NCBI RefSeq assembly: GCF_007751715.1
Contig: NZ_CP036292.1
Coordinates: 1 to 64,000 of the forward strand
DNA length: 64,000 nucleotides
From: Rosistilla oblonga
GTDB lineage: Bacteria; Planctomycetota; Planctomycetia; Pirellulales; Pirellulaceae
Reading direction: 5' to 3'
Below, piece by piece: positions 1 to 64,000 of this stretch. The notes below the pieces were generated by a model, which worked only from the letters and a program-made list of their open reading frames with translations, ran no database searches and had not been told where the DNA came from. Each line of letters begins with the position of its first letter. The stretch's first letter is position 1. A program made the translations under genes and the position numbers.

Positions 1-1092
1 ATGAGCGATCTGCCCGTTCTAATACCTCTATCGAAGTCGAGCACGTCGGCGCCGCGGCCTCGTTTGGCGAAAGCGGAACCGTTACCGCTGCTGCCGAATT
101 TCGTCGCTGGCCCTGAAAATCGCTTGGCCGCCTTCACTTGCCAGTCGGATCTCTCGATCCTGCAACGGGGGAATCCGATCCTGTTGGTTGGCCCCAGCGG
201 ATCTGGGAAATCAGCCATCGCCCGCAAGTTGTTCGAGCGTGAAGCGTCGCTTTTGAAGGGCAGGGGGAGCCGCGGGATCATCGAACCGGCGATCGATTTT
301 GCCCGTCGATATGCCGACGCTGTCGATTCCGATTCGATCGCCGATTTCCGCAACAACTTCCTTCAACATCCGATCCTGTTGATCGAAGATGTCCATCTGA
401 TGGCGGGCAAATTTGCCGCTCAGAACGAACTCGCCGCTCGCATCGGCCAGCGAATCGATCTCGATCTGCCGACGATCCTCACTTGCCGCCGTTTGCCGAC
501 CGAGATCGAAGGGATCCGTTCGGCGCTCGCGAGTCGCTTGTTGCCGGGGCTGACGATTCCGATCCAGTTGCCCCGTTCGGAAGCCCGACGCCAGATCATC
601 GCCCAATACGCAGGGCTTCGAGAGATCAGCCTGACCGAAGAGCAGATCGGCCAACTGGACAACGATCTTCCCGCCGATGCCGCCGCCTCGCGGTTGTGCT
701 CCGCCGTGCAACAGCTGGCATTGGTCGCGATGGATGCCAATTCCGACGTGATCGCCAACGATGACATTCACGACGTCGCCGCCTCGTTTGCCGCTCAACA
801 GGAGCCGCCGATCGCCAAGATCGCTCGCACCGTCGCCCGCCGATTCAAGCTGAAAACGTCCGATCTGAAGAGTTCGTCGCGTCGCCAACAGGTAGTCCGC
901 GCCCGCTCGATGGCGATGTTTTTGGGGCGTCAACTGACTCGCCAAAGCCTGCAAGCGATCGGCCAATTCTTCGGCGGCCGCGATCATTCGACAGTCATCC
1001 ACGCGATTCGATCGGCCGAACAATTGATCGTCTCCGACCCCGCTTTGGCTCGCGTCGCCGACGATGTCTCCGAACAACTGAAAGCTGGCTGA
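1..1092 (+). CDS. dnaA: Chromosomal replication initiator DnaA (short form)
   Basis: Initiator ATPase that binds DnaA boxes and opens the origin. Visible motifs: Walker A GPSGSGKS at residues 64-71, Walker B LLIEDVH at 126-132, and the domain IV DNA-binding signature GGRDHSTVIHAI at 325-336 near the C-terminus. At 363 aa it is about 100 residues shorter than typical bacterial DnaA. Only about 35 residues precede the AAA+ core, so the usual domain I, which contacts DnaB or regulators, appears to be missing. The ATG is the first base of the window, so a longer protein starting upstream cannot be excluded. It is followed by a candidate origin and dnaN, the classical arrangement. Identity is near certain; the exact start is not. 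Confidence 0.95.
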   Translation: MSDLPVLIPLSKSSTSAPRPRLAKAEPLPLLPNFVAGPENRLAAFTCQSDLSILQRGNPILLVGPSGSGKSAIARKLFEREASLLKGRGSRGIIEPAIDFARRYADAVDSDSIADFRNNFLQHPILLIEDVHLMAGKFAAQNELAARIGQRIDLDLPTILTCRRLPTEIEGIRSALASRLLPGLTIPIQLPRSEARRQIIAQYAGLREISLTEEQIGQLDNDLPADAAASRLCSAVQQLALVAMDANSDVIANDDIHDVAASFAAQQEPPIAKIARTVARRFKLKTSDLKSSSRRQQVVRARSMAMFLGRQLTRQSLQAIGQFFGGRDHSTVIHAIRSAEQLIVSDPALARVADDVSEQLKAG

Positions 1093-1109
1093 AGCCAACA
1101 CCGCCTAAA

Positions 1110-1121
1110 TCACAGCTGTGA
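1110..1121. promoter_or_regulatory. 12-bp perfect palindrome just after dnaA
   Basis: TCACAGCTGTGA is its own reverse complement and begins 18 nt after the dnaA stop codon. It could be an operator or an origin-associated protein site. No specific binder can be named from sequence. Confidence 0.35.
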
Positions 1122-1335
1122 GCTAGGCTTTGGGGCAGCGGTATCGAGAACGCAACCGCTATAAAAGGACTTTTGAACCGCCCGCCAGCTCCTTTTTTCT
1201 GGTGGATAAGTTGTTTGTCTAAAGTTTTCTTTTGTCACGCTTCGTGTACGTTCCGACCGACGCGGCCGGCGGGGTGTTCAAAGTCCCCCCATTCACTGAC
1301 ATTTGCCCTTCAGCTTTGAACGTGGATCAAACGCC

Positions 1336-1344
1336 TTATCCACA
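1336..1344 (+). promoter_or_regulatory. DnaA box, perfect consensus
   Basis: TTATCCACA matches the canonical R1-type DnaA box exactly. It lies in the dnaA-dnaN spacer. A second, one-mismatch box in the opposite orientation sits at 1201-1209. Confidence 0.65.
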
Positions 1345-1571
1345 GCGTTTCAATTCTTCTAAGTGCTTGTTTCGGCGGTTCTTAAATGCCCTCGATGCCC
1401 AGCTTCTGACAATTTCGGCGGCCACATTCCTAAGAAGACGGTAATTTAAAATCTCTTTAAGGAATGGAAACCAACTTTCAAAAGCAGTGGCAGCACTCGC
1501 AAAGCAGGCCACTGCAAACGAGAGCGTTTTGGGTGTAAAACACTTGGCTTACCAATCTGGAGCCAAAGACC

Positions 1572-2687
1572 ATGAAAATCACGTGCGAACGAGAAACTTT
1601 TGCAGCCGCGTTCCAGCTGGCAGCAGGGGTCGCACCATCGCGAAGTCCCAAAGCGATCCTGCAAAACGTCAAGATTATCGCTCGAGACGGAGCCGTCACG
1701 CTTAGCGCGACCGACATGGAAGTCGGCATCCACCTGAACGTCGATGGTGTCGAGATCGAGACCGATGGAACCGCGTTGCTGCCGGTCCAACGGGTCAGTT
1801 CGATTCTGCGGGAAAGCAGCGATGAACACCTGACTTTCGAAGCCAGCGAAACCGGGATCAAAGTCAGGGGCAGCCGCAGCCGTTTCCAGCTGCCTGGCGC
1901 CAACCCCGATGAATTCCCCAGCGTGGCGACGTTCCAAGAGACCAGTTACCACGAGATCGCGACCCGTTTGTTCCGCGAATTGGTCCGCCGAACCGTCTTT
2001 GCGACCGATGCCGAAAGCGGCCGATACGCTTTGGGCGGCGTGCTGTTGGAAATGGAAGGGGAACGTGTCACCGCGGTTGGTACCGACGGACGCCGGTTGG
2101 CAACGATGACCGGCACCGGAGTTAGCATCGGCGAACACAAGACCTCCGGCACCAACACGATCGTCCCGAATCGATCGATCAGCCTGATCGAACGGGCGCT
2201 CAACGACAAAGACGAAACGGTCGAAGTCGCTGCCCGGTCGAACGATCTGTTGGTTCGCACGCCACGTTGCACGATCTATTCGCGATTGGTCGAAGGCCGT
2301 TATCCCAACTGGCGACAAGTTCTGCCGCAGCGCGAAGATGTGGTCACGATCGATCTGACGATTGGTCCGCTGCATGCGGCACTGCGACAAGCGGCGATCG
2401 TGACCGATCACGAGAGTCGCGGCATCGATTTCACCTTTGGCGAAGGGACGATGTTGTTGGAAGCGAACACCGCCGAGGTGGGTGAATCGCGAGTCGAGAT
2501 GCCGATCGGATACGAAGGCGAACCGATCAAGGTGACTTTGGATCATCGCTTCCTCGCCGACTTCTGCAAAGTCTTGGATGCCGAACGGACCGTGCAGATG
2601 GAAATCGAATCTTCCGATCGCCCCGCATTGCTGACGACCGATGATGGATTCCAATACGTGGTGATGCCGATGGCCCGTGACCGTTAG
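1572..2687 (+). CDS. dnaN: DNA polymerase III beta subunit (sliding clamp)
   Basis: Processivity clamp that tethers polymerase to DNA as a ring dimer. The 371-aa length is normal for a protein made of three clamp repeats. Family features include the N-terminus MKITCERETF, the ILQNVKI and ATDMEVGI segments of domain 1, the PxEFP-type turn (GANPDEFP) near residue 115, the YALGGVLLE segment of domain 2, and the typical C-terminal YVVMPM tail that closes the partner-binding pocket. It follows the candidate oriC and is 8 nt upstream of the dciA-like gene, so both are probably co-transcribed. Confidence 0.97.
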   Translation: MKITCERETFAAAFQLAAGVAPSRSPKAILQNVKIIARDGAVTLSATDMEVGIHLNVDGVEIETDGTALLPVQRVSSILRESSDEHLTFEASETGIKVRGSRSRFQLPGANPDEFPSVATFQETSYHEIATRLFRELVRRTVFATDAESGRYALGGVLLEMEGERVTAVGTDGRRLATMTGTGVSIGEHKTSGTNTIVPNRSISLIERALNDKDETVEVAARSNDLLVRTPRCTIYSRLVEGRYPNWRQVLPQREDVVTIDLTIGPLHAALRQAAIVTDHESRGIDFTFGEGTMLLEANTAEVGESRVEMPIGYEGEPIKVTLDHRFLADFCKVLDAERTVQMEIESSDRPALLTTDDGFQYVVMPMARDR

Positions 2688-2695
2688 GTCGACTG

Positions 2696-3013
2696 ATGTC
2701 GCGTGAACCCGAAGAGAGAAAAAAGCAACACGCTCGAAAAATCGGGTCGATCGTCAATCAATTGATGGCTCGCCGCGGTTATGCTCAGGTTCAAACCGGC
2801 AACGAAATGGAGCGGATCGTCCGGCGAGTTGTCGGCGACAATTTGGCCAACACCTGTCGCCCCGGCAACGTTCGCAACGGCACTCTGGAAATCGCGGTCA
2901 GCGATTCGGTATCGATCCAAGAACTGTCGTTCCAGAAACGCGCCTTGATCAAAGCGTTACAAAAAGAATTTCCCCAGAGCGGTATCAAAGACATACGATT
3001 CCGCGCCGGTTAA
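2696..3013 (+). CDS. dciA: DUF721 / DciA-like protein
   Basis: This 105-aa protein matches the DUF721 (DciA) pattern: an N-terminal helix with GSIVNQLMARRGY, then a KH-like alpha-beta core (VVGDNLANTCRPGNVRNGTLEIAVSDSV) and a final helix with the SFQKRALIKALQKEF pattern. DciA proteins help load the replicative helicase DnaB in bacteria that lack DnaC. The gene starts 8 nt after dnaN, and this dnaA-dnaN-DUF721 neighbourhood supports the assignment. The family call is good; the helicase-loading role is inferred from the family. Confidence 0.82.
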   Translation: MSREPEERKKQHARKIGSIVNQLMARRGYAQVQTGNEMERIVRRVVGDNLANTCRPGNVRNGTLEIAVSDSVSIQELSFQKRALIKALQKEFPQSGIKDIRFRAG

Positions 3014-3045
3014 ACCAAAGTCAAAGACAAACTTCCGAGTAAACG

Positions 3046-4314
3046 ATGACGATCACAACCAACTTTGCCACATCGCGAACCGAAATCGCGGGACATTCGA
3101 TCACCGACTTGGCCAACCAATTCGGAACGCCTCTATACGTCTACGACTCCGCAGTGATCGCCCAACGCGTCGCCGACCTGCAGATGTTCGACGACATCCG
3201 TTACGCTCAAAAGGCGTTGTCGAACATCGCGATCCTCGATCGATTGCGAAAGCAAAACGTGTTGGTCGACGCGGTCAGCGCCGGCGAAATCCATCGCGCT
3301 CTTGCCGCTGGATACGAACCACACGGGGAAGGGCACCCGATCGTTTACACCGCCGATATCTTCGACCGCGAAGCGTTGGAGTTGGTGAAAAAGCACGGGA
3401 TCCACGTCAATTGTGGTTCGCCCGACATGATCGACCAATTGGGCGAAGTCGTTCCAGGAGCCGATATCACGCTGCGAATCAATCCTGGTTTCGGGCACGG
3501 GCACAGCCAAAAGACCAACACCGGCGGGCCGCAGTCGAAGCATGGTATTTGGCACGGCGACTTGGACGAATGCCAACGCCGCGCCGATCGCTACGGGATC
3601 ACGATCACCGGCTTGCACATGCACATCGGTTCGGGAACCGATCTGGAACACTTGTCGAAGGTCTGCGATTCGATGCGCGACGCGGCATTGTCGGTCGGCC
3701 GAACCATCACCACGATCAGTGCGGGTGGCGGTCTTCCCGTTCGTTATAAAAAAGAGGAAACGTACGTCGACCTGGCGGCTTATTACAAGTTGTGGAACAC
3801 GGTCCGCGAGGAACTGCAAACCAAGTTCGACCACGCGGTGCGACTGGAGATCGAACCGGGTCGTTACCTCGCCGCGGAGTGTGGTTATCTGGTAACCGAG
3901 ATTCGGGCGATCAAGAACATGGGGGAAAACATGTTCTACCTGGTCGACGCCGGCTTTAACGACTTAGCCCGTCCGATCTTGTACGGTGCTCACCATCCGA
4001 TTTCGATCTGTTCTCGCAGCGGAGCCGAAGACCGTCCGTTGGTGAACGTGGTCGTCGGCGGACCGTTGTGTGAATCGGGGGACATCTTCACTCAAGAGGA
4101 AGGTGGCTTTGTTTCGCATCGCGAGCTTCCGCGAGCGGAGGTCGGCGATCTGTTGATCCTCGAAAACGCGGGGGCCTACGGTTTTGTGATGGCCAGCAAT
4201 TACAACAGCCGGCTGCGTGCATCGGAGCTGTTGTTGGAAGACGGGCAAGCCAAAGTGATTCGCAGTCGCGAGACGTTCGAACAATTGTTGGCCAGCGAAA
4301 CGATCCCCAGCTGA
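3046..4314 (+). CDS. lysA: Diaminopimelate decarboxylase
   Basis: PLP-dependent fold-type III enzyme that decarboxylates meso-diaminopimelate to L-lysine, the last lysine-biosynthesis step. The Schiff-base lysine is K56 in YAQKALSN. Other family motifs are HGHSQKTNTGG (151-161), HMHIGSG (191-197), the glycine loop SAGGGL (225-230), EIEPGR (268-273), the active-site CESGD (342-346) and NAGAYGF (374-380). The 422-aa length and motif spelling closely resemble the E. coli-type LysA rather than ornithine or carboxynorspermidine decarboxylases. It begins 32 nt after the dciA-like gene. Confidence 0.93.
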   Translation: MTITTNFATSRTEIAGHSITDLANQFGTPLYVYDSAVIAQRVADLQMFDDIRYAQKALSNIAILDRLRKQNVLVDAVSAGEIHRALAAGYEPHGEGHPIVYTADIFDREALELVKKHGIHVNCGSPDMIDQLGEVVPGADITLRINPGFGHGHSQKTNTGGPQSKHGIWHGDLDECQRRADRYGITITGLHMHIGSGTDLEHLSKVCDSMRDAALSVGRTITTISAGGGLPVRYKKEETYVDLAAYYKLWNTVREELQTKFDHAVRLEIEPGRYLAAECGYLVTEIRAIKNMGENMFYLVDAGFNDLARPILYGAHHPISICSRSGAEDRPLVNVVVGGPLCESGDIFTQEEGGFVSHRELPRAEVGDLLILENAGAYGFVMASNYNSRLRASELLLEDGQAKVIRSRETFEQLLASETIPS

Positions 4315-4392
4315 ACGCTGGTCGCAACAGGCAATGCGATTCGACGCAGCGGCGATTCCTCCTTACCCAAGGGGCCTAACGGCACTATCAAC

Positions 4393-4974
4393 GTGAACGA
4401 TAAAAACAGCAGTCGACCGGTCGATCTCGAAGCGATCAAACAGGCGGTAAGAACGATCTTGGTCGCGGTCGGCGAAGATCCCGATCGGGCCGGACTATTG
4501 GAAACACCTCGCCGCGTCGCCGATATGTACGCGGAGATGTTCTCGGGATTGCACATTCAACCCGAACGGCATCTGGAAGTCACGTTCCCCGAATCGTACG
4601 ACGAGATCGTTGTCGTTCGCGACATCACCTTCACCAGCATGTGCGAGCACCATCTGCTGCCGTTCAGCGGAACCGCTCACGTCGCCTACCTGCCCAACGG
4701 CTGCGTCACCGGACTCAGCAAATTGGCGCGCGTGGTCGAAGAGGTTTCGCGTCGACCGCAGGTTCAAGAGCGGATGACGCAGACGATCGCCGACATGATC
4801 GAAAAGCATTTGAATTCCAGCGGCGTTGCGGTGGTGATCCAAGCGGAACACTCCTGCATGTCGATTCGCGGCGTCCGCAAACCGGGCAGCGAGACGATCA
4901 CAAGCGCTCTTCGCGGCGTGTTCAAGAAAAACGCGGCCAGCCGAGCCGAAGTGCTGTCGTTGATCAAAAGCTAA
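4393..4974 (+). CDS. folE: GTP cyclohydrolase I
   Basis: Converts GTP to 7,8-dihydroneopterin triphosphate, the first step shared by folate/pterin and 7-deazaguanine synthesis. The zinc ligands are visible as C84 and H87 in MCEHHLLPF and C155 in EHSCMSIRG. Family segments [10 protein letters not shown] (37-46), [21 protein letters not shown] and [15 protein letters not shown] are intact. The start is GTG at 4393 and gives 193 aa, a normal length. The queD-like gene follows after 16 nt, which suggests a two-gene pterin/queuosine unit. Confidence 0.95.
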
Positions 4975-4990
4975 AGAGGAGCTGTCGATC

Positions 4991-5455
4991 GTGATCATCC
5001 AAAAGGAATACAAGTTCTACGCGGCCCATCGCAACGAAGAACTCGACGACAAGTGCAGCAACTTGCACGGACACCGATACGGTCTGCGATGCTTCTTCGA
5101 AGTCAAGCGATCTGGCGCGTTGTCGACGTTGTTCGGTGACTTCGACGCCAAGATCGAACCCTATCTAAAGGATCAATACGATCACGGGATGCTGATCCAC
5201 ACCGGTGATTCGCTGTACGCGACGCTTCAAGATCACATGCAACGGACCGGCGAAAGATTCAAATTGAAAATCCTCGACGGGCCGACAAGCGTCGAGAATC
5301 TAGCCCACAAGATGTTCACCGAAATCACGGAGATGGGCTTCCGCTTGCAACAGTTGGAGGTTCGCGAGACCGACACCTCCGTCGTCACCTACACTCGCGA
5401 CGACTGGGACGAACACAATCGCGATATGGCTGCCGAACAAGCCGCAGCAAACTAG
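4991..5455 (+). CDS. queD: 6-pyruvoyltetrahydropterin synthase / QueD-type 6-carboxytetrahydropterin synthase
   Basis: 154-aa T-fold enzyme that acts on the FolE product. Zinc ligands are H13 (YAAHRN), H26 and H28 (NLHGHRY). The cysteine C22 four residues before H26 gives the CxxxHGH pattern typical of QueD, the preQ0/queuosine branch, rather than of animal PTPS. The QYDHGML and PTSVENLAH segments carry the expected acid/base and substrate-binding positions. The start is GTG at 4991. The folE partner just upstream supports a pterin or deazaguanine role. Queuosine versus pterin function cannot be decided here, because no queC, queE or queF is in the window. Confidence 0.85.
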   Translation: MIIQKEYKFYAAHRNEELDDKCSNLHGHRYGLRCFFEVKRSGALSTLFGDFDAKIEPYLKDQYDHGMLIHTGDSLYATLQDHMQRTGERFKLKILDGPTSVENLAHKMFTEITEMGFRLQQLEVRETDTSVVTYTRDDWDEHNRDMAAEQAAAN

Positions 5456-5480
5456 TGCAGCGTCAACGCTAAAATTCAAT

Positions 5481-5500
5481 GTAGTGGACGAGGTCACGAG
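5481..5500 (+). repeat. IS left terminal inverted repeat
   Basis: GTAGTGGACGAGGTCACGAG is the exact reverse complement of 7081-7100. Confidence 0.9.
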
Positions 5501-5600
5501 CTGTTGATTACCCACAAGTCGCCGCAAAAACAGCTCGTTTTGGCACGGTATTTGCGTTTGTAGTATTTCATTTTGCACAATGGAATCTCAAGGTGAAAGC

Positions 5601-7025
5601 ATGCAACCGACCAGTATCGCATACGAATTTCAAGATATTCAACTTGGAGACAAACGTCTCAACGATCGAGCCGAAGCGTTGCTCGCCTCGCTGGCGGCCA
5701 ACCCTTCGGCCAGTATCAACGAAGCTTGCAGTGGCTGGGACGAAACCAAAGCCGCCTACCGTCTATTCGATAACCCCAACGTCGATCCCGAAGCCATTCT
5801 CGGGGCTCACGCTGAAAAGACACTCCAACGAATCAAAGCCCAAGACACCGTTTGCATCGCACAAGATACCACCGAACTGGACTACACCGCGCATCCGCCC
5901 GAAGGCGTCCGCAATCTCGATCGCTTAGGCCGCCGTGGACTTTACGATCATTCCCACATCGCCTTCACGCCGGAGAAACTTTGTCTCGGGGTGGTCGGTG
6001 TTAAGTTCTACGATCGCGACAAAGAATCGCTCGGCACCAGCAAGAAGCGAGAAGGCCAACCACTACACACCGGCGAAGGGCAACGATGGCTCGATGGTTA
6101 TCGCAAGGCCTGCGAGATCGCCGGAAAATGTCCTGAAACTCAGATCGTTTCGCTGGCCGATCGCGAAGGAGACATCTACGACATTTTCGTCGAAGCCGAT
6201 CAGCATGAAACACCGGCTCAGTTCGTCATTCGCTCGCAGCGAAAACGCTCGTTGCCGGAGAAAGACCCCGATGGCGGGCCTGCGGCTTATAAGAAAATGC
6301 GTGCCGAAATCGCATCCGCCCAGCCGGTCGCTTACCGCGAAGTCCAGCTTCCCCAAACGCCCGAGCGAACCAAAGGATCAGGAAACAAACAACACCCCGG
6401 CCGTGAAGCACGCACTGCGAAGTTAGAAATTCGAGCGAAGCGGATGACTCTTCGTGCGCCACACAACAAGCAGTCTTCGATGCCGCCGGTCGAGATCAGT
6501 GTCGTTTGGGTGAGCGAGATCGATGGCCCAGGCGACGGAACCGAAGTCGACTGGCTGTTACTGAGTTCTCTGCCGGTCGACACGATTGCCCAGACGCTGC
6601 GGATTGTGGATTTGTATGTGGCTCGTTGGCCAATCGAAGTATTCTTTCGAGTTTTCAAAACTGGCTGCCGGGTCGAAGAGATTCAACTCGAAGCGAGAGA
6701 CCGACTGATCGGCGCGTTGATGTTTTACAAAGTGATCGCATGGCGGATCATGTTTGTGACCTTCTTAGGCCGCGAGTGTCCAGAGCTTCCCTGTGATGTC
6801 GTCTTCAGCGAAGCGGAATGGAAGTCGGTCTGGAAAGTGGTGGAAAAGACGGCTCCCCCAAAGCAAGCTCCTGAGCTGTCACAATTCATCCCGGTCCTTG
6901 CGACCCTTGGCGGCTACAATCACCGCCAAGGCGACGGTCCGCCGGGAGCCGAAGTGATCTGGCGAGGCACGCGGCGAATGCTCGACTTCGCCCTCTGCTG
7001 GCAAGCCTTCGGACCAGACCAATGA
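5601..7025 (+). CDS. IS4-family transposase (DDE)
   Basis: DDE transposase of the Tn5/IS50-like branch of IS4. Counting from the ATG at 5580, the catalytic triad is D96 (AQDTTEL), D194 (LADREGD) and E353. E353 lies in the exact Y-(2)-R-(3)-E-(6)-K signature (Y346, R349, E353, K360) that defines IS4. The N-terminal segment LGDKRLNDRAEALLASLA and SINEACSGWDETKAAYRLFDN is the Tn5-type DNA-binding region. An upstream in-frame ATG at 5580 would add 7 residues. The ATG at 5601 is preferred because AAGGTG lies just upstream of it, while 5580 has no Shine-Dalgarno. The ORF is full length with no stop or frameshift, so it is probably active. Confidence 0.92.
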   Translation: MQPTSIAYEFQDIQLGDKRLNDRAEALLASLAANPSASINEACSGWDETKAAYRLFDNPNVDPEAILGAHAEKTLQRIKAQDTVCIAQDTTELDYTAHPPEGVRNLDRLGRRGLYDHSHIAFTPEKLCLGVVGVKFYDRDKESLGTSKKREGQPLHTGEGQRWLDGYRKACEIAGKCPETQIVSLADREGDIYDIFVEADQHETPAQFVIRSQRKRSLPEKDPDGGPAAYKKMRAEIASAQPVAYREVQLPQTPERTKGSGNKQHPGREARTAKLEIRAKRMTLRAPHNKQSSMPPVEISVVWVSEIDGPGDGTEVDWLLLSSLPVDTIAQTLRIVDLYVARWPIEVFFRVFKTGCRVEEIQLEARDRLIGALMFYKVIAWRIMFVTFLGRECPELPCDVVFSEAEWKSVWKVVEKTAPPKQAPELSQFIPVLATLGGYNHRQGDGPPGAEVIWRGTRRMLDFALCWQAFGPDQ

Positions 7026-7043
7026 CTTGTGGGTAATCGACAG

Positions 7044-7091
7044 GAGGTCACGAGTCCTTTCGCGGCAGAGATAATGGGGACTCGTGACCTC
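7044..7091 (+). repeat. Hairpin at the right IS end
   Basis: GAGGTCACGAGTCC (7044-7057) pairs perfectly with GGACTCGTGACCTC (7078-7091) across a 20-nt loop. Its outer part is shared with the terminal inverted repeat. It may stop transcription out of the transposase gene or regulate transposase binding. Confidence 0.6.
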
Positions 7092-7100
7092 GTCCACTAC
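7081..7100 (-). repeat. IS right terminal inverted repeat
   Basis: CTCGTGACCTCGTCCACTAC is the exact reverse complement of the left end at 5481-5500. Confidence 0.9.
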
Positions 7101-7146
7101 CATCAGTCCTAAAATCAATGTTTGACAAACCACTAGTATTCGATGT

Positions 7147-8382
7147 TCATCGATACGGTATCACGCGGCCGATGATCTGGTCGCGGGAGATCGGCAGCGG
7201 ATCGGTTCGGCTGTCGATCGAAACCGGAACATTGTCCCCCACAACAAAATAGCCCCGCTCGGGCAATGCGGTCGCCGCACTCCATCGATCGATCGCATCG
7301 GGATGCCACCAATGCAGATCGCGATCGACTCGCAAGTTGCCAATCGTTACCGGATGTTCCGCCGATCGACATGCAATCGCAATCGGTTGCTTCGCATCGA
7401 CTGGCGGTTTGGAATCGGAGACGATCGGATCGACGACGTGCGATTGGCCGTTGATAGCCAGCCACAGCTGGCCGTCGATATGAGCGACCGTCAAATGATC
7501 GTCGCTGCGACTGCGAGTTCGCCACGTCTTGGGTTTCGTTTCCGAAGCGTTCACGGTCGTCCAACCTTCGGCCGATCGTAAGATGGTGACGCTCAAGACC
7601 CGATCGCGAACCCAGAGCGAGATCGTTAGCTCCGAATCCGGCACCGCGGAACATTCCATTTGCACGATCAGATCGTCGACGGGAACCATCTGTCGGGAGA
7701 CCTGCTGGTTCCCCGGATAATCGTCCATCACCTGCTCGGGGCGATTGTTTTGGTAGATCTGGACGTGATGGTAGACCAATGGCGAATGGGCGTCGGATGA
7801 AGCGGCTTCGCACCGAAAACCATCCGCTAGCTTGGTCCAATCGTCGTCATCGCAGCGCCATCGCGAGACGTCTTGCTTGCGGAATCGATCGTCATCGACG
7901 GGGATCGACGTCGCCAAAGCCTGAGATAACGATCGACGAATCGGTTGCCCCGACGCGAACAGATCGCCATGAGCCAGCTCGATCGATTCTCCGGGAAGCC
8001 CCAACAGCCGTTTGACCGAAAGGGATCCATCGTCGTCGGTGAACGCAACCCAATCGAAGCGTTTCGGTTTTTGAAACCAATAGGCCGCTGTGTCGATGAC
8101 AACTCGATCACCTCGATCGACTTGCACAGTTTCGATTCTCTGGCGGGTTCCGCATTGGAAGCACGTGACGTGTCGAGGCGGTTTGTCGCCGCGAACGACA
8201 ACTCGTAGATCGATCCCACAACCGCTGCAGCGAAGCGTCGCCGAAGGGCCCCACAGCGTGGGTGCCATCGATTCACTGGCGACCAGCAGCGGGCGAACCA
8301 GCCCGCGGAACATCGCGATCCGGACCGCGACGGGGATCAGCACAAGGCACACCAGCACGGGCCACGCGAAACGCCGGTTCAC
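7147..8382 (-). CDS. lepB: Signal peptidase I (S26) with inserted zinc ribbon and extra domain
   Basis: Membrane serine protease that removes Sec signal peptides. Numbered from the GTG at 8382: one TM at about 6-24, catalytic S38 in SESMAPTL, general-base K124 in VKRLLGLPGE, and the C-terminal GDN...SIDSR box (382-392). Between Ser and Lys lies a zinc-ribbon-like pair CSGC (52-55) and CFQC (74-77). Between Lys and the GDN box there are about 240 extra residues, partly beta-rich (LTISLWVRD, LWLAINGQ) and resembling a concanavalin-like module. Total 411 aa, far longer than a minimal enzyme. The GTG overlaps the TGA of the upstream gene (GTGA). A longer reading from 8481 would overlap that gene by about 100 nt and is less likely. 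lepB is used in the family sense. Confidence 0.82.
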   Translation of the reverse strand: MNRRFAWPVLVCLVLIPVAVRIAMFRGLVRPLLVASESMAPTLWGPSATLRCSGCGIDLRVVVRGDKPPRHVTCFQCGTRQRIETVQVDRGDRVVIDTAAYWFQKPKRFDWVAFTDDDGSLSVKRLLGLPGESIELAHGDLFASGQPIRRSLSQALATSIPVDDDRFRKQDVSRWRCDDDDWTKLADGFRCEAASSDAHSPLVYHHVQIYQNNRPEQVMDDYPGNQQVSRQMVPVDDLIVQMECSAVPDSELTISLWVRDRVLSVTILRSAEGWTTVNASETKPKTWRTRSRSDDHLTVAHIDGQLWLAINGQSHVVDPIVSDSKPPVDAKQPIAIACRSAEHPVTIGNLRVDRDLHWWHPDAIDRWSAATALPERGYFVVGDNVPVSIDSRTDPLPISRDQIIGRVIPYR

Positions 8383-8798
8383 CAACCCAGCGCCCAGTCG
8401 CACGTCGGTGGTTCGATCGATGCCATTGCGACGGGATCGGGGATGGTCAACCGACCGTTGCGGAAGGTGACAAACAGACACAGCCCCAACTGGATCGGCA
8501 GTGGCTGTAGATCGATTTGTTGTTGGGGCAAACGCAGCCCTTGGGAATTGGGCAGCGAGAAATAATGGTAGTTCGGATCGCAGCCGCGGTAGCCGAAGAA
8601 GTCGAGCGATGCGGCAGCTTGACGAAGCTCGGGCAGATCGATGTCGTAGAGGTCCGGCGGCGGAGCGGTGTGGAAACCCAACGATGCTAGCAACATCACT
8701 CCCGCGCCGGCTGCTGGCACTCGAAAGACGACGCCTCGACTCAACGGCACCGCCGATGCTGTTGATTTTTCTTCCATGATATCGATTTCAGTCATCAT
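8379..8798 (-). CDS. Hypothetical membrane-anchored protein
   Basis: 139 aa with no family I recognise. One hydrophobic segment at about residues 21-42 (VVFRVPAAGAGVMLLASLGF) suggests membrane anchoring; the rest is a Pro/Gln/Leu-rich domain with two ATG codons at the start. GGAAGG sits 4 nt before the first ATG (8798), a good ribosome site. The stop overlaps the signal peptidase start by 3 nt and the start directly abuts the stop of the small gene upstream, so the three look translationally coupled. A role tied to the peptidase is inferred from context only. Confidence 0.6.
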   Translation of the reverse strand: MMTEIDIMEEKSTASAVPLSRGVVFRVPAAGAGVMLLASLGFHTAPPPDLYDIDLPELRQAAASLDFFGYRGCDPNYHYFSLPNSQGLRLPQQQIDLQPLPIQLGLCLFVTFRNGRLTIPDPVAMASIEPPTCDWALGW

Positions 8799-9044
8799 CT
8801 AACCTTCCGCTGCGGCATACTCCATTAAGGCTATTTCGGTCGGCAAGACGAAGGTTCGTCCGATCCCGAGATGAATCGCCAGTTTGCTGCTCGACCATCC
8901 AACGATCGAGCTGTCGAAGTTCGGATTGTAGTCGTCCGGTTGGGCATTGAAACGGAAAAATGGAAAGAACCTGCGGCGCAAAACGCCGCACCGCTGTACA
9001 AGCGCTCTCGACTCCCAACGCAACTGCAGCTTTTTCCAGGGCAT
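8799..9044 (-). CDS. Small hypothetical protein
   Basis: 81 aa with no recognised domain. The first third is basic; the rest (NFDSSIVGWSSSKLAIHLGIGRTFVLPTE) looks like folded protein sequence. Its TAG is immediately followed by the ATG of the next gene, a coupling pattern. The start at 9044 lacks a clear Shine-Dalgarno and the true start could differ. It is diverged from the MoxR gene across less than 200 bp that must contain both promoters. Confidence 0.4.
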   Translation of the reverse strand: MPWKKLQLRWESRALVQRCGVLRRRFFPFFRFNAQPDDYNPNFDSSIVGWSSSKLAIHLGIGRTFVLPTEIALMEYAAAEG

Positions 9045-9229
9045 GGCAACTCCGTTTTGTATCGCAAGAATGTTGCGGCTTCCAAAACGGATTCCTTCGG
9101 CTGAGATCGATCAAATAGTTGCCGCGGCCTTTGGCATCGGGGATACTTGATGGGCCGATGCGATTCGTCGAGCATCCCCGTTCGACGGCGACTCGGTTCG
9201 ATCAGATCACCCCACCTCTCGGAGCGAAC

Positions 9230-10234
9230 GTGACCATAGCTATCGAATCCGCGGAAGAAGAAGCCGAGATCGTCCAGCAGTTACGCCAGGGGCGAAGTGC
9301 GATCGAATCGGAACTGGCCAAGGTGATCATCGGGCAACAGGACGTGATCGAACAATTGATCATCAGCCTGTTCGCCGGCGGACATTGTCTGATCACCGGA
9401 GCACCGGGTTTGGCCAAGACGCTGTTGGTCAGTTCGGTCGCCAAGATCTTTCACCTCGATTTCCAACGGATCCAGTTCACTCCCGATCTGATGCCGGCGG
9501 ACATCACCGGAACCGAGATCCTCGAGGACCTTGGCGATGGTCGGCGGGCGATGAAGTTTGTCCGCGGTCCGATCTTCGGCAACGTGATCCTCGCCGACGA
9601 GATCAACCGTACGCCGCCGAAGACCCAAGCGGCACTGTTGGAAGCGATGCAGGAACACCAGGTGACCGCCGCCGGTTCGCGGCATCCGCTGCCCGAACCC
9701 TTCTTCGTTTTGGCGACGCAAAACCCTATCGAAATGGAAGGGACCTATCCGCTGCCCGAAGCGCAATTGGACCGCTTTCTGTTTAACGTGCTGATCGATT
9801 ACCTGCCGCACGAAGATGAATTGGCAGTCGTGATGCAGACGACGTCGAAAAAAGCCGAACCGATCCAGCCGCTGTTTACCGGCGTCGACGTGCTGAAATT
9901 CCAAGAGGTGGTCCGGCGGGTGCCGATCGCCAAGGAAGTCGCTTCGTACGCGGTCCAGCTGGCAGCGGCAACACGTCCCAATCGCGAGGGATCGCTCGAC
10001 TTCATCAACCAATGGGTGACATGGGGAGCGGGAACGCGAGCCGCTCAAACGCTGGTCCTCGGTGCCAAAGCCCGCGCACTTCTGAACGGTCATTCCCACG
10101 TCTCGCTGGAAGATATCCGTGCGTTGGCGAAACCGACGCTCCGGCATCGCGTGTTGTTGGGATACAAAGCGGAAGCCGAAGGGATCACCGTCGACCAGAC
10201 GATCCAACGGCTGCTGGATACCACGCTGGCATGA
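9230..10234 (+). CDS. MoxR-family AAA+ ATPase
   Basis: Cytosolic AAA+ chaperone-like ATPase. Walker A is GAPGLAKT, Walker B is VILADEINR, followed by the MoxR hallmark PPKTQAALLEAMQEHQVT and sensor segment FVLATQNPIEMEGTYPLPEAQLDRF. MoxR proteins act with VWA-domain partners in maturing protein complexes or in envelope stress. The GTG at 9230 is chosen because GGAG lies 5 nt upstream and the protein then has the usual length (334 aa); in-frame starts at 9161 (ATG) and 9119 (TTG) are possible. The stop overlaps the DUF58 start (ATGA), giving a coupled MoxR-DUF58-BatA operon. Confidence 0.9.
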   Translation: MTIAIESAEEEAEIVQQLRQGRSAIESELAKVIIGQQDVIEQLIISLFAGGHCLITGAPGLAKTLLVSSVAKIFHLDFQRIQFTPDLMPADITGTEILEDLGDGRRAMKFVRGPIFGNVILADEINRTPPKTQAALLEAMQEHQVTAAGSRHPLPEPFFVLATQNPIEMEGTYPLPEAQLDRFLFNVLIDYLPHEDELAVVMQTTSKKAEPIQPLFTGVDVLKFQEVVRRVPIAKEVASYAVQLAAATRPNREGSLDFINQWVTWGAGTRAAQTLVLGAKARALLNGHSHVSLEDIRALAKPTLRHRVLLGYKAEAEGITVDQTIQRLLDTTLA

Positions 10235-11190
10235 GTGCTTCGTCAAACGACGCTCCGGCGCAAATCGATCCCAGCTCGCTGATGCGGATCAAGAATCTGC
10301 AACTGCGAGCGAAAACGGTGGTCGAAGGTTTTTATAACGGCTTGCACCGCAGCCCCTTCCACGGGTTTTCGGTGGAGTTCAGCGAATACCGTCCGTACAC
10401 GCTCGGCGACGATCCGCGGACGCTCGATTGGAAACTGTTCGCCCGCAGCGATCGGTACTACATCAAACGCTACGAAGACGAAACCAACCGTCGCTGCTAT
10501 CTGATGGTCGACCAAAGCAAGTCGATGGGCTTCGGATCGCTCGACTACACGAAAGCCGACTACACGCGGACGCTCGCCGCCACGCTGGCCCATTTCCTGA
10601 CCCAGCAACGCGACGCGGTCGGATTGATGACGTTCGATCGGAAGGTCAACGAATTCATCGCCGCTCGGCATCGCCCCGGCCACATGAACCGCTTGCTCGG
10701 CAGCCTCGATCAGTCCTTTGTAGGATCCGGCACCGATCTCTCCGAACCGTTGGAACAACTGGCCGCGTTGGTCAGCAAACGTGGGCTGATCATCTTGATC
10801 TCCGATCTGTTGGCTCCCATCGACATGCTTCGCACGCGGTTGGCTTACCTGCGGTCTCGCGGTCATGAGATGATGATCTTGCGAGTCAACGATCCCGCCG
10901 AAATCGAATTCACCCTGCCGCAAGCCGCAATGATCCGCGACATGGAAACGGGAAAGGAGCTGTACATCGATCCCGAGGTCGCCAAGGCGCAGTACCAAGC
11001 AAATTTTAAAGAGCACGAAACCCAGCTGATCGCGATCTGCGAATCGCTCGGTATCGACCTGACGCAGATGGTCACCAACCAACCGATGGACGAAGCGCTG
11101 TACCAGTTGTTGAGTCTGCAGACGCGTCGCAGTCGCGGTCCGCAGCGCGGGGGAAGCCTTTCGGCCGCGGCGAGAGGAGCAGCGACATGA
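10231..11190 (+). CDS. DUF58 domain protein (VWA-like)
   Basis: 319 aa. The DUF58 signature is clear: FSEYRPYTLGDDPRTLDWKL followed by ARSDRYYIKRYEDETN near residues 50-85. Next is a VWA-like fold with the MIDAS-type motif MVDQSKSMGFG and SGTDLSEPL. No TM segment is visible, so it is probably cytosolic or peripheral. It starts in a 4-nt ATGA overlap with moxR and ends in an ATGA overlap with the BatA-like gene. In characterised systems MoxR, DUF58 and BatA proteins act together; the substrate is unknown here. Confidence 0.9.
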   Translation: MSASSNDAPAQIDPSSLMRIKNLQLRAKTVVEGFYNGLHRSPFHGFSVEFSEYRPYTLGDDPRTLDWKLFARSDRYYIKRYEDETNRRCYLMVDQSKSMGFGSLDYTKADYTRTLAATLAHFLTQQRDAVGLMTFDRKVNEFIAARHRPGHMNRLLGSLDQSFVGSGTDLSEPLEQLAALVSKRGLIILISDLLAPIDMLRTRLAYLRSRGHEMMILRVNDPAEIEFTLPQAAMIRDMETGKELYIDPEVAKAQYQANFKEHETQLIAICESLGIDLTQMVTNQPMDEALYQLLSLQTRRSRGPQRGGSLSAAARGAAT

Positions 11191-13259
11191 GTTTCCTCGC
11201 TCCGCTGTACGCTCTGGGGGCATTGGCGATCGCGTTGCCGATCTTGTTCCACTTGATCCGCCGCCGACCCAAGGCGCAAGCGGAATTCAGTTCGCTGATG
11301 TTCTTGACCCAGTCGCCGCCGCGGCTGACGCGGCGCAGCCGCTTGGATCAGTGGCCGCTGCTGTTGCTGCGGGCGTTGGCGATCCTGTTGCTGGCGTTGG
11401 CCTTTGCCCGTCCCTTCTTGCGGTCGATGGCCCAACAGGAGACCGATCCGATCGGGCGGCGAGTTGTCGTGTTGGTCGATACCAGCGGCAGCATGTTGCG
11501 GGGCGATCTCTGGCAACAGGCACAACAACAGGTCGCGTCGGTCACCGACGATTTGGCGGCAAACGATCAGATCGCGTTGCTGACCTATGACTCCGCTGTC
11601 ACATCGGTAGTCAGCTGGGATGATCAAGCGGTCGGCGGGGCGAGTTCGCAAGCCGAACGAATCCGCCGGGCGATGGCCGACATCACGCCAAGCCATGGCG
11701 GATCGGATCTTGGATCCGCGTTGATCGCCGCGGCAGACATCCTGCACAACACGGCTGAATCGATCGAAGAGGGAGACGTTGCCGCCGGGGAGATCGTGAT
11801 TGTCAGCGATCTGCAGGAAGGGAACGACCTGATTCCGCTGCAACAATACCAATGGCCGGCATCGATTGCTGTATCGATCGCGTCGGTCGAGTCCGCTGAA
11901 AAAGGGAACCTCAGCGCAGTCGTGCTGCCTCAACCTGTCGCGAGCGGCGAATCGAAGCAGCCTCAGTTGCGGGTTCGATTTCACAACACAAGCGATTCGG
12001 TCAACGATCAATTCATGTACTTTTGGGAAGGTGGCAAAGAGGGCGAGGATCGGATCGTGCAGGTTCCGCCGGGGGAGAGCCGCGTTGTGACGGTCGATCC
12101 GCCGACGGGGACGCAGCATGTGTTGCGATTTGTCGGCGACCCGCAGGCTTTCGATAATCAAGTTTATGTCGCCTTGCCGCCGAAATTGCAGCAGCGCGTG
12201 TTGTATGTCGGTTCGCAGGCGGAAGATCCGCAGAGCGGGCTGTTCTACTTTCTCAACCAAGCGACGTTGGGGAACGCTCGCCGCGAAGTCGCGATTGAAC
12301 AAGTGGAACCCGGCGGGCTGCCGGCGGAATTGAAACCTCAGCAAACGCCGTTGGTGATCGTTGCCGACGTGGTCCCGTCCGCTGCGATGGCGGGTCTAAA
12401 ACAATACCTCGGCGACGGTGGGCATCTGTTGTTTGTGATCGATGCGGATCCGAAAGACGATCCCGCGATCGCCGCTTCGCTGCGGGAGCTCTCCGATTCG
12501 CCATCGCTTGCGATCGAAGAAGCCAAGGTCGGCGACTATGCCATGCTGGCGAAGATCGATTTCCAACATCCGCTGTTCGCCCCCTTTGCCGATCCCAAAT
12601 ACAACGACTTCACCAAGATCCGGTTCTGGTCGCACCGACGGTTAACGCTGGCGGAGGAGGATGGTTGGCAAACGGTTGCGGAGTTCGACGACAACGATCC
12701 GGCATTGCTCCAGCGATCGATCGGGGCAGGTCGGCTGTGGATTCTGACCGCTGGATGGCAACCGCAGCAGAGTCAGTTGGCACTGTCGACCAAGTTTGTC
12801 CCACTGATCTCAGGGATGCTCGATCAAGGTCCCAACCGCTCGCCCCTGCAAGCCAGTTACGCGATCGGAACAGAGGGTGCATTGCCGGTGACGCCGCCGT
12901 GTGAACTGGTGTCGCCCGACGGAACGCGTCGCGAAATCGAAGCCGATCTTCGCTTGGAAGAACTGAAACAGCCGGGCGTCTATCGGTTGATCCAGAGTGG
13001 CGTCGAAAGCAGTTTTGCGATGAACCTGCCCGAAAGCGAAAGCCGCACTGTCGCGATCGGAGCAGACCAATTGGAGCAGTACGGATTGCAGATGCAGCGG
13101 AGCGAATCGGCGGAACAGATCGCCGACCGCCAGCGACAACTGCAAGATGTCCAACTGGAAAGCCAGCAGAAGATCTGGCAATGGATGATCTTCGCCGCCC
13201 TCGGCATCTTGGTTACCGAAACCTGGCTCGGCGGATACCTAGCCGGACGGAAAGGGTAG
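11187..13259 (+). CDS. BatA-like membrane protein with VWA domain
   Basis: 690 aa. The N-terminus is the BatA N-terminal module: a first TM (about 4-22), the basic HLIRRRPKAQAEFSSLMFL segment, and a second TM (about 56-73) followed by FARPFL. Then comes a VWA domain with the MIDAS motif VDTSGSM near residue 97. The long following region (about 250-620) is mostly beta and probably extracytoplasmic. A last hydrophobic helix at about 660-680 (MIFAALGILVTETWLGGYLAG) re-anchors it. Coupling to DUF58 by ATGA overlap supports a MoxR-controlled envelope complex. The exact role is unknown. Confidence 0.88.
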   Translation: MSFLAPLYALGALAIALPILFHLIRRRPKAQAEFSSLMFLTQSPPRLTRRSRLDQWPLLLLRALAILLLALAFARPFLRSMAQQETDPIGRRVVVLVDTSGSMLRGDLWQQAQQQVASVTDDLAANDQIALLTYDSAVTSVVSWDDQAVGGASSQAERIRRAMADITPSHGGSDLGSALIAAADILHNTAESIEEGDVAAGEIVIVSDLQEGNDLIPLQQYQWPASIAVSIASVESAEKGNLSAVVLPQPVASGESKQPQLRVRFHNTSDSVNDQFMYFWEGGKEGEDRIVQVPPGESRVVTVDPPTGTQHVLRFVGDPQAFDNQVYVALPPKLQQRVLYVGSQAEDPQSGLFYFLNQATLGNARREVAIEQVEPGGLPAELKPQQTPLVIVADVVPSAAMAGLKQYLGDGGHLLFVIDADPKDDPAIAASLRELSDSPSLAIEEAKVGDYAMLAKIDFQHPLFAPFADPKYNDFTKIRFWSHRRLTLAEEDGWQTVAEFDDNDPALLQRSIGAGRLWILTAGWQPQQSQLALSTKFVPLISGMLDQGPNRSPLQASYAIGTEGALPVTPPCELVSPDGTRREIEADLRLEELKQPGVYRLIQSGVESSFAMNLPESESRTVAIGADQLEQYGLQMQRSESAEQIADRQRQLQDVQLESQQKIWQWMIFAALGILVTETWLGGYLAGRKG

Positions 13260-13371
13260 ATCGAGAGTGACGAGGTGCGTGGAGAGAAGAGAGTTATCAT
13301 TGGCGCGTCGCTCCCCTCACCCACGAACGCTTTTCCCCGCAAAGCCAGCGTTGGGGGGAAAGACGCGATCC

Positions 13372-13425
13372 TAAAGCCGCGGATGCGGCGACCGCATAAA
13401 GCCTGTGGCGGAAGCCACAGGATCG
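13372..13425 (-). repeat. Dispersed structured repeat, copy D (partial)
   Basis: Read on the minus strand this matches the distal half of copies A-C: a short GC hairpin, then GCTTTATGCG and a second palindrome GCATCCGC. The hairpin is CCTGTGGC and GCCACAGG around a 4-nt loop (13402-13421). In A-C the same stem is CCTGCGGC/GCCGCAGG, so one C-G pair has become T-A with both sides changed. It lies just downstream of fhcB in the same orientation, as A-C do for their upstream genes. Confidence 0.7.
13402..13421 (-). terminator. Putative terminator hairpin downstream of fhcB
   Basis: Perfect 8-bp stem with a 4-nt loop, followed on the minus strand by GCTTTAT. It lies about 80 bp past the fhcB stop. 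The T-run is short, so efficiency is uncertain. Confidence 0.45.
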
Positions 13426-13499
13426 CTTTCGTTCGCGAAGATTCGTCTCATTTGCGGGCAAATAAACTGCCGCTGCCGCAACAAGGTAGATGTCGCTAT

Positions 13500-14828
13500 C
13501 TAAGCCAAGCCGTTTGTCAGATCTGCGAGTATCTTGGCGTCGGTTGGTAGTTTTGTTGGGAGCATGGCGTGCAGCGCGATCGGCACGTTGTCCATCCGAA
13601 AGGTCGTTCCGGATGCGTGTAGCCCGTAGACCGCGGTGCGGAATTCGACCGTCGGCTGAAACGGCGATTGGGCGGCGGGATGGTCCAACAGAATGGTCGG
13701 GATCGATTCCAGATGTTTTCGCGCGGCCGCGGAGAACCGAGGGATCGTTTCGGCACCCACCAAGACCGCCGCGTCGACATCGCCTCGCGCCAGCAGCCCA
13801 TCCGCAGAGAACTCGCTCGGATTGTGACGCGGGTAACCGCAAGAGAAATCGACGGCAAATGGATATCCGGTCTGCCAACATAGAACGTTATCCGCTCCCG
13901 AAACCTCCCCGTGCCGCCCCATCCGCCGGGCCGTGAATCGGGCGAACGCGTTGAGTTCGGCGACCAATTGCAGCAGTGCCGCGATGTTCACGTGATCGAT
14001 CGGAGCTGCGGTCGATGATTCGCTGTCGCCACCACCGCCGAGTCCCAGTCCAAAAAAGAAGACTCCATATTTGCAGCTCTTCATCAGCGGAACCAGTTGT
14101 TGCAGCGGTGCCGGTACATCGGCGACTTGGTCTCCACGGACGAGCCGTCGCAGTATGGAAAGGGTCTCAAAATCTTGGCCCGGCTGGATCGCAATCGTGA
14201 TGTCCGGCTTTATTCCCTCGGCGTCCAATCGGCATTGTTCGACTTGTCCTGCGGTTCCGATCATCACCACCGTGCGGTCGGCTCGTCCGCCGGGCAACCA
14301 ACGGCCGCGGGGGTGAATCGAATAACGCTCCGCATGTCGCGGATGGGAGCTCGCCGGATCGCAGCCCCAGAAGATGACGAGATCGGCGCGATTGCGGATC
14401 TCGCCCAGCGTGCAGGTCACTTCGCCAAACTCCTGCAATGCCATGATCGCCGCGGAGTGATCCAACGAAGCGGTCGTATCGGCCACGCCGCCCAAAGCGT
14501 CCGCCAGAGCGATCGCCGCGCGTTGACCGGGCGTCGCACTTTGGGAAAGTCCATAGATCAGCGGGTAGTCCGCCGCGCGAAGGATCTCGACCGCCACGGC
14601 GATGGCGGAATCGTAGTCGACAGTGACTCCAGCGACCTGCGGCCCGCGGGGCGACGATTCGCATCGCGTGCGAAACCACTGCTCTCCGCGCGGGCAAGCC
14701 GGTTCGAACGACAAAAGCCGATCGCCGTCAAACTGCACGGAAAGATCATCGCAGAGACAACTGCAACCCGGACAGGCGACGTGATTCCAGGTTTCGGACA
14801 AGCGGCAACTCCGGTCGAACAGTAGCAC
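13500..14828 (-). CDS. fhcB: Formylmethanofuran dehydrogenase subunit B (FhcB/FwdB-like)
   Basis: 442-aa molybdopterin-family subunit of the formyltransferase/hydrolase complex, which handles formyl groups in tetrahydromethanopterin-linked C1 oxidation. The N-terminus has ACPGCSCLCDD (C19, C22, C24, C26) and C45 in FEPACPRGEQW, the expected Fe-S region. Downstream are IYGLSQSATPGQR, LVIFWGCDPASSHPRH, GRHGEVSGADNVLCWQTGYPFAVDFS and the C-terminal AVYGLHASGTTFRMDNVPI, all typical of FhcB. The start is GTG at 14828; a start at the LSET codon (TTG) is possible. No fhcA, fhcC, fhcD or H4MPT gene is nearby, so the gene stands alone here. Confidence 0.88.
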   Translation of the reverse strand: MLLFDRSCRLSETWNHVACPGCSCLCDDLSVQFDGDRLLSFEPACPRGEQWFRTRCESSPRGPQVAGVTVDYDSAIAVAVEILRAADYPLIYGLSQSATPGQRAAIALADALGGVADTTASLDHSAAIMALQEFGEVTCTLGEIRNRADLVIFWGCDPASSHPRHAERYSIHPRGRWLPGGRADRTVVMIGTAGQVEQCRLDAEGIKPDITIAIQPGQDFETLSILRRLVRGDQVADVPAPLQQLVPLMKSCKYGVFFFGLGLGGGGDSESSTAAPIDHVNIAALLQLVAELNAFARFTARRMGRHGEVSGADNVLCWQTGYPFAVDFSCGYPRHNPSEFSADGLLARGDVDAAVLVGAETIPRFSAAARKHLESIPTILLDHPAAQSPFQPTVEFRTAVYGLHASGTTFRMDNVPIALHAMLPTKLPTDAKILADLTNGLA

Positions 14829-14985
14829 GGTAAAACGTTGTGGTGGAGACGAGCGGCAGGGGGCGGCCGATCGCGAGACTTAAAATAAGGATATCGAAAA
14901 TTGACAGTGGGCGTCAGCGCCGCTAGGCTGGATTCCTCAGTTGGGGTATTCCGGGTTCCTTCTTTTCTCCCGAGATCCGTTGATC

Positions 14986-15444
14986 GTGTTGCGTCTTGTC
15001 ACTCTTCGCTGTCTGATCGTCGCGGTCGTTGCTTGTATGGCAACGAGCGAATCGGCGTGGGCCAGCTGTGGAGATTGGCTGGCCAATCCGCTGCCATCGC
15101 ATTCCCGCGGTCTGGCTTTGGGCGGATCGGCTCCGATCCAAAACACGCTGACGTTTACGGTTCGCGACGCAGCAAACCACTCGCTCGGGCAGGGTTCCCT
15201 TTTATCGGACCGTTCGCCGCTGCGGCCTTGCGATTGTCGAGGGCCCCAGTGCCAAGCGGCTCCTGGTCTGCCGAGTCTCCCGACGGCTCCCGCACCAACA
15301 TCCGAGCGAGATTCTCAGCAATTGGGGATCGACGCTGCCTATTTGCTTCCGGGAATGATCGACGCATCTTCCCTCACCGCCATGTCGTCGCTTCGTCCTT
15401 GCGACGGGTTCTCTTTGGGCATCCAACGGCCGCCTCGCGGGTAG
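14986..15444 (+). CDS. Hypothetical secreted protein
   Basis: From the GTG at 14986 the product is 152 aa with a clean Sec signal peptide: basic start, hydrophobic core CLIVAVVACMA, and cleavage after SAWA before SCGDWLA. The mature part is Pro/Ser-rich with a CDCRGPQC cluster that could form disulfides or bind metal. I recognise no family. In-frame starts at 14941 or 14989 (TTG) are alternatives. A long overlapping frame at 14901-15599 lacks such features and was discounted. Confidence 0.5.
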   Translation: MLRLVTLRCLIVAVVACMATSESAWASCGDWLANPLPSHSRGLALGGSAPIQNTLTFTVRDAANHSLGQGSLLSDRSPLRPCDCRGPQCQAAPGLPSLPTAPAPTSERDSQQLGIDAAYLLPGMIDASSLTAMSSLRPCDGFSLGIQRPPRG

Positions 15445-15689
15445 CGCATCTCACGCGTTATCCAGTAACGTTTCCCAGGCCTTTTGAGTCTGCCGGTTCC
15501 ACTGTAAAGGTATCGGTGGGCAAACCTGAGAACGTTGGTCGTGGGTTGGTCTTTTGGACCGATTCACTTCGGCCGCGACTCCGCCCCCGCAATCGCTGAA
15601 GCGAAGCGGAACGCCGAGTCGAATCGGGCATGGAACGCGCGTGATCGCTTCGCCTTCTTCGCTAGCGTTCCCCCATCTCGAGATCCCTC

Positions 15690-18536
15690 ATGTCCGAAGC
15701 AACTTCGCCCGGCGGCAGCGTGCCGCAACCAACCGCTCCGATTAAGAAACCGGTCCGCGCCGTCGGCCCGCGGCTGCGGAAACTGCTGCACGTCGTCTTG
15801 GCGATCGTCTCGCTGCTGTTTGCCAATTCGGCTTACCTATCGATCATCACCTTCCTAGAATGGGTGAAGGGAGAGACTTACCAAGACTACTATTACCAAT
15901 ACATGTTCTTGGCGCATCTGGTGCTGGGGCTGTTGTTAGTCGTCCCGTTGATCGTGTTTGGTGTGATCCATCTGATCAACAGCAAAGACCGCCGCAATCG
16001 TCGCGCGGTGCGGATCGGTTACGCGTTGTTTGCGATCAGCATTTTGGTGTTGGTCAGCGGGCTGATGCTGACCCGAGCGTTGGGGATCGACCTGCGGCAA
16101 CCGGCGCTCCGCAGCACCGTCTACTGGATGCACGTCGCATGTCCGCTGATCGCCGGCTGGCTGTACTGGCTGCATCGACTGGTCGGTCCGCGGATCAAAT
16201 GGCGAGCGGGAATGGCGTTTACCAGCGTCGGTGCGGCTGGCGTTTTGACGCTTGTCGCCTTTCAAACCCAAGACCCGCGGCAATGGAATTCGATCGGCCC
16301 CGATTCGGGCGTGCAGTACTTCGAGCCATCGCTGGCGCGAACCTCGACCGGTGACTTTATCCCCGCCGATGCGATGATGAACGATCAGTATTGCATCAAG
16401 TGCCACGCCGACGTGCACGCTCAGTGGAGCGACAGCGTGCATCGTTTCAGTTCGTTCAACAATCCGCCTTATTTGGCGAGCGTCTCCGAAACCCGGAACG
16501 TTGCGATGAAGCGGGACGGGAATGTCCAAGCGGCCCGTTGGTGCGCCGGTTGCCACGATCCGGTCCCCTTCTTTTCCGGAGCGTTCGACGATCCGAACTT
16601 CGACCTGCTGGGGCACGAGACCTCAAACGCCGGGATCACTTGTACAGTCTGCCATGCGATCACGCACGTCAACAGCCCGCGCGGCAACGCCGACTACACG
16701 ATCGAAGAACCGCTGCACTATCCGTTTGCGTTCAGCGACAACGCGGTGCTGCAGTGGGTGAATCAGCAATTGGTCAAAGCCAAGCCCGCGTTTCACAAGA
16801 AGACGTTTATGAAACCGCTGCACAAAACGGCGGAGTTCTGCTCGACGTGCCACAAGGTGCATCTGCCGCGAGCACTCAACCACTACAAGGACTTCTTGCG
16901 GGGCCAGAACCACTACGATCCGTACCTATTAAGCGGCGTTTCAGGACATGGGGCTCGCAGTTTTTATTACCCACCCAAAGCGGAAGAGAACTGCAATCGA
17001 TGCCACATGCCGCTTGTCGAATCGAACGATTTCGGAGCCCAGCGGTTTGACGCGGCGACGGCGATGAGCGTTCACGATCATCTATTCCCTTCGGCCAACA
17101 CCGGGATCGCTTGGCTGAGAGATCGCGACGAGGTGATCAAAGCTCATCAGGATTATCTGCAGGGGGTGATGCGAGTCGACATTTTTGGGATCCGCGATTC
17201 GGGAGAGGTCGATGGGCCGCAGACGGCGCCGCTGCGTCCCGACGTGCCGACGCTGGATCCAGGCAAATCGTATCTGTTGGAAACGGTGATCCGAACGCTG
17301 AAGATGGGGCATCTGTTTTCGCAGGGGACTGCCGATTCGAACGAGATCTGGTTGGACGTCACCGTCCGCAGCGGCGACCGCGTGATCGGACGCAGCGGAG
17401 GATTGAGCGATGAGACAAAAGAAGTCGATCCGTGGTCGCACTTTGTCAACGTCTTCATGCTCGACAAAGATGGCAACCGGATCGATCGCCGCAATCCCGA
17501 AAACATCTTTACTCCGCTGTACAACCACCAGATTCCGCCCGGTGCGGGTCAGACGGTGCAGTACCTTTTGGACCTTCCCGAAGATCTTGAGGATACGGTT
17601 CGCGTCGAGGTGAAGTTGCAGTATCGCAAGTTCGACCAGCGGTACATGCAATTTGTCGCCGATCGAAATCAAGAGCTAGGGCAGACGATCCGTGGCCATC
17701 GGCCGGGAGAGACCTACGTCAACGAGCTGCCGATCACGACGTTGGCGGTCGACGAGATCGAGTTCCCCGTCGCGGGCGTCGACAAATCGGTGACCAATGC
17801 GGATTCGGAGATTCCCGTTTGGCAACGCTGGAACGATTATGGCATCGGCCAGTTGTTGAAGGGGAAAAATGCGTTGCGGCAGGCGGAGGAAGCGTTCCTG
17901 CAAGTCGAGACCTTCGATCGCTGGGACGGTCCGCTAAACCTGGCTCGCGTCTACAATGCCGAAGGCCGCTTGGATGATGCAGTCGCCGCCCTGACGCGTG
18001 CTCAAACCTACGCCGACCGGGAGGGATATCCGCGTTGGACCTGGGCTTGGTTGTCTGGATCGATCAACGCCCAGCAGGGTCGGCTGGTCGAAGCCGTTCA
18101 GAATTTGAACAGCGTCTTGGAGGATAACACTCCCGAAATGCAAGCCCGCGGGTTCGACTTCGGCCTCGATTACGAAGTCATCAACTTGACCGGTCAGACA
18201 TTGTTTGAACTCGGTAATCAACGGGCGCGGCAGCAACGCGAAGAGGAGGCGTTGGCGCACTGGAACGATGCGATCGCACGGTTCCAAGAGACGCTGGAGA
18301 TCGATCCCGACAACGTCACGGCGCACTATAACCTGCAACTGTTGTACGAGCGGATCGGCGATTCCGAAGCGTCGGCGCTGCACCAACAGTTTCATCAAAG
18401 CTACAAGCCGGACGATAACGCCAAGGGACGAGCGATTCGGTTGGCGCGTGAAAAGTATCCGGCGGCGAATCATGCGGCGGAAGATGTCGTTCGTTATCCG
18501 TTGCAGCGGGCCGGGGCTCCCGAATTACCGCAGTGA
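15690..18536 (+). CDS. Five-haem membrane cytochrome c with C-terminal TPRs
   Basis: 948 aa. About five TM segments (33-55, 72-96, 108-128, 143-162, 178-193) with histidines H75, H94 and H148 that could bind b-type haem or quinone. An extracytoplasmic region with five CxxCH motifs follows at 235-239, 285-289, 318-322, 384-388 and 435-439, of the cytochrome c554/NrfA-related type, then a beta-rich region and TPR-like helices at about 720-930. No soluble-protein signal peptide; the TM block exports the haem domain. The CRTAC/ASPIC gene follows 50 nt later and is probably co-transcribed. A role in periplasmic electron transfer is inferred; the partner is unknown. Confidence 0.85.
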   Translation: MSEATSPGGSVPQPTAPIKKPVRAVGPRLRKLLHVVLAIVSLLFANSAYLSIITFLEWVKGETYQDYYYQYMFLAHLVLGLLLVVPLIVFGVIHLINSKDRRNRRAVRIGYALFAISILVLVSGLMLTRALGIDLRQPALRSTVYWMHVACPLIAGWLYWLHRLVGPRIKWRAGMAFTSVGAAGVLTLVAFQTQDPRQWNSIGPDSGVQYFEPSLARTSTGDFIPADAMMNDQYCIKCHADVHAQWSDSVHRFSSFNNPPYLASVSETRNVAMKRDGNVQAARWCAGCHDPVPFFSGAFDDPNFDLLGHETSNAGITCTVCHAITHVNSPRGNADYTIEEPLHYPFAFSDNAVLQWVNQQLVKAKPAFHKKTFMKPLHKTAEFCSTCHKVHLPRALNHYKDFLRGQNHYDPYLLSGVSGHGARSFYYPPKAEENCNRCHMPLVESNDFGAQRFDAATAMSVHDHLFPSANTGIAWLRDRDEVIKAHQDYLQGVMRVDIFGIRDSGEVDGPQTAPLRPDVPTLDPGKSYLLETVIRTLKMGHLFSQGTADSNEIWLDVTVRSGDRVIGRSGGLSDETKEVDPWSHFVNVFMLDKDGNRIDRRNPENIFTPLYNHQIPPGAGQTVQYLLDLPEDLEDTVRVEVKLQYRKFDQRYMQFVADRNQELGQTIRGHRPGETYVNELPITTLAVDEIEFPVAGVDKSVTNADSEIPVWQRWNDYGIGQLLKGKNALRQAEEAFLQVETFDRWDGPLNLARVYNAEGRLDDAVAALTRAQTYADREGYPRWTWAWLSGSINAQQGRLVEAVQNLNSVLEDNTPEMQARGFDFGLDYEVINLTGQTLFELGNQRARQQREEEALAHWNDAIARFQETLEIDPDNVTAHYNLQLLYERIGDSEASALHQQFHQSYKPDDNAKGRAIRLAREKYPAANHAAEDVVRYPLQRAGAPELPQ

Positions 18537-18586
18537 TTCGCAATCTTGGCAGCAGACAAATCAAGTAACAAACCAAAGCAAGCACG

Positions 18587-20461
18587 ATGGCAAAAAAGAC
18601 AATCGATAAAACGAAGCGTCCCGATCCGCAGGAGTCGGTCGAACAGGACGACGCAGTGATCGGAACCGCGTTTCGCTGGTCGCTGGCCGCGATTATCGTC
18701 GGCTTGGTAATCGGCGGCGGCGCGATCTACTGGTTCAATCGCCCCAAGCCGGCAGCTCCCACCCAGCAGACCGAACTGGCATCCGTCGCCGTCCGCCAGG
18801 TTGCGACGGTGCAACCTCCCGATTTGAAGTTCACCGATGTGACCAAAGCAGCGGGAATCGAATTCGTTCACAACCGTGGAGCGACCGGGGCGAAGCTGTT
18901 GCCTGAAACGATGGGAGGTGGCGTTGCGGTCTTCGACTTCGACGACGATGGCGATCAGGACATCTTGTTTCTGAATTCCAAGAACTGGCCCTGGGACGCA
19001 CCACTCCCCGACCAATCGCAACAACTGGCGCTCTACCGCAACGATGACGGCAAGTTCACCGACGTCACGCAGGGTTCGGGGCTGGATGTCTCGATCTACG
19101 CGATGGGAGCCGCCGTGGGAGACTACGACAACGATGGCCGCGTCGATGTTTTTGTCTCCGCCGTCGGGGCGAATCATCTGTTCCACAATCTCGGCGATGG
19201 GAAGTTCGCCGATGTCAGCGAGTCGTCCAAGACTGCGGGAGAGGAGACCGATTGGAGCAGCGGATGTGGATGGTTCGACTTTGACAACGACGGCGATCTC
19301 GATCTGTTCGTCTGCAATTATGTCCGCTGGAACAAGGAATACGACCTCGCCCAGAACTTTCAATTGGTCGGCGGCGGCCGCGCGTATGGACGCCCTCAGA
19401 ATTTTGAGGGGACGTTTCCGTATCTGTATCGCAACGATGGCGACGGCGTCTTTACCGACATTACGGCCCAGGCGGGGCTGCAGGTCAAAAACCCGTTGAC
19501 CAACGTGCCCCTTGCAAAATCGCTGGGGCTGACGTTTTGTGACATCGACGAAGATGGATGGATCGACATCCTGGTCGCCAACGACACCGTGCAAAATCTG
19601 ATCTTCAAGAACACCGGGAAGGGAACGTTCCTGGAATTTGGAGTCCCAGCGGGGATCGCGTTCGATCCGTCGGGGAACGCTCGCGGGGCGATGGGGATCG
19701 ACGTCGCAGCGATCCGCGGCAGCGATTCGATGGGAATCGCGATCGGCAACTTCGCCAATGAAATGACGGCGATGTATGTCTCGCGGCGCGGGCAGATGCA
19801 GTTCACCGACGAAGCGATCTCGACCGGACTGGGCCCCAACACGCGGCTGCAGTTGACCTTTGGAGTCTGTTATCTCGATTACGATCTGGACGGGCGCTTG
19901 GATCTGATGTGTGCCAACGGGCATTTGGAAGAGGACATCAATCGGGTGCAGCCGAGTCAACATTACGCCCAGCCGCCGCAGCTGTTCTGGAACGCGGGAC
20001 CGTTGAGCGATACCGAGTTTGTCGCCGTCGATCCGGCGCACTGTGGCGAGGATCTTGTCGCGCCGATGGTTGGCCGCGCGGTGGCGTATCTGGATTACGA
20101 TCGCGATGGAGATCAAGACGTGTTGGTCACCGCTGTCGGCGGTGCGCCGCGGCTGCTTCGCAACGATCAACAACTCGGTCGTCACGGGCTGCGAGTTCGG
20201 TTGGTCGGCGATGGCAAACAGATCAACCGCGACGCGATCGGTTCTTGGGTCGAAGTGACCGCCGGGGACAAAACCTATCGCCAACAAGTGATGCCGACGC
20301 GCAGCTATCTGACTCAGGTGGAACTGCCGCTGACATTTGGCTTGGGCGATGCGAAACAGATCGATAGCCTGGAGGTCCAGTGGAGCGACGGGACGAAGAG
20401 CGTGCTGCACGACGTGAAGGTCGACCAGCTGCAAACGATACGCTACGCGCCGCAGGAATAG
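18587..20461 (+). CDS. FG-GAP/VCBS repeat protein with ASPIC/UnbV C-terminus (CRTAC1-like)
   Basis: 624 aa. One N-terminal TM (about 30-48) anchors it, followed by a beta-propeller of FG-GAP/VCBS repeats with Asp-rich calcium loops such as DFDDDGDQD, DYDNDGRVD, DFDNDGDLD, DIDEDGWID, DYDLDGRLD and DYDRDGDQD. The C-terminus (about 540-620) is the ASPIC/UnbV domain: GSWVEVTAGDKTYRQQVMPTRSYLTQ and LEVQWSDGT. Proteins of this type are abundant in Planctomycetes and often sit next to TPR or cytochrome genes, as here. The function is unknown and is probably envelope-associated. Confidence 0.9.
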   Translation: MAKKTIDKTKRPDPQESVEQDDAVIGTAFRWSLAAIIVGLVIGGGAIYWFNRPKPAAPTQQTELASVAVRQVATVQPPDLKFTDVTKAAGIEFVHNRGATGAKLLPETMGGGVAVFDFDDDGDQDILFLNSKNWPWDAPLPDQSQQLALYRNDDGKFTDVTQGSGLDVSIYAMGAAVGDYDNDGRVDVFVSAVGANHLFHNLGDGKFADVSESSKTAGEETDWSSGCGWFDFDNDGDLDLFVCNYVRWNKEYDLAQNFQLVGGGRAYGRPQNFEGTFPYLYRNDGDGVFTDITAQAGLQVKNPLTNVPLAKSLGLTFCDIDEDGWIDILVANDTVQNLIFKNTGKGTFLEFGVPAGIAFDPSGNARGAMGIDVAAIRGSDSMGIAIGNFANEMTAMYVSRRGQMQFTDEAISTGLGPNTRLQLTFGVCYLDYDLDGRLDLMCANGHLEEDINRVQPSQHYAQPPQLFWNAGPLSDTEFVAVDPAHCGEDLVAPMVGRAVAYLDYDRDGDQDVLVTAVGGAPRLLRNDQQLGRHGLRVRLVGDGKQINRDAIGSWVEVTAGDKTYRQQVMPTRSYLTQVELPLTFGLGDAKQIDSLEVQWSDGTKSVLHDVKVDQLQTIRYAPQE

Positions 20462-20491
20462 TGCACGCGTAGCGATTCGATTTGCGAAACG

Positions 20492-21994
20492 CTACTCGAC
20501 GAGATACACATCCGATGCGGCGGGGAAATATCCCGACGGCCGCAGCGAGATATTGCCGAGCGTGACGACCCGCATGGTCCCGACGGCAAAGGAGGAGTTA
20601 AACGTTCCGCTGCCCGCCAGGATCGCGTGCCCCCAACGCGAGTAGACCGTTCCGGAGAACTGGGTGATGCCAAGCGTCTGCAGGCTGAGGATCGTGATCG
20701 GCCGACGATCGCGCGGCCGCTGATACACCAGCATTCCGTGGTAGGGACTGCTCGGATCGTTCAGTCCCGACAGACGGCTGCCGGGCAGCGGCGAGATCAG
20801 CACGCTGGGCAATTGAGCGCCAATCGTATTGGGCGGTGCGACCTCACGGTTCTCCACTGCGTCGGGCAGCCCGGACGCCGGATCGTAGTTGCTGTTGCTA
20901 GTCACATAAAACATCACGCCATCGGCATACACGATCCCGCCGGTGATACCGAGCGCGATCCCCGTGATCGGGTGCCTGCCGCGAATGATATAGACGCCCG
21001 GTTCAAAACGAGCGATCCCGGCGGTGACGTCGATCCAGTCGTAGACGCCCGGCTCGAGAACCGTTCCGAAAGGCTTGAGGATATTCAGCGTGACCATCAC
21101 GCCGCCGTGATCGTCGACTTCGACGTTGTCCGGATCCGACGCTGTCGACGGCGGTGCTAGGTTCCCCATCGGATCGGGCATCGGCATCCGATTGGCTCTC
21201 AAGTTGAGCGCACCGAGGCCCGGCAGCGCATCGTAGTGCAGCAGACGATCGACGCCGCCGGCGGTGCGAATGTCGCTGGCCCGAAGAGCCGTCAGAGGGA
21301 CAAGCGGGGTGCAGGCGATTGAATAGGGTGGCCCATGGGATTCACCTGCCTTTTCGCCATATTCATCGACACCGCCCCACGTGTTGTTGCTCAGGACCGC
21401 ACCGTCGACAGTCAACGAGCCGAGCCCCAGGACTTCCAGACCGCCGAGCAGACTCGGATAGAGCGGAAGGCTCAAGATCGACGCGACGGTGATCGGTGCG
21501 GGATCGGCGTCCAGCAGCATGATCGCTGCGGGCGAGGTCGCGGTTTTGGTTCCCGCCACAGCTCGGGTCGTAATCGACTGCTGTCCGCCTGCCGCAAACC
21601 GCTGCAGAAAATAGCTGGGGCTCTCACCCTGGACGATCACTTCGGAGAATCCTGCAACTCCCTGGTAGGGGCCCGAGCTGGGCGGGCTGTTGGTGGTCAC
21701 ATTAGCGCCGGGCAACGCGTTGTGCGATTGAACGTATTCCGAGCTGATCGTGTTGATCGAATTCTCGTCCCCTCCCATCATCGTCCACGTCGCCGCGGCA
21801 TAAGCTGCTGCGTCGGTTGTGTTCTGGTAGTCGCGCGAGGCTGTCATCAATAAGCCGGCATCAAAAACGAGGGCCAAGACAGCAAACACGCCCGGCAGGG
21901 CAACGCACAAAAAGACGAAGACCTTGCCCGTTCGCGCCGCCGGTTTGATCTGGCGTGCTGGGAGAGACGACGGTTGTTTGGCGTGCGTGTTCAA
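20492..21994 (-). CDS. TadG-like pilus-assembly protein
   Basis: 500 aa. The N-terminus has the TadG/TadE-like membrane helix (about 25-48: VFVFLCVALPGVFAVLALVFDAG) followed by YQNTTDAAAYAAA, the conserved pattern after the helix in putative Flp assembly proteins. The rest is a large extracytoplasmic beta-rich domain. The start is TTG at 21994, overlapping the TGA of the upstream tadE gene (TTGA). It is the last gene of the Tad cluster and converges on the CRTAC gene with only 30 bp between stops. The helix assignment is solid; the role of the large domain is unknown. Confidence 0.8.
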   Translation of the reverse strand: MNTHAKQPSSLPARQIKPAARTGKVFVFLCVALPGVFAVLALVFDAGLLMTASRDYQNTTDAAAYAAATWTMMGGDENSINTISSEYVQSHNALPGANVTTNSPPSSGPYQGVAGFSEVIVQGESPSYFLQRFAAGGQQSITTRAVAGTKTATSPAAIMLLDADPAPITVASILSLPLYPSLLGGLEVLGLGSLTVDGAVLSNNTWGGVDEYGEKAGESHGPPYSIACTPLVPLTALRASDIRTAGGVDRLLHYDALPGLGALNLRANRMPMPDPMGNLAPPSTASDPDNVEVDDHGGVMVTLNILKPFGTVLEPGVYDWIDVTAGIARFEPGVYIIRGRHPITGIALGITGGIVYADGVMFYVTSNSNYDPASGLPDAVENREVAPPNTIGAQLPSVLISPLPGSRLSGLNDPSSPYHGMLVYQRPRDRRPITILSLQTLGITQFSGTVYSRWGHAILAGSGTFNSSFAVGTMRVVTLGNISLRPSGYFPAASDVYLVE

Positions 21995-22452
21995 TGGACG
22001 ATCCTCGTTACAGTTGTCGCAGAAAGCGTCTTGGCAGATCCCAGCAATCCCGGCAGGATGGGGTTGTGGAGGTAGGAGAGTTGAATCGACACGCGGTCCC
22101 CTTCACGCGTGTCCGCATCGAGCCACTCGACTCGAATGTCGACATCTTCCAGCGGCATCGTCACCAACAGCTGACGCGCCGCAGCGGCGATATCGGAGCT
22201 GTCATCCGCGGTGCCAACATAGGCTGCCGGCCCCAGAACGCTCTGTTCGGGAGCCGCTTGTTCACCGCGAACGATCACAACTCTAGCGATCCGCCGCGCC
22301 GATTCTCCCAACGCGTTGTAACGCAGCGAGACCAGAGCAAACTCCAACATCGCGAGCAGCGCCCCTAGGAAGATCAACATCGTGATCGCGACTTCTAATG
22401 TGTAGGCTCCGCGGCGACGCGAGACAGCACAACGATTTAATTTACGGTGCAT
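21991..22452 (-). CDS. TadE-like minor pseudopilin
   Basis: 153 aa. The TadE pattern RRGAYTLEVAITMLIFLGALLAMLEFALVSLRY at about residues 13-45 contains a hydrophobic helix with the glutamate near its start, as in TadE/TadF pseudopilins that are processed and join the Tad machine. The remainder is a short exported domain. It lies between another TadE-like gene and the TadG-like gene in one minus-strand operon and overlaps the next start by 4 nt. Confidence 0.82.
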   Translation of the reverse strand: MHRKLNRCAVSRRRGAYTLEVAITMLIFLGALLAMLEFALVSLRYNALGESARRIARVVIVRGEQAAPEQSVLGPAAYVGTADDSSDIAAAARQLLVTMPLEDVDIRVEWLDADTREGDRVSIQLSYLHNPILPGLLGSAKTLSATTVTRIVH

Positions 22453-22473
22453 CGATCGATACTCCAGCGAAGG

Positions 22474-22938
22474 TTAGCGAAGCTGCAGCATCACAACGGA
22501 CGCTTGCAAATCGATTGACGAGGGGAGGCCAGGCCAATCGACAGCCGGCACAAACTCACACTGCGACTCGACACGCACGCGATACAGACCCAATTCACCC
22601 TCTTCGGTATCCGCCTGGACGGTGGTTTCGATGTCGGCGAAGGCTGCTGTCGCTTGCAGATCCGACGCGAATGCCTGTTGAATCCCCGCGGTCCATTCGT
22701 CGCGATTGATCGACGTTACCTTGCGCATCGCTCCGTATTCGGCAGCGACACGGGTGGCGTTGGACAACGCGACCTTCAGATGAATCACACGCCCAAGGTC
22801 GGCGCAAGCGAGCGTGAACAGCATCAACATCGGCAGCGCGATCGCAAGCTCGATCGCCGCCACCGCATGTCGTGGCGATCGGCGTCGCGAGGACTGCAAA
22901 TCAGTTGGCTTTGTTCGTGTTCTATTTGGAAAACGCAC
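22474..22938 (-). CDS. TadE-like minor pseudopilin
   Basis: About 154 aa from the GTG at 22938, which has GAGGTG just upstream and overlaps the end of tadC by 17 nt. A longer frame from 22977 is possible but would overlap tadC more. The family segment is RHAVAAIELAIALPMLMLFTLACADLGRVIHLKVALSNATRVAAEYGA, with the glutamate at the start of the hydrophobic helix and the typical AxRxAAEYG stretch after it. It is a second TadE-family protein next to the one at 21991-22452; one of the two may play the TadF role. Confidence 0.82.
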   Translation of the reverse strand: MRFPNRTRTKPTDLQSSRRRSPRHAVAAIELAIALPMLMLFTLACADLGRVIHLKVALSNATRVAAEYGAMRKVTSINRDEWTAGIQQAFASDLQATAAFADIETTVQADTEEGELGLYRVRVESQCEFVPAVDWPGLPSSIDLQASVVMLQLR

Positions 22939-23869
22939 GGCACACCTCAATCGCTGCGGGCCCAGCCAAGACGACAAACGTCGCTGGCAGAATCAGGAGC
23001 ATCGTGGGCAGCAGGACTTTGACGCCCGCTTTTTGTGCCGACTCCTCGGCATCCATTTCACGCTGTTCGCGCAACGTCTCGCTGAGCACCTTGATCGATT
23101 CGCACAACTCGGTACCGATCTTCTGCGACTGCGTCACAAAGGTGCTCAGCGTGCGAAGCGGTTCGTATCCGGTGCGGGTCGCAAACTGCTGCAGTGCGGC
23201 TTCGGGAGACGATCCCAGTGCCATCTCGCTCTGCACGATACTCAGCTCATCTCCCATCACCGGATGAGCCTGCTGCAGTTCGCGATGAACCTGAGGCAGA
23301 GTTGCGTGCAGGCTGAGACCGCCGCGCAGGCAGACCGAAGTCAGGTCGAGGAAATCGGGCAGGCCTTTGCAAAACGCGACGTGCCGTTGGCGAACGCGGC
23401 GTCCCAGCCAAGCCTGCGGCATCAGCAAGCCGACGAAACCAAACAACGCTCCGGCGGCAAGTGCCGTTCCATATCCAACGCCTCCGGTAAACGCCATCGC
23501 CAACAGCGCAATCGGTGGCGCCGCGGCCAACGCGTAGGTCATGGCAATACAGCGGACGAGGTGCGAGTGACGATAAAATCCGGCGTGGGAAAGCAGTTTT
23601 TGCAAGCGTTTCCAATCGTCGGGACGAGCTGCCAGCAGGCCGATCAATCGGCTGCGAAGCGGTTGCTGCCGCTTGGCGTTCCGCTCGGCGGAGCTTTCTC
23701 GAAAGATCGATCCCCCTTCGCCCGACTCCGTCGAAATCGTCTCCGATTTACGTGTCAACGATTCGCATCGCCGATCGATCGCGCTGTCGTGGCCACAAAA
23801 CGGCAGGGCCAAACAATAGACGAACAGGCTGACCGAAATGAACGCAAAGATGGTGAACACGGTGAGCAT
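22922..23869 (-). CDS. tadC: Tad secretion membrane protein TadC
   Basis: 315 aa inner-membrane platform protein of the T2SSF fold. TM segments lie at about 4-22, 110-128, 133-150 and 288-307. The T2SSF core is RRVRQRHVAFCKGLPDFLDLTSVCLRGGLSLHATLPQV, followed by LGSSPEAALQQFATRTGYEPLRTLSTFVTQSQKIGTEL. The homologous TadB gene lies 12 nt upstream in the same operon; together they would form the platform below the pseudopilus, driven by the CpaF ATPase. Confidence 0.88.
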   Translation of the reverse strand: MLTVFTIFAFISVSLFVYCLALPFCGHDSAIDRRCESLTRKSETISTESGEGGSIFRESSAERNAKRQQPLRSRLIGLLAARPDDWKRLQKLLSHAGFYRHSHLVRCIAMTYALAAAPPIALLAMAFTGGVGYGTALAAGALFGFVGLLMPQAWLGRRVRQRHVAFCKGLPDFLDLTSVCLRGGLSLHATLPQVHRELQQAHPVMGDELSIVQSEMALGSSPEAALQQFATRTGYEPLRTLSTFVTQSQKIGTELCESIKVLSETLREQREMDAEESAQKAGVKVLLPTMLLILPATFVVLAGPAAIEVCRAFSK

Positions 23870-23881
23870 GGTTTGAGCCTC

Positions 23882-24850
23882 CTAATATGAAATCCGCGTT
23901 GTGTAATAAATCCACACACCGCCAAGGCATTGAGCCCCCGCAGCCAGTGCCAATAACGATGGCGTTTCAAACAAAGTGCTTACGTAGGGACGATTGAGGA
24001 TCGCCAACCCGATCAACGAAACGATCGGCAACAGCACCAGCGTGGTCGCCTGCAAACGTCCTTCCGCCGTCAACGCTTGAACCTTCATCTGCAGCTTTAA
24101 ACGACGCCGCACCGTATCGGAAAGGTTGTCCAACAGATCGGCTAAACTGCCGCCGGTGCGAGCATGGATGGTGAGGGCGACAGCGAAGATCTGCAATTCG
24201 ACAATTTCGGTTCGCGATGCGAGGCTGCGGGCGGCGACTTCGATGCTCAACCCCATGTGCTGTTGATCGATGCAGTAGGCGAACTCTTCACCCAACGGCG
24301 CTTCGACTTCGTTGGCAACCATTTGAAACGCCGCCGGCATCGTTTGTCCCGAACGGACCGAACGGTTGATCAATTCCAGCGTGTAAGGGAGCTGACGATA
24401 GATTTTGCCGCGCCGCGATTGGTATCGCATCCAGACAAATGCGGGGATCACAAGACCGCCGGCAAGCCAGCCTGCGATGACAAAACCAACGATCGGCCAG
24501 TGCAAGATGCGGCTGACGACAAACATGATCACGCCCATCAGACAAGCCAAGCCGAGGCTGCCATAGACCAGTTGAGGCATCGTGATTTGGGTGCCCGATT
24601 GTTCCAGCAGTCGCGCCAAACACTGTTGCCAACGTTCGCGTAACGAAACCGTTTCTTTCACGCTGGCGACGTTGCGAAACAATTGCACCTGATCGGTGGC
24701 ACGCGCTTCGGAGAGCCCAAGATCGTCGTTGAACCGCTGGGCGACACGTTGTCGATAGCGATAGAACAACTCGTAGATGAGACTCTCGAGTGCAAGGATC
24801 AACAGCGTGCTGCTGATGAAAATAATGATCTGTAGTTGGGGATGAGTCAT
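23882..24850 (-). CDS. tadB: Tad secretion membrane protein TadB
   Basis: 322 aa with T2SSF domain. TM segments lie at about 6-25, 97-113, 117-138 and 263-280 with a C-terminal one. Core motifs: RRGKIYRQLPYTLELINRSVRSGQTMPAAFQMVANEVEAPLGEEF and the second half LQIFAVALTIHARTGGSLADLLDNLSDTVRRRLKLQMKVQALTAEGRLQA, which is characteristic of TadB. It lies 41 nt after cpaF and 12 nt before tadC. Confidence 0.9.
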   Translation of the reverse strand: MTHPQLQIIIFISSTLLILALESLIYELFYRYRQRVAQRFNDDLGLSEARATDQVQLFRNVASVKETVSLRERWQQCLARLLEQSGTQITMPQLVYGSLGLACLMGVIMFVVSRILHWPIVGFVIAGWLAGGLVIPAFVWMRYQSRRGKIYRQLPYTLELINRSVRSGQTMPAAFQMVANEVEAPLGEEFAYCIDQQHMGLSIEVAARSLASRTEIVELQIFAVALTIHARTGGSLADLLDNLSDTVRRRLKLQMKVQALTAEGRLQATTLVLLPIVSLIGLAILNRPYVSTLFETPSLLALAAGAQCLGGVWIYYTTRISY

Positions 24851-24891
24851 GGTGGTGAATCCGAAACGCCGCAGGTCTAGAAACTGGAAAA

Positions 24892-26241
24892 CTACTGAAT
24901 TCGATACTCTTGCATCTGATCAATATCGACTTCCATTCGGCGTTGCCGGAACATATCGGCATCGATGTGGACGCCAGCCGACCTGAGCCGTGGGAGGCAC
25001 TTCGGCATGATTCCACTGGCCTCGAAGTGACCTTCAACCTGCCCGTTCTCCCCGACTCCCGTCTGTTGAAAAGTAAACAGATCGTGCATGTTGATCGCGT
25101 CGTTTTGTGTTCCGGTGATCTCGGATATCTGCGTGATCTTCCGCGTTCCACCTGCCATTCGATGAGTCTGGATCACGATATTGATCGACGACGCAATCTG
25201 TCGGTGGACAAACCACATCGGCAGTTCGGGCGCAGCCATACCGACCAGCATCTCCAAGCGGTTGATTGCATCGCGAGTGTCGTTGGAGTGGATCGTTGTC
25301 ATGCTGCCGGCGTGCCCGGTGCTCATCGCTTGCAACATGTCAAACGCCTCCACGCCACGGCATTCGCCGATGATGATTCGATCGGGACGCATCCGCAGGG
25401 CATTCTTCAGCAAGTCGCTGGCGGTGACTTCGCCGCGACCCTCCAGGTTCGCTGGACGTGTCTCCATTCGGGCGACATGCGATTGTTGCAACTGCAATTC
25501 GGCGGCGTCTTCGATCGTGGCGATCCGCTCGCCTTTCGGGATATGGCTGGACAACATGTTCAACAGCGTCGTCTTTCCACTGCCGGTGCCCCCCGAGATC
25601 ACGATGTTCAACTTCGCGGCGATACAAGCGGCAAGAAAGCCCAACATCTCCGGCGTCGCCACGCGTCGTTTGACGAAGTCGGCCGCTGTCATAGGCCGTG
25701 TGGCGAACTTACGAATCGAGACCAATGCTCCTTCGAGCGCTAGCGGTCGGATGACGGCATTTAATCGACTGCCATCGGGCAAGCGAGCGTCGACCATCGG
25801 ACTCGACTCATCGATTCGCCGACCGACGCGACTGGCCACGCGTTGTACGATATTGACCAAGTGATCCAAGCTTTGGAATCGCACCTGGGTCTCTTCCAAC
25901 ATCCCTCGGCGTTCGACGAAGACGGAACTTGGTCCGTTGATCAGAATGTCGGAGATCGTCGGATCGTTCATCAAGACCTCGATCGGACCGAGACCCAACA
26001 TCTCATAGAGCAGGTCTTCGACGATCTCCTCCTGCTCGGCATGGGTCAACAGATCCGAGTGGAAGCGACACAGTTCTTGAGCGCCCAGACGCAACTGTTC
26101 TCGCATCAATTCGGGTTTGATGTTGCGTAGCGCCGACATATCGATGCGAGCAACCAATTGATCATGGATCTCACCACGCACGCGTTGCAGACGTTCGCGG
26201 CGTTCGATGCTGTTGCTTGGAGAAAGAGTCGCTTGATTCAT
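24892..26241 (-). CDS. cpaF: Tad/CpaF secretion ATPase
   Basis: 449-aa hexameric ATPase of the TadA/CpaF type that powers assembly of Tad pili. The N-terminal domain includes the family motif LGLGPIEVLMNDPTISDILINGP (83-105), then the core with Walker A GGTGSGKT (217-224), an Asp box IATIEDAAELQL, a Walker B region RPDRIIIGECRGVEAFDMLQAMSTGHAGSMTTIHSN (286-320) and the His box. It follows the CpaE-like gene after 40 nt. Confidence 0.94.
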   Translation of the reverse strand: MNQATLSPSNSIERRERLQRVRGEIHDQLVARIDMSALRNIKPELMREQLRLGAQELCRFHSDLLTHAEQEEIVEDLLYEMLGLGPIEVLMNDPTISDILINGPSSVFVERRGMLEETQVRFQSLDHLVNIVQRVASRVGRRIDESSPMVDARLPDGSRLNAVIRPLALEGALVSIRKFATRPMTAADFVKRRVATPEMLGFLAACIAAKLNIVISGGTGSGKTTLLNMLSSHIPKGERIATIEDAAELQLQQSHVARMETRPANLEGRGEVTASDLLKNALRMRPDRIIIGECRGVEAFDMLQAMSTGHAGSMTTIHSNDTRDAINRLEMLVGMAAPELPMWFVHRQIASSINIVIQTHRMAGGTRKITQISEITGTQNDAINMHDLFTFQQTGVGENGQVEGHFEASGIMPKCLPRLRSAGVHIDADMFRQRRMEVDIDQMQEYRIQ

Positions 26242-26281
26242 TGTTCAATGATCCCAAAGACGTTTTGGTGAAGGAGAGAGA

Positions 26282-27484
26282 TTAGGAGAGTGCTGGTGCT
26301 GGTTGCGAAGAACCAAATTTTGATTTGAAGAGGGCACCGACGTTCCATCGCGTGTTTGCTGGCACAGGCGTCTCGCCGTCCAACAACTGAACCAATGCCA
26401 TGTAGTCTCGACTGCACTGCGATTTTGGCGAATCGAGCACCACGGGGATTCCCAGATTGACGGCACGATTCATCGGACTGACGTCGTTAGTGATGCAGGC
26501 ATCAATTTTGCGACCGAAGATTTTCTCCGCTTGGCCAATCGGAACTTCGTCGGGTTGGCCGACTTGCGACGCGACGATCCGAACTTTATCGGGGTCGACG
26601 CCAAATCGTTCGATGCTTTCAAAGAACCGATGGGCGCGAGCCAGGGCAGGAAAATGCAGGCGGAACGTGAGGACAACTTGATCGCTGTCCGATAGAGCGG
26701 CCAGTTGTTCGCGATGCGAAATATCTTCTAATTCGACGACGACCCGCTGAAAGTTTGTTGTCATCGAACGGACGATGCCCCGGATCGTCTCGGGGCTGCT
26801 GTTCGGCAAGTTGGACAGTGGATCGGCGCCCGCCAACAAACTGATCCCCGTTTCATGTTTGGTGAGCGCTTGTTGGACCATTTCGGGAGCCAACGGGTGA
26901 TTGTTGGCTAACATTTTTGAGATTGTGTGCCGAGGAGTCAGCCGCAGCAGCGTCGCCAAATCACCTCCGTGCATCTGCAGGTCGACCAATCCACACTCTC
27001 CATATTTGTGAGCGTATTGGGCAGCGATATTGACAGCTAAAGAACTTGCGCCGCAACCACCACAGCTGGACGTGACGGTGATCAATTCCGACTTGCGTTG
27101 GTTTTGCATACCGCTCGGCGCTGCGCGTTTCAGCAGCAGTCCCAGTTCGCGTCGCAGGTCATCTTTCTCATCGACAAAATCATCGGCGCCGGCGCGGATG
27201 ATCTCGATCACTTGGCGTCCGGTGGTAGCGTTACCGACAACCACGATTCGGGTATCCAAAGCCGAACGCAAACGATGGATCAACGATTTCAAGTTGTTTG
27301 TTGAATCGGACAGTTGCAGAAAGACAAACCCCGTCGATGCGTTCTTCTTCGAGGCCGAGACGATCGTTTCGTATTGAACCGTAGGAACGCGAGTGCAGGT
27401 CATTTGAACCTGTCTGAGGCTCTGTTCTAAACGATCGGACAACGAATGTGATTCGAAAGCGACGACGCAGTGTGTACGCAACAT
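26282..27484 (-). CDS. cpaE: CpaE/TadZ-like MinD-family localisation protein
   Basis: 400 aa. Residues 1-125 form a receiver-like domain and about 130-380 a MinD/ParA-type P-loop domain. The Walker A region is SSCGGCGASS (139-148): the usual KGGVGK(T/S) lysines are absent, replaced by C141 and A146. Loss of the catalytic lysine is common in CpaE/TadZ proteins, which position the Tad machine at the pole, so it is a family trait and not decay. It is the first gene of the Tad operon; the promoter should lie in the spacer at 27485-28221. Confidence 0.83.
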   Translation of the reverse strand: MLRTHCVVAFESHSLSDRLEQSLRQVQMTCTRVPTVQYETIVSASKKNASTGFVFLQLSDSTNNLKSLIHRLRSALDTRIVVVGNATTGRQVIEIIRAGADDFVDEKDDLRRELGLLLKRAAPSGMQNQRKSELITVTSSCGGCGASSLAVNIAAQYAHKYGECGLVDLQMHGGDLATLLRLTPRHTISKMLANNHPLAPEMVQQALTKHETGISLLAGADPLSNLPNSSPETIRGIVRSMTTNFQRVVVELEDISHREQLAALSDSDQVVLTFRLHFPALARAHRFFESIERFGVDPDKVRIVASQVGQPDEVPIGQAEKIFGRKIDACITNDVSPMNRAVNLGIPVVLDSPKSQCSRDYMALVQLLDGETPVPANTRWNVGALFKSKFGSSQPAPALS

Positions 27485-28221
27485 GTTGTTAATTTCTTAG
27501 CATGGCTTGAGAGCGACAGTTTTTTAAGACCATTGGGATAGGTGACGAAAGCTCCTACGACCGATCACGCTGTCAGATTTACATCAGCGAACGACGGTGT
27601 CACTCAATGGACTTGAATATTTGCACCGCGGTGCAGCCAGTCACGGCACCAATAACCGTAGGCCCGCATTCTGGGTAATGCGTGGTTTCTGGTGGGGGCT
27701 GCGGGAAAACACATCGTGTTCAGCTGAGAATAGGGCAGCAAACCGTCGGTGAATCGGTGGATGCCGCGATATCGATGTGGGAAATACTGCCCGCCAAATC
27801 GTGCTCTTTGGTAGAAAAACTATGTGAGGATGTTTACATTTCCAAACTGACGATTGAGCCAACCGGACCATAATGTGGCAAACCGTACGAACTTATCGGA
27901 GATAAACAGTTGCCGCTTTGCGAACCATGGTCTAGTCGATTTCGACCCCTGGAATTTCATTGTTAGTATTTCCCGCAATTTTTCATCACAGCTGCATCTT
28001 GTCCCCGAGTTTTCAAATCCACAGACACATCAGTGATGGTTTAGAGCGATGGTTTCAAACCATCATTGAGTGCTAGGAAAGCATCCCGTTTATTGTGTCG
28101 GCAACGGCCGATATATAGGAATTGCGGCGCGATGCCGAACCGATCTGCGATTGCGAAGCGCGAGGGCCGCGGAGGCGTGCGACGATAGGAGTTGTTGATA
28201 CTCGCGTCGGATTCGACGCCA
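27485..28221. other. Long intergenic region upstream of the Tad operon
   Basis: 737 bp without a convincing gene; short ORFs here have no homologous features. I searched all frames for a Flp pilin (short protein with processing site and hydrophobic helix) and found none. It is slightly more A/T-rich than its surroundings. It should contain the Tad operon promoter. An 8-bp-arm palindrome (28048-28064) is listed separately. Confidence 0.5.
28048..28064. repeat. Palindrome with an extra direct half-site
   Basis: GATGGTTT-C-AAACCATC is a perfect 8-bp-arm inverted repeat. A third GATGGTTT lies at 28034-28041, so two direct and one inverted half-sites sit within 31 bp. It is about 160 bp past the stop of the DUF3472-like gene. 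It could be a protein-binding site; no T-run follows, so it is not a clear terminator. Confidence 0.35.
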
Positions 28222-30057
28222 TTAATCAAGAGTGCTGAAACTACTAGAACGGAAATCCCAGCTTTGACCTTCGGTGTTGGATACAAACAACCGGTAGTAA
28301 TAAGTTGTTCCAGGATCCAAGTTGTCGAGCGTGAATTTGTTGCTTCCGCTGCGAACCGGTTGTGGTGGCGTCGCGGATTGCCACGTTCGCGATTTATCAA
28401 AGACATCGCGTTGCACGCCGGCGGCTCCAACTTTGTTGGGGCGACGGAAAGTCATACAGTCCCGAGTTCCATAATACAGCACCGCCGTTGCATCCTCGCC
28501 GGTTCGCGGCAATCGATATTCGATCGTTGCTGTTTGCGCAGTTACCGTTCTTGTTCGGGATTCCGCAAACTCGATGGGGAGTGCAAATCGTTGTGCTATT
28601 TTATCTGTGGCAAGATATTCCGGCAGACTTACCTTCGCGTGTCGATTCGACGGATCGCTGGTTTGATCCGCACGATAACATTCCATCCCGCCTGTCGCCG
28701 ATTCGATCCAGCCCTCGGTGAGATAGTTCTCTGCACGGCGACTGTACTGGTTGAGTGCGATTGGCAATAGGCCTTGAGCCAGACGAGCGCGGTCCTGTCT
28801 CGCTCGCGGAGACTTCGCTTGCACGGAGGGAGTTGGCATATCGGCGAGGTGCCAACGTCGGTCGCTGCCATAGAACCAGCCGCGGCGCCGAATCACGCGT
28901 TTCACGTCGCCGGTTCTTTGAACGTTTGGCGGTCCAGGAACCTCGCAGAACGAACCGGTCGATGTCATATCGGATGGTCTACCGGGCGTCCTCTGCGGTT
29001 TGCTACCGACGGCGAACAATCGCCAACGCTGCCGATCTTCGTTGTAGACATATCCATAAAACGTATCGACGCCAGCATCGGAAGTCATCCGCATCGCTTG
29101 AATCGCTCGGTCGGCTCCGTTTGGATGGACGACAGCATCGCGAAGCTTCAGTCCGGTTCCCTCGTGCCCAAAACTACTGAACGTCGCTTCGGGATGCCCG
29201 GTGGCGATCAACTGCGGCATCGCTTCCAGCGTTGGTGCTTCGTCAGCTTTGTTGTTTGCAGCCCACATCGAAAAGTTGTAGCCAGCACCGCAGGGGATCT
29301 TTCCGTCGATAAAGCTTGTCCCGAAATAGCCGAAGGGAGTTGTGATCGGTGAATAACTGGAAACCGGCGTGACACATTCGGTTTCGAAAACCCACATCGT
29401 CGGTTCACGACATTCTGGTGGAGCGTAGTAGCGCGTGTGCACCGCCGCTGGACGCCAACGGACTCGCAGTAATTTGGCGTCGCGAATCACCGGGCCGGTT
29501 AATTCGATCCGCTCGATCTCTGCTTGCATCGGCAGCGGCCTGGTCAAACAACCTAATTGGATGACCAGCTTTCCTGTTTGTTTCACTTCAAACGATAGCG
29601 AAGGGGCGGCGGGCGGCTGGGCAGATTGAACGTCGACAGTCAGCGTCTGTGCTTCGCTGCCAATCTGCAGCTGCCACTGGGTTTGCGGCGGGGAATCAAG
29701 GAACAACTTGGCTTCAATCGTTCCGGGCGTTTCAATCCAGACATGCCATCGTGCCGCTCCCGATCGCTTGGGATCCCTGAACTGCAGCGATTCAAACGAA
29801 GCGTTGATCAGACCATCATCTTCGGGCAGCATCGGTTGGGGGCCAGAAGCGATGAAGGTCCTTTCATCGAAGAAGCCGTTGGTGGCGTCGAGCACGATCC
29901 GTCCATCGGCGGCGGCTTGGCCGTTGTAAACGATCTCTGCACCATCGACTCCTTCCTCGCCAGCAGTGAATTGCACGACTGGCTCGGCCGAGCGTACAGC
30001 GATTGGGAAAGTTGCCGCAATGAGAATGGCGGAGGTGAGAACCAAGTTCGCTTGCAT
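28222..30057 (-). CDS. Secreted DUF3472-like protein
   Basis: 611 aa with a Sec signal peptide (1-23, cleavage after VRSA). The N-terminal 190 residues look like a beta-sandwich. Residues about 200-440, with PFGYFGTSFIDG, GAGYNFSMWAAN, and SSFGHEGTGLKLRDAV, resemble DUF3472, a domain found in secreted planctomycete and bacteroidete proteins. The last 80 residues (LDNLDPGTTYYYRLFVSN) look like a fibronectin type III or purple-phosphatase-type sandwich. It could bind or act on carbohydrate, but no catalytic residues are recognised. It is monocistronic on the minus strand. Confidence 0.6.
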   Translation of the reverse strand: MQANLVLTSAILIAATFPIAVRSAEPVVQFTAGEEGVDGAEIVYNGQAAADGRIVLDATNGFFDERTFIASGPQPMLPEDDGLINASFESLQFRDPKRSGAARWHVWIETPGTIEAKLFLDSPPQTQWQLQIGSEAQTLTVDVQSAQPPAAPSLSFEVKQTGKLVIQLGCLTRPLPMQAEIERIELTGPVIRDAKLLRVRWRPAAVHTRYYAPPECREPTMWVFETECVTPVSSYSPITTPFGYFGTSFIDGKIPCGAGYNFSMWAANNKADEAPTLEAMPQLIATGHPEATFSSFGHEGTGLKLRDAVVHPNGADRAIQAMRMTSDAGVDTFYGYVYNEDRQRWRLFAVGSKPQRTPGRPSDMTSTGSFCEVPGPPNVQRTGDVKRVIRRRGWFYGSDRRWHLADMPTPSVQAKSPRARQDRARLAQGLLPIALNQYSRRAENYLTEGWIESATGGMECYRADQTSDPSNRHAKVSLPEYLATDKIAQRFALPIEFAESRTRTVTAQTATIEYRLPRTGEDATAVLYYGTRDCMTFRRPNKVGAAGVQRDVFDKSRTWQSATPPQPVRSGSNKFTLDNLDPGTTYYYRLFVSNTEGQSWDFRSSSFSTLD

Positions 30058-30248
30058 CGCTCATGTATCCCGAAGTGCACCACACAAATGGAACACCATC
30101 GTACTACCGGATTGGAGAGACAACAACGATTGAATTAACGAAACCCCCGCGGCGTCTGGCGAGTCAATCCTTAAGCTTGCACGGACATCGCGTTCGCTAT
30201 GGTCCATTCGCCGCGTCGTCTCGTCACCTTCTTGGTGGGAACAAAGAC

Positions 30249-30617
30249 TCAGTCGTTCGATTCGTGGATCCACTCGCGGGCCGCACCGATCTCGTCGTGA
30301 TCGAAGTATTTGATCTTGGCGGTGGTGAAGGGGCGACAGAAGACGGTCATCCCCTTTTCCCACTTCGATTCGCCTACGATGGCGAGCCGTTCGATGTGGT
30401 TGAAGTGCTTGAAATCGAACTTGATGTCCTCCCACAACGCTCCCGCTTCCCAGCCGTGGAAATCGTGCATGATCACCAGCATCCGCACCTTCCCGTATTC
30501 GGCGATCTTCGCTTCGGTCATCGGCACAAATTTCTCGTACGCCTCCTTGGACAACTTGCCGGTCAACTGGATCTCGACCACCTGTCCCTCGGCGTGCTCG
30601 GTAATAACAAATGACAT
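30249..30617 (-). CDS. SpoIIAA-like (STAS/SEC14 fold) protein
   Basis: 122 aa, cytosolic. The pattern VVEIQLTGKLSKEAYEKFVPMTEAKIAEYGKVRMLVIMHDFHGWEAGALWEDIKFDFKHFNHIERLAIVGESKWEKG is characteristic of the SpoIIAA-like family of small alpha-beta proteins, with WEKGMTVFCRPF and KYFDHDEIGAAREWI at the end. Members are widespread and of unknown function, sometimes linked to stress. There is an 8-bp hairpin in its upstream region (30669-30687). Confidence 0.82.
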   Translation of the reverse strand: MSFVITEHAEGQVVEIQLTGKLSKEAYEKFVPMTEAKIAEYGKVRMLVIMHDFHGWEAGALWEDIKFDFKHFNHIERLAIVGESKWEKGMTVFCRPFTTAKIKYFDHDEIGAAREWIHESND

Positions 30618-30977
30618 GTCGATACTCCTGTGCAGAAGGGTTGAAGATTGAGTTTAACAACGCATGCTCATCGGTTGAAAACCGATGCAATCGAGTGCAC
30701 ACGTCGTACCAACGCTGGAAAACCCCAAACGGACAACGCCACAGTTGGTATCGAACGGGGCAGCGGTACAGAGTGTTATCGGCGCGGCCATTTTCTAACC
30801 AGGCAGACTTAGGTGAGACACTCCGTTTTATTGACGTTTGATATTCCAGCCCCTTGAAACCGACCGGCGGCCCGCTATTTGCATCGGTTAGTTGAAGTGT
30901 GCAACGCACATCGGCTGGCGGTCTATTCTGATCGGGCGGCTCGCTAGAACGTCTCGTACCAAAAGGGATCAAACATC
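30618..30977. promoter_or_regulatory. Divergent intergenic region with a hairpin
   Basis: 360 bp between the SpoIIAA-like gene (-) and the HEAT gene (+); it must hold both promoters. A perfect hairpin CATCGGTT-GAA-AACCGATG lies at 30669-30687, about 50 bp upstream of the SpoIIAA-like start and probably inside its leader. No ORF here is convincing. Confidence 0.45.
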
Positions 30978-31487
30978 ATGAATCCATCGGAAATCAAGTC
31001 GATGATCGGGCGGCTCGCTTCCCCCGACGGTGTCGTTCGCGAGAGGGCACGGCAGGCATTGGTCGATTCCAAGGGTGAGGAGGTGATGGTCGCATTGATC
31101 GCGAGTTTGGACGACCGACGTCACCAGGTCCGTTGGGAAGCGGCCAAGGCATTGTCGGAGATCGGTGATTCGGCTGCGTCGTCGCCGCTGGTCCATGCGA
31201 TGGACGACAGCGACAGCGATGTCGCTTGGGTAGCAGCCGAAGGCGTTGCCGGAATGGGAGAAGATGGTTTATCGGCGGTGCTCGGGGGACTGATTCGTTC
31301 GAGCCGTTCGGGAGAGTTTCACCGCGTTGCTCACCATGCGCTGAAAGAGTTCTCGCGGCGCGGGATCCGACGGGACGTTGTCAAATTTGTGATGAATGCG
31401 TTGGAAGGGGCTGAGCCGAAGCTGTCGGGACCGGTAGCAACCTACAAGGCGATGCGCCAAATGGATGTTCCCCGACTCGCTCCATAG
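30978..31487 (+). CDS. HEAT-repeat protein
   Basis: 169 aa made of paired helices with HEAT/PBS-lyase-type repeats: VRERARQALVDSKGEEVMVALIASLDD, VRWEAAKALSEIGDSAASSPLVHAMDDSDSDVAWVAAEGVAGMG, then HRVAHHALKEF. Such proteins are scaffolds for protein-protein contacts. No catalytic motif and no signal peptide. The ATG at 30978 follows AAAGGGATC. It is diverged from the SpoIIAA-like gene; whether they work together is unknown. Confidence 0.75.
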   Translation: MNPSEIKSMIGRLASPDGVVRERARQALVDSKGEEVMVALIASLDDRRHQVRWEAAKALSEIGDSAASSPLVHAMDDSDSDVAWVAAEGVAGMGEDGLSAVLGGLIRSSRSGEFHRVAHHALKEFSRRGIRRDVVKFVMNALEGAEPKLSGPVATYKAMRQMDVPRLAP

Positions 31488-31819
31488 CCAATGCCAGCGC
31501 CATCTGAAAACTCGATCGAAGAAAAGAAACCGCCGCTCTCCACCGCCAATCATCGTTTACCGGATAACAACGATGGTGGTCGCTGAGTTCAGGCGGTGGC
31601 GAGATTTGAGCCTGTAGCTGTAGTTCGCTTCGGTACGTGGGGCTCGCCTTACCGATAATTACCGATTCTTCGACAACATAAGTGAAGCCCAACATCGAGA
31701 TCACTTCGTTGCCGAGGCAGGCAGAGTTAGCGATATTCCGTGCGCTGATCCTCGCGACGTCGCCTGCCGTCTACATATAGGAACTGCAAGAAGCGTACTC
31801 TTCCAGCGGCTCCAAATGG
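31488..31819. other. Convergent intergenic region
   Basis: 332 bp between the HEAT gene (+) and the hypothetical gene (-). I see no supportable gene, RNA or strong terminator in it. Confidence 0.4.
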
Positions 31820-32308
31820 TTACCCATTTTTTGCCATGAAACCGGCTGAGTTTTGTACGTCCCGGCCAGAACTTGCCCACCGCGGCGCGGGGTTCAGTCG
31901 GGTCGAATCGGCGATCGCGTGCAGCAGTGGTTTCCAGACGAAGGGATTCCGATAGCGAGCCTCCAACGCAACAGCCGCCTGGATCTTTTCCAACGCCAGC
32001 GTTCGCTCGCCGGCTTTCCACAACGCGGCGGCTTCGGTCGCAGCAGCCTCCGCCTGTTGAGCATCGCGGGCGACGCGAGCCAACCACTCCGCTGCCTGTT
32101 CCCAGTGTTTTGCTTCCTCTCCCGACGTGGCACCGGCCAGCCATCGCGTTTGATGCGGCTTCATCCCATTGAGATCCAAGCCCATCGAACCAAACGACGT
32201 GGTCCAATCGCATCCCCGCCATCGATTCCGCCCCTTTTCGTAAGCGGCGTCGATCGCATTGGCCGCCTGCATCCGTTTGTTTCGAGTAATCACCTGTGGC
32301 TCCGACAA
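31820..32308 (-). CDS. Hypothetical protein
   Basis: 162 aa, no recognised family. It is soluble, rich in Ala/Glu helices (KHWEQAAEWLARVARDAQQAEAAATEAAALWKAGERTLALEKIQAAVALEARYRN), similar to TPR-like or four-helix arrangements, with Trp-rich N- and C-terminal segments. The start is TTG at 32308 with no strong ribosome site. Overlapping frames in this region are less protein-like. It is divergent from the histidine kinase gene across about 140 bp. Confidence 0.5.
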   Translation of the reverse strand: MSEPQVITRNKRMQAANAIDAAYEKGRNRWRGCDWTTSFGSMGLDLNGMKPHQTRWLAGATSGEEAKHWEQAAEWLARVARDAQQAEAAATEAAALWKAGERTLALEKIQAAVALEARYRNPFVWKPLLHAIADSTRLNPAPRWASSGRDVQNSAGFMAKNG

Positions 32309-32447
32309 GAGAAAGATGGAAAAATGTAAGCATCGATGCCAGCCTCTAGTGAATTAGCACATCGCGTGCCAGCGACGACAAAGCGGCGTCCACTTCGCCG
32401 GGATACCCGCTCCCCATCGACCGCAAGCGGCTACGAAAGTCAAATGC

Positions 32448-34985
32448 ATGTCTCGAACAAAACGCAACTATTGGCTCACCCTGGCGATCATCGCCTCCTT
32501 CATCGCCGTTGCTGTCTTTGGCATCGTGACCTTTCGCAACACCTTTGCCGTTCGCGAAGTCGAGCAACGGATCGCCAAATCGCATGCCGTTCGCGAAGCG
32601 ACGCACCAACTGCTCTCGTCGGTCAAAGACATGCAAACCGGGCAACGGGGATATCTGTTGACCGGCAATCCGATCTATCTGGAGCCCTATCGGATCGGCG
32701 TCGAACAGATCCAAGCCGGTTTCGCCCGACTGCGAGATCTGACGGCCGACAATCCGATCCAGCTGAAGCATCTCGATGAGATGCAACAATTGGTCGAAGA
32801 AAAGCACGAATACCTCGCCCATACGATCCAGTTGCGCAGCGAAGCCCCCAACGAATCGATCGGCGATCAGGTCATCGAGATCGTGAAGTCGGGCGAAGGG
32901 GAAGGGACGATGGAGAAGTTGCGAGATGTCGCCAAACAAATCCTGACCCATGAAGGGGAGTTGTTGCAGCAACGCGAAGCGGCCTCCGAACACGATGCGG
33001 AGGTGTCGCGAACGGCGATCATGGCTGGGCATGCGATCGCGTTGGGATTGATCGTGATCGCCGGCTTTGTCGCGCACGTCGATCGCAAGAAACGGGACAG
33101 CGCCGAAACGCGGCTCGATGCAAAACAGTCCGAACTCGCCGCCGTCATCAATTCGGCCAACGATGGGATCATCGCGTTCAACCGCGACTTGGGGATCCGT
33201 TTGACCAATCCTGCCGCGGCGGCGATGTGGGGCATCGATAGCGCGACGTCGGTCGGACAATCGCTGTTGAATTTTGTTCCTCACCAGCGCAGAGAAGCCT
33301 TCCGCCATCGGGTGCAGGACTTCCTCGAATCGTCGGAAGCGTCGATGCCGTTCACCGACGGCGTCGGGCTGCGCAGCAATGGCGAGGAGTTTCCCTGCCA
33401 GGGAGAGATCACTAAGACGCGGTCGGGCGAGGAGGATTTCCTAACGCTGATCCTGGCCGACGTCAGCCAATCGCGCGACCTGAACGCCAAGCTGCGACAG
33501 CATACGCTGATCTTAGATCAGGTTCGCGACGCGGTTTTGGTCTGTGATAAAGACGATCAGATCCTGTCGTGGAACGAAGGTGCTCATCGATTGTACGGAT
33601 TGTCCAAATCCGAAGCGCTTGGCAAGAACGCGGCACAGCTATTGTTCCCCGACGATCGCCCGCTGTGGGATGCGGGCCGCGATGCCACGCTGGCCGCGGG
33701 GGACTACTCAGCCGAATTTACGCAGCGGACAGCCGATGGCCGCCAACGGATTGTCGAACAACGGCGATCGCTACTGCGGAACGAACAGGGAGAACCGACG
33801 GCTCAGCTGATTTTGAGTATCGATGTCTCCGACCGTAAACGGGAAGAGGCGAAAGAGCGTCGCAGTCAGCGGCTCGAAAGTATCGGTACGTTGGCCGGCG
33901 GTGTCGCGCACGATCTGAACAACGTCCTGACCCCGATCTTGATGAGTGGCAAGCTGCTGAAACAGGGCAGTCCCAACGCAAGCCGTTTGCACGACACGAT
34001 CGTCACCAGTGCCCAGCGTGGAGCGCAGATGATTCAAAAGCTGCTGGCGTTTGCTGGCGGCGATCAATCGCAAAGCGAGGAGGTCGACCTGCGCGAGATC
34101 CTTAGCGAGCTGGAAGAGATCCTCAGCCACACGCTGCAGAAGACGATCGACCTGCAGATCAGCATCCCCGACAAGCTCGATTTGATCCACGCCGACAGCA
34201 CCGAACTGTCGCAGGTGCTGATGAACCTGGCGATCAACGCCCGCGATGCGATGCCCGGCGGCGGCCGGTTGGACATCCAAGTCGAAAACTTTTATGTCGA
34301 CCCTTCGCGTGCCTCACACAGCGATAACCTCAACGCGGGTCCACATGTGCTGCTGACGGTTGCCGACAGCGGAGAAGGGATTCCCAATGAGGTGATCGAA
34401 CGGATCTTCGACCCTTTCTTCACGACAAAAGCTCAGGGCAAAGGAACGGGGCTGGGGCTGGCGACGACGCTCGGAATCGTGCGATCCTTCGGCGGGGATG
34501 TCACCGTCTACAGCGAACCGCTGGCCGGGACGATCTTTTCCGTCTATCTTCCCTCGTCGAAACTAACGCAGCCGAAGGTTCCCGCCGCGAGGGTCGAAAA
34601 CCACCAGCCGCCTCGAGGCAATGGCGAATTGATCCTGATCGTCGACGATGAATCGCTGATCGTGGAAACCTCGTGCGAGACGCTGCAATCGAATCGCTAC
34701 CGCACGGTCGCAGCTCGCAGCGGCGCCGAAGCTGTCGCCGTTTTCCAGAGCCGCGGCGATGAGATCGATTGCGTGTTACTTGATATGATGATGCCAGGGA
34801 TGGATGGGTTGGACACCAAAGACGCTCTCCGCGAGCTCAACCCGAACGTGCGAGTGATCGCCAGCAGCGGCTTGCGACGGCCAGGCAGCAGCGGTGGCCG
34901 GCTGGTCGACGTCGACGGCTTCCTTCCCAAACCTTATACCGACGAACAACTTTTAAACATGCTCCGAAACGTTCTGGACGCGTAG
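32448..34985 (+). CDS. Hybrid sensor histidine kinase (CHASE3-PAS-PAS-HK-REC)
   Basis: 845 aa. TM1 at about 8-30, an extracytoplasmic CHASE3-like domain (about 35-185) with the typical TGQRGYLLTG (64-73), and TM2 at about 190-209. Then two PAS domains (about 225-345 and 355-465), a dimerisation domain with phospho-acceptor H488 in TLAGGVAHDLNNVLTPI, an ATPase domain with N box MNLAINARDAMPGGG and G boxes DSGEGIP and GKGTGLGLAT, and a C-terminal receiver whose acceptor Asp is in CVLLDMMMPGMDG. The sigma-54 regulator gene starts 86 nt later and is the likely partner. The signal sensed is unknown. Confidence 0.93.
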   Translation: MSRTKRNYWLTLAIIASFIAVAVFGIVTFRNTFAVREVEQRIAKSHAVREATHQLLSSVKDMQTGQRGYLLTGNPIYLEPYRIGVEQIQAGFARLRDLTADNPIQLKHLDEMQQLVEEKHEYLAHTIQLRSEAPNESIGDQVIEIVKSGEGEGTMEKLRDVAKQILTHEGELLQQREAASEHDAEVSRTAIMAGHAIALGLIVIAGFVAHVDRKKRDSAETRLDAKQSELAAVINSANDGIIAFNRDLGIRLTNPAAAAMWGIDSATSVGQSLLNFVPHQRREAFRHRVQDFLESSEASMPFTDGVGLRSNGEEFPCQGEITKTRSGEEDFLTLILADVSQSRDLNAKLRQHTLILDQVRDAVLVCDKDDQILSWNEGAHRLYGLSKSEALGKNAAQLLFPDDRPLWDAGRDATLAAGDYSAEFTQRTADGRQRIVEQRRSLLRNEQGEPTAQLILSIDVSDRKREEAKERRSQRLESIGTLAGGVAHDLNNVLTPILMSGKLLKQGSPNASRLHDTIVTSAQRGAQMIQKLLAFAGGDQSQSEEVDLREILSELEEILSHTLQKTIDLQISIPDKLDLIHADSTELSQVLMNLAINARDAMPGGGRLDIQVENFYVDPSRASHSDNLNAGPHVLLTVADSGEGIPNEVIERIFDPFFTTKAQGKGTGLGLATTLGIVRSFGGDVTVYSEPLAGTIFSVYLPSSKLTQPKVPAARVENHQPPRGNGELILIVDDESLIVETSCETLQSNRYRTVAARSGAEAVAVFQSRGDEIDCVLLDMMMPGMDGLDTKDALRELNPNVRVIASSGLRRPGSSGGRLVDVDGFLPKPYTDEQLLNMLRNVLDA

Positions 34986-35071
34986 CGATCGCCCTTGGTG
35001 GGCGGGCTTCGCGTCCTGGCAATCCCCGCTTGGATCCGAGAAGAGTCGAACGAGCAGCAACGAGCCACGGC

Positions 35072-36532
35072 ATGATGCAACTACTGATTATCGACGACGA
35101 ACCTCTGATCTGCGAAACGATCGCGCTGGCGTTTCCCGGCGACCAAGTCATCTCCAGCTTGACGGCCGAAGATGGGATCGCCGCGTTCCTCGAATCGCCA
35201 CCGGACGTCGTGCTGTGCGACATTCGTTTACCCGACATGTCGGGGATGGAGGCGTTTGAAAAACTGCACCGGATCGACCCCAAGGTGCCGATCATTCTGA
35301 TGACCGGCCGCGGCACAGCGGGAACCGCGATCGAAGCGATGCAGCGAGGGGCGTTCGAATACATTCTCAAACCGTTGGATCCCGACACCCTGATTCCGCT
35401 AGTCTGCGACGCCGCCGAAACGAGTCGCATGACGCGAACTCCCGCGATGGTTCCCGATCCGTCGGCCGACGATCAAGCTGTCGCTGCGTCGACCGACCTG
35501 TTGATCGGTGCCTGCCCGGCGATGCAAGAGGTTTATCGTTCGGTCGGCCGCGTCGCCGGCCAAAACGTGACCGCGTTGATCCTGGGTGAAAGTGGAACAG
35601 GTAAAGAGGTGATTGCCCGGGCGATCTATCAATACAGCAGCCGCGCCGCCGGCCGCTTTCTAGCGATCAATTGCGCTGCGATCCCCGAACAATTACTCGA
35701 AAGCGAACTCTTTGGCCACGAGAAGGGAGCGTTTACGGGAGCCGAACGAAAGCGGGTCGGCAAGTTTGAACTTTGCAACGACGGCACGCTCTTTCTCGAC
35801 GAGATCGGCGACATGACGCCGTTGATGCAGACCAAGATCTTGCGTGTCTTGCAGGACCAAACTTTTGAACGTGTTGGCGGCAGCGAAACGATCCACACCA
35901 ACGCGCGGATCATCGCGGCGACCAATCGCGATCTGGAACAAGCGATCGAGAGCAAGGACTTCCGCAGCGATCTGTTCTACCGCTTGAACGTCTACACGAT
36001 CAAACTTCCACCGCTGCGCGAACGCGGCGACGACATCGCGCTGTTGGCGAATCACTTCTTGAATCGCTTTGCCGCCGAACTAGGGAAACAGATCAGCGGA
36101 TTCGCCAAAGAAGCGATGAATCTATTGACGCAATACCGCTGGCCCGGCAACGTCCGCGAATTGCAGAGCGCCGTCAAACACGTGTTGCTCGAAGCGACCG
36201 GCCCCGTGATTGTCCCGGCGTTTCTTCCCGATGTGATCCGCGAACCGGCGGCTCACGAAAGCGGTCGCGTTTCGACATCGACCGGCTCGACGACCAACAC
36301 CTTCAACTTTGCCGAGATGACGCGGCAACGTCTGCAAGCGGGCAGCGAAGATATTCACCGCGATCTGGTCAGCATCGCCGAGCGGGAGATCTTTGCCGAA
36401 GTGCTCCGGCACACCGATGGCAACTTAACCCAAGCTGCTAAGCGACTGGGAATCACCCGCACGACGCTCCGCGCCCGGCTCGAATCCCTCGGCATGTCGG
36501 TCGAGCGCTCCGCTTCGGTAACGGAAAACTAG
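35072..36532 (+). CDS. NtrC-type sigma-54-dependent response regulator
   Basis: 486 aa from ATG 35072 (a second ATG follows at once; an upstream TTG at 35030 is in frame). Receiver domain with acidic pair in IIDDEP and phospho-acceptor D50 in VVLCDIRLPDMSG. Central AAA+ domain with Walker A GESGTGKE, the sigma-54 contact loop GAFTGA, and Walker B GTLFLDEIGDM. C-terminal Fis-type helix-turn-helix LTQAAKRLGITRTTLRARLESLG. It would activate sigma-54 promoters when phosphorylated, probably by the adjacent hybrid kinase. No target promoter can be assigned from this window. Confidence 0.94.
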   Translation: MMQLLIIDDEPLICETIALAFPGDQVISSLTAEDGIAAFLESPPDVVLCDIRLPDMSGMEAFEKLHRIDPKVPIILMTGRGTAGTAIEAMQRGAFEYILKPLDPDTLIPLVCDAAETSRMTRTPAMVPDPSADDQAVAASTDLLIGACPAMQEVYRSVGRVAGQNVTALILGESGTGKEVIARAIYQYSSRAAGRFLAINCAAIPEQLLESELFGHEKGAFTGAERKRVGKFELCNDGTLFLDEIGDMTPLMQTKILRVLQDQTFERVGGSETIHTNARIIAATNRDLEQAIESKDFRSDLFYRLNVYTIKLPPLRERGDDIALLANHFLNRFAAELGKQISGFAKEAMNLLTQYRWPGNVRELQSAVKHVLLEATGPVIVPAFLPDVIREPAAHESGRVSTSTGSTTNTFNFAEMTRQRLQAGSEDIHRDLVSIAEREIFAEVLRHTDGNLTQAAKRLGITRTTLRARLESLGMSVERSASVTEN

Positions 36533-36854
36533 CGGTTCGCGATTCACCGAATCCTCACTAGAAGTGATTGCAGGCAACCGACGGCGGCCGAAGTGATTTC
36601 CGCCGGTAGATTGTGGCCACTCTTTATCCGTGGCGTTCACTTTTTATCCGCCGTTTCCGTCTGCCTCTCGAATTGCAAGCTGCCCGCTGGCGAGCCGATC
36701 CAAATGATTTGGCCTCGCAAAACGCTAGGTTTGCGCGAAGGCTAGCGGGTTTTTACGGCGAGCGTTTCGCGTTTGGTCCGCCCTGTGCATGAAGGCTCTC
36801 TCCGTTCCAAGAATTGGCTTCAAGGAAACCCCCTTTCAATGGAGAGCCTAAAAG
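36533..36854 (+). promoter_or_regulatory. Leader-like intergenic region with hairpins
   Basis: 322 bp between the response regulator gene and the small exported peptide gene. It holds a terminator-like hairpin (36723-36754), an overlapping alternative stem CGCAAA/TTTGCG (36716-36721 with 36730-36735), and AGGCTCTC/GAGAGCCT (36793-36800 with 36842-36849), which would cover the ribosome-binding site of the peptide gene. The last two are weak by length and may be chance. Confidence 0.4.
36723..36754 (+). terminator. Putative Rho-independent terminator
   Basis: CGCTAG (36723-36728) pairs with CTAGCG (36742-36747), followed by GG and TTTTT. It is 190 bp past the response regulator stop. The stem is short, so strength is moderate. 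Confidence 0.45.
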
Positions 36855-37049
36855 ATGTCACGTTCACTATCTCGCTATTTTCTGGCCGCACTCTCGGGTA
36901 GCACCTACGTCATCCCCGTCGTCGCCGCGGCAAACACCTCCGCACCATCGGCTCAACCTCGCCCCACGGCTCAGGTAGAGATGACCGAAGAGCAGATGAT
37001 CATGTACGAGATCCGCAAACAGGTCGGCCGCGAACTAAAAGGAACCTAG
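36855..37049 (+). CDS. Small exported or membrane peptide
   Basis: 64 aa. The N-terminus (basic SRSLSRYF, then LAALSGSTYVIPVVAAANTSA) looks like a signal peptide or short membrane helix, followed by a charged tail with EMTEEQMIMYEIRKQVGREL. GGAGAG at 36841-36846, 8 nt before the ATG, is a good ribosome site. A strong terminator-like hairpin follows at 37099-37178. No family is recognised. The clear ribosome site and terminator favour a real gene. Confidence 0.6.
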   Translation: MSRSLSRYFLAALSGSTYVIPVVAAANTSAPSAQPRPTAQVEMTEEQMIMYEIRKQVGRELKGT

Positions 37050-37098
37050 TTCACTCGAACCGTCCGCTCGCGCGATCAATCTCTCCACCACGCGCCCC

Positions 37099-37178
37099 GC
37101 CCCAACAGAAAGCACCGCCACCACCCACGGCTGATGTCGCCCCACATCCGCCTTCCGGCAGCTTCTGTTGGGGCTTTT
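37099..37178 (+). terminator. Strong terminator-like hairpin after the small peptide gene
   Basis: GCCCCAACAGAAAGC (37099-37113) pairs with GCTTCTGTTGGGGC (37161-37174), 14 base pairs with one bulged A, followed by TTTT. The 47-nt loop is long. It lies between convergent genes. Confidence 0.6.
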
Positions 37179-37218
37179 CACTGCGCCTTCTTTAGCCAGC
37201 GTTCCTCGAATAAAAGGA

Positions 37219-38562
37219 TCAGCCGCCTAGCGCGATTAGACGCGTGGGTGTGCCGGGGACTTCGAACTTGGCCGCTACCTTAAAGTCGGTCAACGAGACG
37301 ATCCAGATACTTCCTTCACCTGGGTTGGTCAACGCGACTTGGCGGCGTCCGGGCAGGACGGTGACGGTGTGATGCCCCGAATGCCCTTCGATTTGATTGG
37401 GGCCAACGGCGATCGATTGCACCTGTTTTGCATCGCTGAAGTTGCCGTCGTCGTTCGGGTCGAGATCGACGACGATCAATCGATCCTTCGACGAATCCGA
37501 TCGGTTCTCGGCAAATGTGAGCGCCAGTTTGCGACGGTCTCGGGTCTCGACGACAACCGGTGTCGACAGCCCTTCCGCTTCGTCAAGAGCGATCAAAAGT
37601 GTGGAGATCGCGGGCGAGGGACTGCTGGCGTCGATCCAGCACAATCGACAATCCGCCTCTTTTCCCGCGGTGAATAGAACGTGGTTCTTCAGGTTCGCAA
37701 ACGCTCCGGTTCGCAGCGGCTTGTCCTCGGAACCTTTGCCGATCGCCAAGTGTTTGACTTCCACGTCGTCGGCGCTGCCGGTCATCTGCATATCGGCTGG
37801 CACCCAACAGACGCCATCGGCGGGCGCCAAGAAGACTTTCCCTTCGTTGATCGTCGCGCCGTGCAGACCGCCTGAAGGACATCGGATCTCGTATCGTTTA
37901 CCGTAGTTGGAACCGAGCCCGACGACGTCGACGCGGCCACTGTTCTCACCGCTCCGATCGATCCAAGTCGAATACGCAACGTGGTCCTCGGCAATCGCCA
38001 GCGTGATATGCCCGCCCCCTCCCAAAACAAAGGTGGTCCGATCGGCCGACGGCTTTGGATCGCGTAGCCGCTGAGCATTGGTGATCGTCATCCCGCTGCT
38101 CTTGTCGTTCGCCAGGACGAAAGAGCGGCCGTAGTGGTACAGATGGGCGGGGTTACCCTGTTCGGTGTCGATCACCTGCCGCAGTACACTCGGCCCGCTG
38201 GGGAACTTCCAATGCGAGTGATCGCCATGCGGTTCTTCGACACCGCCCGATTCGATAGCGACCCAACCGCTGCCGATCGTCCCGTCGGCTTGATCGCGGA
38301 CACCGATCAAGATCAAACCGCTGTCGGCTTGCATCTGCACCAGCGACTGCTCCTCGACATCCAAGGCTGGAAAGCCGTCGATGGTTTTCGCCTCTAAAGA
38401 GTATTCGTTTCCTTGTCGTTTAAAGTCGCCGTAGCGCACCGTGGCGTCGGCATCGTCTTGCCAAAAGAGTCGCGCTCGCGTGCGACCTTGAGCATCGGCG
38501 GTGCCGCAACAGGCCAGGGCCAAACCAAGCAACAGGCAGCTTCGTTGGAAGATCGTTTTCAT
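37219..38562 (-). CDS. Secreted beta-propeller-like protein with HGDHSH motif
   Basis: 447 aa with Sec signal peptide (1-24, cleavage after TADA). The body is a series of beta-hairpins with propeller-like spacing. A notable EPHGDHSHW motif at residues 111-118 and GHSGHHTV near the C-terminus could bind zinc or copper. The motif and fold recall the periplasmic metallochaperone AztD, but that is only a suggestion. It starts 6 nt after the lipoprotein gene, in an operon with a DUF1559 protein. The His-rich exported protein nearby fits a metal-handling theme. Confidence 0.6.
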   Translation of the reverse strand: MKTIFQRSCLLLGLALACCGTADAQGRTRARLFWQDDADATVRYGDFKRQGNEYSLEAKTIDGFPALDVEEQSLVQMQADSGLILIGVRDQADGTIGSGWVAIESGGVEEPHGDHSHWKFPSGPSVLRQVIDTEQGNPAHLYHYGRSFVLANDKSSGMTITNAQRLRDPKPSADRTTFVLGGGGHITLAIAEDHVAYSTWIDRSGENSGRVDVVGLGSNYGKRYEIRCPSGGLHGATINEGKVFLAPADGVCWVPADMQMTGSADDVEVKHLAIGKGSEDKPLRTGAFANLKNHVLFTAGKEADCRLCWIDASSPSPAISTLLIALDEAEGLSTPVVVETRDRRKLALTFAENRSDSSKDRLIVVDLDPNDDGNFSDAKQVQSIAVGPNQIEGHSGHHTVTVLPGRRQVALTNPGEGSIWIVSLTDFKVAAKFEVPGTPTRLIALGG

Positions 38563-38568
38563 TGTGGA

Positions 38569-38985
38569 TTACCTTTTTTTGCGAGTCAGTAGACGGACCG
38601 CCGACGGTGGCAGGTCCAGTTCATGGTGTTGTTGTGAAGTTGAGTCGAAGGATGGAATCGATAAACCGCTTGTCGCGGGCTTACCCAGTTTTGGGTCGAG
38701 GATCCAGCCGCCATCGCTGATCGATTCGGCGGAGACGAAATGTTGGGGACCGCCAGGCGGCGACAGCTGCTTGAATCGGGCTTGGCCTGCCTGGTCGCTG
38801 ATCGCAGCGGCGACGACCGGTCCCGATTCGGAATCGTGCAGCTGAACGCGAACGTTTGCCAACGGATCGCCTTGGTAACGCACGATGATCGTGGGCGACT
38901 GATTCGCCGATTCGCTGGATGAATCGCTGCATCCGACAATCGCGAGCAGCGAACAAAAAATGGACAACGAAATGGTTTTGATCAT
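38569..38985 (-). CDS. Lipoprotein, hypothetical
   Basis: 138 aa from ATG 38985. Signal sequence ending in the lipobox LAIVGC (Cys about residue 19). The mature part begins with a Ser-rich linker and then a small beta domain (PTIIVRYQGDPLANVRVQLHDSESGPVVAAAISDQAGQARF), resembling carboxypeptidase-regulatory or transthyretin-like domains common in planctomycete lipoproteins. The start overlaps the DUF1559 stop (ATGA), so it is coupled to that gene. The longer frame upstream is an overlap artefact. Confidence 0.75.
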   Translation of the reverse strand: MIKTISLSIFCSLLAIVGCSDSSSESANQSPTIIVRYQGDPLANVRVQLHDSESGPVVAAAISDQAGQARFKQLSPPGGPQHFVSAESISDGGWILDPKLGKPATSGLSIPSFDSTSQQHHELDLPPSAVRLLTRKKR

Positions 38986-40022
38986 GGCAACTGCACCACC
39001 TCGCCACCGTCCCGCGAATAGGCTGCGTGGTAGGTTGGCAGATCGATCGAATCGCCGATGAAGCGGACGCTGCCATCGAGCATCGCATGTCCAGCCACGC
39101 CGGGATGGTACGAACGGGAGCTGTAGAAACCGCGGCCGTGCATGCCGACATCGGGCAGGTCGGAGTTGGGTGACATGTAGCCGTTGATGACCGTCGCATA
39201 AGGGACGCCGCGAATCCACGACGCGCCCCGATTCCCTTGATACGAAGTGATGCTTGCCGGAACGACCGCCTGCAGATCGGGATTGGTAATCAACGCCCCG
39301 CCGCTCATAAAACCAGCGCCGCTGGGATTGCTGGAGGTGCCGCCCCAGTTGGCGATCCGACGCTGTGGACCGGTTGGCGATGGTTCGGTCTCGCCGCTGG
39401 TTTGGTCACCAAGAACGGTTTCCGCGATCAGAACCGTGTGGCTGGTGCCGTCGAGACAATCTTTGAACCCGGCCCACGAATCGGTCCAGACCATGCCGTC
39501 GGTTCGGTAGCGATCGTCGTAATGGGTGTCGGTGCCACTGCCGTAGCTGAACATATAAGTCAGCCCCGCCGTGTAGCCAGCGGAACCGTCGGCGAAGGTC
39601 GTCGCGAACTGGGGATCACCGGCGTCGCTGGGACACAAAAAGGTTGGCAGCACGCTTTCGATGGCGCCGCGGAGCACGGGATTAAACTGAGCGGCCCAGG
39701 CCGGACCGACTAACAGCGGCGATTCAAAATCGATCAGCTCCGCCAGATTCCCCTGTTCGATAAAGGGAAGCACGCGGGCTTGGACCGAATAGCTGCTCGA
39801 CCCCGTCATCGCCGGGATCACGCGATAGGTGCTCTCGTAATTGTGGGTCGCTAGAGCAAGCTGTTTTAAGTTATTGCCGCACGACATTCGCCGGGCCGCC
39901 TCGCGAGCCGATTGGACTGCCGGCAACAGCAGCGAGACTAAGATGCCGATGATCGCGATCACGACCAGCAGCTCGATCAACGTAAAGCCGCTGGTGGGAT
40001 TGGAAAGTTTAGATTTGCGCAT
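38982..40022 (-). CDS. DUF1559 protein with prepilin-type N-terminus
   Basis: 346 aa. The prepilin cleavage/methylation motif GFTLIELLVVIAIIGILVSLLLPAVQSAREAARRMSC is at residues 12-48, followed by NNLKQLALATHNYES, the DUF1559 hallmark. The C-terminal H-X9-DG motif is present (HPGVAGHAMLDGSVRFI). This huge planctomycete family is exported through type II/IV pilus-like machinery; its function is unknown. It is followed by the coupled lipoprotein gene, a recurrent arrangement in this phylum. Confidence 0.93.
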   Translation of the reverse strand: MRKSKLSNPTSGFTLIELLVVIAIIGILVSLLLPAVQSAREAARRMSCGNNLKQLALATHNYESTYRVIPAMTGSSSYSVQARVLPFIEQGNLAELIDFESPLLVGPAWAAQFNPVLRGAIESVLPTFLCPSDAGDPQFATTFADGSAGYTAGLTYMFSYGSGTDTHYDDRYRTDGMVWTDSWAGFKDCLDGTSHTVLIAETVLGDQTSGETEPSPTGPQRRIANWGGTSSNPSGAGFMSGGALITNPDLQAVVPASITSYQGNRGASWIRGVPYATVINGYMSPNSDLPDVGMHGRGFYSSRSYHPGVAGHAMLDGSVRFIGDSIDLPTYHAAYSRDGGEVVQLP

Positions 40023-40301
40023 GGGATGCTATAGGTTTTGCAGACTTCGTCGATCGAAGCCGTTTGGGAGAACGATGTGAAGTAAAGACGCCCCGCTGCG
40101 CAGGTGCAATCGATCGGGTTTGGTCGGACCGGTGACCGATCACACCACGAGCGCAGCGGGACAGATTGCGGTGCGGACACCATCCGATGCAGCAGGAGCG
40201 CAGCATCGGACAGAGGGCAACCGAAAGGAGATATCGCAAGGGATCGCCAGCAAGATTACCGCGGTGCACGTCGGGCGACGTTCGTGCAGAACCGGCTGGA
40301 C

Positions 40302-40682
40302 TTATCCGCAGACCGGTGGGCCGCGAGGTCGCGCGATCGAGAGGGTCGCCGCAACGGCAACCGCATCGAGAATAGGATCCGACGACTGAACCAATCGATC
40401 GCTCAGCAGCGACGGATCGAGGTTCCAGTTCACGCCGGATGGACTGGCTAACGACTGACAGATCGGACAATCGTCCGCATCGTGCTGGTGATGCGATTCG
40501 CCATCGCTGGTTTTTGAATCATCACCAGCGTGATGATGGCAACCATGAGAACAGACGCTCGCTGCAGCGTGATGGTGGCCATGCCCGTCGCAGGTGGCGA
40601 CATGCAGCCATGCGGGTGCGTGCCCCCAGGCAACAACAAGACACAGCAAGCTCGGTAGAATGGGTCGGAACAGCGAAGTCAT
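40302..40682 (-). CDS. His/Cys-rich exported protein
   Basis: 126 aa. Signal peptide-like start (MTSLFRPILPSLLCLVVAWGHAPAWL), then a histidine-cysteine-rich stretch CDGHGHHHAAASVCSHGCHHH and SHHQHDADDCPICQSL at about 31-82. The HDADDCPICQ pattern resembles DUF2946-type proteins near metal-transport genes. Zinc or copper binding in the periplasm is inferred from composition. It lies upstream of the DUF1559-lipoprotein-propeller genes in the same direction, 279 bp away. No Zur-like operator was recognised upstream. Confidence 0.6.
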   Translation of the reverse strand: MTSLFRPILPSLLCLVVAWGHAPAWLHVATCDGHGHHHAAASVCSHGCHHHAGDDSKTSDGESHHQHDADDCPICQSLASPSGVNWNLDPSLLSDRLVQSSDPILDAVAVAATLSIARPRGPPVCG

Positions 40683-40914
40683 GGACGACGTTCGTCTTCT
40701 TTAGTATTCGAGTTGAATTTGATCCGACCAAGGATTGATGCAAGCGGTACGGGCTGAGGTCGTAGAGGGTTCGTCGGGAAATCCGACGAATTGGAAACTT
40801 TGGCATTTTTAGCAGCATCGATTTGCTGGCATCCGCGCCGCGGGCAAAAAGCGGGATGGAGCTCACCACGCTTTTTGCCGGTGCCAGTTTTCGCGGCTTG
40901 CGATTTTCGTTCTG

Positions 40915-41391
40915 CTATTTTGTTGCTGGCAGATCGGTCGGTTCGTCCCCGGGTTTTTCTTTGATCGGTTCGATCGCGACGCCATCCTTCGAACCGGGGA
41001 TCGCTGGCATCGCGGCGGGCGGTGGAAAGGCGCTCTCGGGAATATCTTCCAGATTCTTCTTGCGGTCCTTTTTGGCTAGCAACGAATAATTGGCCCCTTC
41101 GGTTCCCTGCAGATCGTAACGGCCCCAGTACTGTTGGGAGCTGGGGGTGTAGTAGTAGACATAACGCGGTTGCGATGGATACGAGATGCAGTAGTGGTAG
41201 CTGTAGGTCGGCGAACTCACCACCGGCCGGTAGTAGTAGCGGGTGTAGTGATACGAGCGGGATGGTTGGTAGGACCAACTGCTGTAGTACTGTCGGCCAC
41301 CATAACCAGCTTCCGCTTGGTCGACAGCCACTTGCGATAGCATTGCGACAGCCAATCCGACGAGGGCCATTTTTCCAACTTGCGACAACAT
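40915..41391 (-). CDS. Tyr-rich secreted protein
   Basis: 158 aa. Signal peptide ending near QAEA (residue 28), then a region very rich in Tyr, Ser and Arg (YGGRQYYSSWSYQPSRSYHYTRYYYRPV), then a hydrophilic Lys/Pro-rich tail (KKDRKKNLEDIPESAFPPPAAMPAIPG). No enzymatic domain. Such low-complexity Tyr-rich exported proteins could be matrix or cell-wall components. It has no known function. Confidence 0.65.
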   Translation of the reverse strand: MLSQVGKMALVGLAVAMLSQVAVDQAEAGYGGRQYYSSWSYQPSRSYHYTRYYYRPVVSSPTYSYHYCISYPSQPRYVYYYTPSSQQYWGRYDLQGTEGANYSLLAKKDRKKNLEDIPESAFPPPAAMPAIPGSKDGVAIEPIKEKPGDEPTDLPATK

Positions 41392-41894
41392 CGGTTTTCC
41401 TCCGGTTTAAGGTTCTGATTCGTAGAAGGTATGCAACGTTTGGGTTTCTCGATTCCCACTGCTCGCGAGCCACTTACGCTCGCTAAATACCAGATGCAGG
41501 ATTCGCTTCCCGACCGGACACCAAATCGAAAAATAGTTGGAGACCAGGAATGAAGCCCCCTGGTGGTTTCAAAAAGGGTAGCCGCAGAACGGGTTCCGCG
41601 TCCGCGCGATGGCGGGATTGAACCGCATTGGAATTGCCGATCTTCCTTCAGCGCGCAGCCCGTTGGGCACGCGGTTAAACGCGGCAAGCGGGTTGGTGAT
41701 CGGATTGGGGATGGCTCCGACCGTCTGTCCCAATCGCGCCGATTCAATTCGGATTCCGTCGCGATGGGACGCACACCTGCAGGGACAGGTTCTTTGAAAC
41801 TACGGGAATTGGGAACAATATCCTTGCGAGTTTCATCCCCCAAACGACCATGGTACGATTGTCCAGATCTACCAGTTCCGTTAGGAGGACTATA
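41392..41894. other. Intergenic region upstream of the three-gene nuclease/FtsK operon
   Basis: 503 bp, divergent between the Tyr-rich gene (-) and the operon (+). No gene was found. It should contain the operon promoter; the ribosome site TTAGGAGGAC (41881-41890) precedes the first ATG at 41895. A T-arm-like string near 41615 did not fold into a tRNA. Confidence 0.5.
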
Positions 41895-42764
41895 ATGCCC
41901 GAGTCTGCGGTTTTATCGAGCGGCGGCTTACAGAACCTAGAGGCGCCCAATCAAGCGTTGGTGCATGCATTGGCAGCAGAAGCTGCGCCGGTGACAGCGG
42001 CCGATCTGTGCCGAAAGCTCCCCAAGAGCGATCAAAACGATCCTCAAACCATTCAGACGCGGTTGGAGTCGCTGGTCCAACAGCAGGTGCTCCATCGCTT
42101 CGCCCCCTATCGCGGCAAAGCCGATCGATTTTGGAATCGATCGCTGGATCAGTATGCGACGCTGGTGATCACGTCCGAAGCGGAAAAGCAGGTCGGCACG
42201 AAGAGCGATCTCAGCAGTCGATGTCGGGCGCGACTGAAGGATATGAGCGTCAAGCAGCTTGGCGATTTCATCAATCAATTGGCCGCGTCGGGCCAATTGC
42301 ACGTGGGACGGTTCTTGGGAAGCCAGGCCCTGCGGTATTCGGCCTGTCCGATCGGGCCCCAAGCGATGCTGGAAAATGCGATCGCGCAGATCGCCAAACG
42401 GTGTTCGATCAGCCCCGACGAAGTGCGGGCATCGATCGTGCCAACCGATCGAACCACGCCCGGGGCAACGACGCCCATCGAACCCAACGTGTCCGACGAA
42501 ACACTTGTGATGCAAATGATCGGTCAGATGTCCCCCAATCCATCGACCGCCGGAGCGATCGTTTCGATTGCCGAACTGCGTCGCGCGATGGAGTTCAAAT
42601 TGGTCGGCGAGTCGTTCGACGCGGCAATCCGACAACTGGAAGCCCACGCTCAAGTCGATCTGACAACGCATCCCGATCCGGGGTCGCTAAGCCCCGAGGA
42701 CCGCGAGGCTCGCAAGCTTCGTGGAGATGGAAAAGTTTATGACATGCTAGTCGTCAGGAGGTAA
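41895..42764 (+). CDS. Winged-helix-like DNA-binding protein, first gene of a novel three-gene operon
   Basis: 289 aa from ATG 41895, preceded by AGGAGG at the right spacing. There is no match I can name. The sequence shows several winged-helix-like units: residues about 15-65 (ALVHALAAEAAPVTAADLCRKL...RLESLVQQQVLHRF), 100-150 (KQLGDFINQLAASGQLHVGRFLG), and 195-265 (SIAELRRAMEF...AIRQLEAHAQVDL). It lacks a catalytic motif. It lies 3 nt upstream of the ATPase gene, whose ribosome site is inside its last codons. A DNA-binding or adaptor role in the complex is inferred. Confidence 0.75.
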   Translation: MPESAVLSSGGLQNLEAPNQALVHALAAEAAPVTAADLCRKLPKSDQNDPQTIQTRLESLVQQQVLHRFAPYRGKADRFWNRSLDQYATLVITSEAEKQVGTKSDLSSRCRARLKDMSVKQLGDFINQLAASGQLHVGRFLGSQALRYSACPIGPQAMLENAIAQIAKRCSISPDEVRASIVPTDRTTPGATTPIEPNVSDETLVMQMIGQMSPNPSTAGAIVSIAELRRAMEFKLVGESFDAAIRQLEAHAQVDLTTHPDPGSLSPEDREARKLRGDGKVYDMLVVRR

Positions 42765-42767
42765 CGT

Positions 42768-44789
42768 ATGGCTGCCAGAAAAATGAAAATCGATCCGTCG
42801 ATGCCCAATCCGTTTCTTGGAAGCATCGTTCCCGACGCGTGGCGTGGGGCATCAGCCGATGTGCCGGAGATTCATGCCGACGTCTTTTCCAAATGTCTGG
42901 ACGCCGTGCGGATCGTACGCAACGAACAACGGAGCGCGTCGGTGCTGATTCACGGGGAACAGGGAAGCGGAAAGACGCATCTACTGGCCCGCTTGCACGA
43001 ACACCTCACCGACACAAAGAAGAAGTATCCCGACGTCGAAGATGATTGGCAGATCTTTGTCTACCTGCGGATGCGAACCGCCTCGGGGCGGATCTGGCGA
43101 AAGATCCGTTCTGAATTAGTGACCGATCTGATGCGTCCGATGCCCGACGGGCTCACGCAATTGGATCATGTGCTCGCGAAACATCTGGCCAAACGATTTG
43201 ATGGCAGCGCGGACCTCGCATTGTGGTGGAATCACTTTCGCCAATCGCGGCTGGAAGAATTGGTCGATCACTGGTACGACCTCGCGGCTCAGATCAGTCT
43301 TCGCGACGATTTTGCACACGTGATCGAATGGTTTATTCGACAACAACATCGACGTCACGTCCGCGCGTACCTCGGCGGCGGACTGGTCAACGAAGACGGG
43401 TTCCGAGCGCTGTTTGGCAACGTCGATCCCAGCCACTACGCTCCCGACAACGAAGACGACGCGTTTGAAGCGGTCAAATCGCTTTGCCATATCGCCGGCT
43501 CCGAAATTCCGATCGTGTTTTGTTTCGATCAAATCGAAGCGATCGAGGTCGAAGATTCCACGCGGCGGCCGGTTTGGTACCTCGCCCGCGCTATCGCCGA
43601 CCTCACCGACGAAACAACCGTCGCGGTGATCTCCTGCGTGTTGGCGAACTTCGCCGACAACGAAGTGCGTGACCAGGACCGGCCAAGAATGATCACCGCG
43701 GGCCAAACGGCGCTGCAAAAACTGGATTCGTCACAGATGCGGCAGATCGTTCGTTCGCGAGTCGCAGCGTTGTCGGCGACCGCCAAAGCTGCTGGCGATG
43801 ATCCACGCTGGCCGTTCGGCGACAATGAAACGCTCTTTGCACAGCGGTTGACGCCGCGCGAACTGCTGCACCTAGCGGCGATTCGCTTCGATGAACTAGC
43901 CGGTAAAAAGCCGATCCCACCATCGCCAACCGGTCCGGAAGATCAATTGGCCGAGGTCTTCGATCAACGAATCGAACAGGCGATCCGCACGCAGACTCCC
44001 GAAGCGACAAACGAATTGATCGCGGCGACGCTTCCCGGCTTGTTGCCGATCGTAGAACCGGGTTGGACCACGGAATATCCCAACGGCCCGCACAATGTCC
44101 AGAACGATATCGAAATGGTACTGGTCGGTCCCGCAGGAGAAGCACGGGTCGGCGTGGCGCTCTGCAACCAGCCGAACATGACCAGCTTGGCGGCGCAATT
44201 ACGCCGCTTAATCCAAAATCGCGAGGCGTTTGGATTGCACAAACTGGTGCTGATTCGCGATGGGCGATTGCCGATCTCCCCCGGGGCCCAAACCACACGT
44301 GATCGTTTGGATCAATTGACCAAAGAGGAGGGCGTGCTACTGCGTCCGACCCGCGAGATCATGGCGGTGCTCGACGCGGTCCGGTCGCTGATCGCCGATG
44401 CGACCTGTGGCGATCTGACGCTCGATGGGCAAGTCGTTGGGGCGACGACGGTCCGGCAGTGGTTGTCCGATAACCTCGACACCGTCGTCCGTGAATGGAT
44501 CGACGAATTCCGCACTCCACTTCGTCCAGGCTGGATCGACGACGACGCCACGCCGGACGACAACGATGTCGATGCGGTCCTCGAATGCCTCGCATCCACT
44601 CCGGTCGCGTTGGTCGACGCAATCGCTGACTCCACCGGTATCGATCGAGAGCGAGTGAAAGAACTCGCCGGCCTTGCGGGAGACCGGATTGGAGTGATCC
44701 ACGGTGACGCCGCGGTTGTCTTTCGAGTGGACGACCCCGTGGCATCGGACAATGAAAAGGATTCGACCCAACAGAGCGATACCCATTGA
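42768..44789 (+). CDS. P-loop ATPase (AAA/KAP/Orc-like), second gene of the novel operon
   Basis: 673 aa. Starts with NPFLGSIVPDAWRG, then Walker A GEQGSGKT (residues 63-70) and a Walker B-type strand IPIVFCFDQIEAIE (247-260) about 185 residues later, a wide spacing as in KAP, STAND or Orc1/Cdc6-like ATPases. A helical stretch with AVISCVLANFADNEV follows, and a C-terminal region (about 430-560) with predicted alpha/beta character (VGVALCNQPNMTSLAAQLRRLI, HKLVLIRDGRL) whose active-site residues I cannot assign. The last 80 residues could be a winged helix (VALVDAIADSTGIDRERVKELAGLAGDRIG). No signal peptide. The third gene follows with a 1-nt gap. Confidence 0.8.
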   Translation: MAARKMKIDPSMPNPFLGSIVPDAWRGASADVPEIHADVFSKCLDAVRIVRNEQRSASVLIHGEQGSGKTHLLARLHEHLTDTKKKYPDVEDDWQIFVYLRMRTASGRIWRKIRSELVTDLMRPMPDGLTQLDHVLAKHLAKRFDGSADLALWWNHFRQSRLEELVDHWYDLAAQISLRDDFAHVIEWFIRQQHRRHVRAYLGGGLVNEDGFRALFGNVDPSHYAPDNEDDAFEAVKSLCHIAGSEIPIVFCFDQIEAIEVEDSTRRPVWYLARAIADLTDETTVAVISCVLANFADNEVRDQDRPRMITAGQTALQKLDSSQMRQIVRSRVAALSATAKAAGDDPRWPFGDNETLFAQRLTPRELLHLAAIRFDELAGKKPIPPSPTGPEDQLAEVFDQRIEQAIRTQTPEATNELIAATLPGLLPIVEPGWTTEYPNGPHNVQNDIEMVLVGPAGEARVGVALCNQPNMTSLAAQLRRLIQNREAFGLHKLVLIRDGRLPISPGAQTTRDRLDQLTKEEGVLLRPTREIMAVLDAVRSLIADATCGDLTLDGQVVGATTVRQWLSDNLDTVVREWIDEFRTPLRPGWIDDDATPDDNDVDAVLECLASTPVALVDAIADSTGIDRERVKELAGLAGDRIGVIHGDAAVVFRVDDPVASDNEKDSTQQSDTH

Positions 44790-44790
44790 G

Positions 44791-46716
44791 ATGAATCAGA
44801 AACTATCTAACCGTTTGGATTCGCAAGAATCATCGTCGCGCGGAGTCGAGATTTCGGTCAGCGACGTGCGCCAACAGATCTATCTCGCCGATCCGTCCAG
44901 TGGAACCGGCAGTCCTTCATGTTGTGAACTGGGGACGGCGTTTCATCGACTGATCGCATCGCTGCTCAACAGCAGCAATGCGGAACTATCGACGATCTTC
45001 AGTGGTGCATCGGTCGACGACTGGGCAGCTGAACTGCGCGACTTCGGTTACCGTCGCGAGCTCGGCCCATTTTTGATCGGCAATGCGGCGGCGCTGCATG
45101 GACGTGGCGACGCGGTGATGAACCTTTGGGTTGCAGTGAACGAAGCGACTCTCTGGCTGGCCCAGCTGTTTTGGGATCACCGACAACGCCAGCTTCGCGA
45201 CGGCAAACGTTTTAATCCCAGCGAATTGGCGAATTGGTTTCAATCCGAGGTGCCTCTGCGTTTGGAATTGACCGATCCATCCTGGACGCAGCCCGTGGTA
45301 CTGACGGGCGTTGCCGATTCAGTACTCTCGCTGCCGGGCGGACGCCGCTGCGTGATCGAATACAAGCTTGGCAAGACCGCGCCCGAAGCCGATCTCTGCC
45401 AAACCGCGCTCTACCATCAAATGCTCAATGACGGCGGCAACAACTCGATCGCCGTGATCGGTTTTCTGCCCGAACGGTCGGAGCGTTTGATCGAAGGCAA
45501 CCAAATCGGCGAACTCCAACAGCGATTACAAACGTTGATCGGCAAGCTAGCGGGAGTCGATCGTCCGCGCGTCGCCCCGCAGCCGCAGCGCAAACCTACA
45601 GTCGCTGCCGAGCAAGTCACCCCCAAGCCGAAATCGACGACCGAGGTCGACGTTCAATCGCTTGCCAAACAGTTGAAGGCTGCGTTAAACGAAGCCGACT
45701 GCGAATCGACCTTCGTGGGTGAACCAATCGTTGGGCCGACCTTTATTCGATTCACCGTCAATCCGGCGCGCGGCGTCCGGCCGGATCGTTATCCTAGAAA
45801 CGCAGAACTGTTGCAGATTCGGCTGCGATGCCAACGCCCACCGGTGATACAAACCGGCGCCTCGATCACGATCGACGTGCAGCGTCCCGACCGCCAGTTT
45901 GTGGCATGGGACGATATCGATCTGCCCGCTTCGGATCCGCTGCATGGATGTGCCAAGGTGCTCATTGGCGTCGGCTTGGACGGCAAGGTGCGAACCGCCG
46001 ACTTGGCCGATTCCACCTGCTCACATCTGTTGGTCGCTGGCGTCTCTGGCAGTGGCAAGAGCGAGTGGTTGCGGACAGCGGTCGCCGGGTTGATCGCAAC
46101 CAACACGCCCGAACAACTGCAGCTGGTCGCCATCGATCCCAAACGCGTCGCGTTCCACGACCTGCAAGGTTCACCCTACCTACGCTGCCCCGTCGTTTTC
46201 CCTGGTGATGCCGACACCGACATAATCTCGGTGTTGGACGATTTGATCGAAGAGATGGAAGACCGTTACGCATCGTTGGACGGATGTGCGTCGCTTGCGG
46301 AGTGGATCGACCGAAGCGGCAAACCCGTTCCCCGCATCATCTGCGTTTGCGATGAGTACGCGGATATCATGCTCGCATCGACCAAGCAGCGGAGAGATAT
46401 CGAAACGCGGATCACGCGGTTGGGCTCCAAGGGGCGGGCCTGTGGAATCCATCTGATCCTGGCAACGCAACAGCCGAGTCGGAAGACGATCACCGGGGCG
46501 ATTCAAACCAATCTGCCCGGCCGCGTTGGACTGACGATGACCTCAGCAACTGAAAGCCGCATGTTGTTCGAACAATCGGGTGCCGAAGATTTGCTGATGA
46601 AAGGAGACCTACTGTACAAGGACATCGGCGCCCCGCACCGCTACCAAGCGGTCTACCTCTCCGATACCCAGCGTCGTGCGATCTATTCTGCTTCGCCGGC
46701 GAGCGAACGAGTCTAG
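44791..46716 (+). CDS. PD-(D/E)XK (Cas4/RecB-like) nuclease fused to FtsK/SpoIIIE motor, third gene of the novel operon
   Basis: 641 aa from ATG 44791. Residues 45-215 show the Cas4/RecB-type nuclease order: GTAFHRL with H52, GVAD with D176, IEYKLGK with E190 and K192, and QTALYHQM with Q204 and Y208. There is no C-terminal cysteine cluster, so no Fe-S site. After a Pro-rich linker (259-285), residues 286-375 resemble the FtsK alpha domain. The motor has Walker A GVSGSGKS (417-424), IDPKRV (449-453), Walker B ICVCDEYAD (517-525), and the FtsK block GRACGIHLILATQQPS, SATESRMLFEQSGAEDLL. There are no TM helices and no gamma domain, so this is not chromosome-segregating FtsK. Probably a DNA-translocating nuclease. 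Confidence 0.88.
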   Translation: MNQKLSNRLDSQESSSRGVEISVSDVRQQIYLADPSSGTGSPSCCELGTAFHRLIASLLNSSNAELSTIFSGASVDDWAAELRDFGYRRELGPFLIGNAAALHGRGDAVMNLWVAVNEATLWLAQLFWDHRQRQLRDGKRFNPSELANWFQSEVPLRLELTDPSWTQPVVLTGVADSVLSLPGGRRCVIEYKLGKTAPEADLCQTALYHQMLNDGGNNSIAVIGFLPERSERLIEGNQIGELQQRLQTLIGKLAGVDRPRVAPQPQRKPTVAAEQVTPKPKSTTEVDVQSLAKQLKAALNEADCESTFVGEPIVGPTFIRFTVNPARGVRPDRYPRNAELLQIRLRCQRPPVIQTGASITIDVQRPDRQFVAWDDIDLPASDPLHGCAKVLIGVGLDGKVRTADLADSTCSHLLVAGVSGSGKSEWLRTAVAGLIATNTPEQLQLVAIDPKRVAFHDLQGSPYLRCPVVFPGDADTDIISVLDDLIEEMEDRYASLDGCASLAEWIDRSGKPVPRIICVCDEYADIMLASTKQRRDIETRITRLGSKGRACGIHLILATQQPSRKTITGAIQTNLPGRVGLTMTSATESRMLFEQSGAEDLLMKGDLLYKDIGAPHRYQAVYLSDTQRRAIYSASPASERV

Positions 46717-46750
46717 TCCGCGGCAGCCTATAAAGGCGATCACCACGCAC

Positions 46751-46990
46751 AAAGCCGCGGTAGCGGCGGCCGCATATAGCATGTGACGCGAGCCACTGGT
46801 CTGGGATGGAGACGGTTTCGCGCGAGCCCCGGTTAGGGGCGACAGAGCCGTAGTTGCTGTCGCCCCTGGCGGGGCTTTAGTTCGATTGTTGGTTGTGTTC
46901 CTGCGGCTTGCGCCGCAGGCTTTATGCGATCGCTGCATCCGCAGCTTTTAGAACCGATGGCGATCGATTGGTTTCAGCGCCGAACCTTGT
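46751..46990 (+). repeat. Dispersed structured repeat, copy A
   Basis: Begins AAAGCCGCGGTAGCGGC and ends after GGCGATCGATTGGTTTCAGCGC. It contains a long GC hairpin with T-run (46826-46878) and the hairpin CCTGCGGC-TTGC-GCCGCAGG at 46900-46919. It shares most of its length with copies B and C. It starts 34 bp past the stop of the nuclease-FtsK gene, in the same orientation. Confidence 0.85.
46826..46878 (+). terminator. Terminator-like hairpin in repeat copy A
   Basis: Inner stem AGGGGCGACAG (46835-46845) with CTGTCGCCCCT (46857-46867), 11 bp perfect; outer GCCCC (46826-46830) with GGGGC (46871-46875), followed by TTT. It sits about 110 bp past the end of the three-gene operon. Confidence 0.65.
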
Positions 46991-47030
46991 GCTGGCCAGG
47001 GGAACAGTCTCCGCGACTATCCATTTGGAA

Positions 47031-47229
47031 CGAAGCCGCGGTAGCGGCGGCCGCGTATAGCATGTGACGCGAGCCACAGGTCTGGGATGGATACGGTTTC
47101 GCGCGAGCCCTGGTAAGGGCGACAGATGCGTAGTTGTTGTCGCACCTACGGGGCTTTGGTTCGATTGTTGGTTGTGTTCCTGCGGCTTGCGCCGCAGGCT
47201 TTATGCGATCGCTGCATCCGCAGCTTCGT
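47031..47229 (+). repeat. Dispersed structured repeat, copy B
   Basis: Begins CGAAGCCGCGGTAGCGGC. Closely similar to A, 40 bp after it, so A and B form a tandem pair. The long hairpin has decayed (GGTAAGGGCGACAG with TTGTCGCACCTAC), while the CCTGCGGC/GCCGCAGG hairpin is intact. Confidence 0.82.
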
Positions 47230-47466
47230 TTGGAGGTGATCATTGCGGGAACTTTTCCTTGTCAAACGTTTGGTGCCGATCGGTAGGGGCGACGGTGCGA
47301 GTGTAGCTAGGCGTTGTGCTGGTGCGGGTGTTTCCGTTCTATCTCCTCTTCTACCTTCTCTTCTATCTCACACATGACCATCTACCGTCGTTTGATTTCT
47401 CTATTGCGGCTTGGTTGCGATGGTGGAGAGGCTGCTTTTATTGATGGCCTCGGCCGATCGCGGTTG

Positions 47467-48915
47467 CTATGACTTACGCACTGCGCGGGCGATTCCTAGG
47501 CCGATGATCGCTGCTTGGAAGGCTGCCCAGAGGATCAAGACCGTCCACCAATAAGGGACCGCTGATGCGTCGGTGGGAGCAAACGTCCATCCGACCACGA
47601 CGCTGATGGATCCCGGCAGGGCGGTGGCGAACAGGACGATGAATGTCTTGCCGATCCCTTTGATCGCCGCTCCCAAAACTAGGCTGCTGATGTCGACGAT
47701 GCCATAGACCGCGGCGTACGCTAACAACTGCGCCGCGAGCGGCTGAAGTTCCTGTCGTTGATCGGCTGGCAGACCGCCCAGTGTAATTTGCAGCAGTGCG
47801 TCGGGAAAGCTCCACAATGTGGCGGCCAGGCTCAGCGCAACCGCGGCGCCGACGATCGCGCTGCGGCGGATGACCTGCAGGGCGGGCGCGATTCCGGCTG
47901 ACGCGTACGCTTGGCCGGTCAAGACGGTAACGGCGGTGGCGAGTCCGATCGCGGGGATCGACAACAATTGATAAAGGCTGAGAGCCGCCGACGTCGCAGC
48001 GAGTCCTTGCACCGACGCCGCTCCAATCACCAACAGGATGAAGCTGAACAAACTGGAGCGGACCAGTTGCTGAATCCCCAGGGTCGAGCCGGGGACGATG
48101 ATCTCGCGGATCAGTTTTAGGTCGGGCCGCCAAGCCTGCGGCCGATGACGACGAAACGATTGCAGACGCAACAACAGCACGGCAAAGATCGCGACTTTGC
48201 ACCACATCGCCACCGCCGTCGCTAATGCCGCTCCGAAAACTCCCATCGCTGGCAGGCCAATGCCACCGAAGATGAACCAATAGTCGAGCAGGACATTCAA
48301 GACAGCCGACGCGATGTTGGCTCGCAAGATCGGTCGGGTCACTCGGCGGCCGACGAAAAACGCAGTCAGTCCGGCTTCCAACATCGACGCGGGGGCGACT
48401 AACAGCAGAGTCCGGAAGTAGCGAGCCTCTTGCTGGGCGAGATCGTGGGAATGTCCAAAGGCCGCGAAGATCGCGGGAGCTACCCATCCGATCAGTGCCA
48501 ACAGCGGAATGAACAGCAGCGTCAACCACAGGCATTGCCAAACGAGCGACCAGACGCGGCCGATCATCGCGCCGCGGCGGCGTTTGTTTCCCATCGCCAT
48601 CGCGACCAGTGGAGTCAGGAATCCCATCGCCGTGACGGGAATACAGACCACCGCCCAATAAAGATTGCCGGCCGAGACCGACGCCGCCGCCGATGTCGGT
48701 CCGTACCACATCAAAAGCGTCCGGTCGGTGAACAGCGTGATCGAGAAACAGCCAACGGTCGCGGCCAACGGCAATGCGACGGCCAACAACGCTCGATATC
48801 CAAAGGGATCGGGTCGCGTTTTTCGAGAGTTCAACAGCATCCAATGGTTTCGTTCGGGAAATCGTTCGGTTTGGTTCACTTTGTGCAGCATGCAATTGGA
48901 CGAGCGGTTTGCCAC
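47467..48915 (-). CDS. MATE-family multidrug/toxin efflux transporter
   Basis: 482 aa with 12 hydrophobic segments, as in MATE exporters that use H+ or Na+ gradients. Family features: YRALLAVALPLAATVGCFSITLFTDRTLLMWYG at the first helix, PTSAAASVSAGNLYWAVVCIPVTAMGFLTPLVAMAMGNKRRR, and the second-half repeat KLIREIIVPGSTLGIQQLVRSSLFSFILLVIGAASVQGLAATSAALSLYQLLSIPAIGLATAVTVLTGQAYASAG. The start is uncertain: GTG at 48915 or an ATG at 48840 (MLLNSRKTRPDPFGYRAL); the later one trims 25 hydrophilic residues. The substrate is unknown. Confidence 0.85.
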   Translation of the reverse strand: MANRSSNCMLHKVNQTERFPERNHWMLLNSRKTRPDPFGYRALLAVALPLAATVGCFSITLFTDRTLLMWYGPTSAAASVSAGNLYWAVVCIPVTAMGFLTPLVAMAMGNKRRRGAMIGRVWSLVWQCLWLTLLFIPLLALIGWVAPAIFAAFGHSHDLAQQEARYFRTLLLVAPASMLEAGLTAFFVGRRVTRPILRANIASAVLNVLLDYWFIFGGIGLPAMGVFGAALATAVAMWCKVAIFAVLLLRLQSFRRHRPQAWRPDLKLIREIIVPGSTLGIQQLVRSSLFSFILLVIGAASVQGLAATSAALSLYQLLSIPAIGLATAVTVLTGQAYASAGIAPALQVIRRSAIVGAAVALSLAATLWSFPDALLQITLGGLPADQRQELQPLAAQLLAYAAVYGIVDISSLVLGAAIKGIGKTFIVLFATALPGSISVVVGWTFAPTDASAVPYWWTVLILWAAFQAAIIGLGIARAVRKS

Positions 48916-49342
48916 TGCGGCGGTTCGATTCGACGATCCGCGGTGGCGAAGCCGACGTTTTCGTCCGCGCCGCTCGCGCGTTTACTACGCCGTTTGCATG
49001 TCCCCAAACCGACATGCGATCCGCGTGCCATCACCATGAACGATTGGAAACCAACCGATGTCCGCAGTCACTGCCTCCACCCGACCCTCGAACCTTTCGA
49101 TTTTGATCCGTTTTACCCGTCGCATCGGGCTGCGATTTATCGGCACGATCGACCGCGTCGAACGGCAAATGCGGCGTTCGGGGGCTGTCGTCTCTAGCTC
49201 TGCTGGCCAGCCGATCGTGCCGATCGCCAAACGCTAGATCGCTCCACTGGCACACTTGTTGCTCTACGGGATCGCTCGACGGAACGTTTTCCAACACGAA
49301 GGATCGTTTTACCAAATACTAGGGCAACAGGAGTCGGTGGCG
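48916..49342. other. Divergent intergenic region
   Basis: 427 bp between the MATE gene (-) and the first glycosyltransferase (+). Overlapping short frames exist on both strands but none looks like a protein. It must contain the promoter of the glycosyltransferase operon. The AGGAG at about 49328 is the ribosome site for the ATG at 49343. Confidence 0.4.
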
Positions 49343-50413
49343 ATGAAGATCGGAATCATTGGGCATTTGAAGTTCCCCATGGCGAAACCCTTCGCAGGCG
49401 GTCTGGAAGTGTTCACACATGGTTTTGTCGACGCGTTGGTCGCACGTGGTCACGACGTGACGTTGTTTGCCGCGGGCGATTCGGACCCGCGGTTGCCGCT
49501 GGAACCGATTCTTCCCCACGCAACGATTCCCGAATCGCTGCGACGACTGGGGCGAGTCCACGACGGTTGGATCGACGCCACCGAAGATGAAGCCTACGCA
49601 TCGTTGATGACTCGCTTGGCCGCGGGCGATTTCGACCTGATCCACAACCATTCGCTGAACCCGATCCCGCTGCGATTCGCCAGCACGCTCCCCACGCAAA
49701 TGATCACCACGCTGCATGCCCCCGTGCTGCCACGCGTCGATGCGGAATTGACGTCGCGGCCTTGGCAACAGTGTGGGCGTTTCGTCAACATCTCTCACGC
49801 CAACGCGATGGCTTGGGGACGGTTGGTCGGCGATCAAACGGTCATCTACAACGGCATCGACACCGATTTTTGGAAGGGCCGCACGACGGCGGAACAGCCG
49901 CGAGCCGTCTGGTTTGGGCGAATCGTTCCGGAAAAGGGAACACATCTGGCGATCGCTGCAGCCCGTCGCGCCGGCTTGCCGATCGACGTCGTCGGTCCCG
50001 TCTCCGACCAAGCCTACTTCGATGAATTTGTCGCTCCCTCACTGGGCGCCGATTGCTCTTACTTAGGCCACAAGACGCACGAACAGCTGAGCGAGATCAT
50101 CAGCAGCGCAGCCGTCGCGATCATCACTCCCTGTTGGGACGAACCCTTTGGCCTCGTCGTTGCCGAAGCGCTCGCGTGCGGAACTCCGGTTGCCGCCTTC
50201 GCTCGCGGAGCCCTCCCCGAGATCATCGCTCCGTCGGTGGGACGCCTGGCTTATCCCGGCGACGTCGACGACTTGGCACTAGCGATTGGTGAGGCGATCG
50301 AACTGAACGGCGAAGTCTGCCGTCGTGTCGCTCAAGAACGTTACAGCATGGAACGTATGATGAACGATTACGAAGCGTTGTACCGACGCGTTCAGTTGGG
50401 TGTGGCGGTATGA
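49343..50413 (+). CDS. GT4-family glycosyltransferase
   Basis: 356 aa, GT-B fold. N-terminal domain has GIIGHLKFPMAKPFAGGLEVFTHGFVDALVARGHDVTLFAAGDSD, with the PFAGGLE loop typical of GT4. The C-terminal domain has WFGRIVPEKGTHLAIAAARR and the nucleotide-binding E-x7-E motif EPFGLVVAEALACGTPV. The ATG at 49343 has a ribosome site; the frame upstream to 49256 is weaker. The stop overlaps the next gene (ATGA). With the next two genes it forms a small glycosylation operon; the acceptor is unknown. Confidence 0.9.
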   Translation: MKIGIIGHLKFPMAKPFAGGLEVFTHGFVDALVARGHDVTLFAAGDSDPRLPLEPILPHATIPESLRRLGRVHDGWIDATEDEAYASLMTRLAAGDFDLIHNHSLNPIPLRFASTLPTQMITTLHAPVLPRVDAELTSRPWQQCGRFVNISHANAMAWGRLVGDQTVIYNGIDTDFWKGRTTAEQPRAVWFGRIVPEKGTHLAIAAARRAGLPIDVVGPVSDQAYFDEFVAPSLGADCSYLGHKTHEQLSEIISSAAVAIITPCWDEPFGLVVAEALACGTPVAAFARGALPEIIAPSVGRLAYPGDVDDLALAIGEAIELNGEVCRRVAQERYSMERMMNDYEALYRRVQLGVAV

Positions 50414-51540
50414 TTGGTCCAACGATAGGATTCTACGTCCACTATCATGGGCTGGGGCATAAGCACCGCACCGAGGCGCTCCTGCAGCATTTGCAGATCC
50501 CGGCGAGTGTCGTCACCAGCCGGATCGACACGCTCGACTGGAGTGGCCCCACGTTGCAGCAGGTCGTTGGTATCGCATGTGATATCGACGATGTCAGTCC
50601 CCGCGGGCTCCCTTATGCTCGCGACGTCTATTCGTTGCACTACGCGCCGCTGTGGTGTGAACCGATCACGCGTCGCGTGGCGCAGTACACCGCTTGGCTC
50701 GACGAAGCGAGGCCCGATGTGATGGTGGTCGACGTCTCCGCCGAGATCTCGATGCTAACGCGGTTGGCATCGATCCCGCAGGTTGTGATGCGGCAGCATG
50801 GCGACCGAAACGACCCTGCGCACCAAGACGCCTATCGCGCGGCGCACTCGTTGTTGGCGCCATTCCCCAAATCGATGGAAGATGAACAAACACCGGGCTG
50901 GGTGCAAACCAAGACGATTTATCTGGACGGATTCTGCCGCCAGCAAACCGCACAAAAGAACAGTCAAAACAGTCAAATCGCGTCGCTAGCGGCAGGAGAG
51001 TCTTCAGACGCTCCGACGATCGTCGTCATGTTTGGCCGCGGCGGCAATGCGGATGTCCACGATCGACTTCGGGCGGCGGCACGGCGAGTTCCCGAATATC
51101 GATGGCGAGTCGTCGGCATCGCAGCTCCTGAATCGGCAGCAATGCCCGACAACCTCCAATACGTCGGTTGGGTCGACGATCCGATGCCGTATGTCAGGGA
51201 GGCCGATATTGTCGTCACCGCGGCGGGGCACAATAGCGTGATGGAAATCGGGCACGCTCGCCGGCGGCTGATCGCGATCGCTCAACAGCGGCCGTTCGAC
51301 GAACAGATTCGCAAAGCGGCGATCCTGGACCGGGAGGGACTGGCCGTCGGGTTGTCACAGTGGCCCGACACCGACCAATGGCCCGAACTGCTTGAGCGGG
51401 CTGGGCGTCTCGACCCGCGGCGATGGGACGCCATCTTTGCCGCCGATGGTGCGGCGCAAGCGGCGGCTCACCTGCAACGGGTCGCAACCTGGTCTCGAAA
51501 TCAACGTGAATCCAACCAACAGGCGGTCCCATGCAGTTGA
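50410..51540 (+). CDS. GT-B glycosyltransferase (MurG/GT28-like)
   Basis: 376 aa. The N-terminus has FYVHYHGLGHKHRTEALLQHL, the glycine-rich GHG motif of UDP-sugar transferases such as MurG. C-terminal domain has TIVVMFGRGGNADVHDRLRAAARR and DIVVTAAGHNSVMEIGHARRRLIAIAQQRPFDEQIRKA, matching the GT28 C-terminal nucleotide-sugar site. There is no TM segment. It starts in a 4-nt overlap with the preceding gene and its end overlaps the next by 10 nt. Not murG itself: gene context and sequence differ. Confidence 0.82.
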   Translation: MIGPTIGFYVHYHGLGHKHRTEALLQHLQIPASVVTSRIDTLDWSGPTLQQVVGIACDIDDVSPRGLPYARDVYSLHYAPLWCEPITRRVAQYTAWLDEARPDVMVVDVSAEISMLTRLASIPQVVMRQHGDRNDPAHQDAYRAAHSLLAPFPKSMEDEQTPGWVQTKTIYLDGFCRQQTAQKNSQNSQIASLAAGESSDAPTIVVMFGRGGNADVHDRLRAAARRVPEYRWRVVGIAAPESAAMPDNLQYVGWVDDPMPYVREADIVVTAAGHNSVMEIGHARRRLIAIAQQRPFDEQIRKAAILDREGLAVGLSQWPDTDQWPELLERAGRLDPRRWDAIFAADGAAQAAAHLQRVATWSRNQRESNQQAVPCS

Positions 51541-52475
51541 GTGTCTTAACGATCGTCCGCGGTCGCGAGAAACATCTCTATAACCAGTGGCTTGGCTTGA
51601 TGCGCTCCTCTCTGTTGCCAGCTCAATGGATCATCGTGGGGATGGATCAGGATGTCGCGTTGCCTCCCGAAGTGCTCAGCCATCGCAGGAGGGTTCAGTC
51701 GGCGGCGGCCACGCACAACGAAGCTTCAGCCGGCACGGCGACGCAAACGATCGAAACGAAGATCGACGTGCGAACCGCGCGAGTCGATGGGGATGGAGAG
51801 CAATTGCCATTGGCGGAGGCGAGGAACCGGGCGGCGGAACTTTGCCAAACCGATGCGATGATCTTTCTGGATGTCGATTGCATTCCGGCTCCTTCGATGC
51901 TGGAAACGTTTCGCCAGGCGCTGCGAGAGGATCCGCGATTGTGGATGGGGAATGTACGGTATCTGCCAGCGGGTGCGGCGAGCGACGGGTGGCAGATGGA
52001 CGACTTGGATCGCTTGGCCGTCGACCATCCATTGCAACCGCGGCTGATGCCGGGGGAGCGACACAAGTCGCAGCGTTATGAGTTGTTTTGGTCTCTCTGT
52101 TTCGCCGCCACCAAGCAGACCTTTGATCGCATCGGCGGATTCGATCCAACGTTTGATGGTTATGGAGGCGAGGATACCGATTTCGCGTTCGCCGCCCGTC
52201 GGCAAAAGGTCCCGTTTGGATTTGTCGCTGCGACCGCGTATCACCAACACCATCCGGTCTGCAAGCCGCCGCTGAATCACTTCCACGCGATCGTTCGCAA
52301 TGCGAAGCGATTCCAGCAGAAATGGGGCGTCTGGCCGATGGAATCGTGGCTGCACGGGTTCGCCCAGCGGGGACTTGTCGAGTTTCGTCCCACCGAGGAT
52401 CTATTGAGAATCGTCCGCGAACCGAGCCCGGAAGAGGTGCGGCAGGCGCGGACAAAGACAGCCGCCGGATTCTAG
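51531..52475 (+). CDS. GT-A glycosyltransferase (GT2/galactosyltransferase-like)
   Basis: 314 aa. The metal-binding acidic motif LDVDCIP lies near residue 120. The catalytic region GGFDPTFDGYGGEDTDFAFAAR near residue 210 resembles the C-terminal galactosyltransferase domain of chondroitin synthase-type enzymes. Conserved LAEARNRAAELCQTDAMIFLDVD separates it from GT4 enzymes. It overlaps the preceding gene by 10 nt. Products and acceptor unknown. Confidence 0.83.
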   Translation: MQLSVLTIVRGREKHLYNQWLGLMRSSLLPAQWIIVGMDQDVALPPEVLSHRRRVQSAAATHNEASAGTATQTIETKIDVRTARVDGDGEQLPLAEARNRAAELCQTDAMIFLDVDCIPAPSMLETFRQALREDPRLWMGNVRYLPAGAASDGWQMDDLDRLAVDHPLQPRLMPGERHKSQRYELFWSLCFAATKQTFDRIGGFDPTFDGYGGEDTDFAFAARRQKVPFGFVAATAYHQHHPVCKPPLNHFHAIVRNAKRFQQKWGVWPMESWLHGFAQRGLVEFRPTEDLLRIVREPSPEEVRQARTKTAAGF

Positions 52476-52574
52476 CCTCGTCGCACACCGCACCCACTGC
52501 CGCATACGGTATCCGGCGACGGGGCTTTGAAATATCGCCAGACTTTTGCCACCCAATACAGGAGACGAACAACC

Positions 52575-53171
52575 GTGTTTGAAAAATGGATCGACGCGTC
52601 GCCGACCCAACTGGGAATGATTCTGCTGTCGACAGTTTGCGTCTATGCCGCGATCTTGCTCTACACACGTGTCAGTGGGTTACGCAGTTTCTCCAAAATG
52701 TCCGCCGCTGATTTTGCCATGACGATCGCGATCGGATCGCTATTCGGCGCGACGATCTCCGCTCCCTCGCCGACGCTGTTGATGGGAGGCTTTGCGCTGC
52801 TGTGCGTCTTCGTCGGCCAAACCGTTGTCGCTTGGTTACGTCGTAAGTCGCCAACGGTTTGCAAACTCGTCGACAACCAGCCGATGTTGCTGATGGCCGG
52901 CAGCGAGATCTTGCGGGGGAACTTGCGTCGAGCGAATCTGACCGAAGCCGACTTGCGCGGCAAACTCCGCCAGTCGAATGTCTATCGGTACGACGATGTG
53001 TTGGCTGTCGTTTTTGAAACCACCGGCGACGTTTCGGTCTTGCAACGCGACGACCACACCACGCCGCCAGATCAAGAAATTTTTGAAGGCGTTATCGACA
53101 GCCATCGCCTGGAGCTAAAGAGCCGTCGGCCCCAACCGAGTGATCGATCCACAGACCCGTATCCACGATGA
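52575..53171 (+). CDS. DUF421 (YetF-like) membrane protein
   Basis: 198 aa from GTG 52575, with GGAG about 10 nt upstream. Three N-terminal TM segments (about 13-31, 42-60, 66-85) with the DUF421 pattern LYTRVSGLRSFSKMSAADFAMTIAIGSLFGATI, then a cytoplasmic domain containing CKLVDNQPMLLMAGSEILRGNLRRANLTEADLRGKLRQSNVYRYDDVLAVVFETTGDVSVL, typical of this family. Members are related to YetF; molecular function is unknown. It lies downstream of the glycosyltransferase operon and is followed directly by repeat copy C, whose first hairpin may end transcription. Confidence 0.85.
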   Translation: MFEKWIDASPTQLGMILLSTVCVYAAILLYTRVSGLRSFSKMSAADFAMTIAIGSLFGATISAPSPTLLMGGFALLCVFVGQTVVAWLRRKSPTVCKLVDNQPMLLMAGSEILRGNLRRANLTEADLRGKLRQSNVYRYDDVLAVVFETTGDVSVLQRDDHTTPPDQEIFEGVIDSHRLELKSRRPQPSDRSTDPYPR

Positions 53172-53179
53172 TCCATCGG

Positions 53180-53420
53180 GAACGAAGCCGCGGTAGCGGC
53201 GGCCGCATATAGCCTGCGGTGCGAGCGGCAGGTCCGCGATGAAGATGGCCTCGCGCGAGCCCCGGTTAGGGGCGACAGATCGTCGGTTGCTGTCGCCCCT
53301 GCCGGGGCTTTTGGTTCGATTGTGGATTGTGTTCCTGCGGCTTGCGCCGCAGGCTTTATGCGATCGCTGCATCCGCCGCTTTTAAAACCGTTGGCGATCG
53401 ATTGGGTTCAGCGCTGAACC
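53180..53420 (+). repeat. Dispersed structured repeat, copy C
   Basis: Starts GAACGAAGCCGCGGTAGCGGC, 9 bp after the DUF421 stop, in the same orientation. It shares the long hairpin, the CCTGCGGC/GCCGCAGG hairpin (53334-53353), and GCTTTATGCGATCGCTGCATCC with A and B; it differs mainly in the middle (GCCTGCGGTGCGAGCGGCAGG). Confidence 0.85.
53259..53312 (+). terminator. Strong terminator in repeat copy C
   Basis: GCCCCGG (53259-53265) pairs with CCGGGGC (53302-53308) and AGGGGCGACAG (53268-53278) with CTGTCGCCCCT (53290-53300): 18 pairs in all, followed by TTTT at 53309-53312. It is 88 bp past the DUF421 stop. Confidence 0.75.
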
Positions 53421-53662
53421 TTGTGTCGGCCTCCGGCCTTGTGCTTTTGCTGCATGAGATACCGGCGACTTACGCCGCCGGCAGGTCCTGTGTCGGCCTA
53501 CGGCCTACGGCATTGGCGGAGCAGAGTTGAGTTGGGTTGAGGGGGGACCATTCGGGGCTCCCTCTGTGGGGAAGAACGATGCGGCTTCGGCTAGGTTTCA
53601 CCCGGAAAGATGTGGTGCCGGCTGAATCGTTCGTTAACAATAGATCGTGGAGGCAACGTGTC

Positions 53663-54055
53663 ATGTTTGAAGCATTCCGGCTGATCCCAGCACTGCAGGC
53701 GATCTTCCAATCGAGGATCGAGTTCCGCGAAGATAGTTTTGCCGAATTAAACGCCGCTCAGCGGGAGGCTTATGAAAGGAAGGTCGCGGTGCCCGATGAG
53801 CCGATCTTTCGCGTCCTGCCGTGTGAACCGACGGTCATCGAACGACAGGGCAACGAAAAAGTAACCGTCGAACTCACCATCGCAACGCAATCCGAACGGC
53901 AGCTGTTGCTCGAAGCCGTCCGTTTCATCTACCGCGCCACCGACGAACTGCCAAAGGAATCGACGTCCTTCGAACAGCGGCTCGAATTTCTTCGACAGCG
54001 GCTGCCTCCGATCGTCGTAGGCGAACCCGACTTGGATCGTCCCGACGGCAGCTGA
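53663..54055 (+). CDS. Hypothetical protein
   Basis: 130 aa from ATG 53663, with GGAGG 9 nt upstream. No recognised domain. It is hydrophilic, rich in Glu, Arg and Phe (SRIEFREDSFAELNAAQREAYERKVAVPDEPIFRVLPCEP), with a plausible beta segment (VTVELTIATQSERQLLLEAVRFIY). A longer reading from 53537 adds 42 residues without a ribosome site. Confidence 0.55.
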   Translation: MFEAFRLIPALQAIFQSRIEFREDSFAELNAAQREAYERKVAVPDEPIFRVLPCEPTVIERQGNEKVTVELTIATQSERQLLLEAVRFIYRATDELPKESTSFEQRLEFLRQRLPPIVVGEPDLDRPDGS

Positions 54056-54130
54056 GGATTTCCTCGAACGGTTATAGGCGTCTGCCCCGTCAAACGACCT
54101 GTTGTCATTAATGATGACGATCGATTTCGA

Positions 54131-55588
54131 TCAGCTCGGTCGCGGGCTGCCCGATTTCCATTGCAGCTCGTGCGGCATGACGCCTTGGCGGATCGATTCG
54201 GCAGCAGCTTGCCCAGCCGCTTCGCCCATCGGAACCGCGTTGCCGGTGACGCGGTAGCTGGAATGGGCGAAGAAGTCGCCGCTGATACAACGCCCCGCCA
54301 TCAGCAGCCCGTCGACATCCGCTGCGACGAGCGAGGGATACGGAATGTCGTATCGCTTCACTCCACGTGCCCGCAGCTTTTCGATATCCTCGGGATTCCC
54401 CGCGAGCTCCAACGAATGGACGTCGATCGGGAACTTCGCGTTGCAGACCGATTGAGGATGTTTTAATCCCGTCGCGATATCTTCGCTGGTGATCGTGTAG
54501 CGACCTTTGACTCGCCGCCCCTCGCGAACGCCAATCTGTTCGGCTGTCGCAACGACTGCCAAATCTTTCCAGACGCCACCGAGCTTCCGCAGCCCGCGGA
54601 CGATCTCGTGCACTTCGCGACGCCCTTCAATCGTCGCCTTGGTGATCGCTGCGGCGTCGAACGCGGAGACGCCGTATTCGTGATTCGTCATGATCGAATA
54701 GATCCCGCTGTGCAGATGCCGCAGCGTCGGAGCCCGATAGGACGGATCGATCCCCGCATCTCGCATGAACTTCAGAAACCGCGGCTTCGCCGACGCACCC
54801 GTCTCGCGAATGAACTCCTGCACATCTTCCGGTTCGGGACCGGTGATCAGAGCCATCATCGACATCGGTTGGCAGACACAATCGTCGCCGAAGCCGAGAT
54901 CGAACTGGCAGCCAGCTTGGGCGGCCAGATCGCCATCGCCGGTGCAATCGATGAAGCGGTCAGCGGTCCAGACCTGACGTCCCGACTTCGATTCGGTGAT
55001 CACCGCAACCAACTGATTCTTATCGTTGGTGACCGCTCCGACGACCATCGTGTGCAGGCAGATCTCGACTCCCGCATCGACACACATCTCTTCCAACACG
55101 ACCTTCGCCAGTTCGGGATCGTAGACGGTCCCGCCCGAATCTTTGGCGACGTCGCTCCCCTGGGCTGCAAGCGCCGTGAGGACCTCTTTCATAATCCCCG
55201 ACTTGCCACCGGTATCGAGGATCTTGGTCAGCATGCCCGCGGTCCAAACGCCGCCAAGGCAACCGGCCAGCTCTAACAGCTGCGTCTTCGCGCCGCTGCG
55301 AGCTGCCGCCAATGCCGCTGCGATTCCCGCGGGCCCACCGCCGCAGACCAGCACCTGGCTGTGTCCGGCGACAGGAATCCGCCGGCTGTTCTCTTCAAAC
55401 GCCGCCCCATCGACCAACTTGCCGCTGGTCCGGACGACTTGGCCGCGGCTGATATCGGGAAAACCTTCGACTGCGGAGCCGGAGGAATCGGCTGCCCCCG
55501 CACGCTGCTGCATTATCAGTCCGGCAGGGCCCAGCATCGCCGCGGTACCAGCGGTTTTCAAGAACTGTCTACGTTGGGGAGAAGTCAT
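54131..55588 (-). CDS. Exported FAD-dependent oxidoreductase
   Basis: 485 aa from ATG 55588. Twin-arginine signal: RRQFLK at residues 6-11, then a hydrophobic stretch and cleavage near RAGA. The FAD site is VLVCGGGPAGIAAALAAARSGAKTQLLE. The family block FIDCTGDGDLAAQAG and the C-terminal GRCISGDFFAHSSYRVTGNAVPMGEAAGQAAA are typical of the FAD-dependent oxidoreductase family PF12831. Tat export of a folded flavoprotein is expected. The substrate is unknown. Reading from 55672 would put extra residues before the Tat signal and is disfavoured. Confidence 0.88.
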   Translation of the reverse strand: MTSPQRRQFLKTAGTAAMLGPAGLIMQQRAGAADSSGSAVEGFPDISRGQVVRTSGKLVDGAAFEENSRRIPVAGHSQVLVCGGGPAGIAAALAAARSGAKTQLLELAGCLGGVWTAGMLTKILDTGGKSGIMKEVLTALAAQGSDVAKDSGGTVYDPELAKVVLEEMCVDAGVEICLHTMVVGAVTNDKNQLVAVITESKSGRQVWTADRFIDCTGDGDLAAQAGCQFDLGFGDDCVCQPMSMMALITGPEPEDVQEFIRETGASAKPRFLKFMRDAGIDPSYRAPTLRHLHSGIYSIMTNHEYGVSAFDAAAITKATIEGRREVHEIVRGLRKLGGVWKDLAVVATAEQIGVREGRRVKGRYTITSEDIATGLKHPQSVCNAKFPIDVHSLELAGNPEDIEKLRARGVKRYDIPYPSLVAADVDGLLMAGRCISGDFFAHSSYRVTGNAVPMGEAAGQAAAESIRQGVMPHELQWKSGSPRPS

Positions 55589-55809
55589 AGCGGTCTGTCG
55601 TTTGGCTGGAGTGTTGGAGAGCGAGTCGATCGGGTTTCCATGCGACCTCACTGCTGGAGCGTCGCGACGCATTTGAATGCATCCAGATCACTCGAGGACG
55701 CGGTGCCAACCCGATCAAGCGATCCATGATATTCGATCCCCAGTCGAATTTCTCGTTTATCGGATCGAGGTGATTCAAACGCCCGCCCAAGCCAAATCGC
55801 TGCAACGCG

Positions 55810-56406
55810 CTACTGCTTCGTCCAGGTGAAGATCCGCAGCGGGGGCACGTTCATCCAAACGATCTCGGTCTGCGGAGTGCCGAACAGAGGCGATGCGTAC
55901 CGAGCGACATCGCTGCGCAGTTGATAAGCAATAAATGTTCCGCCCTTGGGCAGCGTTCGGTGGACCGATTTGATGATGTCGGTGGCGACGCGAGGATCGA
56001 GCGATGAGAAGGGGATTCCCGAAACGATGACGTCGGGCGATGTCATCTGATGGATCAACAGGATGCGTTCCAGACCGACGACGTCAGCGTGTTCGACAGT
56101 CAGCCGCCCGTCGACGATTTCGTTTAATGGTTCGATGAAACCGGCTGCCTTTTCGATCGCCAGAACACGGCAATTCTCCGCCGCGGCCGCCAGCAATGCT
56201 TCGGTGGTCCCGCCGGTCCCCGGTCCGAGGTCGACGATTTTTGTCGCGTTGGAAACGCCCGGCTGTTTGGCCACCCGCTGCGTCAACGCGGGGGCACTGG
56301 GGACAAGCGACGCGACTTGCGCTGGTTCGCGGATCCATTCTTGCAGGACGGCAGCGGCGCGAGTCCAGTAGGGACGACGGCGGAGAGGTGCGGCATGTGT
56401 TGTCAT
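55810..56406 (-). CDS. Class I SAM-dependent methyltransferase (phospholipid N-methyltransferase-like)
   Basis: 198 aa. The SAM site is IVDLGPGTGGTTEALL near residue 57, followed by an acidic strand end (LAIEKAAGFIEPL) and DVIVSGIPFSSLD, in the position of the catalytic NPPF-like motif. The N-terminal REPAQVASLVPSAPALTQRVAK and the overall length resemble the phosphatidylethanolamine N-methyltransferase (PmtA)-like family. Membrane lipid as substrate is inferred. Monocistronic and divergent from the exopolysaccharide locus. Confidence 0.75.
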   Translation of the reverse strand: MTTHAAPLRRRPYWTRAAAVLQEWIREPAQVASLVPSAPALTQRVAKQPGVSNATKIVDLGPGTGGTTEALLAAAAENCRVLAIEKAAGFIEPLNEIVDGRLTVEHADVVGLERILLIHQMTSPDVIVSGIPFSSLDPRVATDIIKSVHRTLPKGGTFIAYQLRSDVARYASPLFGTPQTEIVWMNVPPLRIFTWTKQ

Positions 56407-57113
56407 GTTGGACCAGGCCCCAATTCAATGTGGAGTGACCTCGCTCGAGATCTGGAAGCTCAAAGCGATTAACGATTGGATGAAAACGGTATTCGGCAGC
56501 AACGGTGACAAATGGCGGCGCTGGTTTGTCCTTGAGCGGGTCGATCGCATCGACGGGCCGATTGGACCTCTCGCAGCTCTCCAAACCAGCTGGCGGTTAA
56601 CCGTTGGTGTACCGTACGGGAACTCGCTAAATGCGATTTTCGTGCCAAAAATACCACTCATTCCTATAATGTCGGCGGGCCGGACGATTGCATTTATACG
56701 GGCTTGGCGCCGCGTGGCCGGACTGGCTTTTGCTGCCGAGCGATGCGGATTCGGCCGGTAACGCTAAACGAACAGCTTGACCGGCCGACGGCCAACGGCT
56801 GGATCGATCTCCGCCACCCGAAGACGCTGGCGCGGTGACTGGCAACATCGATGCAGTCGCTGTGACGCCGTGGCACTTCGATTGGTTTTCTTGCAGTAAC
56901 CATTGGTGGCGTCGCGGTTTGCGATCGGCGGGACCATGGTCCGATTCCGGAAATGGTTGTGCGGATCGTTGCGGTTATGAAACGCGTGGTGAAGTGAAAT
57001 CGATCGAATCCACACGGAGGATAATGGAGATTTTCCGCGATGGTTCAAGATGTACAGCGGTGATGAGGCCGAAGAGCTCGAGTGCTGCTGCGCGAAGGTA
57101 TGTTTTTAGCTAG
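56407..57113. other. Long intergenic region upstream of the exopolysaccharide locus
   Basis: 707 bp without a convincing gene; the ORFs in it are short and lack folding or domain features. It must contain promoters for the methyltransferase (-) and for the flippase operon (+). No repeat or RNA was recognised. Confidence 0.45.
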
Positions 57114-58640
57114 ATGAGTGAAAAACCGCGAGACGCTACGACGCTTGTACCACCGGAACCGGTGTCTGCTGCGGTGAACCCAGCCGATCAGCCAGCCGGC
57201 GGAGAGGGCAAGTCCGTGGAAGCTGCCGAGGGTTCGGGTGTTCAGCGGACCGGCAAGCGACTGTTTCGCGAGAGTCTGTGGGTTGTTGGCGGTCGGTTGT
57301 TGGGGATCGGAACCGCGATTGCGATCAACGTCGTCCTGGCCCGCGTGTTGCCTCCGTCCGATGTCGGCGTCTTCTTTCTGCTGGCGAGCATCCTGACATT
57401 TGCCGGGTACGTGGCGATGTTTGGGCTGAACGCCGCCATGGTTCGCTTCGTTTCCGAGCGGATTGGAGTGGAAGATGTTCGCGGTGCCGAAGCGGCTCTC
57501 CGCCAAGGAGCCAAGCTGGCGGTCGCGTCGATCGTGATCGGCAGCCTGCTCTGTTTTGTCTTCTTGTACTTTGCTGGCGAGCAGGTTTTTGGAGTTGATA
57601 ACCTCTCGGTGCTCGCTCCGCTGGTGGCGCTGAGCGTCCTCGGTTCGGCGACGATTCAATTGTGTGCCAGCCTGCTGCGGAGCTTTCACGACTCGAGATT
57701 ATCGATCTTATTGACGGGGCAATTCGGTGGCCCGTTGTGCAATTTGCTGTTCATTGGGTTGACCGTCGGCAGCTGTCTGCTGTTCGCCCCAACACTCGAA
57801 CAGGTGATGATATTTTGTGCGGGATCGCTGTGTCTATTGACGCCGTTTGCGATTTTCTGCGTGCATCGGATCGCCCGGGCGCGGCTGTCTCAGATCGAAC
57901 AAAGCGATCAACCGTCGCACGTCTTGCCGATGGCGACGCTGCTGCTGGTCTGCCTGCCGCTGATGCTGACCCAGGGACTTTCTTATATCACCGGGCAAGC
58001 CGATATCTGGATCGGTGGTGCGATCGTCGACCATGAAGAACTCGCGTTGTATGCCGCCTCGCGACGGTTGATGCTGTTGATCGGAATGCCGATGCAGTTG
58101 GTCAATCTGACGGTGATCGCATCGATCGCCGAACTGCGAGCTCAGGGACGTTTGCAGGACCTGCAGCGGATTCTCCGATCGGCGGCGACGCTCGCCGCGG
58201 TTGCCGCATTGCTCGTCTGTGTTCCTATCATGATCTTCCCCGGCGAGATCGCGGCGTTCATCTTCGGCCCCTATTACGCCGGCGGAGCGACGGTACTGCG
58301 GATCTTGTGTATCGGGCAGGTGGTGTTTGTCAGTGTAGGTGCGGCGGAATTAACGCTGATGATGTCGGGCCAGCACATGAAAGCGTTATCGATCAACATC
58401 TTCACCTCGATCGCCTTGTTCGCCAGCGGCGTCTTCATGACTCATCACTGGGGAATCGTCGGTTTGGCGATCGCATGGACAGCGATTGTGTCGCTGCAAT
58501 GTATCGGTTTTTGTTTGATGGCCCGCTGGTCGGTTGGCGTCTGGACCGTAATGGAGGTTCGGGTTTTGCGGGCGGGGCGGGAAATGCTGGCTACGGTAAC
58601 GTCGAAGTTGGGCAAAGCAAGAAACAACAACGCAATCTGA
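57114..58640 (+). CDS. Polysaccharide flippase (Wzx/MATE-like)
   Basis: 508 aa, about 12-14 TM helices. After a hydrophilic 50-residue start, the Wzx-type block LFRESLWVVGGRLLGIGTAIAINVVLARVLPPSDVGVFFLLASILTFAGYVAMFGLNAAMVRFVSERIG opens the membrane domain. It would move lipid-linked oligosaccharide across the inner membrane. It is the first gene of a locus with polymerase, two glycosyltransferases and a chain-length protein. The hydrophilic N-terminus may be partly untranslated if a later start is used. Confidence 0.87.
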   Translation: MSEKPRDATTLVPPEPVSAAVNPADQPAGGEGKSVEAAEGSGVQRTGKRLFRESLWVVGGRLLGIGTAIAINVVLARVLPPSDVGVFFLLASILTFAGYVAMFGLNAAMVRFVSERIGVEDVRGAEAALRQGAKLAVASIVIGSLLCFVFLYFAGEQVFGVDNLSVLAPLVALSVLGSATIQLCASLLRSFHDSRLSILLTGQFGGPLCNLLFIGLTVGSCLLFAPTLEQVMIFCAGSLCLLTPFAIFCVHRIARARLSQIEQSDQPSHVLPMATLLLVCLPLMLTQGLSYITGQADIWIGGAIVDHEELALYAASRRLMLLIGMPMQLVNLTVIASIAELRAQGRLQDLQRILRSAATLAAVAALLVCVPIMIFPGEIAAFIFGPYYAGGATVLRILCIGQVVFVSVGAAELTLMMSGQHMKALSINIFTSIALFASGVFMTHHWGIVGLAIAWTAIVSLQCIGFCLMARWSVGVWTVMEVRVLRAGREMLATVTSKLGKARNNNAI

Positions 58641-58815
58641 TTCGCGCGTCGGATTACGATGCATTGAATAAGTCTCATCCGCGCGTCGTAAAGGATGTGC
58701 CGTTTGAGTCGCAGATTTTTGGAGAGTTCGCGGATGATACAAGTTCATCTTCGCGGACGCTTCGAACAACACAAACGTTCCGAATTTGTTCTCCTCGTCC
58801 ACAACCACGACTCTC

Positions 58816-60090
58816 ATGTCAAGCGTGTCGCTGCCAATCGAACCAAGTCGCCCTAACGGAGTTGCGAAATTCGCAGCGATCGTTTGGCAGCCGAGTTTGG
58901 TTTTTGTGCCGTTTCTCGTGGTCGGTGCGGTGTTGTGGTTGTGTCCTTCGATGGAAGGCGCCGCGGGATATGGAATTCGCGAAGAGATTTCGCTGGCGAA
59001 TCTAACGATCCTTGTTGCTTGGTACGGGACGATCTGTGCCGCCGCGGCGATCGGACAGCGATTGGCGATGGCTTTGCCGCGATTCAGTGTGATGTCCAAA
59101 GACGCCTTCGATCCAACGGTCTTCTACAAGACGTTGGCATGTTTGGCATTGATCGGAGTCGCCGGGGCTTGGTTCGCCGCGCTTCGCAATGGCGTCTCCT
59201 TGATCGAACTGGTGAAGACTCAACAATTTAATCTGGTCAAGGATTCGTTGTACGCCAACTACAACCATCTCTACTCATTGCGTTACACCGCGTCGCTTGT
59301 CGGTGGGTACGCGCTCTACCGCTTGGTCTTCCTCCAGAAGGTCAGCCGGTTAGATATCCTCAGCCTCTGCTTGCTGCTCGCCGCGACGGCGATCTCGGCT
59401 CGGATTCTCATCGCCCAGGCTGTGATCTTTGCCGGCGGATTGGCGATCCGATTCGACGCCCTGCAGCGAGTCAAGACGCGGACGATCACGGCGGCCGTGT
59501 TGGGGTTGGCGATCTGTATCGTCGCCTTCACCTGGGTGCGGAGCGCCGGCAGCTACCGAGATCATTTTGGCGTGGAGAATCCCGTGGCGATGACTTTCCT
59601 GGAAGTACAACGCTACGTCGGCGCACCGGTTCAAGCGAGCATGGGCGTGGCTCGCATGGCGGCGGATCAACCATCGCGAGGTGCGATCGGTAACATCATC
59701 AAATACACGACCCCAACGTTTTTGCATCCCGCCGAATTGAAGGTGGAAGACAATTCCGGCGGCGTTGCGGCGCAGTGGTATCTACACCAAGTCGACATCG
59801 ATGAAACGCTGACAACAAACTCTGCGTTTGTCGAGATGTTTGGCGATCTCGGTTTTTGGGCGTTTCCGGTAATGGCATGGGCCAGTTTTCTAATGGCCAC
59901 GATTGGCAGCTACTTTTGGCGATCGGACAACCTTCTGTGTCTGATCGGCTGTGTCGTCTTGTACGGCTTTTTTGAACTCTGGCGGACCTATTATTTCTCC
60001 GCCGGTTCGTTCACTTTCATGATTCTTGCGGTGTTAGTCGCCGCCACCACCGCATCGCTGCTCAAGCCCATACCAAGGACTGCATCATGA
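58816..60090 (+). CDS. O-antigen/exopolysaccharide polymerase-like (Wzy-type) membrane protein
   Basis: 424 aa from ATG 58816 (a TTG at 58786 is in frame). At least ten hydrophobic segments with a large loop (about 250-330) facing outside, typical of Wzy or oligosaccharide repeat unit polymerases. Wzy proteins are too variable for motif proof, so topology and location between the flippase and GT genes carry the call. The stop overlaps the next GT gene (ATGA). Confidence 0.7.
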   Translation: MSSVSLPIEPSRPNGVAKFAAIVWQPSLVFVPFLVVGAVLWLCPSMEGAAGYGIREEISLANLTILVAWYGTICAAAAIGQRLAMALPRFSVMSKDAFDPTVFYKTLACLALIGVAGAWFAALRNGVSLIELVKTQQFNLVKDSLYANYNHLYSLRYTASLVGGYALYRLVFLQKVSRLDILSLCLLLAATAISARILIAQAVIFAGGLAIRFDALQRVKTRTITAAVLGLAICIVAFTWVRSAGSYRDHFGVENPVAMTFLEVQRYVGAPVQASMGVARMAADQPSRGAIGNIIKYTTPTFLHPAELKVEDNSGGVAAQWYLHQVDIDETLTTNSAFVEMFGDLGFWAFPVMAWASFLMATIGSYFWRSDNLLCLIGCVVLYGFFELWRTYYFSAGSFTFMILAVLVAATTASLLKPIPRTAS

Positions 60091-61148
60091 ACGCTGGTCG
60101 CAAGATCATCTACGACTCACGTTGGATCAGCCCGACCGGGATCGGTCGCTTTGCCAGTGAACTGAACGACCGCCTCGGCTGCCTGCAGCACCAAGCGATT
60201 GGCGGCAGCCCGACCAGTCCGTTGGATTGCTTGCGGATCGGATGGATGATGTGGAGAACCGATTCCGCTTTCTTTTCGCCTGGCTTCAACGTGCCGTTGG
60301 CGTGGCCGATGCTCACCAAGCAACCGTATGTGTTTACGATCCACGATTTGATTTACGTAAACCATCCCGCGGAAGCTTCGTTGGCAAAGCGGCTGTATTG
60401 TGAACATGTGATCCGGCCGGCCGCGCGAAGAGCGTACAAGGTTCTCACCGTTTCGGAATTCTCAAAACAGGAGATCGTTGCCTGGGCGGGAATCGATCCG
60501 TCGCAAGTCGAAGTTGTCTACAACGGCGTCGGCAGCGCATTCACCGTTGCCGGGCCACTGCACCAAATCGATCATCCCTACGTTCTGTACGTTGGCAATC
60601 AACGTCCTCACAAAAATGTCGGCGGTTTGTTGCACGCCTTCGCGAAGATCAGCGACCGGACCGAAGCGAGGTTGGCGATCACCGGAACGGCGACTGCGGA
60701 GACCGACGCTACGATCGCCAAGTTGTCGCTGGGCGATCGCGTTTGCTTCCTCGGCAAGTTGTCCGACGACCAGCTAGCCGCCGCCTATCGCGGTGCTCAA
60801 GTGACAGTCTTGGCGTCCGAATACGAAGGTTTTGGATTGCCCGTGGTCGAATCGATGGCTTGCGGCACACCTGTCGTCTGCAGCAACGTCACCTCGCTGC
60901 CGGAGGTTGCAGGTGGCGCCGCGGTGTTGGTGGATACAGATCCCGACAGCATCGCCGAAGGGTTGCTTCGCGTTTTGCAGGATGAATCGCTGCGAGACAC
61001 GTTAGCCGCCGCGGGACTGGTTCGCGCGGCTGATTTCAGCTGGGAAGCGACAGCTGCCAAAGTCCAGCAGGTTCTGCAACCGCTTGTCACCGCGGCTCCT
61101 GTGACGCACGCCAACGCCGTTCAAACTCTTGAAGCATCTGCGAAATAG
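60087..61148 (+). CDS. GT4-family glycosyltransferase
   Basis: 353 aa, GT-B. Motifs: YDSRWISPTGIGRFASELNDRL near the N-terminus, HKNVGGLLHAFAKI in the C-terminal domain, and the E-x7-E nucleotide-sugar motif EYEGFGLPVVESMACGTPVVCSNVTSLPEVAGGAAVLVD. Similar to mannosyltransferases of capsule or exopolysaccharide loci. It begins in an ATGA overlap with the polymerase gene and ends 3 nt before the next GT. Confidence 0.9.
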   Translation: MNAGRKIIYDSRWISPTGIGRFASELNDRLGCLQHQAIGGSPTSPLDCLRIGWMMWRTDSAFFSPGFNVPLAWPMLTKQPYVFTIHDLIYVNHPAEASLAKRLYCEHVIRPAARRAYKVLTVSEFSKQEIVAWAGIDPSQVEVVYNGVGSAFTVAGPLHQIDHPYVLYVGNQRPHKNVGGLLHAFAKISDRTEARLAITGTATAETDATIAKLSLGDRVCFLGKLSDDQLAAAYRGAQVTVLASEYEGFGLPVVESMACGTPVVCSNVTSLPEVAGGAAVLVDTDPDSIAEGLLRVLQDESLRDTLAAAGLVRAADFSWEATAAKVQQVLQPLVTAAPVTHANAVQTLEASAK

Positions 61149-61151
61149 ACC

Positions 61152-62378
61152 ATGAAAAATGTAGCCCTCATTCACGAATGGCTCACCACCTACGCTGGAT
61201 CCGAACGCGTGGTTGAGCAGATGTTGTTGCAGTATCCCGAATCGGATCTGTACGCGGTTGCAAACATCTTGTCGGACAAAGATCGTGAGTTTTTGCGTGG
61301 CAAAGAACCGACGACCAGCTTCATCCAAAAGCTCCCTTTCCTGAAGAAGTTCCTGCGACACTATCTGCCGCTGATGCCGATGGCGGTCGAGCAGTGGGAT
61401 TTGAGCGCCTACGACGTGATCTTGTCTTCGAATCATGCCGTCGCCAAAGGCGTGATCTGCGGCCCCGACCAATTACACGTCAGTTACGTTCACACACCGA
61501 TTCGTTACGCGTGGGAGTTTCAAGCTCAATACCTACGCGAATCGAAACTGACCTGGGGTGTCCGCAGTATGGTGACCCGGATGATCTTGCACTACATGCG
61601 AATCTGGGACAACGTCTCGTCGACTCGCGTCGATGCCTTTGTCGCAAACAGCCAGTTCATCGCGAACCGAATTCAAAAGTGTTACGGCCGGACGGCGGAA
61701 GTCATCTACCCGCCAGTCGATGTCGATGCCTTCGCCCCGAATTACAATAAAGAAGATTATTACATCGCCGCGTCGCGGTTGGTTCCCTACAAACGCGTCG
61801 ATTTGATCGTCGAAGCGTTCCGCTTGATGCCCGACCGTAAGTTGTTGGTTGTCGGCGACGGACCGATGTTCAAAACGCTGAAGGCGAACTGTCCTGACAA
61901 CGTGGAATTACTCGGGTATTTACCTCACGAAAAGATGCTTCGTTTGATGCAGGGGGCCAAAGCGTTTGTGTTTGCCGCCGAAGAAGACTTCGGTATCACA
62001 TCGGTCGAAGCGCAAGCTTGTGCAACGCCGGTGATCGCTTACGGACGCGGTGGCAGCCTGGAAACGGTGGTCGAGGGAGTGACCGGGTGCTTCTTTGAAG
62101 AACAGGTTCCAGAAAGTGTAGCCGCCGCCGTCGATGCGTTTGAGCAGCAGCAGAGTCAGTTCGATTTGCAGGCCACGCGGAAACATGCCGAGGGTTTTCG
62201 CCCCGAACGGTTCCGCGCCGAACTGGCCGAGTTCATCGATTCGGAATGGCGTAAGTTCGTCCAGCACCGGCGGCGTCGACCCAAGCGTAGTATCACAAGT
62301 TCGGTTCCCGATCCGTTGAATTGCCCGGTCGTCAAGTCTCCCGACTTGGTTAACTTCGCAGGAGTGTCATCCAAATGA
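61152..62378 (+). CDS. GT4-family glycosyltransferase (WbaZ-like)
   Basis: 408 aa. N-terminal block MKNVALIHEWLTTYAGSERVVEQMLLQYPESDLYAV is characteristic of the WbaZ/mannosyltransferase group; SYVHTPIRYAWEFQAQYL follows. The C-terminal E-x7-E region is EEDFGITSVEAQACATPVIAYGRGGSLETV. The last 40 residues are hydrophilic and variable. The stop overlaps the chain-length gene start (ATGA). Confidence 0.9.
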   Translation: MKNVALIHEWLTTYAGSERVVEQMLLQYPESDLYAVANILSDKDREFLRGKEPTTSFIQKLPFLKKFLRHYLPLMPMAVEQWDLSAYDVILSSNHAVAKGVICGPDQLHVSYVHTPIRYAWEFQAQYLRESKLTWGVRSMVTRMILHYMRIWDNVSSTRVDAFVANSQFIANRIQKCYGRTAEVIYPPVDVDAFAPNYNKEDYYIAASRLVPYKRVDLIVEAFRLMPDRKLLVVGDGPMFKTLKANCPDNVELLGYLPHEKMLRLMQGAKAFVFAAEEDFGITSVEAQACATPVIAYGRGGSLETVVEGVTGCFFEEQVPESVAAAVDAFEQQQSQFDLQATRKHAEGFRPERFRAELAEFIDSEWRKFVQHRRRRPKRSITSSVPDPLNCPVVKSPDLVNFAGVSSK

Positions 62379-63913
62379 ATCAAGAAACCCCACGCACTGA
62401 GAATTCCTTGGATCTCTTCACAGCCTTGTGGCAAAACAAAGGCAAGATGTTTCTCGTCTTCGCTTTGGTGATGGTCGCCACGGTTGGATATTTGTCCAAG
62501 GCGAAATTGAAGTATACGTCCGAAGCGAAACTGTTCATCCGATTGGGAAAAGAGACCATCGGCTTGGACCCGACCGCAACCGTTGGGCAAACCGTTTCGG
62601 TTCAGGAGGCCCGCGAAAAGGAGATCCATTCGGTGCAGACGCTTGTTCACAGTCGCAACGTGCTGGAACGAGTTGTCGATAACGTCGGCGTCGATCGCAT
62701 CTTAGAACAGTCCGAGGACGGCGAGTCGAGCTGGATGCCAATCGATTTGGATTACATCAAATCGTTTAGCCCGGTCTATGTCGACAGCCCTCGCGACAAG
62801 GCGATCGCAAAACTCGAGAAGAGTCTCGTCACGTTTAACCCACGCTCGACCGCGATTATCGGTTTGCGTTACGAAACGATCAGCCCCGAACTCGCTGCCG
62901 AAGTGCTTCAGGAAGTCATTCATTCATCGGTGGATGCACAGGTTCGCGTGCATCAATCCGAGGGATCAAACGACTTCTTTCTGGTCCAGACGTCTCAACT
63001 TTCCGACGAAGTTGCCGCGTTGGAGGATCAAATGTTGAAGTTTAAAAACGAAACAGGAGTTTCGGAACTGAATCAACATCGGCAGGTGAAGATCGCTCAA
63101 CTGGCTTCGCTGGAAGACGCTTTGATGGATACGATTGCCAAGATCGAAGCGGCGCAAAGCGAGATCGAATCCCGCACGCTGTTGATTCGCGAATTGCCCG
63201 AACGCGTCCGCCTGGCGGAGACGACCGGTTTGCCCAGCAGTGCCGCTCAAGGAATGCGTGAACAACTCTATTCATTGCAGTTGATCGAAAATGAGTTGAT
63301 GTCGCGATACCAGCCCGATCATCCAAAAGTTCGCCAAACGCGAGCCCAGATCGCCGCGGCGCAAGAGACGCTGGAATCCGAACGCGTGCTAACGCAAGTC
63401 ACGATGGGAGTCAACGAATCGCGTCGCGAGATGGAATCCGCGCTGCTGAACCAACAGGCGATCGCCGAATCATTGGCCGCCCGGAAACAGATCCTGACTC
63501 GCCAGATCGCGGAGGTCGAAGAGGAACTTCGCGGCATCAATAAGAGTGAAATTACGTTGGCGCAGATCTCTCGCAAGTTGGACCTGGCACGCGCCAGCTA
63601 CCAAGACTACGCAAAACGATCCGAACTCGCTCGACTCGACATGGCGATCAGCAAAGGCAGCCTGTCGAATCTAAGCGTGTTGCAAAGGCCTAGCGATTCG
63701 AAGATCCCGTCCAGCCCCAAAGTTGCGTTGACGTTGGTGATGGGAACGACGCTGGGGTTGTTTCTCAGCTTGGCCGTCGGCTTGCTCGCTCAACTGATGG
63801 GCAACCATGCTCGAGATCCTCAAGAAAGCAAAAACAGAAGCTCGTTGTTTGCATGGAAATCGCTGCCGTTCGCCGATGCTGCAAACCGCTTCTTTTCCTT
63901 TCGTTGGCTCTAA
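62375..63913 (+). CDS. Wzz-type polysaccharide chain-length/export protein
   Basis: 512 aa. TM1 at about residues 26-44, a long periplasmic domain with coiled-coil helices (about 210-420: VAALEDQMLKFKNETGVSEL, QAIAESLAARKQILTRQIAEVEEELRGINKSEITLAQI), and TM2 at about 455-478 preceded by the proline motif SKIPSSPK of the Wzz family. No C-terminal tyrosine-kinase domain is present within this protein. It probably controls chain length and couples to an outer-membrane exporter not seen here. Confidence 0.88.
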   Translation: MNQETPRTENSLDLFTALWQNKGKMFLVFALVMVATVGYLSKAKLKYTSEAKLFIRLGKETIGLDPTATVGQTVSVQEAREKEIHSVQTLVHSRNVLERVVDNVGVDRILEQSEDGESSWMPIDLDYIKSFSPVYVDSPRDKAIAKLEKSLVTFNPRSTAIIGLRYETISPELAAEVLQEVIHSSVDAQVRVHQSEGSNDFFLVQTSQLSDEVAALEDQMLKFKNETGVSELNQHRQVKIAQLASLEDALMDTIAKIEAAQSEIESRTLLIRELPERVRLAETTGLPSSAAQGMREQLYSLQLIENELMSRYQPDHPKVRQTRAQIAAAQETLESERVLTQVTMGVNESRREMESALLNQQAIAESLAARKQILTRQIAEVEEELRGINKSEITLAQISRKLDLARASYQDYAKRSELARLDMAISKGSLSNLSVLQRPSDSKIPSSPKVALTLVMGTTLGLFLSLAVGLLAQLMGNHARDPQESKNRSSLFAWKSLPFADAANRFFSFRWL

Positions 63914-63934
63914 CAGAGATCGGGGAAGGCAACG

Positions 63935-64000
63935 GTGACAATCATCCAACAAGGACTGCCAATGCATTCCATTCGCCCCCTCGGGGACTCGACATCGGGT
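63935..64000 (+). CDS. Start of a further gene, truncated by the window end
   Basis: An open frame begins at GTG 63935, with GGGGAAGG about 6 nt upstream, and stays open for 22 codons to the window end. An in-frame ATG is at 63962. Position after a Wzz gene suggests another exopolysaccharide gene, but nothing can be assigned. Confidence 0.4.
   Translation, partial: MTIIQQGLPMHSIRPLGDSTSG

What the first reader, a model, noticed from the sequence alone, without database searches (positions are those of the whole stretch)
41895..46716. Three-gene operon with a Cas4/RecB-like nuclease fused to an FtsK motor: candidate undescribed DNA-targeting system
Seen directly: three co-directional genes with 3-nt and 1-nt gaps, each with its own clear start. 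They encode a multi-winged-helix-like protein (289 aa), a P-loop ATPase (673 aa, Walker A GEQGSGKT, Walker B VFCFDQIEAI), and a 641-aa protein in which a complete PD-(D/E)XK active site (H52, D176, E190-x-K192, Q204-x3-Y208) precedes a full FtsK/SpoIIIE alpha-beta motor. Known: Cas4/RecB-type nucleases cut DNA ends, and FtsK motors pump double-stranded DNA. Inferred: the complex recognises DNA through the first protein, is loaded or gated by the ATPase, and translocates while degrading. I recall no named defence system (RM, BREX, DISARM, Wadjet, Zorya, Dnd/Dpt) with this composition. A housekeeping DNA-processing role is the main alternative.
Basis: partly seen in the sequence, partly recalled or inferred. 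Interest (0 to 1): 0.88.

Follow-up and report, generated by a model that had tools for sequence, protein, structure and literature searches.

The report
Predicted FtsK-capture DNA restriction operon
Three side-by-side bacterial genes encode a DNA-binding protein, an Orc/Cdc6-like ATPase and a DNA pump fused to a DNA-cutting enzyme; they form a conserved, patchily distributed unit that matches a class predicted in 2024 to destroy invading DNA, so this is a clean and testable example of something already described on paper, not an unknown system.

Summary
Three tightly packed genes (41895-46716, +) encode (1) a triple winged-helix protein, (2) an Orc/Cdc6-clade AAA+ ATPase carrying a degenerate (catalytically dead) PD-(D/E)XK domain and a C-terminal winged helix, and (3) a RecB/Cas4-type PD-(D/E)XK nuclease fused to FtsK-alpha and the FtsK motor. 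The unit is accessory: present in 2 of 3 species of the genus, with an empty site in the third, and in about 3% of sampled planctomycete genomes.

The domain list matches the Orc/CDC6 class of 'HerA/FtsK capture systems', predicted in 2024 as counter-invader systems (PMC10853773). I found no experimental test of that class.

Most likely mechanism (inferred): the winged-helix protein and Orc-like ring select and load on foreign DNA, the FtsK motor pumps it, and the attached nuclease cuts it. Most neighbours are ordinary genes, so a repair role is not excluded.

The parts
41895..42764 (+). Gene 1: 289-aa triple winged-helix (wHTH) protein, the fastest-evolving of the three
   Evidence: ORF; AF2 model pLDDT 88 with three wHTH units; VIA-align Z about 10-12 to wHTH proteins for residues 13-88 and about 10 for residues 83-152; dN/dS 0.24
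41943..42134 (+). wHTH unit 1 (aa 17-80)
   Evidence: secondary structure of the AF2 model; VIA-align
42144..42341 (+). wHTH unit 2 (aa 84-149)
   Evidence: MecI/BlaI/PerR-like
42495..42755 (+). wHTH unit 3 (aa 201-287)
   Evidence: secondary structure only; the part of gene 1 most often matched in distant loci
42768..44789 (+). Gene 2: 673-aa Orc/Cdc6-clade AAA+ ATPase with degenerate REase domain and C-terminal wHTH
   Evidence: Pfam AAA_16/AAA_22 in 26 of 28 homologues; AF2 model pLDDT 83.5; Foldseek/VIA top hits ORC, Cdc6, TnsC
42876..43967 (+). AAA+ core (aa 37-400)
   Evidence: Walker A/B invariant
43998..44408 (+). Degenerate PD-(D/E)XK-like domain (iREase; aa 411-547), no (D/E)xK motif
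   Evidence: H-E-E-E-H-E order in the model; third strand reads G-V-x-x-C-N instead of (D/E)xK; restriction enzyme EcoT38I at rank 50 of Foldseek, aligned region not told
44559..44726 (+). C-terminal wHTH of gene 2 (aa 598-653)
   Evidence: H-H-H-E-E in the model
44791..46716 (+). Gene 3: 641-aa nuclease fused to FtsK motor
   Evidence: Pfam
44848..45585 (+). RecB/AddB/Cas4-type PD-(D/E)XK nuclease domain (aa 20-265), intact active site
   Evidence: PDDEXK_1 in 18/22 homologues, Cas_Cas4 in 4/22; profile match to AdnAB, DNA2 and a Cas4-type chain in the PDB; catalytic residues conserved
45631..45846 (+). FtsK-alpha domain (aa 281-352), weak in this protein, clear in relatives
   Evidence: E 0.0055 here, found in 16/21 homologues, best 5e-12
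45955..46674 (+). FtsK/HerA translocase motor (aa 389-628); no FtsK-gamma domain found
   Evidence: PF01580 1.1e-31 and no gamma-domain hit
41552..53165 (.). Variable block holding the operon, a MATE transporter, three glycosyltransferases and a DUF421 gene; absent as a unit in sister species G002
   Evidence: flanks 37000-41551 and 53166-55540 adjoin with 79 bp between them in G002; gene identities

Best explanation
The operon is a member of the Orc/CDC6 class of 'HerA/FtsK capture systems': a three-protein DNA-targeting machine that most likely restricts incoming or replicating foreign DNA. Shown here: domain make-up, conserved active sites, strict co-occurrence, accessory distribution. Inferred: (1) the triple-wHTH protein and the C-terminal wHTH of the ATPase find the target site or structure; (2) the Orc/Cdc6/TnsC-like AAA+ ATPase assembles on DNA and recruits or opens the third protein, its dead REase domain serving as a DNA- or protein-binding scaffold; (3) the third protein forms an FtsK-type hexamer that pumps double-stranded DNA, and the RecB/Cas4-type nuclease on its N-terminus cuts the DNA as it is fed. 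With no modification gene in the operon, self/non-self choice would have to come from DNA ends, replication or transfer intermediates, or a sequence feature, not from a methyl or phosphorothioate mark made by the operon itself.
For: Domain architecture matches every core component of the published description (text; tests). Gene order is conserved in 28 of 28 readable loci in Planctomycetota, Myxococcota, Desulfobacterota, Acidobacteriota, Verrucomicrobiota, Pseudomonadota and Tectomicrobia-labelled genomes, plus one probably mis-binned 'Arcobacter' contig; genes 2 and 3 are fused in Minicystis rosea. Catalytic and motor residues are invariant. Presence is patchy: 0 of 34 other genera sampled in the family, 13 of 392 phylum genomes by profile, with an empty site in a sister species and no shared flanking genes among the roughly 70% identical copies outside the genus. 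The host has a separate cellular FtsK-type protein and an AddB-type nuclease candidate with or without the operon.
Against: Most copies have ordinary neighbours; of about 22 loci only Rhodopirellula sallentina (Schlafen-type helicase and a restriction-like neighbour) and Minicystis (D12 adenine methylase) show clear defence-type neighbours. No copy was found in plasmids, phages or viral contigs, though planctomycete elements are probably poorly sampled there. Relation of the triple-wHTH protein to DndG was not recovered by structure search. No functional data exist here.
Confidence: 0.62

Rival explanations
1. An accessory DNA-end processing or recombination machine, a bacterial analogue of HerA-NurA or AddAB: the Orc-like ATPase and wHTH protein load the FtsK-nuclease at breaks or stalled forks and it resects DNA for repair.
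For: The nuclease domain is closest in the PDB to AdnAB and DNA2, both end-resecting enzymes; HerA-NurA, also a HerA/FtsK-type pump plus nuclease, does end resection in archaea (PMC12977600, abstract); most neighbours are ordinary genes; distant relatives with a nuclease but no FtsK sit beside cell-division or other ordinary genes in Synergistota and Caldisericota.
Against: Very patchy presence, including absence in a congener; AddB-type nucleases are present regardless of the operon, so it does not replace the standard pathway; even in Synergistota only 25 of 81 genomes carry the ATPase.
Confidence: 0.22
2. A plasmid/chromosome segregation or transfer device, or part of a mobile element, in which the FtsK motor moves DNA for the benefit of the element itself.
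For: FtsK-alpha plus motor is the make-up of cellular FtsK; the ATPase fold is shared with the transposon ATPase TnsC; the operon lies in a variable block with dispersed repeats.
Against: No transposase, recombinase, relaxase or terminal repeats were recognised as part of the operon in the loci inspected; no plasmid or phage carriers; a strictly conserved nuclease site is unexpected for a segregation device.
Confidence: 0.1
3. A previously undescribed defence system.
For: No PADLOC, NCBIfam or Pfam model covers the whole system; the main text of the 2024 paper does not mention planctomycetes.
Against: All core components and their arrangement were described in 2024.
Confidence: 0.06

Closest known systems
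'HerA/FtsK capture' systems, Orc/CDC6 class (NAR 2024 gkad1213, PMC10853773)
   Same: Orc/CDC6 AAA+ with an inactive REase between the AAA+ core and C-terminal wHTH; active REase; HerA/FtsK with FtsK-alpha; separate multi-wHTH protein; components fused or split
   Different: Whether the RecB/Cas4-type nuclease is one of the paper's two named active-REase families could not be checked (supplement not available); neighbourhoods here are mostly not visibly mobile
SspFGH / DndFGH (DptFGH) restriction modules
   Same: Three genes: ATPase, DNA-binding protein, and a protein ending in a FtsK/HerA motor; best PADLOC hit of gene 3 is SspH (4.1e-41), in the motor region only
   Different: Gene 3 is 641 aa, not about 1700; no phosphorothioate modification genes in the operon and no DndC in the genome; no SspF, SspG or DndG match for genes 1-2 beyond a weak P-loop hit
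DUF4297-HerA and other nuclease-HerA defence pairs (PMC11291478)
   Same: Nuclease coupled to a HerA/FtsK-family hexamer acting on dsDNA
   Different: There the nuclease is a separate DUF4297 protein in a two-component system, with no Orc-like ATPase or wHTH protein in the abstract read
Archaeal HerA-NurA end-resection complex (PMC12977600)
   Same: dsDNA pump plus nuclease
   Different: Unrelated nuclease and no Orc-like ATPase (own knowledge); repair, not defence
BREX (BrxC)
   Same: BrxC is also an ORC/Cdc6-clade ATPase and appears among the top Foldseek hits
   Different: No PglZ, PglX or BrxA/B in the operon

Membership tests
HerA/FtsK capture system, Orc/CDC6 class | Orc/CDC6-family AAA+ ATPase | tested here: met
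   VIA-align top rows ORC/Cdc6/TnsC, Z 14-16; Foldseek top ORC and BrxC
HerA/FtsK capture system, Orc/CDC6 class | Inactive REase between the AAA+ core and the C-terminal wHTH | tested here: met
   AF2 model: alpha/beta domain 411-547 with REase-like element order, wHTH 598-653; no (D/E)xK in 28 homologues. Fold assigned from element order and one weak Foldseek hit, not from a domain-only search
HerA/FtsK capture system, Orc/CDC6 class | Active REase (PD-(D/E)XK) | tested here: met
   PDDEXK_1 above cut-off; active-site residues 26/26, E190 as E or D
HerA/FtsK capture system, Orc/CDC6 class | Active REase is one of the two families named in the paper | not testable with these tools
HerA/FtsK capture system, Orc/CDC6 class | HerA/FtsK motor, one subset with FtsK-alpha | tested here: met
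   PF01580 in 21/21, FtsK_alpha in 16/21 homologues
[quoted passage not shown]
   three wHTH units; highest dN/dS of the three
HerA/FtsK capture system, Orc/CDC6 class | The multi-wHTH protein is related to DndG/SspB/FokI | tested here: inconclusive
   not among listed Foldseek/VIA rows
HerA/FtsK capture system, Orc/CDC6 class | Counter-invader function | not testable with these tools
   needs experiments; it is a prediction in the defining paper too
DndFGH / SspFGH | DndH/SspH of about 1700 aa with the full N-terminal domain set | tested here: not met
   gene 3 is 641 aa and matches only SspH 1469-1757
DndFGH / SspFGH | Linked phosphorothioate modification | tested here: not met
   no DndC in 7 host genomes; none beside the operon; SspBCD not searched for on its own
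BREX | BrxC plus PglZ plus PglX | tested here: not met
   BrxC only weak on the P-loop, no PglZ or PglX in the operon

The most novel reading that the evidence does not exclude
An FtsK-RecB nuclease loaded by an Orc-like ring that degrades foreign DNA with no modification partner, recognising DNA ends or transfer intermediates: a RecBCD-like restriction machine built on a double-strand pump, with a related nuclease-only form serving another, perhaps housekeeping, role in Synergistota and Caldisericota.
Probability: 0.25. Interest if true: 0.65.

Novelty: new member of a known kind. Interest (0 to 1): 0.42.

Why it matters
The Orc/CDC6 'HerA/FtsK capture' class is a prediction for which I found no experimental test in the held literature. 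This locus is a compact complete example (three genes, 4.8 kb, all active sites intact, split into three separate polypeptides), spread over many phyla, with a natural empty site in a sister species. That makes it a practical choice for a first test of whether an FtsK pump can drive restriction without a DNA-modification mark.

Tried and rejected
Housekeeping FtsK: rejected, the host has another FtsK-type gene (907 aa) and no gamma domain was found in gene 3. Housekeeping at a fixed locus in the family: rejected. Substitute for missing AddAB/RecBCD: rejected, an AddB-type protein is present with and without the operon. Phosphorothioate-linked DndFGH/SspFGH: not supported. Defence-island enrichment: not supported, only about 2 of 22 loci have clear defence-type neighbours; no background rate was measured, and the PADLOC hits to DpdF in the flanks fit a plain RecQ helicase in L052 by sequence and are discounted. 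Carriage by plasmids or phages: none found. Structure search did not list DndG for gene 1; that absence is not evidence either way.

Full report
OBSERVATION. The ATPase gene occurs once in a 7.25-Mb single-contig genome. A sister species (G001) has the same three genes at 76/91/86% protein identity with dN/dS of 0.24, 0.10 and 0.10, so all three are maintained as proteins and the first evolves fastest.

DOMAINS. Gene 3: Pfam FtsK_SpoIIIE 1.1e-31. The N-terminal 270 aa match PDDEXK_1 at 8.8e-6, above the curated cut-off; 18 of 22 homologues match it and 4 match Cas4. A profile of this domain finds AdnAB, DNA2 and a Cas4-type chain in the PDB. In 26 homologues H52, D176, K192, Q204 and Y208 never vary, E190 is E or D, and the motor's K423, E522, R549 and Q560 never vary where readable. 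FtsK-alpha is weak in the window protein (0.0055) but present in 16 of 21 relatives. No FtsK-gamma was found, so classical KOPS-guided segregation is unlikely (general knowledge of FtsK).

Gene 2: the AF2 model (28-sequence alignment, pLDDT 83.5) shows an AAA+ core, an alpha/beta domain at 411-547 with the element order of a PD-(D/E)XK fold, and a C-terminal winged helix. VIA-align places the AAA+ core with ORC, Cdc6 and TnsC at Z 14-16. The alpha/beta domain lacks the (D/E)xK motif in all 28 homologues, so it is read as an inactive REase. That fold call rests on element order and a weak Foldseek row for EcoT38I and would gain from a domain-only search. Gene 1: AF2 model (pLDDT 88) with three winged-helix units; units 1 and 2 match known wHTH proteins at Z about 10-12.

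CONSERVATION OF THE UNIT. A scan of one genome for each of 84,980 species with the ATPase alignment and a profile search of 392 planctomycete genomes gave loci read. In every locus of this clade that can be read past the ATPase (28 loci besides the window; some cut by contig ends, one frameshifted, one with gene 3 fragmented) genes 1, 2 and 3 occur in the same order and orientation, in Planctomycetota, Myxococcota, Desulfobacterota, Acidobacteriota, Verrucomicrobiota, Pseudomonadota and Tectomicrobia-labelled genomes. Genes 2 and 3 are fused in Minicystis rosea. One 'Arcobacter' MAG contig has 68% GC and is probably mis-binned. The ATPase tree has two main clades, each mixing Planctomycetota with other phyla. 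More distant relatives keep genes 1-2 but vary the effector: nuclease alone (Caldisericota, Synergistota), or ATPase and FtsK fused with no nuclease (L026/L027).

DISTRIBUTION AND CONTEXT. In the genus 2 of 3 species have it; 0 of 34 other sampled genera of the family and 1 of 23 genomes of the order outside the family match; other Pirellulaceae (Rhodopirellula sallentina, Aporhodopirellula) do carry it. 13 of 392 phylum genomes match the profile at E<=1e-10. In the third congener (G002) the flanks 37000-41551 and 53166-55540 adjoin with 79 bp between them, so an 11.6-kb block holding the operon, a MATE transporter, three glycosyltransferases and a DUF421 gene is absent. In G001 the block keeps its right flank but the left flank lies elsewhere. 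Dispersed repeats of about 250 bp lie at 46749-47276 and 53182-53431.

Flanking genes are not shared among the roughly 70% identical copies in other genera (the one pseudopilin-like match is to a family that is multi-copy in planctomycetes, own knowledge). Flanks are mostly ordinary genes; 2 of about 22 loci show clear defence-type neighbours. No relative was found in plasmids, phages or viral contigs. The host has a separate FtsK-type protein and an AddB-type nuclease whether or not the operon is present. No DndC was found in seven carriers.

COMPARISON WITH WHAT IS KNOWN. The 2024 NAR paper PMC10853773 describes 'HerA/FtsK capture' neighbourhoods with an Orc/CDC6 ATPase, an inactive REase inserted between the AAA+ core and the C-terminal wHTH, an active REase, a HerA/FtsK (one set with FtsK-alpha) and a wHTH, and in a subset a separate 2-4 wHTH protein. 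The window operon meets each feature that could be tested, apart from the DndG relationship, which is inconclusive. The paper predicts a counter-invader role; the searches in the held literature turned up no experimental test, and the library omits most subscription journals and preprints. SspFGH and DndFGH work in a similar way (three genes, ATPase + DNA binder + FtsK-ended protein; PMC8092258), but membership fails on the size and domain set of the H subunit and on the absence of phosphorothioate genes.

MECHANISM (inferred). Winged helices of genes 1 and 2 choose the site; the Orc/TnsC-like ring loads; the FtsK hexamer of gene 3 pumps dsDNA; the fused RecB/Cas4-type nuclease cuts. The invariant Walker B D-Q-x-E of the ATPase, with Q where Orc-type ATPases usually have E (own knowledge), suggests slow or regulated hydrolysis. 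Without a modification gene, discrimination must rest on DNA ends, structure or sequence. The chief rival is accessory end processing for repair.

VERDICT. Observation correct in every particular checked; interpretation right about parts and plausible about function, wrong about being undescribed. New member of a known, apparently untested kind.

Noticed in passing
window 41552-53165: An 11.6-kb block (operon, MATE transporter, three glycosyltransferases, DUF421) is missing as a unit in a congener, with its flanks 79 bp apart (L112); in another congener the left flank is at a different place.
   Followed up: yes
window 46749-46997, 47030-47276, 53182-53431: Dispersed repeats of about 250 bp, 71-91% alike within the window; BLAST hits of the 53.18-53.38 kb copy occur at many places on both strands in congeners, and one copy lies at the right edge of the variable block.
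   Followed up: partly
L096 8184-11568; L079 8214-12347: Synergistota carry genes 1-2 followed by a RecB-type nuclease without an FtsK motor; in L096 next to cell-wall/division genes and in both next to PilM-like genes (by eye). 25 of 81 genomes of the phylum have the ATPase.
   Followed up: partly
L075 8315-11698; L093 3426-6885; L072 3-3266: Caldisericota have the same nuclease-only form (wHTH, ATPase, nuclease of 262-275 aa), in L075 and L093 next to a nicotinamidase-like gene (by eye); possibly a core function there.
   Followed up: no
L027 12188-16008; L026 7264-10332: Related operon in which the ATPase and FtsK are fused (about 1020 aa) and the nuclease is missing; in L027 a protein-kinase-like gene (10891-12120, by eye) follows.
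   Followed up: no
L109 4153-9279: 1708-aa protein with the ATPase, two stretches matching the nuclease profile and a weak motor match in one chain.
   Followed up: no
L078, L080, L081, L084, L086-L090, L092, L095, L097, L099-L101: Many filamentous and other cyanobacteria carry an 800-aa protein whose middle matches the Orc-like ATPase of gene 2 with no gene 1 or 3 match nearby.
   Followed up: no
L064: Contig labelled Arcobacter has 68% GC, far from that genus, so the taxonomic label is probably a binning error.
   Followed up: yes
L046 13511-18272: In Rhodopirellula sallentina the operon is followed by a Schlafen-group helicase protein and an 804-aa protein that looks HsdR-like by eye (no Pfam hit), the most defence-like neighbourhood seen.
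   Followed up: partly
G000:C1:765040-765579 (minus strand): A second FtsK-domain ORF of 1347 aa in the host genome, besides the 907-aa FtsK-type gene (outside the window).
   Followed up: no
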